This document shows positions 1 to 27,234 of a stretch of DNA of 27,234 bases, piece after piece; within the stretch, counting starts at the first letter, position 1; each line of letters begins with the position of its first letter. The stretch is from a virus. A model generated the notes under the pieces. It saw only the letters and a program-made list of their open reading frames with translations, had not been told where the DNA came from and made no database searches. The translations under genes and the position numbers were made by a program. Location: positions 1 through 27,234 of IMG/VR virus record IMGVR_UViG_3300030451_003595; one strand, 5' to 3'.

Positions 1-2148
1 TTGACCAGGTTCTTTTATATTATTGTTTAGTATACCATGTAATAATTCATGGGCAGCTACGTTTACATTTCTAACTTTCTGCGCAACTTCTCTATTAATA
101 TATATATCTCCATCTTCACTTATAAAACCATCAGAACTAGTAACGTTCATAGAGTTTTTCTTTCCTTCTTCAGTATTGTTGTACGCTTTTTGATATTCTT
201 CTTTTGAATTATAATCGTTTACAGTTCTACCTAAATCTTCTACACCTACAGTTTTAATATTTTCATCTAACCTTCTATCAACTGCTTCTCTAATATAAAA
301 TTCATTCTCTGTTTCTAATTCACTTAGTCGATCAATATAAGTTTGTTTAACAGTTTCAGGATTAGATTTTCTAAGTTTTTTATTTAATGAATTAATTTCA
401 TCTATATTTTTAGCGTATGACTTTAATTCATTAGGATTCATCATCCTTAATTCTTGAGAAACTTTATTTTTAGTATTTATTATTTTAGCTTCTTCTTGTA
501 CGATTTTAGCTTCTATTATATCTCTAGAGCTTTTGTCATAACTTTGCTTTAATTGCTCATTCAAATCGTTAATTTGAATAGCAGCGTCCATCATTACTTT
601 TCTATCAGAGGTAGGTGTTAAAGTATATTCAGCTGCATTTCTAACAGATTGTTTACTACTACTTAGTAATCCACCACTTGTTATACCTCCACCAGTGAAG
701 AACCCAATAATACCAGCATCAGCCCAGTTTTTAACATTATCACCAAACCACTTACCCCAACCTATATCATCAAACTTATCTAAAGTTAATTTATCTATTA
801 AACTAGTTGAAAATTCTGTAGCAGCTTCTGATAATCCTTCTGCTGTTGGATCTATAGCTAATCTTTTTAAAACTTGTTTTCCGTAAGAATCTATTAAAGC
901 TTTAGCTGCCTTCGTGTCACCAGCGCCCATTAAGCCTTTAGCTCTTTTCCATATACCTCTAGTTACTAACTCAAAAGCAGCTTCAGTTATACCTGTGCCA
1001 AGTGCGTTAAATGTTAATGTTGATAAAGCTTCGTCAGGATTTTCTTCTACTAATTCTTCAAACTTATTACCTGCTGCAGAAGCACCTAAAAGAGCTATCC
1101 CACCTGGACCTGCTGCTGCTAGTAAAAGTGATGGTATAGATTCTGCTACACCTCCAACAATTCTATCTGCTACATCTAAACTAAAAAAACCTTTTTCTCC
1201 AATAGCGTCTACTATACTATCATCTCTCTGCCAAATTAAATCACTACCTTCTTCAATTGTAGATTCTAAAATATCTTTTGGTATAGCTGTTATTGGACCA
1301 CCATGTATAAATTTAGTTTTATCTATCAAGTTTAATACATCTCCTTTTAATTGACTATCAGAACCTAACGCAGACGTTAAAATGTGATCAGCAATAGCCA
1401 TTTTATTAACCTCTACCATGTTAGAAAACTCTTGTGCTCCTTTAACTGTAGATAAAACACTTCTAGCTATTCTTGCTTCTTTATCCAAAGCCCAACCAAT
1501 AGGAGCTAAAACTTTATAAGCTTCAATAGAACCAGGATCTTGATCTGCTATATATTCATAGTAATCGTTAGCACTATCATAACCTAATTGTTCCCAAGCT
1601 GGTTTCTTTTCATCTTCAGACATTTGCTCTATATATTGAGCTCTTTTATCTACTTCTTCAATATCTTTTTGGAAATCATCTGCTGCAAACTCTGCGTCTT
1701 CCATTCTTTCTCTACCTTCCATGGGGTCAAAGTTAATTAAATCTTTATTAGCAGTTCTAATTAACTTATAGTTTTTACCATCTTTTTTTAAGTAGAAATT
1801 ACCTCTCTCAGTTTGTTTAATTTCAGGTGTTATAGGAGCTTTAAGATCCATATACATGATATCTTTTTCATATATTCTATCTTCATCAGATACTTCTTCT
1901 ATATCTTTTTCTAATCTTAAAACACCTTCACCAGGTTTTAAATCCATAGACTCACCTTCTAAAACAACTTCTTCTTGCTCTGGTTCGTATGCTAATACAC
2001 CACCAAGTGGTTCTAAAGTGTCTGTTTCTACAGTAGTTTCATCTTCAGTTTCCCACCCACTCCAATCTATATTACCATTGGGTTCACTATTAACTTCTTT
2101 TACGGATTCTTCAGTTTCCCAACCTTCCCATAAATCTTCGTTTTCCAT
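1..2148 (-). CDS. Large internal virion protein with HELLH metallopeptidase motif (3' end cut by window)
   Basis: An open frame of 716 codons runs from ATG at 2148 to the window edge without a stop, so the C-terminus is missing. Seen: an acidic N-terminus with a repeated WxGWETE motif (residues 8-13 and 29-34), a Gly/Ala-rich hydrophobic stretch (about 338-360), a second glycine-rich one (about 479-495), a charged helical region (about 520-630), then a zincin-like pattern with GDIYIN at 680-685 followed by HELLH at 700-704. The HExxH motif binds zinc in metallopeptidases, and this arrangement is known in large phage polyvalent/internal proteins. It is the last visible gene of the tail block, where crAss-like phages encode capsid cargo proteins ejected with the DNA. 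Inference: a cargo protein that cleaves host or virion targets, or itself. The third zinc ligand would lie outside the window. The start follows the upstream stop by 8 bases. Confidence 0.72.
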   Translation of the reverse strand, partial: MENEDLWEGWETEESVKEVNSEPNGNIDWSGWETEDETTVETDTLEPLGGVLAYEPEQEEVVLEGESMDLKPGEGVLRLEKDIEEVSDEDRIYEKDIMYMDLKAPITPEIKQTERGNFYLKKDGKNYKLIRTANKDLINFDPMEGRERMEDAEFAADDFQKDIEEVDKRAQYIEQMSEDEKKPAWEQLGYDSANDYYEYIADQDPGSIEAYKVLAPIGWALDKEARIARSVLSTVKGAQEFSNMVEVNKMAIADHILTSALGSDSQLKGDVLNLIDKTKFIHGGPITAIPKDILESTIEEGSDLIWQRDDSIVDAIGEKGFFSLDVADRIVGGVAESIPSLLLAAAGPGGIALLGASAAGNKFEELVEENPDEALSTLTFNALGTGITEAAFELVTRGIWKRAKGLMGAGDTKAAKALIDSYGKQVLKRLAIDPTAEGLSEAATEFSTSLIDKLTLDKFDDIGWGKWFGDNVKNWADAGIIGFFTGGGITSGGLLSSSKQSVRNAAEYTLTPTSDRKVMMDAAIQINDLNEQLKQSYDKSSRDIIEAKIVQEEAKIINTKNKVSQELRMMNPNELKSYAKNIDEINSLNKKLRKSNPETVKQTYIDRLSELETENEFYIREAVDRRLDENIKTVGVEDLGRTVNDYNSKEEYQKAYNNTEEGKKNSMNVTSSDGFISEDGDIYINREVAQKVRNVNVAAHELLHGILNNNIKEPGQ

Positions 2149-2156
2149 GTATTAGA

Positions 2157-3839
2157 TTATTTCTTTGTTTTAACTTCTCCGTTGGGTAATACGATTTTAT
2201 CACCTTTTTTAGCTTTTTTCATAGCTATTCTTAATTGTTCATCAGTTTTAGGTCTAAACGTTGTTTGTCTATATCCATACTTACCTACTTCAGGATTTGT
2301 AATTTCAAAATCTCCACTTCTCATTCCTCCACTTTTTAAAGCTTCTAAATATTCATCTTCAAATCCAGATTCAGAATTAAAAACTTTCAATATTTCATTT
2401 TCATTAGTCATATCTATAGGATATAATTGTTCTTTATCTCCTTTGATAATATAAATAGAGTTAGGGTCTATATTTTCATTCTCTATAGTTTCTTTGTCAT
2501 ACACATCCGTAGCAAGCTTGAAAGAATAATCTTTAACTTCACCTGGTTTTATAGCTCTTTTATTTAGAACTCTAGCTATGAATTTAGCTTCTGCTTTTTC
2601 ACCCTGTTTTTTAGCTATTACTAAAGCTTGTCTAGCTGATCTAACATTTTTGTCATAAAGATCTTGATCTTCTTCATTTATTTTTGTAGACTTATCATCT
2701 TTTTTTGAGGATTTTTGCTCTAGAGCTTTTCTTCTTGCTCTTTCACCTGGAGACTCTGGTCTTCTTTCTTCATACTTTTCTCTAACTCTATCTTCATATG
2801 TTGTTTCTCCGCTTGGACTTGTTTTTACATCTACTTTAGGACCATATAAACTATCAGCTCTTTCTACTAGTAACTTTAATGCTTCTTCTCTTTGTTCAGG
2901 TGTATTTAACCAAGGGCCTTCTTTTTGACCACCTTTCAGGTTAGGCCAATATGTTTCCATAGCTTTCTTATCATCTAAAATTGGTGAAACTACTTCTTTT
3001 AAATCTTCTCTGTACTTACTACCTTCTCCTATTTCGTAAACCTTCTTTGTTATTTCTGATTTACCACCATCTTTATCATAAGTAATTCTAACATCATCAA
3101 CTACGTATGTTTGAAGATCTTTAGTTCTTTTACTAAATTCTTGGTATAAAGGTTGTATCGCAGCATCTGGACTTTGAACAAATTGTATAGGATATTCTGG
3201 ATTTTCACCTGTCATTATGTCATTTAAACCATCTAATGATATTCTAGTTCCATCTTCACCTATTAAAATTGTTTGACCATTTTTAAACTCTGTTTTTATA
3301 TTACCACTATTACTGCTATATAAAGTTTTAATCAGTCCAATAACACCATTCTGTTTCTTAGCGGTTTCAACATCAGCTGGTATCAGTATACTACCTACTT
3401 CTCCAGCAATTTTTCCATCTGCTTCAGTAACAACATTGTAAAGAGCTTCTACATTAGGAGCTGCTGCTATAAAAGTATCCAATTGTTTATCTATTAAAGC
3501 TAAGTCTTTAGCTCCTTCAGCAATATCAATATCCCCTAACTGCATTCTTGAGTTTATTCTTGCGTAATCTCTAGCTTGCCCCATAAGAGAATCTTTTAAA
3601 CCAATGTTGAAATCACTATCTCCCACTCCTTCTGCAGACGTTATAGTCTTCATTCTTTCAGTTATAAGATCTGTCTCTTGCTGTTGTAGTTTTTCTAATC
3701 TAGCTCTTTGCTTCTGCCACTCAGACATTTCAAAAGCAAATTCCATATCTTTTTGTCTACCTACAGATTCTGCAGCTGTCTGTGTTAATCCGCTTATACC
3801 AGTTAATCTACCTGGTGCTACTGTTTTTACTTTTGGCAT
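2157..3839 (-). CDS. Probable internal virion (cargo) protein, 560 residues
   Basis: I do not recognise a named domain. The protein is hydrophilic and mostly helical in character. Residues about 35-75 form a charged, Gln/Lys/Glu-rich segment (EKLQQQETDLITER) likely to be coiled coil. A low-complexity basic/acidic tract lies around residues 345-390 (many R, K, E, S). The C-terminus ends in a Lys-rich tail. There is no signal peptide or membrane segment. It sits between the 342-residue helical protein and the metallopeptidase-motif protein, all transcribed together, so it most likely belongs to the set of internal proteins packed in the head or tail for ejection. The start ATG at 3839 has an AATTATG leader and follows the previous stop by 7 bases. 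Stop TAA. Confidence 0.6.
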   Translation of the reverse strand: MPKVKTVAPGRLTGISGLTQTAAESVGRQKDMEFAFEMSEWQKQRARLEKLQQQETDLITERMKTITSAEGVGDSDFNIGLKDSLMGQARDYARINSRMQLGDIDIAEGAKDLALIDKQLDTFIAAAPNVEALYNVVTEADGKIAGEVGSILIPADVETAKKQNGVIGLIKTLYSSNSGNIKTEFKNGQTILIGEDGTRISLDGLNDIMTGENPEYPIQFVQSPDAAIQPLYQEFSKRTKDLQTYVVDDVRITYDKDGGKSEITKKVYEIGEGSKYREDLKEVVSPILDDKKAMETYWPNLKGGQKEGPWLNTPEQREEALKLLVERADSLYGPKVDVKTSPSGETTYEDRVREKYEERRPESPGERARRKALEQKSSKKDDKSTKINEEDQDLYDKNVRSARQALVIAKKQGEKAEAKFIARVLNKRAIKPGEVKDYSFKLATDVYDKETIENENIDPNSIYIIKGDKEQLYPIDMTNENEILKVFNSESGFEDEYLEALKSGGMRSGDFEITNPEVGKYGYRQTTFRPKTDEQLRIAMKKAKKGDKIVLPNGEVKTKK

Positions 3840-3846
3840 AATTTAA

Positions 3847-4875
3847 TTATTTAATTCCTGCAATTTTATAAATTTGATCCACAGTTAATGTTTTACCAGC
3901 TGGAGAATTTCTAATTTTTAAAACTTTATCTACATCATCTAATGAAGTCCATTCTGGAGAATTAATTAAATCTTCAACTCCACTAGAACCTACATCTTCA
4001 ATTACTAAATTTGCATCTTCTAAAGCTTCTGATTCAGCATCTAAGGATATTTTTTCAGGCTCTGTTTCTAAATCTCTACGTTGTAATTCTTGTCTTGTCC
4101 GTTGTGTTGCTATATCATTAGGAGACATAGGTGCAGTAGTATCTGGAAGTGCTATTTGTGAAAATGGGTCATCTCCTGGATTTATTAATGGGGGAAGACC
4201 TCCATCAACAGGTACGTTAAAATCACCTGTTTGAGTAATTTTTTTATTAGTGTCTTTACCAGTGGATAATCCTCTACTAGCTTCTAAACCTAAAGCACCT
4301 AAAGCACCAGCCATATCTGCTGCTCTTTCTCCATAACCAAATTGTTCAACTCGTAATTGATCTGCTTTGCTTTGTTCGTAATCCATCTGCTCACCCATTC
4401 TACCAAGCTCTGCTTGTTGAACCATGAATTCACCTTTAGCTTCCAACTGTTGGTTATTAACCTCTTGTTTTTCTATATCAGCTGCAATACCAAGTTTGCT
4501 TTGTAAAGCTGCTTGTGCTAACGCTGTTGCACCACCAGCAGAAGTACCTGTAGCTCTTAAAGTATCTAAAGTATTTGCTAATGCTTTATCAGTTTCTTCC
4601 ACCTTCATTTGAGCAGCTTTAGTAGCTACACTCATGTTTTTATAAGGGTTATATATAGGTTTACTCATGTATGATTGCATAAGAGTATCTACATAACCTT
4701 GTTGTGTTTTTAACTGTTTTTTAGCTTGATTAGATTTTATCATAGCATCAACACCAACAACAGCTGAAGGCGCTGCTGCTGCTATAACACCAAAAGTGTT
4801 ATATTCAGTACCTGGCGTCTTACCTAGATATTGCTCAAAAAATGGCATTAATGTTGATGAACTTGGGAATCCCAT
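3847..4875 (-). CDS. Internal virion protein, helical, Ala/Gln-rich (342 residues)
   Basis: The N-terminus has a hydrophobic Ala-rich segment (residues about 28-45). A long helical region follows with the conserved-looking motif GTSAGGATALAQAAL (110-124) and a Glu/Gln/Lys-rich coiled-coil stretch (about 130-180). This layout (short hydrophobic helix, GTSAGG motif, long Ala/Gln helix) is, from memory, recurrent in marine podovirus and crAss-like structural proteins placed just after the tail genes, usually annotated as internal virion or unknown structural protein. The C-terminal half is acidic with a small helical end (SPEWTSLDDVDKVLKI). The gene lies 12 bases after the 564-residue tail protein and 7 bases before the next gene, so it is part of the same operon. 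Inference: an ejected core protein that may line the path for DNA across the envelope. Confidence 0.62.
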   Translation of the reverse strand: MGFPSSSTLMPFFEQYLGKTPGTEYNTFGVIAAAAPSAVVGVDAMIKSNQAKKQLKTQQGYVDTLMQSYMSKPIYNPYKNMSVATKAAQMKVEETDKALANTLDTLRATGTSAGGATALAQAALQSKLGIAADIEKQEVNNQQLEAKGEFMVQQAELGRMGEQMDYEQSKADQLRVEQFGYGERAADMAGALGALGLEASRGLSTGKDTNKKITQTGDFNVPVDGGLPPLINPGDDPFSQIALPDTTAPMSPNDIATQRTRQELQRRDLETEPEKISLDAESEALEDANLVIEDVGSSGVEDLINSPEWTSLDDVDKVLKIRNSPAGKTLTVDQIYKIAGIK

Positions 4876-4887
4876 AATTTTTTATTT

Positions 4888-6582
4888 TTAATATGAAACA
4901 ATAGCAAAATCCGAAGATACTGCAAATAATTCTTTTGCACCACCCACATCTGTAGTGGCGTCTGTTGATATTTTTACTGTAGCATAGAATCCTTTTATAC
5001 CTGCTACATTTTCACCATTAGGGTTTATTATAACCTGTCCTGGTCGTGTTACATTGTTACTTCTAAGGTTAGCTACGTATTTATTATTAAACCTGTTAAA
5101 ACCAATCCTATATTCAACTCCACTATCTGTATAGACACCTTCATCATAACTTAAAACTGGTTTTGCTGAATCTTGGTATTGATTTTGAGCACCATTAACT
5201 TTATCAAATCCTTCAAAGTCAGATAATATAGAATTAATTTCCCAACCGTTACTACCTTCGTAACTAATAGTTTTAAAGTTTTTGTAAACATTTGGACTAT
5301 TGTTAAATATAAAAGTAATATTAGCACCAGCTCTAACACCGTAAAAACTTGACATGTCAGATTCATTGTTATAATGCTCGTATAGTTCAGAAGTATAAAA
5401 ACTATAAAATTTATTTTTAAGACTGGACATGAACTTAGGTTTATAAGTATAAAAACTAGTCCAACCTAAAACATCTTCATCAAATGATGTAGTGTAATAA
5501 TATACTGCATCTTCTATTTCAGGTGTGAAAAATGGTGTTTGTTTTTGTAATGATACAACATAACCACTATTGTGAACATCCCAACCACCTACTATTCTAT
5601 CTTGTACAAAGCTTGTAAATGTAACATTTCCACCTGCGAAAGTATTAGGATTTGTGTCAATATAAATAGTTACTGAATTAAAAATACCTAAAACATTAGC
5701 TATAACAGGATCCCCAAATGCTTGTGGAATAGACACTTGCATACCTTTCTCTATCTTATCAATATTAGTTCCAGATACTGTTATGTAAAAAGGAGCAGTA
5801 GTATTAGAACTTTCATAAACACAAGTGAAACTATCACTAACAAACTCTTCGTTGATTTCTCCAAGTTTGTCCCTAAAAAAATCATTCATACCATATTGAG
5901 AGATACGAGTTAACCCATCTCTTGATAATCTCATTACAGAATTTCTATTCTTATCTGTAAAATATCTTCTATAACCATAGTAAGCAAAACTTTCAGGGTT
6001 TTTACTTATACCGTATTCGCCTACATAAGGTGTTACTTGCCCTATTACTGCGTTGGACGATGTTACAGTTCCTCCACCTTCAGCAGAATATATTGCATCT
6101 TTATCAATTAATGCTCTACTTACTTTGTCTTCTTGTAGTATAGCTAAGTTACTATCTAACGCATGTATCTTCTGTATAGACCCATACATTGGATCTACAG
6201 ATTTAGTTATATCTTCTGCTACAGAGAAAACATTAGTGTTATTTATATCAGTTCTTGAGTTAAATATACCTGAATATATAAGAGTATTTATTCTTCTACT
6301 TTGTAAATTTGAATCCTCTCTTAAATAAGCTCTAGTACCATAACCTGAACTAGTATTATTAAATCCACCTCTTATTCTAGCTTCTTCTACTGACCAGTTT
6401 CTAGTATTAACATTACCTGTTACTGCTTTTCCCTCTGAAGCGGGATTATTTGAAAATACAGCATAACCAGATGGGTTCCAAGGTAAACCTGGAAAAACAC
6501 CTTTATGAAGTGCAGAACCAGTAAGAATGTTATTAACTGTTTTTTTCAAAACGAAAGCGTTAAAAAACTTTATCTTAGCCAT
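4888..6582 (-). CDS. Tail stabilisation/muzzle protein, C-terminal part as a separate gene (564 residues)
   Basis: The sequence carries motifs I associate with the C-terminal half of the long stabilisation (muzzle) protein of crAss-like and related marine phages: WSVEEARIRGGFNN (63-76), an FSVAEDITKSVDPMYGSIQK segment (119-138), LQEDKVSRALIDKDAIYSAEG (149-169), GEYGISKNPESFAYYGYR (188-205), YFTDKNRNSVMRLSRDGL (207-224), and a C-terminal GIKGFYATV...KELFAVSS stretch (528-558). It is beta-rich with no signal peptide. In relatives these motifs follow an N-terminal half like the neighbouring 1133-residue protein. Here the two halves are separate genes 36 bases apart, with TGA and TAA stops between them. 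Role: caps the connector and short tail and holds DNA until ejection. The start ATG has an ATATATTATG leader and no Shine-Dalgarno sequence. Confidence 0.75.
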   Translation of the reverse strand: MAKIKFFNAFVLKKTVNNILTGSALHKGVFPGLPWNPSGYAVFSNNPASEGKAVTGNVNTRNWSVEEARIRGGFNNTSSGYGTRAYLREDSNLQSRRINTLIYSGIFNSRTDINNTNVFSVAEDITKSVDPMYGSIQKIHALDSNLAILQEDKVSRALIDKDAIYSAEGGGTVTSSNAVIGQVTPYVGEYGISKNPESFAYYGYRRYFTDKNRNSVMRLSRDGLTRISQYGMNDFFRDKLGEINEEFVSDSFTCVYESSNTTAPFYITVSGTNIDKIEKGMQVSIPQAFGDPVIANVLGIFNSVTIYIDTNPNTFAGGNVTFTSFVQDRIVGGWDVHNSGYVVSLQKQTPFFTPEIEDAVYYYTTSFDEDVLGWTSFYTYKPKFMSSLKNKFYSFYTSELYEHYNNESDMSSFYGVRAGANITFIFNNSPNVYKNFKTISYEGSNGWEINSILSDFEGFDKVNGAQNQYQDSAKPVLSYDEGVYTDSGVEYRIGFNRFNNKYVANLRSNNVTRPGQVIINPNGENVAGIKGFYATVKISTDATTDVGGAKELFAVSSDFAIVSY

Positions 6583-6618
6583 AATATATTATCACTTATT
6601 TATTGTTTTTATTACAGT

Positions 6619-9600
6619 TTAATTTAGTACAACTTGAAAATCGTTAGAGTCTGTAGATAAACCAGTTCCGTTAGCATCAGTTGCTTTAATTTTTAAATTA
6701 TAAGTACCAAAGTTTTTAGGATTTAATACATATAAAGAATATATAGTAGCTGTTTCTCTAAGAACGAATTGAGTAGCTCCTGGTGCTGGATTGGTATTTC
6801 CAACATTCTCTATTGTAAACACTAGCTCATCATTGCTTCTAGATAAATTTACACTACCATTATTCACTGCAGTTTTATTTATATCAAAAATCTTTATATC
6901 ACCAGGTGCTCCAACACTCTTAACCGTTAAAGCTGGTGGTTGTACCACCCAATTAGGAGCGGTATTTTGTAATGTACAATTTTCTATAACTAAAGGAACG
7001 TTAGTAAAATAAGATGATCCAGAATTATCTGAAACTAATAAATTAAACGTATAACTTTCAACAACATTAGAATTTGCTAAAAAAGTAAATAAAGCATTGT
7101 TCTGTATTGTAAAAGTATTTATATTAACTTTGTTTATTTTAAACTCAGATGTTCTATTAGCACCATTACCATCCACTACACTACTTATATCAATCACTGA
7201 ATCAGATGATATTATGTTACTATCTTGATTTACTAATTGAAAATTTAAAGTAACATCAGTATTAAGAGACATATTTTCATTTTGAATATACTGTAAACTA
7301 CCTCCAGTGGAAGTGTCATTACCTGCAGAATCTCTAAATCCTATAGGATAATAAGCAAAAGATAATTCACTATTTAGATCAGTAATTAAACCACTACTAG
7401 AACTTTCCCAATATATATCAATATTTGATAAAGTTGGACGTGTTTCAAAAACTGACAAATTAGTAAAACCTCTCTCAATTCCTTCTTGTAAAGCGCTATA
7501 ATCTGGTGTAGAGCCAATAGAAAAATTAGTTTCTAAAGTAGCTATAAAAGGATTTTCACTAGCTTTAAAAAATATATCATGAAAGTTGAATTTTAAAGTT
7601 GCTCCGGTACCAGTAGCGAAAAAAGGATACCAAGGGTTAGGAATTAAAGTTCCACTACCACTAGTTGTGTCTAAAACTTGTCCTGGATAAATACTACCTT
7701 TAGTTGTAGCCCATCTACCCATATCTTTAAATGATTTTATAGAAACAACACTTTGTCCACTACCTGTTATATTTAACTGCTGTACACTGTAACTTGGATT
7801 TGTAACTGAAGCATTATATATGGGATTTACCCTATTGAATAAAACAGTACTACTTGAAAACTCTGTATCATTAGAATTAACCTCTCTTAAATCTCTTGGT
7901 ACTTTATTTATATTATCACCTAATAAACTAATATTTGAAATAGAATTTCTATTAGAAAAACTAGGTAAAGAATCGGTCGATGCATAAGGTAGTGGAGATA
8001 ATGAAGTAGAGCTAGAAGGTGTAGCAGGAGTTGACCAATTAATATTACCAGCAATAGCCCCAGGTGCATATACGTTATAGTAATCTTGATCTTGTTGTTT
8101 TACAACTATTCTATACGTGTAATAACCCAGAGGATTTGTTTCTGAATATAAACCAGGATATCCTTCTATATCACTAGATTCTGGTATTTTATTTATTAAA
8201 TTAAAATCTAAACCATACCCTAAATAACTTAAACTATTATCATTAGAAGTATCATAAGGAGCGTATATAGTAGAATTTTTAGTATTAGTAGGTAGTAAAC
8301 TATCATCATTGAGCATAACGTTAGAAGATCTACCATACCTATCTATCAATACTATACCTACTTGGTAATTTCTATTTTGTTTAACCGTGTGTAAAGGTAA
8401 TTCTTTAGTTAAATTACTTGTTGTAGATTTTTTACTATAATCTAAATAGTAATCTAAGTTATTAAGAGAAGAATGTTTATCTATAAAATTAGCGTAAACA
8501 ACTCTATTAGAAACAACTTCTTGTGTTAATGCTCTAACCGGTATTTTATCATGTACCCTTGTTAAGTTCGCTTCTGGTAAAACTTTAATTGGTTTAGTAG
8601 ATAAATAATCATATTCGTAAGTGGTTGTAGCACCGGAAATATCACCTACATTAACTTCTTCTATAACTCTAACGTTTAATTCATCTGAGTTTTTAACTAA
8701 AATTTGTATTTCCTCTACTTTTAAAGCACTTTTAAGATCATTAGCCATAACTGGTAAAGTTAAATTTAGCTTTACTTGATCAACTCTATTTTCCATAAAG
8801 TTTACTATACCAGATTCTTTTGTTTTTTGTTCATCTTCATCTATGAAATAACCAAAGTTCTTTGGTACAAAAGCAGCTTGAGTAAATGGAGCCATTAAAG
8901 AATATTCTCCATCATCGTATTTAAATCTATAACTAAATCTAGGAAATTTATCTTTTAATAAATTTTTATCTCCTTTGTAATTAGCCGAATATTTAGGATT
9001 TTTTCTTTGTATGATGAGTGTAGTACCAGCAGGTATTGTTACGCCAAAAGTTCCAGATATAGTAACAGTAGTTGTTGTGCCACTAGTTATAGTATACGTT
9101 TTATCTACAGTTGTCGTACCAAATGGAGCTTTAACTATTAATCTATCTCCAACTGCATAGTCAACATTTGGAGCAGTTACAGAGTAAGACCCAACTAAGT
9201 TCATAATACTATCTCCTGACGCGTGAGCACCAAATGAATAAGTTATAATATGAGGTGGTAAAAACTCTTCACTATTAGATATTAAAGTACTACTATTACC
9301 AGAATTTAAAAATTCAAAAGGTTGATATGGAGCAAATTTAGCAACTGAAATATGATCTTCATTATAATAATAAGGGTTGCTTCCTACTACGCTAGCGTTC
9401 CATAACTCCCAAGAATCATTAAAAGCAGTTTCAACGTTTATTTTTCTAGGTTGATTTCTATCGTCAGTGAAAAATAATAAGTTCTCTAAAAGATTTACGT
9501 TTACTATAGGATGTGTTTTAGAAAAATTAAGAAAGTTACCAGCGACTAATACTCTAGATTGATTATTTACTGTGTTATATCTTACTATATAACAACCAGC

Positions 9601-10020
9601 TCCTTTATATATCCAATTACCCGGAAAACCACCACTAGTATCAACATAATCAGCTGGTGCAAAATTACTTAATCTATTATTAGAAGAATCCGCATAATCA
9701 GTTAAAAACATGTATATGTTATCTCCATTTAGATCCATATAATAGCCAATAACTTCTAACTTTGGAAAAGTTATTTCCCCTGGTTTTATACCAGTTAAAT
9801 ATCTTTGGTTTATTTTTTCTCTTTCTAATTGTTCAATAGAAGATTTTATAATTGTAATAACACTATTACCTAATACATTTTCTAAAGCCCCAACGTCACT
9901 TCCTTCTGACTTATTAACGTTTATATTTTGAGCGTCTCTATATTCACCATTAGGCACTAGTCTAGCGTCTAAGTCTTTGTTCATCTTAGACTTGAGAAAA
10001 GTATTATTAATTTGTGGCAT
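6619..10020 (-). CDS. Tail stabilisation/muzzle protein, N-terminal part with Ig/cadherin-like tail (1133 residues)
   Basis: The N-terminus (residues 14-52) has the pattern NKDLDARLVPNGEYRDAQN ... SDVGALENVLGN, which I recognise as the start of the long stabilisation/muzzle protein of crAss-like and marine podoviruses. The body is beta-rich (Ser/Thr/Asn/Tyr) with no membrane segment. The last about 225 residues look like two Ig/cadherin-type domains (about 910-1015 and 1020-1133), with strand-turn signatures YTFNLLVSDNSG and YNLKIKATDANG. The gene follows the 394-residue ring protein by 2 bases and is followed after 36 bases by a gene matching the C-terminal half of the same family. Role inferred: the wide distal part of the short tail. 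The added Ig-like domains could bind sugars on the host or brace fibres. Start ATG at 10020 with a TTAATTATG leader. Confidence 0.78.
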   Translation of the reverse strand: MPQINNTFLKSKMNKDLDARLVPNGEYRDAQNINVNKSEGSDVGALENVLGNSVITIIKSSIEQLEREKINQRYLTGIKPGEITFPKLEVIGYYMDLNGDNIYMFLTDYADSSNNRLSNFAPADYVDTSGGFPGNWIYKGAGCYIVRYNTVNNQSRVLVAGNFLNFSKTHPIVNVNLLENLLFFTDDRNQPRKINVETAFNDSWELWNASVVGSNPYYYNEDHISVAKFAPYQPFEFLNSGNSSTLISNSEEFLPPHIITYSFGAHASGDSIMNLVGSYSVTAPNVDYAVGDRLIVKAPFGTTTVDKTYTITSGTTTTVTISGTFGVTIPAGTTLIIQRKNPKYSANYKGDKNLLKDKFPRFSYRFKYDDGEYSLMAPFTQAAFVPKNFGYFIDEDEQKTKESGIVNFMENRVDQVKLNLTLPVMANDLKSALKVEEIQILVKNSDELNVRVIEEVNVGDISGATTTYEYDYLSTKPIKVLPEANLTRVHDKIPVRALTQEVVSNRVVYANFIDKHSSLNNLDYYLDYSKKSTTSNLTKELPLHTVKQNRNYQVGIVLIDRYGRSSNVMLNDDSLLPTNTKNSTIYAPYDTSNDNSLSYLGYGLDFNLINKIPESSDIEGYPGLYSETNPLGYYTYRIVVKQQDQDYYNVYAPGAIAGNINWSTPATPSSSTSLSPLPYASTDSLPSFSNRNSISNISLLGDNINKVPRDLREVNSNDTEFSSSTVLFNRVNPIYNASVTNPSYSVQQLNITGSGQSVVSIKSFKDMGRWATTKGSIYPGQVLDTTSGSGTLIPNPWYPFFATGTGATLKFNFHDIFFKASENPFIATLETNFSIGSTPDYSALQEGIERGFTNLSVFETRPTLSNIDIYWESSSSGLITDLNSELSFAYYPIGFRDSAGNDTSTGGSLQYIQNENMSLNTDVTLNFQLVNQDSNIISSDSVIDISSVVDGNGANRTSEFKINKVNINTFTIQNNALFTFLANSNVVESYTFNLLVSDNSGSSYFTNVPLVIENCTLQNTAPNWVVQPPALTVKSVGAPGDIKIFDINKTAVNNGSVNLSRSNDELVFTIENVGNTNPAPGATQFVLRETATIYSLYVLNPKNFGTYNLKIKATDANGTGLSTDSNDFQVVLN

Positions 10021-10022
10021 AA

Positions 10023-11207
10023 TTAATGTTTAATCCATTTAGATTTGTTTCTAAACACTTGTGATATTTCTTCTAACTTAATGTTACTCAATCTTATTTT
10101 AGCGTTTCTAAGTGTACTAGAACGCTCTCTTTTGAACCTATTTACAACATATTCTGGAACTTTAGATCTTCCAGATAAAATACCATGTGCTATATGCATG
10201 TACATTGCTTGTTCAGCCATTTTAGGTACTTTTAAATCTCCATCAACAGCTAATCCATCAGATATATATTCTAGTATTATAAGTTTATTAGCTAAATCAG
10301 ATGAGAAAGACATTTTACCTAATCTTTCATTTATAGTAAACCATCCGTTTATTTGCGTTATTTCTGGATTTAAACCATATCTTTCTCCGTAAGCTTGTTT
10401 CCACCAAGTGTAATCATAAACACCGTTAAAGTTAAATGGATCATAATTACCAGTAATGTTATTTTCATTAGCTGTTTTCCATCGTTCTTCAGTTATAGAT
10501 TGATCTGCATCTAAATTTTCTCCAAAAGCATCTTGTGTTGGTATACCTTGTACATCTTGTAAAGGTAGTTCAGTAGGATTAGAAGTTAATCTAGTTGGAT
10601 AAATAATATGTTTAATACCTAAATTATCAACCCAAGACATTTGAACGTAATTAACGTAGTCTTGTGGTATTGGTACAGATAAACTTGCTGGAATAGTAAG
10701 CTCTTGAGCTCTAATACTTTTTAATGTGTCATAGCTAAACTCTTGCAAACCTCTTTTAGCATGGAACATAACATCAGTTCTTTTCACTCCTGGAATCAGT
10801 TTACCAGCTCCGACATAGCCTACTATAAAGTTATTGATTATATCGTTTAAGGTGATGTAAGAATAACCACCATAGTTGTTATTGATAGCAAATTGCTTGA
10901 GTTGTATATAAAATCTACCGTTATACCCAACTGAAAGAGGATCCCTTAATTTTATTTGGTTAAACGCAAATATATAAGATAAATCTTCATCAATAGCAAC
11001 AAATCCAGCACCAGAACCATCATCGTAATATAATGTATAATTAGATACTGAAGTTATTTGTATACCACCTTCGTCAAAAGCACTAACTGCTACAGTGTCA
11101 AAACTCCAAGCGTTTATAGTTATCTCATTACCTGGTACATTACTTAAAACACCTAAGTCTTGTTGTCCAGCGTAGTATTGAGCATTAGTTTCTGTTAATA
11201 GTGCCAT
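10023..11207 (-). CDS. Connector ring / tail tubular protein (394 residues)
   Basis: A short beta-rich N-terminal domain (residues about 1-110) precedes a helical region, TLNDIINNFIVGYVGAGKLI (about 122-141) then VKRTDVMFHAKRGLQEFSYD and IPQDYVNYVQMSWVD. This is a pattern I know from structural proteins of crAss-like and marine phages that stack under the portal (P22 gp4-like or T7 gp11-like adaptors in role). The C-terminus is basic (VNRFKRERSSTLRNAKIRL) and could face DNA or a neighbouring ring. Stop TAA lies 2 bases before the muzzle start, and the start lies 3 bases after the previous stop, so it is translated in a tight operon with the other ring protein. The ring role is inferred from family memory and position; which ring it forms cannot be told from sequence. 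Confidence 0.72.
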   Translation of the reverse strand: MALLTETNAQYYAGQQDLGVLSNVPGNEITINAWSFDTVAVSAFDEGGIQITSVSNYTLYYDDGSGAGFVAIDEDLSYIFAFNQIKLRDPLSVGYNGRFYIQLKQFAINNNYGGYSYITLNDIINNFIVGYVGAGKLIPGVKRTDVMFHAKRGLQEFSYDTLKSIRAQELTIPASLSVPIPQDYVNYVQMSWVDNLGIKHIIYPTRLTSNPTELPLQDVQGIPTQDAFGENLDADQSITEERWKTANENNITGNYDPFNFNGVYDYTWWKQAYGERYGLNPEITQINGWFTINERLGKMSFSSDLANKLIILEYISDGLAVDGDLKVPKMAEQAMYMHIAHGILSGRSKVPEYVVNRFKRERSSTLRNAKIRLSNIKLEEISQVFRNKSKWIKH

Positions 11208-11210
11208 GTA

Positions 11211-11939
11211 TTATGATTTTTCGTTTACTTCTTCTTGTTGAATTTTCTGTGCTGCTACTTGTACTATTTGTGGGTCTCTTATAACTATACCAGCATAAAG
11301 CAGCATTCTTAATATTAACTCTGTTTGTTCTGAGTTATGTAATTCAAAATCTTGATAACCAGTTGTAGGATAAACTCCAGCTCCAGTACCAGTAGAAAAA
11401 ACAAAAGCTCCTGTTACAGGATCTATAGTGTAAGCCCATACAGGGTCTAATGGTTTTTTAACATACTGAACTTTCACATTTGTAGTGATAGAGCTCGGAG
11501 AAACAATTAATTGATTGTCTTCATAAAGACATATTGGATGTGTTAAAGAAGGAGCTGTTAAAGGAGATTTTATTAAGTTATAATAATCAGCTCTACCTAC
11601 TGTTTGGATTTCTGCTATAGGTCTACCTGTTTGTTCAGAGGTAAAAGATCCTAATCTATACAAATCTGTTGGTACTGTAAAAGGATTAGTACCTGTTGGC
11701 GCAGCTTCTGTTTTGAATTCTGCTATTTTTTCTTCTGTTATGGCAACTCTATCTGAGTATTCAACGTCAGACTGTGGTATACGTAATTGTTGATTTAAGT
11801 CTTCAAAATAACCCTCAAATATCTGTCTTTGTACTTGGGTACCTATTTTATTGAACTCATCTGGCGTCATATATCCACGCTGTTCTTTATTTAGTATAAG
11901 TAATACTGTTTTATATACTGTATCTACGCTTACTGCCAT
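11211..11939 (-). CDS. Head-tail connector ring protein, crAss-like (242 residues)
   Basis: The N-terminus is helical and carries ILNKEQRGYMTPDEFNKIG (residues about 15-33), then QRQIFEGYFEDLNQQLR, a signature I recall from small ring proteins of crAss-like and other marine podoviruses. The middle is beta-rich (FTVPTDLYRLGSF and KVQYVKKPLDPVWAY, about 152-166), and the C-terminus is helical again (TELILRMLLYAGIVIRDPQIVQ). The helix-beta-helix layout fits an adaptor ring under the portal. It is the first gene after a strong terminator (11952-11980) and is followed after 3 bases by the second ring protein. It therefore probably heads the tail transcript, or is reached by read-through. The ATG sits in an A/T leader (AATATTTAAAATG) with no Shine-Dalgarno. 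Confidence 0.72.
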   Translation of the reverse strand: MAVSVDTVYKTVLLILNKEQRGYMTPDEFNKIGTQVQRQIFEGYFEDLNQQLRIPQSDVEYSDRVAITEEKIAEFKTEAAPTGTNPFTVPTDLYRLGSFTSEQTGRPIAEIQTVGRADYYNLIKSPLTAPSLTHPICLYEDNQLIVSPSSITTNVKVQYVKKPLDPVWAYTIDPVTGAFVFSTGTGAGVYPTTGYQDFELHNSEQTELILRMLLYAGIVIRDPQIVQVAAQKIQQEEVNEKS

Positions 11940-11951
11940 TTTAAATATTTT

Positions 11952-11980
11952 AAAAAAAAAGGGTGGCGAAATACCACCCT
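11952..11980 (-). terminator. Rho-independent terminator after the 258-residue gene
   Basis: On the minus strand AGGGTGG and CCACCCT form a perfect 7-pair stem around a 7-base loop (TATTTCG), followed directly by a run of T. It starts 15 bases after the stop at 11996 and ends 12 bases before the next ATG. The T-run is only on the minus-strand side, so it acts on leftward transcription. Confidence 0.9.
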
Positions 11981-11995
11981 AATTATAATCACTTG

Positions 11996-12772
11996 TTATT
12001 TGGTCTTTTTATCTATTGATTTGTAAACTTCCATTCCTTCGTCAGTTTTAAACCAAGCAGCTAAAGCGCTGTATGGATTTTCATCAAAAGGTACGTTCAT
12101 TAATTTACGACCATTACTAGCCCAAGAGAAAGTTCTTTGATCTTGAGATAATGATATTATTCCAGCTTCAGTAGCTTTAATACCAAAATTCCTTAGTTCA
12201 ACATTTTCATCATTTGCTAATTCCATAAATAATGCTGGATTTGACTTAGCAAACAACAATAAATCTCTTTTTATCTCTTTAGAACTCATACTAGATACTG
12301 AAGAACCTAATTCAACTCTAAGAATTGCCTCTGCTTGATCAATATCTATACTGATAGCCAAAGCCATTGCTTCAACCTCTAAATGCAGATCTTCTAGATC
12401 ATCAGAAGCTTCTTGTACTTCATCTCTTTCAGCATAAATCTTACCCTTGTTTGGATGATAAAGTGAAAGTAGTTTTTGTAAAGCAACTTTTTCTTTTGAT
12501 ACCATTAAAACTCCATCTTCAAAAACAATATGTCCTAATGTTACAGGACCTTTTTGCTCATCTACAAATGGACTTCTCATATTAGTAGCATATCTAAGCT
12601 CTCTATTATAACCTTTTTCTTCATCAAAATACATTAGAGGTTTTCTCATAGAATGTCTAGAGTTAATTCTAAATGTTAATGGTGAAGCACCATGTAATAA
12701 GTGATAGTATCTATCTTTAATTTCCCAAGTGTCTTTTACAACCTCAGGTTTTTTCTTTTCTTTTGTTTCCAT
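11996..12772 (-). CDS. Conserved phage protein of unknown function, between two terminators (258 residues)
   Basis: I recall similar proteins in several marine phage groups but know no function. The N-terminal third has IKDRYYHLLHGASPLTFRI and a KPLMYFDEEKGYNRELRYATN stretch. The middle is acidic and helical (about 105-150, SDDLEDLHLEVEAMALAIS). The C-terminus ends in PYSALAAWFKTDEGMEVYKS. There is no signal peptide or membrane segment. I start at ATG 12772 because the longer frame's ATG (12808) lies inside the upstream terminator hairpin and would add a spurious hydrophobic leader. The gene is enclosed by terminators at 12801-12820 and 11952-11980, so it probably has its own promoter in the A/T leader or depends on read-through. 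Position among head genes suggests a virion or assembly role, which is inference. Confidence 0.75.
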   Translation of the reverse strand: METKEKKKPEVVKDTWEIKDRYYHLLHGASPLTFRINSRHSMRKPLMYFDEEKGYNRELRYATNMRSPFVDEQKGPVTLGHIVFEDGVLMVSKEKVALQKLLSLYHPNKGKIYAERDEVQEASDDLEDLHLEVEAMALAISIDIDQAEAILRVELGSSVSSMSSKEIKRDLLLFAKSNPALFMELANDENVELRNFGIKATEAGIISLSQDQRTFSWASNGRKLMNVPFDENPYSALAAWFKTDEGMEVYKSIDKKTK

Positions 12773-12792
12773 AATATAATATAATATAATAA
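12773..12792 (-). promoter_or_regulatory. ATTAT-repeat leader before the 258-residue gene
   Basis: Immediately before the ATG at 12772 the minus strand reads as repeated ATTAT units (ATTATATTATATTATATTATG). The same pattern stands before the scaffold-like gene at 15861-15875. It may be an unstructured translation-initiation region or part of a promoter after the terminator. No Bacteroidota TTTG/TAnnTTTG promoter could be made out. Confidence 0.35.
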
Positions 12793-12794
12793 TT

Positions 12795-12820
12795 AAAAAA
12801 GACCCCACCGAAGTGGGATC
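12795..12820 (-). terminator. Rho-independent terminator with UUCG loop after the capsid genes
   Basis: The minus strand reads GATCCCAC-TTCG-GTGGGGTC followed by TTTTTT: an 8-pair stem with one T-G wobble, capped by the very stable UUCG tetraloop. It begins 10 bases after the stop of the 100-residue gene at 12831 and would end the major capsid transcript. Confidence 0.92.
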
Positions 12821-12830
12821 TTATATTTAT

Positions 12831-13133
12831 TTAGTGAGATTGAATACAATCAGAAACCGCGTAAGTAGAAGTATCAATTGATACAAGTTTACCTGGGTTT
12901 TGTTGTGCATCTCTAAGAGCGTCAACTACCAATTTAATAAAAGTTGGTACTGCAGCTCCAACAGCAGCATGAGTCAAAGTAATAATTTGATTCTCAGAAT
13001 GCTCCATAGCGTAAGTAATTACAGTAGAAGTAGATCCTCCTGTAACTGCTACTATGTTATCTGTCGGTATTGGTTTTGTAGTGTTTTCTGATCCAGTTCC
13101 AGAACCAGTTACTGTTACATAAATATATCCCAT
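12831..13133 (-). CDS. Small capsid-associated protein candidate (100 residues)
   Basis: A small protein with a beta-rich, Thr/Val/Gly-rich first half (IYVTVTGSGTGS, then IVAVTGGSTSTVITYAM) and an amphipathic helix near residues 64-76 (TFIKLVVDALRDA), ending in a short beta-like tail. I do not recognise a family by name. It begins 27 bases after the major capsid gene and is followed 10 bases later by a strong terminator, so it probably shares the abundant capsid transcript. Small genes in this place often encode capsid decoration or cement proteins. That role is inferred from position and beta-rich composition only. The AAATTATG leader matches that of the capsid gene. Confidence 0.65.
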   Translation of the reverse strand: MGYIYVTVTGSGTGSENTTKPIPTDNIVAVTGGSTSTVITYAMEHSENQIITLTHAAVGAAVPTFIKLVVDALRDAQQNPGKLVSIDTSTYAVSDCIQSH

Positions 13134-13160
13134 AATTTCTATCTTTTAAAATGTTAATAA

Positions 13161-14636
13161 TTATACAGTAGACTTAAACAATACGAAGTTATTCGCAGCT
13201 TGAGTTACTAAACATCTTTCAGATAAGAAGTTAACAGTCATAGCATCTAAATCAGAAGTGTAAGCACCTCCAACAGATCCAGTGATCCAAGACTTCATTC
13301 TTCTGTCATCAGATTCTGAAGCTCTATATCTTATATGTAAGAAAGGACGTCTAATGTTTTGACCCATTACTTGGTCATAAACTGTACTAGTTCCAGCAGG
13401 AACCATTACACCATCAATGTCTCCAATAAGTCCTCTAGTAGAGAAATCATTAAGATATTTCCAGTCAGTTTTGTAGAAGTCATAAGAACCTCTTCTAAAA
13501 CCAGAGAAACCAAAGTTAAGCGCCATGTCAGCTTCATTATCAAAAAGACCGTAAGAAGCAGCTTGAGTAGAAGCGTATGATCCGTTCATAGCAGCGATCA
13601 TGTCATCAAAATCAAGAGCTGTTTGTCTAGATAAGAAAAGCATGTTTTCTTCAATAGCACCCTGCGTATCTAATTGCTTAAGGATAGTGTCAAAATCTCC
13701 TAATGCACCAGCTCCAGGAGCAGCAGCACCAGCGAAATCATTATAAACATTACCTCTTGCTTCGATAGCAGCAAATAGACCTTCAGAACCGTTGTTAGCT
13801 GCTATTCCATTACCAGGATTAACAATACCAGCAGCACCGTTTTCTACAGCTTCAACCATACTCATTTCTAAGTAATCTTCAAATCTAAGTCTTGTTTCAG
13901 ATTCAGCTTTTAAATACCAAAGGTATCCAGAAGTTCCATCTTCAGTAGCAACTTCAACCCATCCAATTTGAGAAGCATCAGAACCACTAACTTGGAACTT
14001 ATCTCTTAAAATGATTGGTTTGTTTGAAAATTGAGTTAACGTAGGTTCAATACTATCCATTCCTGCATAGTTAGAAGTACCAGCATCAGCACCACCAGAA
14101 CCTTTTGCAAATTCAGAACCGTATACAAACGTCTTAATGTCTGTAGCAGCAGCTAAAGTACCAGCAGTAGCAGTTTCATATGTTTCAAAAGTAACAAGTG
14201 CAGTTCTAGGAGGTCCAGGTACAGCATTAGCTACAACAGTAACCCTAGCCTTAACAGTTGTTAATCCGCTAGCCATTAAAATAGTATTCCCTACTTTAAT
14301 TGCGCATTCTTTACCAGCTTCAATTGGAACTGTTATAGATAAATTACCAACTTGCATTTCGCAACCTTCATAAGAAACATGTAATCTATTTTGTTCAGAC
14401 CAAATTACTTGATCAGATGTCATAGGCATTTCAGCGCCTACCATTCTTAGGAAACCAGATAAAGTTCTGTTTCCGTATCTTTCTACTTCAGCTTCATAAA
14501 GCTCAGGTAGATATTGTTGTGCGAAAGTTCCGCCCCCAGCAGCCGAATCAAACTGCAAGTAATTAGACTGTAAAGTCATTTGCGTTTGATGTGGGATTAA
14601 TGTAGGTGGAAAACTTCCACTTGTGTTAAAAGCCAT
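13161..14636 (-). CDS. Major capsid protein (491 residues)
   Basis: The call rests on position (after portal and scaffold-like genes), length, and composition. The protein is rich in Ala/Gly/Thr/Ser, with an N-terminal segment FAQQYLPELYEAEVERYGNR (residues about 38-57) resembling the long N-terminal helix of HK97-fold shells. Further on are a long helix-like stretch (about 250-275, RLRFEDYLEMSMVEAVENGAAG) and a C-terminal part with PFLHIRYRASESDDRRMKSW. From memory the N-terminal pattern recurs in marine phage capsid proteins. Codon use is less A/T-extreme than in the neighbours (more GCA/CCA-type codons), as often seen in highly expressed genes. It would assemble around the scaffold and connect to the portal. 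Leader TAATTATG, stop TAA. Confidence 0.82.
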   Translation of the reverse strand: MAFNTSGSFPPTLIPHQTQMTLQSNYLQFDSAAGGGTFAQQYLPELYEAEVERYGNRTLSGFLRMVGAEMPMTSDQVIWSEQNRLHVSYEGCEMQVGNLSITVPIEAGKECAIKVGNTILMASGLTTVKARVTVVANAVPGPPRTALVTFETYETATAGTLAAATDIKTFVYGSEFAKGSGGADAGTSNYAGMDSIEPTLTQFSNKPIILRDKFQVSGSDASQIGWVEVATEDGTSGYLWYLKAESETRLRFEDYLEMSMVEAVENGAAGIVNPGNGIAANNGSEGLFAAIEARGNVYNDFAGAAAPGAGALGDFDTILKQLDTQGAIEENMLFLSRQTALDFDDMIAAMNGSYASTQAASYGLFDNEADMALNFGFSGFRRGSYDFYKTDWKYLNDFSTRGLIGDIDGVMVPAGTSTVYDQVMGQNIRRPFLHIRYRASESDDRRMKSWITGSVGGAYTSDLDAMTVNFLSERCLVTQAANNFVLFKSTV

Positions 14637-14648
14637 AATTATATGTTT

Positions 14649-15860
14649 TTAGTTTTTGTTTTTTATTGATTTTATTTTTAACCCAGAACTATTTACACCA
14701 CTTATTGCTTTTACTTTCATTCCATTAATATAAACCTCCCCATTAGACGTAGCTCTTGGTTCATTTGATATATTTTTGGACTTAGCCATCATATCTTTAA
14801 CTGCATCAGCTTTGCCTTGCTCGTAAAAATGATTAGCTATAGTATCAGCATTTTGCGCTGCGTAAATGGCTTTGTGATAACCTTTAAAATCTGTTACTTC
14901 ACCTTTATTATCTAAGAACTTCCCGACTAGGTTTGTAAGATCCGATTGATTATTAGCAACATCTTCAGTGTTTTTAATGCCATATCTAAATTTTTTATCA
15001 CCAATATTGAAATCAAAACCTTTGAATTCTTGGTTAAAAAAGTCTTTAGTTCTAGCTTTAAACTTCCCATGTTGTTCTTGAACCACTTGTTGTTCTTTGT
15101 TATATCTATTGAAAAAATCCATTGCTTTTTGTTGTTCTTGAGTAACGCCCGGTCTCAACTTGATCTCGTCGTAATACTTCTTTTTCGTTTCCTCCAAAAA
15201 GTTTTTGGCTTTTGCAATTTCTTCCTTGTATGCGAGTTTCTTTTTACGCATATCTCTTTCTTCATCTAACTCTTCATCGTACGAAAAGTTATCTTCTAAA
15301 AGAAAGTTAATTTCTTCATCATCCAAATGTGGTTTGGACTTTCTATAATATTCTCTTAATAAAACATCGTTGTCAATATTAGAGTAATCTGCGTTTAATC
15401 TAACATAATCATCAATAGTTCCACCAGTTTCTTTCATAAAGTTAACTAACTTTTCTATATTCTCTGGTAAATCTACTTTAGGTTGTTCTACTTCAGGTTG
15501 AGTATTTACAACTTTTTCTTCAACGACTTCTTCTTCTTCTGTTATTTCTGATATAGGAGATTCTACTACTACTTCCTTTTTTTCTACTTTTTCTTTTTCT
15601 TCTTCTTGTTTAGTATCATCTGTACTGGACTCGACCCGTACCGGTTCGTCCATTTTCTTGCTATCTCCGGATGATTCGCCCACAGATACTTCCTTTGTTT
15701 CTCCGATTTGAACGGCATTTTCTACCTCCTTTTTTTCTTCTTCTTTATCTTTTTTAGATAAATCTATTTTTATTGCTTCTTTGTTTGGTGTTAGTTTTTT
15801 AGGTCGACCTCTTTTCTTTTTAATTTTAAAGTCACCTTCTTGTTTTACTTCTTCTGACAT
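14649..15860 (-). CDS. Probable scaffolding protein with N-terminal AT-hook-like motif (403 residues)
   Basis: The protein is very charged and low in hydrophobics. Residues 14-22 (KKKRGRPKK) match the AT-hook core GRP flanked by basic residues, a minor-groove DNA-binding motif. Residues about 30-125 are Glu/Lys/Val low complexity. A helical region about 190-260 is Lys/Glu/Asp-rich, and the C-terminus is basic (GLKIKSIKNKN). Placement between portal and major capsid genes, charge, helicity and a basic C-terminal end fit a scaffold, whose C-terminus often docks to the capsid. The function is inferred, and homologs are usually labelled unknown structural or scaffold. It starts 25 bases after the portal stop; the leader is an ATTAT repeat. 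Confidence 0.65.
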   Translation of the reverse strand: MSEEVKQEGDFKIKKKRGRPKKLTPNKEAIKIDLSKKDKEEEKKEVENAVQIGETKEVSVGESSGDSKKMDEPVRVESSTDDTKQEEEKEKVEKKEVVVESPISEITEEEEVVEEKVVNTQPEVEQPKVDLPENIEKLVNFMKETGGTIDDYVRLNADYSNIDNDVLLREYYRKSKPHLDDEEINFLLEDNFSYDEELDEERDMRKKKLAYKEEIAKAKNFLEETKKKYYDEIKLRPGVTQEQQKAMDFFNRYNKEQQVVQEQHGKFKARTKDFFNQEFKGFDFNIGDKKFRYGIKNTEDVANNQSDLTNLVGKFLDNKGEVTDFKGYHKAIYAAQNADTIANHFYEQGKADAVKDMMAKSKNISNEPRATSNGEVYINGMKVKAISGVNSSGLKIKSIKNKN

Positions 15861-15875
15861 AATATAATATAATAG
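15861..15875 (-). promoter_or_regulatory. ATTAT-repeat leader before the scaffold-like gene
   Basis: The minus strand before the ATG reads CTATTATATTATATTATG, nearly the same as the leader of the gene at 12772. It is a shared, unstructured A/T initiation region; a promoter role is possible but not shown. Confidence 0.3.
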
Positions 15876-15885
15876 TTAATAATAA

Positions 15886-18294
15886 TTATCTAGGCATAAA
15901 TTGCTCTAGTCCAAATCCACCTAAACTATCGTTTCCGGCAGATTCAAAATTTTTAGGTAATAAATCATTTTTTCTTTGATCTATTAATTCTGATTGTTGA
16001 GTAGCTTGTATTCTAGTTCTTTGGTCTTTTCGATCTTCTATTTCTTTTTCTTTAATGGTTTCAGCATCTACTTGTACTTTAGCTAATTGCATATTATATT
16101 GGAATTCTTTCTCCATTAATTGCATTTTAACTTGAGCTTCTCTCTCTAGTTTATTAGTTTCAAATTCAGATTTCATTTTCTCAATTTGAATTTTTTGCTC
16201 TGTTAAGACTTGTTGTTTCTGTGTTTCAACCATCGCTGTTTGTTCAGCTAATTGAGCGTTAGCTTGTGCTTGAGCTTGGATATTAGCTTGTTGCATCTCT
16301 TGGTCTTTCTCCTGTTTCTTTCTTCTTCGCTGCTTTAGCATTTGATTAGCTAATTTTAAATTATTAACTTCTCTAATATCTATGGCATCCTCTAAATCTA
16401 TTTGACCAGCTTTTAAAGCTATTTGTATGTTTTGCTCTAACACAGCTTTTTCTTCTTCATCTGGCTCTAATTCTAAGAATATACCAAAATCATGAATATT
16501 TAAATCTATCAATTCATCTAATGTACCTACATTGTATTTAGATATACTTTGTTCTAAAGACATCCTGGTTAATGGGAACATTAAAGAATCTGCTACTCTT
16601 AAAGATATATTTTCACAAGTTCTAAGAGTTAAAAATAAACCAGCTTGTAGAATATGTCTAGTTGCTACATTTGAATTAGCAGCCGCTAATTTCTGTAATC
16701 CAACTAAAGATTGTTTATCCGGTAAAGTACCATCTCTAGCCTCATTAAGTCCGGTTACATCTCTTATCATCTTTAAGTAATACTCATAAGTTTGAATTAA
16801 AGATTGGATTTTACCAAGACCATTTGATGTTTGAATCTCTTGTATTGGAACTTTTCCTGGATTCATTCCACCATCTTGCGTCATACTTCTACCAACAATA
16901 GAACCTGTTTGGAAATACATGTTCAAGGCTTCAGCTGGATTATAATTAGTGCCATTACCAAGATCTACTTCTGCTAAACCATCTACATCTACAAACACGC
17001 CATCAGGAACCATTCTAGACATTACTTGTTGTAGTTTTAAATGGGTTAATTGAATCATATCAGCAAAACCAGTTATTCTACTAACCACTGATTCTATCTT
17101 ACCTTTATACATTCTAGGAGCTACAATATTATAGTTCATGTGAACTTTTGTAGTATCCGCATAAGGTCTTGTCATGTTTTCAGCCATTTCCCATCTTAGC
17201 ATATTTTCATAACCTAAGATTTTAGCTCCAGTATATAATACTTCTATAGATCTAAAAGCTTTCTTAAAACTATCATTTTCAGGAGGATTAAAAGTATCTC
17301 CCTTTTCAATGGCTTTTTCTAAACCATTAACACCTTTTTTGATTTTAAATACTTGGTTGGTATAAGTTTTATATTCGAAATATAACACTTGAACAGTTTG
17401 ATTGTCATATCTACCACTCCAATTTCTATTGTAATTTTGATTTCCTGGATATTTTTGTATTTTCTCTAGTTCTTCAGGAGTTAAGTAAGGAAATTGTTTC
17501 TTTAACTCTGGTAAACTAACGGATTTTACTTCTCCAGCATAATATATATCTTCAAAATTAGGATCTTCTGTATAAGAATAAACTAAAGCTGCTGGATCAA
17601 CATATTTAACAGTTACACCTTCTGATCTATTAAAACCTGTTTTAACACAAGAAATACCGAGTACAGTTAAATCGTAATTTAATCTTTTACGTATTAAATT
17701 ATATTTATTTTTAGCTAATATAGTGTTTATAACTTCCTCTTCAGCTACTTCTACAGACTGCTTGTAATTCATCTGCATGTGTAATTCTAGCTCTTCTTCA
17801 TCTATAGGAGCATTTTCTCTATCTGGATTAGAATATAAATCTATACCTGTCGTTTGCTTTACTTTATCAATAAATTGTTTTGCATTTATATCTATTAATA
17901 TATTTTCTGCATACTTAGTTCTTTTTTGTACTGAAGTTGGGTCTTGAGCTATAGCTTTAATATCATAACTTCTTTGAGCCATGCCGTTGACTACTATATC
18001 AACAAACTTAGAAATAACCGGTACAGGTTTCCAATCTAAATTAAGATATGATAAATCTCCATTTATAGACATTTCATCTTTATATTTACGCACGGGTTGT
18101 TCTCCCCTAGCATAAAGCCTAAGATTATGGAAATTATTGTAATTAGTATTGAACCTATCTTGCCATGCCCTGTCACCTCTAAACCACTCAGTTTCAATTG
18201 CTCTACCGACTTGTAAACCGTACTCCCAACTTGCTTTCTCTGCGTCTGGTACAACTTGATCAGGAAAAGGACTATTATAATTAGTATTTATCAT
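15886..18294 (-). CDS. Portal protein, crAss-like (802 residues)
   Basis: The protein forms the dodecameric DNA channel at one capsid vertex and is the docking site for the terminase. Supporting segments are an N-terminal wing and clip region with FRGDRAWQDRFNTNYNNFHN (about 39-58), FVDIVVNGMAQRSYDIK, IRDVTGLNEARDG (near residue 510, typical of portals before the crown), and a C-terminal Gln/Lys/Glu-rich helix (about 650-775), the barrel helix of long podovirus portals. Length is large, in line with crAss-like portals that carry a long C-terminal barrel. Its ATG directly follows the TAA of the large terminase with no spacer, so translation is probably coupled. It ends in an FGLEQFMPR tail. 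Confidence 0.88.
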   Translation of the reverse strand: MINTNYNSPFPDQVVPDAEKASWEYGLQVGRAIETEWFRGDRAWQDRFNTNYNNFHNLRLYARGEQPVRKYKDEMSINGDLSYLNLDWKPVPVISKFVDIVVNGMAQRSYDIKAIAQDPTSVQKRTKYAENILIDINAKQFIDKVKQTTGIDLYSNPDRENAPIDEEELELHMQMNYKQSVEVAEEEVINTILAKNKYNLIRKRLNYDLTVLGISCVKTGFNRSEGVTVKYVDPAALVYSYTEDPNFEDIYYAGEVKSVSLPELKKQFPYLTPEELEKIQKYPGNQNYNRNWSGRYDNQTVQVLYFEYKTYTNQVFKIKKGVNGLEKAIEKGDTFNPPENDSFKKAFRSIEVLYTGAKILGYENMLRWEMAENMTRPYADTTKVHMNYNIVAPRMYKGKIESVVSRITGFADMIQLTHLKLQQVMSRMVPDGVFVDVDGLAEVDLGNGTNYNPAEALNMYFQTGSIVGRSMTQDGGMNPGKVPIQEIQTSNGLGKIQSLIQTYEYYLKMIRDVTGLNEARDGTLPDKQSLVGLQKLAAANSNVATRHILQAGLFLTLRTCENISLRVADSLMFPLTRMSLEQSISKYNVGTLDELIDLNIHDFGIFLELEPDEEEKAVLEQNIQIALKAGQIDLEDAIDIREVNNLKLANQMLKQRRRKKQEKDQEMQQANIQAQAQANAQLAEQTAMVETQKQQVLTEQKIQIEKMKSEFETNKLEREAQVKMQLMEKEFQYNMQLAKVQVDAETIKEKEIEDRKDQRTRIQATQQSELIDQRKNDLLPKNFESAGNDSLGGFGLEQFMPR

Positions 18295-20511
18295 TTATGT
18301 TATTTTTGAAATATAACCAGTATTATCGTATTTTTTTATACCTAAGTTTATCAACTTTGTAGTTCTTTGATTTACAGGAACATACCTATTTTTATTACAA
18401 GCCATTATAGCTAGTCCAGAACTAATAGAAGCATCATGTTTAGTTCTATTATTAATATCAAATCGTGACCAATCTTCTAATGTTTTTTGGTGATACATAT
18501 CACCCATATTACCTTCGCAATTGCCAACATATTCTTCTATATAAGATTCTATAGCTGCAGCATGCGCTTGTTTAATATCTTCACTCGTGTTAGGTATACC
18601 ACCAATTTCTTTTTCAGTTGGAGATAGTTTGTTCCATATTTTATCTGGACGATTCATACTAAAACCTCTATAACCTCTTCTTCTTAAATAATATAAAAAT
18701 CTTGGTTTGTTGTTTTCTGCCAATATAGGCATACCATAAAATACTAACGCCATTAATATTTCTTCAAAAAATATTTCAGCTGTTTGAGGTCTTGCTATAT
18801 ATTCTAAAAAGAAATGATTTGGTGGAGCATCTTCCATTGAAAATTTAGTAAGTCCATGTAGTGCTCCATTAGATCCTTTACCATCCACTGTTCCAGAGAT
18901 GTCATAACTATCTAACCCAAAAGCTCCAACGTGCTCATTACCAGGATATTTAATACCATTCTTTAATATCACTCGATTTTGAAGATTTTTAGGAGGTACC
19001 CAACTAACGTTGAATCTGCCAGTGTTATTTGGCACAAATATAACTCTAGTATCTTTTATCCCACCTTCCCACATGAAACTACCTTGAGTTGTGGTAGTGT
19101 TCATCTCTTCATTATAATCTATTTGTTCGTATATTCTAGTTAGATTAAATAAACTATTTTTTGTTTCATCCCTAAAAGCATGTTGCTCTGTTCTTGGGAA
19201 TTGTCTATAATATTCATTTAAACTATCTTGATCAGATTTTAAACCATCTACTTCATTCTCCCAGTGTTCGATGACTCCGACTTTAATTGGGATATCATCG
19301 ATTCCGATGACTGGATTTTTTCTCGTAAGAAACACAGGTGATCCAAAAGTATCCATGAATCCTTCGTAATTCCATTCCATAGGGATGAATAAAGAATAGA
19401 GTCCCGAACTTGTTTGTCCATTTCTATTTCTTTTTGTAACGTCTGAATTGTAATAGAGTTTTTTGAAGTTGTTTCCACCTTTATCTAACGCATTTGAAGT
19501 TGAGCCCATCATACATTTACCTACTATTCTAGATCCTAATCTTAATGTAGTCTTTGTAACTCTCCAGTTATTTAATATATTATCAGGTCTTTCCCATTTA
19601 CCACTTTCATCATGAGCTAAAAGTTTTAGCTTTTCACCATCATAAGAGTTATCACCTGTATTTTTCCAATCAATAGTCGTGTCTAATCCTTGTAATTCTC
19701 TAAGTTGTTCATTCGTCTCCAACTTTCTACGTGTAAGTTTAGATGCCGGAACTCTGTATGCCAATTCGGTTTTAGGACGATCCATACCATCTTGGATCGG
19801 CTTGAAGAAAAACGGATAGTTAATCGAGATTGGTACAACTTTATCTGTGAACATTTTTTTAGCATCTGCTCCAGTTTTGGAGAGAATACCAAATCTTGCA
19901 TCTGAAGATATTGTTGCCTGATTAACAAGTTCTGCTGATGACATAAAGGAGAAACCAGACCGTCTGTTTTTAAGATAGCACATTCCATAACATCTGGAAT
20001 CTGCTTTACAAGCTTCCCAGAATAAAAAGAAGAATCTATTTGCTTCTCTATAGTCAGGTGCTCCAACATCGATTTTTGACCATTGTAAGTACATGTAATG
20101 AGTACCAGTGATATAAGTAGGTTTACCATTGTTATAAAACCAATACCCTTCATCTCTTTTCTTAAATTCATTGTCAATATAATCGTACCATTTTTCTTTA
20201 AAGTCGTTAGGATATTCATCCCAATCAAACCTACTTTTTATTCTAGCTAGTTCTTTTGGGTATTCTTGTTTTTCCCAGTACTGTTCCTCTTTAATTTTGC
20301 TTCGTTTAAAGCATTCATCTTCTGCTGGTAATGCAATACGTAAGTTCTGGATCTCAATGATTTGCCCAATTTTTCCAGTTTTACTAATTACTACAAAATC
20401 GTAATCTTGATTATACCCATACACCCACTTTTTTAATCTATTTTGCTTTTTAAGATATTTAGGATTTACTACGTCTTTAATCTCTTTCCACAAAGTTTGC
20501 TTATAACTCAC
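18295..20511 (-). CDS. terL: Large terminase subunit, crAss-like (738 residues)
   Basis: This is the packaging motor ATPase with a headful-type nuclease. The N-terminal domain has GYWFYNNGKPTYITG and HYMYLQWSKID (122-148), a pattern I know from crAss-like terminases. The place of Walker A is taken by KNRRSGFSFMSS (181-192), which lacks a standard GxxxxGK[ST] loop. Walker B is LKLLAHDE (295-302) with Asp301 and Glu302, and the coupling motif is MMGSTSN (334-340). The RNase-H-like nuclease shows FGLDSYD (531-537; Asp534 and Asp537) and a late KHDASISSGLA (691-701; Asp693). The start is GTG at 20511, sharing GTGA with the stop of the upstream gene, preceded by GGGAGGAG. No nearby ATG offers an alternative, and the N-terminus reads well. 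Confidence 0.93.
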   Translation of the reverse strand: MSYKQTLWKEIKDVVNPKYLKKQNRLKKWVYGYNQDYDFVVISKTGKIGQIIEIQNLRIALPAEDECFKRSKIKEEQYWEKQEYPKELARIKSRFDWDEYPNDFKEKWYDYIDNEFKKRDEGYWFYNNGKPTYITGTHYMYLQWSKIDVGAPDYREANRFFFLFWEACKADSRCYGMCYLKNRRSGFSFMSSAELVNQATISSDARFGILSKTGADAKKMFTDKVVPISINYPFFFKPIQDGMDRPKTELAYRVPASKLTRRKLETNEQLRELQGLDTTIDWKNTGDNSYDGEKLKLLAHDESGKWERPDNILNNWRVTKTTLRLGSRIVGKCMMGSTSNALDKGGNNFKKLYYNSDVTKRNRNGQTSSGLYSLFIPMEWNYEGFMDTFGSPVFLTRKNPVIGIDDIPIKVGVIEHWENEVDGLKSDQDSLNEYYRQFPRTEQHAFRDETKNSLFNLTRIYEQIDYNEEMNTTTTQGSFMWEGGIKDTRVIFVPNNTGRFNVSWVPPKNLQNRVILKNGIKYPGNEHVGAFGLDSYDISGTVDGKGSNGALHGLTKFSMEDAPPNHFFLEYIARPQTAEIFFEEILMALVFYGMPILAENNKPRFLYYLRRRGYRGFSMNRPDKIWNKLSPTEKEIGGIPNTSEDIKQAHAAAIESYIEEYVGNCEGNMGDMYHQKTLEDWSRFDINNRTKHDASISSGLAIMACNKNRYVPVNQRTTKLINLGIKKYDNTGYISKIT

Positions 20512-20783
20512 TTGCTCCTCCCTTCAGCAAAACCTCTAAAAGATCTTTCTTCTTTTTTTTCTTGAGGTTTTTCATTTAATCTTTCTTCTTCTTCTTGAAT
20601 ACGAGTTAATATTTCAAAAGCATCAAATATAGCTAGTTTTTTAGTTGCAGCTGCGTTTTTAAGTCTATCAGCTGACACATCATCTCCAGAGTCCACAATA
20701 GCTTCTTTAGCCACTTTGATTAACTCTTCTACTGCTTTCTGTCCAGCTTGGATTATTTTCTTTTTCGTTTCCTTGGTGTTCAT
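20508..20783 (-). CDS. Probable terminase small subunit (91 residues)
   Basis: A short, all-helical-looking, charged protein: a Lys-rich N-terminus (MNTKETKKKIIQAGQKAVEE), an acidic turn (about 30-36), a helix with KLAIFDAFEILTRIQEEEER (about 49-68), then a basic disordered tail. It lies directly before the large terminase and overlaps it by 4 bases (GTGA), the usual place for a DNA-recognising small subunit. From memory, similar 80-120-residue proteins with a DAFEIL-type helix precede terminases in marine phages, but none has a fold I can name from sequence. The start at 20783 overlaps the upstream gene by 77 bases; it is the only ATG in frame near the start. Confidence in the gene is higher than in the function. 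Confidence 0.6.
   Translation of the reverse strand: MNTKETKKKIIQAGQKAVEELIKVAKEAIVDSGDDVSADRLKNAAATKKLAIFDAFEILTRIQEEEERLNEKPQEKKEERSFRGFAEGRSK
20515..20522 (-). promoter_or_regulatory. Shine-Dalgarno-like sequence before the large terminase GTG
   Basis: GGGAGGAG on the minus strand ends 3 bases before the GTG start. It is the only purine-rich Shine-Dalgarno match seen before a gene in the window; the other visible starts have A/T leaders. It lies inside the upstream gene's codons (EGRS), so it could be chance. Confidence 0.45.
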
Positions 20784-21321
20784 GCGTTACAGCTATATCA
20801 TTAGATTTCATACAATAAAGTCTTTCACCCTCTATAATAAACTCAAATTCTGAGAATGGGGTAAAGACCACAAGCGCTCCAGGTCTCACACCCACAGCAT
20901 CTAAGGAACTATTACCATATTTTAGTATCCCAAAGTTAGGTTGCTCCTTTCGGTTCTCTAAACGGTTTTTATTTAGTATTGGTTTTACAAAACAATAATT
21001 CAAATGAGGTTTAAGATTGTACATATAAATTTGCTCTGGTGAGCAGAAATATAAATCATCTTTAAAGTATGTAGATGAATTTTTCTCTACACCTCTTATA
21101 TCATAATATCTACGGAAAATATTATGGTGAACATATACTATATCGTCTTTTTTGATTTCAGTATTATAAGCAGCTGGAGTAGAAACTACAACTGCTTTTT
21201 TACTTACAAATTTATGATCTTCAATACTAGTATTAATAATTAGTTCGTTTTCATCAATTTTCTTAACGTTATCATACCTACTAAATAAAGGTTTGATAAT
21301 AAAACTGTATAAATTCTTCAT
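20707..21321 (-). CDS. Tandem GroES-like (Cpn10-type) protein (204 residues)
   Basis: Two halves each resemble a co-chaperonin barrel. The first (about 20-102) has KKAVVVSTPAAYNTEIKKDDIVYVHHN and ends SPEQIYMYN. The second (about 107-178) has CFVKPI, GILKYGNSSLDAVGVRPGALVVFTPFSE, then an EGERLYCMKSNDIAVT end. The order 'Gly/Ser-rich loop - V.G/KxGD.V.. - acidic strand - YxxxxxDIxxx' is that of GroES-like chains. A phage co-chaperonin would pair with host GroEL or change its fit for capsid folding, as T4 gp31 does. Here the two copies in one chain are unusual and the typical mobile-loop sequence is not obvious. The start overlaps the upstream stop by one base (TAATG). The last about 25 residues overlap the next gene and look unstructured. 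The family call is by pattern only. Confidence 0.55.
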   Translation of the reverse strand: MKNLYSFIIKPLFSRYDNVKKIDENELIINTSIEDHKFVSKKAVVVSTPAAYNTEIKKDDIVYVHHNIFRRYYDIRGVEKNSSTYFKDDLYFCSPEQIYMYNLKPHLNYCFVKPILNKNRLENRKEQPNFGILKYGNSSLDAVGVRPGALVVFTPFSEFEFIIEGERLYCMKSNDIAVTHEHQGNEKENNPSWTESSRRVNQSG

Positions 21322-21548
21322 TAATACTTCAAATCAAATTCCACTGATATAGCCATATTACGGTTGAACTTTTTCCAAGGAAGAACTTCTTGATTTTTAG
21401 TTATATAAATATTATATGAATAATCTTCGTCATTAAAAACTATATCACATATATTATGACCACCGTATACTTCTTGACCTACAGAATAATGCATTGCATC
21501 ATTCTTGTAATCAGATCCAATACTGATTTTACGTATTACATTAGACAT
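21321..21548 (-). CDS. Conserved small phage protein, unknown function (75 residues)
   Basis: A small beta-rich protein: IRKISIGSDYKNDAMHYSVGQEVYG (first 29 residues), then alternating strands, and a NMAISVEFDLKY end. I recall small proteins with an IRKISIGxDYK start in marine phages, all without known function. It overlaps the preceding gene by 8 bases and the following one by 1 base, so the three small genes 21798-20707 are translated as a coupled set just upstream of packaging. No signal peptide, cysteine cluster or DNA-binding motif is visible. Confidence 0.65.
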   Translation of the reverse strand: MSNVIRKISIGSDYKNDAMHYSVGQEVYGGHNICDIVFNDEDYSYNIYITKNQEVLPWKKFNRNMAISVEFDLKY

Positions 21549-21798
21549 GACCCACTGCTACTTCTTCTTTCTCTTCTATCTTCGTGTAAGTACCAGTTTC
21601 AATATCAATATTTATAGCTCCGTATTCTTTTTCTAAAGAATTCTTAAACTCTTCAATATCTTGGTTAACACTAGCTAATTCATGTAATAAACCATGCTTT
21701 TGGCTTTCTAAATAGCCTACTTGATTTAAAATACTATTAGTTTTATTTTGGTGTTGTTTAATTGTTTCTAATTGCTCGTCTGTTATTTTGTTTTCCAT
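21541..21798 (-). CDS. Small coiled-coil protein, unknown function (85 residues)
   Basis: Residues about 5-58 form one continuous heptad-like helix rich in Gln/Glu/Lys/Leu (ITDEQLETIKQHQNKTNSIL, then LESQKHGLLHELASV and IEEFKNSLEKEYG), followed by a short acidic tail. This is a probable coiled-coil dimer or trimer. Similar small coiled-coil genes are common near phage packaging genes; none has a role I can name. It sits 27 bases after the 82-residue gene with an A/T leader and overlaps the 75-residue gene by 8 bases, so it is part of the same small-gene set. Confidence 0.65.
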   Translation of the reverse strand: MENKITDEQLETIKQHQNKTNSILNQVGYLESQKHGLLHELASVNQDIEEFKNSLEKEYGAINIDIETGTYTKIEEKEEVAVGHV

Positions 21799-21825
21799 TT
21801 AATTAAATTTGATTGTTTTTTTTAT

Positions 21826-22074
21826 TTACTCAGTTGGAGGATTCGGATCCGACCACTCTGGAGTTGCCATCAACGCTAACGCTGCATCATGATCCATTGT
21901 ACTTACCGGTACTAAAGAACCATTAGTGATAAAACTAGGTTCAACTTGGTAAGACAGTAAACCCTGCGTATTAGCTAAATTCCTTCTCATTGTTTGAGCT
22001 GAACTTTGATTTACTTGACTGAACAAAATAGCATTTGTATCGTCTAAGTTAATTACTGCATAAGTTGTTGCCAT
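21826..22074 (-). CDS. Small protein, unknown function (82 residues)
   Basis: The N-terminus reads TTYAVINLDDTNAILFSQVNQ, then a helix-like SSAQTMRRNLANTQ, a beta segment (GLLSYQVEPSFI), a helix (HDAALALMATPEW) and a Pro-rich end. The mixed alpha/beta layout suggests a small compact fold. I do not recognise the family well; similar small genes occur after fibre genes in marine phages. The leader region 22075-22134 is the longest gene-free stretch in the window (60 bases). The gene may therefore begin a transcript that continues through the terminase. Start ATG, stop TAA. Confidence 0.6.
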   Translation of the reverse strand: MATTYAVINLDDTNAILFSQVNQSSAQTMRRNLANTQGLLSYQVEPSFITNGSLVPVSTMDHDAALALMATPEWSDPNPPTE

Positions 22075-22134
22075 TGTTTAATTGTTATTTGTTAATTACT
22101 TGTTATTTATATATTTACTTGTTTAATTTCTTTT
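22075..22134 (-). promoter_or_regulatory. A/T-rich spacer with a 9-base direct repeat, possible promoter region
   Basis: This is the longest intergenic stretch. It is nearly all A and T and holds TTACTTGTT (plus strand) twice, at 22096-22104 and 22115-22123, 19 bases apart. No hairpin terminator and no clear TTTG/TAnnTTTG promoter were found. A promoter or operator here is possible, based only on position and the repeat. Confidence 0.3.
22096..22123. repeat. Direct repeat TTACTTGTT, two copies
   Basis: Exact 9-base copies at 22096-22104 and 22115-22123, starting 19 bases apart, about two helical turns. In such A/T-rich DNA this may be chance. Confidence 0.35.
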
Positions 22135-25008
22135 TTACGAAGGAACACTCGCGACTCTATCTGCTGTATCCATATTCACTGAAAAAGCATTGTTAGATGA
22201 GTTAGGTGCATTACCTTCTAGGTTAGTTGGTAGGTCCATGTTTGTAGCAGTTCCGTTCGCAGAACTACCAGGTCCATCACCTATCAAATCTGTAGATTCC
22301 ATGTTGTCTGTGGTTGCAATATTATTTCCACTACCTAAATCTGGACACTTCCAATCAGTTCCATCATAATAACTATCTTCTGCTAAACTCCACCAATTAA
22401 CTGGTGACAAACTGGAAATACTATTGGGAACACCACCATTGAAAATTGTTAGTATTTGATCTTGAGTCAAGGCTGAAGTCCATATTCCTATATTACTTAT
22501 TTTTCCAATATAATAATTTGCCGCACCCCATTGGGTTAAACTCCTTGCGAAATTAATTGAGTTTACAGTATAATCATCCCACCATTTTGTTTTATCTGTT
22601 GTAGTAGTAAATGTTTGTGCTACTTTTATACCATTGATGTATATTTCTGGTTCAGTGCCGTTTTGAGTAATAGCTAAATGACCCCAACTACCATCACTAA
22701 AAGCAGCTGCATCTGTACTTAATTCCCATTGAAACGTGCTAGTTCTTAACTCTGCGTACACTTCACCTGTTGTTAATATTCCTACATTAAAATAAGTATT
22801 AGCTGTACTGGTATCACTAATTGATATTAAAGTATCTATAGCACTTGGGGTAGCGTCTGTAGGTTGTACCCACATAGAAATAGTGCCTGTAGTAGCACTT
22901 TGAATACCTGATGCAGCAGTAGACGAATCTAAGTATTCATCTGTACCTCCAAAATCCATACTATAACTACTATACGGAATACTACGAGTTAAATCAGAAT
23001 TAATTAAATTTGCTGTAGTCATACTTACGCTAGTACCGTTTAGTACAGACACATTATTGTTAACTAAATTAGATTCTGTCATTCCTGAGCTTGTTCCTGT
23101 GTTGCCGTTTCCTGAAGCATCTGGAATACTCCAATTAGTTGAGAATGTAGCAGAATTATCAAGTTTATACCACGCTGTAAGTGTGTTTGTATATGATGTA
23201 GCTGGTGTTCCGTTATTATAAATGTTTGATATTTCTGAACTTTGGTCAGAATTCCAAATAGCCACATTTGATAATTCACCATTAATCCATCCAGAAGGTG
23301 TTATATAAGCACCTATGTGAGATAATGTAAACCCACCTGTTGTAGCACTTCCTGAGCTTGTATAAGAATTGCCATCAAACCAAAACGTAAGCGTTGACCC
23401 TGATTTAGTAATTGCGAAATGATGCCAATCACTATTAAACACATTTGGCACACCACCTGAATTAGTTACGATATATGCGGTGCTTCCATTTATTTTTGCA
23501 TACATAACCTCAGATGAATTATAATAAATTTGGTTATTTGCGTTACCTGATAAAATATAACCTGAACCAGATGTTAAGTTTGGTAGTTTTCCCCAAAACG
23601 AAATAGTTAAATCGTCTCCAGAGGTTGTGAATGACGGAGTAGTTATATAATCATCACTCCCATCAAAATTAAAACTCTGCGGATATGCTGAATTTGCATC
23701 TGCTATTTGCCAATCGCTACCTAACCAATTAGCATTGCCAACATTCATTGGGTACCAAGCTTTTAGATTAGCAGCTTGTGGTTGTGTACCTGTTAATAAT
23801 GGAACACCGTTGTTATATAGAGTTGTAACTTCTGAAGCTGAAAGTTCCGTGTTCCATAATTGTACATTGCTCATAAAAGCATCAACAATCCACCCACTTG
23901 TAGTCCCAAATATTCTTATAATTTTATTAAGGTCAACAGCACTTAAAGTTGCGCCAGTAAAAGCAGTCCCAGAATTTTGAGCAACCCCATCTATATACAT
24001 TAATCCTCCATTTGTGTTATCAAATGTACAAGCTATATGATACCATTTATCGGTAGATAAATTATTGTCTGATTGTACATACTTCCCTGTCCCGGCAAAT
24101 GCATCAACCCAAAATTGTATTTTACCAGCGCCACCTGTCATATATAGTCCAAAGCCTTCAAGCCAACCAGCGTCACTTGCTCCTATCAAATGATCATAAT
24201 TTACAATTGTCTGAGGATTAACCCATAACGAAAATGAAAACTTTGTAGAAATATCAAATTCAGCTCCTGTCTTAGTGACAATATAACCTGTACCATTAGA
24301 ATCAAAAACAGTTGCATCTGCCACTGATTCATTCGGGACGGTCAACGTACTCGCACTCCCAGTACTTGACCCACCTAAAGGATAATAAGCAATTGGTGGT
24401 GGATCAGATATAGCCATAGGGTTTTGTGGAGCACCTGAATTATATAAATAACTTCTTTGATCAGATGAAAGTAAGTAATCAAAAACAACAGGCGTAGAAA
24501 TATTTCCTAAAAACTCATTTGCACCAGCGTATGGATAAGCAATTTGTTTATATATAGTGCCTGAATAACTTGGTGTTTGTGCGGAAATCCATCCATTATC
24601 GTCTTCAAGTGTGTTATTTACATATATTTTTATTTGTTGATTAGCAGTTCCATTTTTTTCAAAAGTTGCTATAACATTAATCCAATTACCTGTATTTACA
24701 GATGTTGTACTTGTAGCTGTTCTTGAATTAGCTGTATATAAGTTAAAAGCTACTTTATTTGTAGATGTTCTATATATATGCCAACCAGATCCATTATTTC
24801 TATCTCCACAACAAATAATACCTCTATTTAATGAACCACTTTCTTTAATCCAAACACTAACGCTAAAATCTGATGTTAGTTCTAAAGTTGTGTCACTTCC
24901 TAAATCTATAAATTCAGTTCCATCAAAATCTAAACTATAGTTCTCAAACTTACTTTGGTTATTTACTTGAGGCATTCGCCATGTTGGTGATATCCACTCT
25001 GTTGCCAT
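22135..25008 (-). CDS. LamG-repeat adhesin/fibre protein, four domains (957 residues)
   Basis: Four concanavalin-like LamG domains follow one another (about 24-192, 228-400, 446-600, 682-860). They carry strand motifs such as SLDFDGTEFIDLG, SFNFDGSDDYIT and SMDFGGTDEYLD, the W-x-H/N core (DKWYHIACTFDN), and the end motif LYNNGVP or IYNNGTP. The C-terminus (about 900-957) is made of three copies of a roughly 20-residue NM...DL.G..P.S..N repeat. Such proteins bind glycans and in phages are tail fibres or head fibres that touch the host surface; that role is inferred. It starts MATEWISPTW with an A/T leader, 9 bases after the stop of a closely related LamG gene, in the same frame. No signal peptide, so it is a virion component rather than secreted. 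Confidence 0.8.
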   Translation of the reverse strand: MATEWISPTWRMPQVNNQSKFENYSLDFDGTEFIDLGSDTTLELTSDFSVSVWIKESGSLNRGIICCGDRNNGSGWHIYRTSTNKVAFNLYTANSRTATSTTSVNTGNWINVIATFEKNGTANQQIKIYVNNTLEDDNGWISAQTPSYSGTIYKQIAYPYAGANEFLGNISTPVVFDYLLSSDQRSYLYNSGAPQNPMAISDPPPIAYYPLGGSSTGSASTLTVPNESVADATVFDSNGTGYIVTKTGAEFDISTKFSFSLWVNPQTIVNYDHLIGASDAGWLEGFGLYMTGGAGKIQFWVDAFAGTGKYVQSDNNLSTDKWYHIACTFDNTNGGLMYIDGVAQNSGTAFTGATLSAVDLNKIIRIFGTTSGWIVDAFMSNVQLWNTELSASEVTTLYNNGVPLLTGTQPQAANLKAWYPMNVGNANWLGSDWQIADANSAYPQSFNFDGSDDYITTPSFTTSGDDLTISFWGKLPNLTSGSGYILSGNANNQIYYNSSEVMYAKINGSTAYIVTNSGGVPNVFNSDWHHFAITKSGSTLTFWFDGNSYTSSGSATTGGFTLSHIGAYITPSGWINGELSNVAIWNSDQSSEISNIYNNGTPATSYTNTLTAWYKLDNSATFSTNWSIPDASGNGNTGTSSGMTESNLVNNNVSVLNGTSVSMTTANLINSDLTRSIPYSSYSMDFGGTDEYLDSSTAASGIQSATTGTISMWVQPTDATPSAIDTLISISDTSTANTYFNVGILTTGEVYAELRTSTFQWELSTDAAAFSDGSWGHLAITQNGTEPEIYINGIKVAQTFTTTTDKTKWWDDYTVNSINFARSLTQWGAANYYIGKISNIGIWTSALTQDQILTIFNGGVPNSISSLSPVNWWSLAEDSYYDGTDWKCPDLGSGNNIATTDNMESTDLIGDGPGSSANGTATNMDLPTNLEGNAPNSSNNAFSVNMDTADRVASVPS
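22138..22308 (-). repeat. C-terminal tandem repeat of about 20 residues in the LamG protein
   Basis: Residues about 901-957 read as units NMESTDLIGDGPGSSANGTA, NMDLPTNLEGNAPNSSNNAF and NMDTADRVASVPS (last one cut short). Related units lie in the linker of the neighbouring LamG gene, with VADAPGS and VGDAPES. They look like spacer elements between or after domains. Confidence 0.6.
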
Positions 25009-25017
25009 ATATCTATT

Positions 25018-27234
25018 TTAATCTCCCATTCTGTACCAAGCGACAGGAGCAGTTAAATTACTAATATTGTTTAAATCAGCTGTTTTACCAGTTGTTGTAC
25101 CGTTATAAATATCTTGTTTTATTTGTCTTGCAGAAAGAGCGTAATCAAATATAGCTACTTCGTCTATGTTACCGTTGAAATTATAATCTGTTCCACTAAA
25201 AGCACCTTTTCCAATTTCAGCTTGCGGAGTGTCTATTGAACCATTCCAAAAACCTGTAGCATCAAGAGTTTTATCTACTCCATTTATATATATATTGTCA
25301 ATTGCAGATGCTGATTTTACAACAACAACGTGATACCAAGTACTTGTTGAAATTGTATCTGTGCTTCTTGCTCTTGTTATAGAAGACCCAGCATATACTT
25401 GAACATTACTTTGCCATAAAGCAATTGAAATACAATTAGTGGCATCTGAAGCCATAGTAAAAATACCTCCATTGTTACTGCTTACTCCTGCATTAAACCA
25501 AAAAGAAACGCTTACAGTTCCAGTAACATCTATTGATCCGATACTTACATAATCGCTTGTACCATCAAATGCCATACTATAAACATTATCAGCTTGGGTA
25601 GGTACATAACCTGAAGGGTATGATATTTTATTTAGCGGTGTCATATTAAAGCTAAGTGAATTAGCTGTAGATTCTGGGGCATCACCAACTCTATCTGCAA
25701 GAACTAAACTACTACCAATACCTGAAGCATAACTACCTGGTGCATCTGCTACTAGGTCAGCTTGATCCATATTCTGGCTTGTCCCATTTGGTGCTCCAGT
25801 AATTTTATTTGGAAGTGTAAAGTTTGGAGAAACAAAATAAGCATCTTCCCCTAATCTCCACCAAGATACTGGAGATAATGAAGTTAAGTCTGCAGGGTAA
25901 CCATTGTTATATACCTGACTAACTTGAGCTTGGGTAAGAGCAGTATTCCATATAGCTGTTTCATCTATTTTACCTTTAATTTCTAGTGATGCAGGTTCAA
26001 ATGAACCTATATAAGCATCTTCAGTTGTATATGATATACTACCAGTTTCTGCTGTTCCTGTTCCAACTTCCGTTCCATTTACATATAATCTAATATGAGA
26101 ACCATCATACGTACCTAAAAGATGATGCCATCCTTGACCTTGAATATCTGTACCATAAGCAGGAGAGTACTTTATAACTCCACCTACGTTAATTACAAAT
26201 GTAGGAGTAGCTGGTTTATATATACCATAACTTACGGAAGCACCAGAAGTGTGTATCTTGCTAACGAAATAACCATTAGCGTGACTACCTGTTGCGTCTA
26301 CATTTACCCAACAAGATATCGTAATATTTGCAGGTTCTAAAACCGTATTTCTTGGTACTTGAATAATGTCATCTGTACCATCGAATTCTAAACTAAAATT
26401 ACTATAAGGAGATTCAAATTGTAAATCACTACTTACTAAAGCTGTACTTGGTAATGTTGTGCTTTCTCCGTTTAATCTAGGTGTCCATACGTTAGTTTGT
26501 GTTTCTGTAGCTCCGTTGTTAGTTCCGTTGACTCCAGCCGACCCAGAATCTTGAATACCTGTAGTAGTATTATCTAGCTTGTACCAAGATTTTGGAGATA
26601 AAGAAGCGGTTGATTGTGGTTGACCGCTATTATAAAGAGTTGTTACATCTGAAGTTCCTAATTCCGTATTCCAAACTTGAACATTAGAAATTTCACCATC
26701 CCAGTAATAACTACTATGAATATTACTTCTACCAATTGCTGAAACTGTATGACCTGCTAAATCTAAAGCACCGCTAAAAGTAGCTGTTGCAACAGGTGTA
26801 GTATTACCATTTAAGTAAAACTTTAAATCTCCACCAGCTGCGTAAGTACATACAACGTGATACCATTCTCCTGTATTTATTGCTACTCCACTTGCTCTAG
26901 CTACAGTGCTATTACCTACTGAAAATTCCAAACCTCCTCTTACACTAGCGTAAGATAAAGATACAACTTTATTCCCACTTGTGTGGCCATCTGCATATAC
27001 GTAATTATACGTTCCTAATGCATCAGCTTTTAACCAACAAGAAATACTAAGATTGTCACTTGTGAAAGTTTTCATAACGCCAGGATCTAAATCTATATAG
27101 CCACTACTTCCATTAAAATCTAAAGTACTACTCCAATTAGGTGTTTGTGATTGCACTGCGTTATCAAAATTCCATTGATCAACCGCAACATTGCTTGCAA
27201 CTTCAGTTGCTCCGTTATTAGTACCATTATTAGA
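25018..27234 (-). CDS. LamG-repeat adhesin/fibre protein, 5' end beyond the window (at least 738 residues)
   Basis: The frame stays open to the window edge: 26 further in-frame codons precede the GTG at 27156, and they read like LamG linker (NNGTNNGATEV, then NVAVDQWNF). The true start is therefore outside and the gene is partial. Visible residues hold three LamG domains (about 35-205, 280-446, 552-716), with STLDFNGSSGYIDL, SLEFDGTDDIIQV and SMAFDGTSDYVSIG starts and YNSGQP or YNNGYP ends. Linkers carry a shared LNGES...LVSSDL...PYS element and the ADLVADAPGS repeat. It ends at AWYRMGD, just where other copies continue into a linker, then TAA and, 9 bases on in the same frame, the next LamG gene. 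Role as for its neighbour: likely a virion fibre that binds host glycans. Confidence 0.78.
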   Translation of the reverse strand, partial: SNNGTNNGATEVASNVAVDQWNFDNAVQSQTPNWSSTLDFNGSSGYIDLDPGVMKTFTSDNLSISCWLKADALGTYNYVYADGHTSGNKVVSLSYASVRGGLEFSVGNSTVARASGVAINTGEWYHVVCTYAAGGDLKFYLNGNTTPVATATFSGALDLAGHTVSAIGRSNIHSSYYWDGEISNVQVWNTELGTSDVTTLYNSGQPQSTASLSPKSWYKLDNTTTGIQDSGSAGVNGTNNGATETQTNVWTPRLNGESTTLPSTALVSSDLQFESPYSNFSLEFDGTDDIIQVPRNTVLEPANITISCWVNVDATGSHANGYFVSKIHTSGASVSYGIYKPATPTFVINVGGVIKYSPAYGTDIQGQGWHHLLGTYDGSHIRLYVNGTEVGTGTAETGSISYTTEDAYIGSFEPASLEIKGKIDETAIWNTALTQAQVSQVYNNGYPADLTSLSPVSWWRLGEDAYFVSPNFTLPNKITGAPNGTSQNMDQADLVADAPGSYASGIGSSLVLADRVGDAPESTANSLSFNMTPLNKISYPSGYVPTQADNVYSMAFDGTSDYVSIGSIDVTGTVSVSFWFNAGVSSNNGGIFTMASDATNCISIALWQSNVQVYAGSSITRARSTDTISTSTWYHVVVVKSASAIDNIYINGVDKTLDATGFWNGSIDTPQAEIGKGAFSGTDYNFNGNIDEVAIFDYALSARQIKQDIYNGTTTGKTADLNNISNLTAPVAWYRMGD
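25574..25776 (-). repeat. Linker tandem repeat in the partial LamG protein
   Basis: Between the second and third visible LamG domains lie about three repeats: NMDQADLVADAPGSYASGIG, then SLVLADRVGDAPESTANSLS, then a diverged NMTPLNKIS unit. They match the C-terminal repeats of the adjacent LamG gene, showing the two share modules. Confidence 0.55.

Follow-up and report, generated by a model that had tools for sequence, protein, structure and literature searches.

The window analysed here, a stretch of viral DNA of 27,234 bases that makes up an entire IMG/VR record, carries a crassvirus-type virion module in which homologues of the terminase, portal and muzzle genes follow one another in order. 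The terminase large subunit (18295-20511, minus strand) matches phrog_6681 at E 3.5e-166, the portal protein (15886-18294, minus strand) matches phrog_6547 at E 1.1e-145 as well as PF16510, and the muzzle protein (4888-6582, minus strand) matches phrog_14478 at E 5.1e-40 and the Pfam family crAss_MUZ_C (PF25729; E 8e-7; score 29.9 bits, cut-off 27 bits). Several ORFs assigned to PHROG 'virion structural proteins' lie on the same strand as these three genes. Two large proteins are likely tail appendages, one with Laminin_G_3 repeats (25018-27156, minus strand; E 3.2e-66) and one with virion-structural PHROG matches (22135-25008, minus strand; E 5.2e-27). A GroES-like co-chaperonin gene (20707-21321, minus strand; phrog_13932, E 6.1e-15) is separated from the terminase by a single small ORF; in an elemovirus and in phi38:1, an annotated GroES directly precedes the terminase.

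Past the muzzle gene, an ORF at 3847-4875 (minus strand) holds the position of crAss001 gp45 (cargo C1) and another at 2157-3839 (minus strand) that of gp46 (cargo C2). Both match only PHROGs of unknown function (E 0.18 and 0.0061, respectively), with no Pfam match. Next comes the 5' part of a giant polyvalent-type gene (1-2148, minus strand). The original prediction had placed this gene after a muzzle gene, and this was borne out, with two ORFs between them, as in the crAss001 order gp44, gp45, gp46, gp47. It had also proposed a Bacteroidota host, which is backed by the kinship of the terminase: of the 87 records matching it at E <= 1e-10, 86 take their names from Flavobacterium, Cellulophaga, Tenacibaculum or Maribacter, and the closest record is an environmental phage (64.7%). 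Fourteen relatives from MAG-titled contigs, of mixed phyla, were left out of the host inference.

The giant ORF translates into 716 amino acids and is open at the left edge of the window, with no stop, while its relatives reach about 2,300-3,700 codons. It was recognized by its identity to the 2,734-aa protein of L002/L003 (60% over 636 aligned columns). Since the record coincides with the window and offers no extension, the rest of the gene was taken from relatives. The translation confirmed the two elements on which the original prediction was built, namely HELLH at codons 700-704 (37-51, minus strand), the single HExxH in the ORF, and GDIYIN ahead of it, from residue 680 (94-111, minus strand). 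The latter would form the strand before the active-site helix and corresponds to the strand at residues 83-86 in the model of the L003 domain. Alignment to the complete domains of L003, L004 and L008 indicates that residues about 600-716 (1-351, minus strand) are the N-terminal part of a zincin domain cut by the contig end. Just 12 codons follow HELLH, so that a third metal ligand is not visible in the window. Among 20,000 shuffles of the window ORF, HExxH arose in 0.17%, and in 0.02% together with the hydrophobic pattern. HELLH very probably marks the active site of a zinc-peptidase-like domain.

A first scan returned one relative, the 2,734-aa protein with a complete zincin domain, and further loci came from scans that used this protein, the zincin or the conserved C-terminal part as query. 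The C-terminal scan gave at least 599 pattern matches, at least 477 of them encoding relatives, from which the best 80 were taken; the sample therefore leans to close kin. The examined set comprises 87 loci on 85 contigs (L003-L008, L013 and L014-L093), L025 and L041 being second views of the L005 and L007 contigs. HExxH was present in 83 of the 87 loci (81 of 85 contigs), that is in 74 of 78 ORFs, in 8 of 9 further loci and in L081, where the motif lies in the adjoining upstream ORF. The four other loci are L050, which has the HExxxH form (HEILGH), L006 (EELFH), L055 (none) and L083 (truncated contig). Nearly all examined copies of the giant protein in crAss-like phages of marine bacteria thus very probably carry the zincin domain.

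Some of these loci deserve a separate description. The L006 giant protein (L006:6785-15190) has EELFH at residue 945 and keeps the third Glu, as a natural active-site variant of the same zincin family. The L050 giant gene, at 2249-12925, carries the HExxxH form and gave no significant match to the zincin profile (E 3). The L081 giant gene consists of two overlapping ORFs (3808-7881 and 7820-12535), the first of which carries the zincin motif; it is the one exception to a stop-to-stop length of 2,275-3,697 aa in 77 of 78 giant ORFs. This size, together with a multi-module, swapped architecture described below, agrees with the original assignment to the large phage polyvalent proteins.

Removal of seven near-duplicates (L017, L019, L025, L041, L052, L066 and L069) from the 78 ORFs left 71, three of which lack the motif within the ORF (L050, L055 and L081). 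When the spacing was varied among these 71 giant ORFs, a motif of the form HE-xn-H occurred with n=2 in 67 and with n=3 in four, and in none with n=0, 1 or 4-8. L050 is one of the four n=3 cases; the other three read HExxHH and so overlap HExxH. HExxH never appeared twice in an ORF and stood a median of 1,025 aa ahead of a DFDDT motif. Shuffles of the same 71 ORFs contained HExxH in a mean of 0.43 proteins, with a maximum of 3.

We aligned 68 of the domains, leaving out nine later loci; HExxH was the criterion for 67 of them, and L006 was added. The HExxH columns are conserved by choice, because the domains were picked by this motif. Independently of this choice, a downstream Glu, which in the window would fall past the contig end, was identical in 68/68 of these relatives, at 47-87 residues past the second His (median 59), and an Asp or Glu followed seven residues later in 66/68. 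An alignment-free count agreed: E-x6-[DE] was found 45-90 residues past the second His in 67/67 domains and in 55% of shuffles of the same stretches. The third ligand foreseen by the original prediction is thus present as a Glu throughout the aligned relatives, and it lies farther from the motif than the 15-40 residues that had been anticipated. In these relatives the pattern appears to match the gluzincin type, with HExxH on one helix and a Glu on the following helix. The same HExxH...Glu pattern is reported for zincin-like MPTases in the text on these domains in PMC5512222.

With the 68-row alignment and L003 as first sequence, AlphaFold (AF2) returned a model with pLDDT 88.3 and pTM 0.86, in which HELLH (101-105) lies in helix 98-111 and the invariant Glu, E166, starts helix 166-176. 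The model is confident and its arrangement is zincin-like, as originally proposed; its matches among solved structures are middling. In VIA, the best rows had Z 3.8-5.8, and a Z below 8 may mean merely a common arrangement. Rows 1-10 (Z 5.0-5.8) were chains of anthrax lethal and edema factor, Certhrax and PPEP-2, and rows 11-13 were YbeY-type, AQ_1354 being presumably a YbeY. We take some of rows 1-10 to lie over catalytic domains and others over non-catalytic ones, the latter zincin-like. The L071 zincin, only 16% identical to that of L073, gave a model of lower confidence (pLDDT 75.9) whose elements follow in the same order, and all nine of its VIA rows with Z >= 5 were lethal-factor chains. 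Because Z stayed below 6 in both models, we read the top rows as a shared arrangement and rejected kinship to the anthrax toxin components. Foldseek found no match to the L003 zincin model in the PDB at E <= 0.001; against BFVD it gave one match at E 3.2e-7, to an uncultured-virus protein, and an elemovirus structural protein at 0.013.

Family searches with the zincin gave nothing above cut-off in PHROGs or Pfam. The Pfam family Peptidase_M78 (IrrE-like; cut-off 22 bits) scored 12 bits with the window ORF (E 0.18) and 14.4 bits with L003, and matched 7 of the 68 zincin domains at E <= 1 (best 0.0016), none above cut-off. In a PDB sequence search the best row was ribosomal protein L23 (E 0.085), with a zinc endoprotease at 2.2. 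The sub-threshold M78 score, and the fact that the window holds just the first part of the domain, are what could be said for HELLH being a chance match. We rejected this explanation as extremely improbable, given HExxH in 67/71 non-duplicate relatives against 0.43 expected, the invariant third Glu and the confident AlphaFold model.

When the window is compared with L004, the DNA of other genes is 68-74% identical, while the end of the window gene reaches 89-96% DNA identity to L003, L004 and L008 near the motif; the rise starts within the block of residues 601-650. Across 7.4 kb upstream, L004 and L008 share about 95% identity. Within their giant proteins, identity exceeds about 90% at the start (~50 residues), in the zincin and over the final ~850 residues, and the modules between differ. 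Over 2,278 pairs of the 68 domains, zincin identity and C-terminal identity were nearly uncoupled (Spearman 0.14), and pairs with 86-92% identical C-termini can bear zincins that are 15-22% identical. In L071/L073 and L074/L079 the C-termini are 89-92% and the zincins 16-20% identical (89% and 16% for L071/L073). On the basis of this uncoupling and of the module changes in L003, L004 and L008, the zincin domain appears to be exchanged wholesale between phages as a cassette, with the metal-binding pattern kept.

Such swapping would be expected if the zincin were an ejected effector cutting a host or defence protein, its replacements following an arms race with changing targets. The uncoupled identities and the replacement by unrelated zincins speak for this possibility, as does the recurrence of the same cassette beside differing modules in the window, L003, L004 and L008, and the option is given in the discussion of these domains in PMC5512222. 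On the other hand, an optional effector should often be lost, yet HExxH is kept in 83 of the 87 examined loci, and no target is indicated. We regard the effector role as a tenable but tentative explanation and as a close rival to self-processing of the giant protein, the role that we favour; replacement of the cassette by unrelated zincins accords almost equally well with action on the host.

Self-processing would involve the other modules of the chain. About 1,000 residues after HExxH lies the DFDDT motif, which we take to be of HAD type; PHROG 415 (polynucleotide kinase) matches this region at 3.1e-4. The module that follows the zincin, at residues about 930-1055 of L003 (L003:2974-3336) and the equivalents in other relatives, resembles sigma-70 region 2 weakly but repeatedly, which we treat as a lead. 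With a profile of 32 of the 68 modules, chosen by eye, RNA polymerase sigma factors filled places 1-20 among 43 PDB rows (best E 0.0016), these rows being mutually related. The unselected 68-row profile also had a sigma factor first in the PDB (E 0.049), a longer 68-row profile had one second (E 1.3), and two disjoint by-eye subsets of 15 and 13 modules each had one first (E 0.024 and 0.11). Pfam Sigma70_r2 matched 4/68 modules at E <= 0.5 (best 0.0011), none shown above cut-off, and 3/32 of the by-eye modules at E <= 1 (best 2.3e-4).

A KFS.[ST] motif recurs in the linkers of the giant protein between the zincin and the C-terminal module. Outside the post-HAD linker we counted 35 occurrences against 5.9 +/- 2.6 (largest 13) in 40 composition shuffles, a count in which sites shared by descent are treated as independent; KFS was missing from the HAD core and appeared a single time in the zincin core. 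Directly behind the zincin, linkers of the K[FAMI]S type were seen in 16/67 proteins, barely above random 140-aa windows (17.6%), which does not support the idea of a KFS-like site behind every zincin. The codon AAG is used in 30/54 KFS.[ST] sites against 18.5% overall, which is like its use in other KF pairs (367/716, p 0.57). We accordingly rejected KFS linkers as DNA recombination sites and place the signal at the protein level. The motif is present once in the MW202828 protein and in none of crAss001 gp45-47, gp49 and gp50, elemovirus gp18, Gundel gp74 and phi38:1 gp101.

Considering the predicted fold and the sequence patterns together, we give an even chance to the reading in which HELLH serves as the catalytic motif in a zincin-like metallopeptidase domain of gluzincin pattern whose main job would be self-processing of an ejected polyprotein. 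Its parts differ in strength. From the position of the gene, the giant protein is likely packaged in the virion and ejected; from its ligands and model, the domain quite probably has zinc peptidase activity; and that self-processing rather than host cleavage is its main job seems to us evenly balanced. In this model, the giant multidomain protein, encoded at the crassvirus cargo-gene place, would be packaged in the virion and ejected together with the DNA. The zincin would then refold and cut the long chain at the linkers between modules, and the freed modules, including the sigma-70 region 2-like one, could act separately in the host.

Retention of the domain in nearly all members and at one place suggests a role common to all, such as processing, and PMC7824862 contains a like argument for the peptidases of jumbo phages. 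Against self-processing are L006 with EExxH, L055 without HExxH, and the virion RNA polymerase (vRNAP) of N4, which bears a comparable MPTase domain and, as stated in the N4 passages of PMC5512222, is packaged unprocessed. No cleavage product is known. The linker after the zincin is not generally enriched and the KFS.[ST] count ignores kinship, so that a processing site stays a hypothesis. The same N4 passages report that the region with the MPTase domain is required for encapsidation, and the domain in the giant proteins might likewise be mainly structural, a zincin fold serving packaging or refolding, with a structural metal and little proteolysis. In line with such a role, L055, which lies outside the profile set, scores on the zincin profile (E 4.5e-21 in a three-protein search); L006 also scores, but was in the profile set. 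A purely structural role, however, would not require the general-base Glu, and the whole HExxH, this Glu included, is kept in 83 of the 87 examined loci. We therefore consider a mainly structural domain rather improbable.

A more specific version of self-processing, which we put forward as a speculation that is more likely wrong than right by a good measure, is that the swappable zinc peptidase cuts at the KFS-type linkers and frees a virion-delivered sigma-like module that redirects the RNA polymerase of the host towards the early genes of the phage. For elemovirus, a cultured relative, the record is labelled as a partial genome and annotates no gene as RNA polymerase. If true, this would be a protease-activated, virion-delivered sigma factor. 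The question bears on the role of zincins in ejected phage proteins and on how transcription starts in crAss-like phages that have no recognised virion RNA polymerase. The analysis also takes a motif at a contig edge to a domain found on at least 81 environmental phage contigs, whose natural swaps, with the same C-terminus and an unrelated zincin, are a ready comparison between self-processing and host targeting.

Zincin domains in phage polyvalent proteins are already known (Iyer et al. 2017, PMC5512222); the sections of that paper on these domains cover phages and plasmids and offer both the self-processing and the effector hypotheses. The MPTases described there and the domains found here share an HExxH helix, a Glu on a second helix and variable inserts, and both sit within large multidomain phage proteins. 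The HExxxH form described there recurs here in L050. The paper sorts its MPTases into 12 clades. The present group differs in the swapping of cassettes seen here between near-identical genomes. The main text of that paper contains 'crass' and 'sigma' 0 times; the main text of Yutin 2021 contains no 'protease', 'peptidase' or 'zinc', and PMC8776804 and PMC7077304, consulted on elemovirus and Gundel proteins in virions, have 'mass spectrometry' 0 times. Within the literature searched, we found no description of this zincin group in marine crAss-like phages, of its swapping or of its possible sigma-like neighbour.

The N4-type vRNAP, as presented in the portion of PMC12633501 on its C-terminal subdomain C1, is likewise giant and ejected, and that subdomain has a conserved HExxH, which the giant proteins here share. 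Unlike N4 vRNAP, they have the HAD-like motif and the sigma-like module. No Pfam RNA polymerase domain passed its cut-off when seven giant proteins were searched in full and an eighth in part; Rpb1 domain 5 gave sub-threshold matches in 2 of 68 zincin segments (best E 0.0057).

Among crassviruses, gp47 of crAss001 (L094:6120-13145) occupies the same place as the giant gene, after the muzzle and two cargo genes, and is annotated as 'putative RNA-polymerase subunit'. It has HEAFH at residue 2157 and a downstream EExxAE segment, and this region looks like a zincin too, judging by these motifs; unlike in the giant proteins here, the HExxH lies near the C-terminus. Neither gp47 nor crAss001 gp45, gp46, gp49 and gp50 significantly matched the C-terminal and zincin profiles. 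According to the virion protein data in PMC10172136, gp47 was found in virions by mass spectrometry. The MW202828 protein UOF82488.1 (L095:741-12320; 3,859 aa) contains HEFGH twice, at residues 1615 and 2500. In the Flavobacterium elemovirus (NC_055853), gp18, a 'structural protein' of 3,694 aa encoded after the tail and muzzle region, did not significantly match the C-terminal profile (E 0.044). It did match the zincin profile at E 2.3e-10 (three-protein search), over HEIFH at 1543, and this cultured phage is a possible laboratory system.
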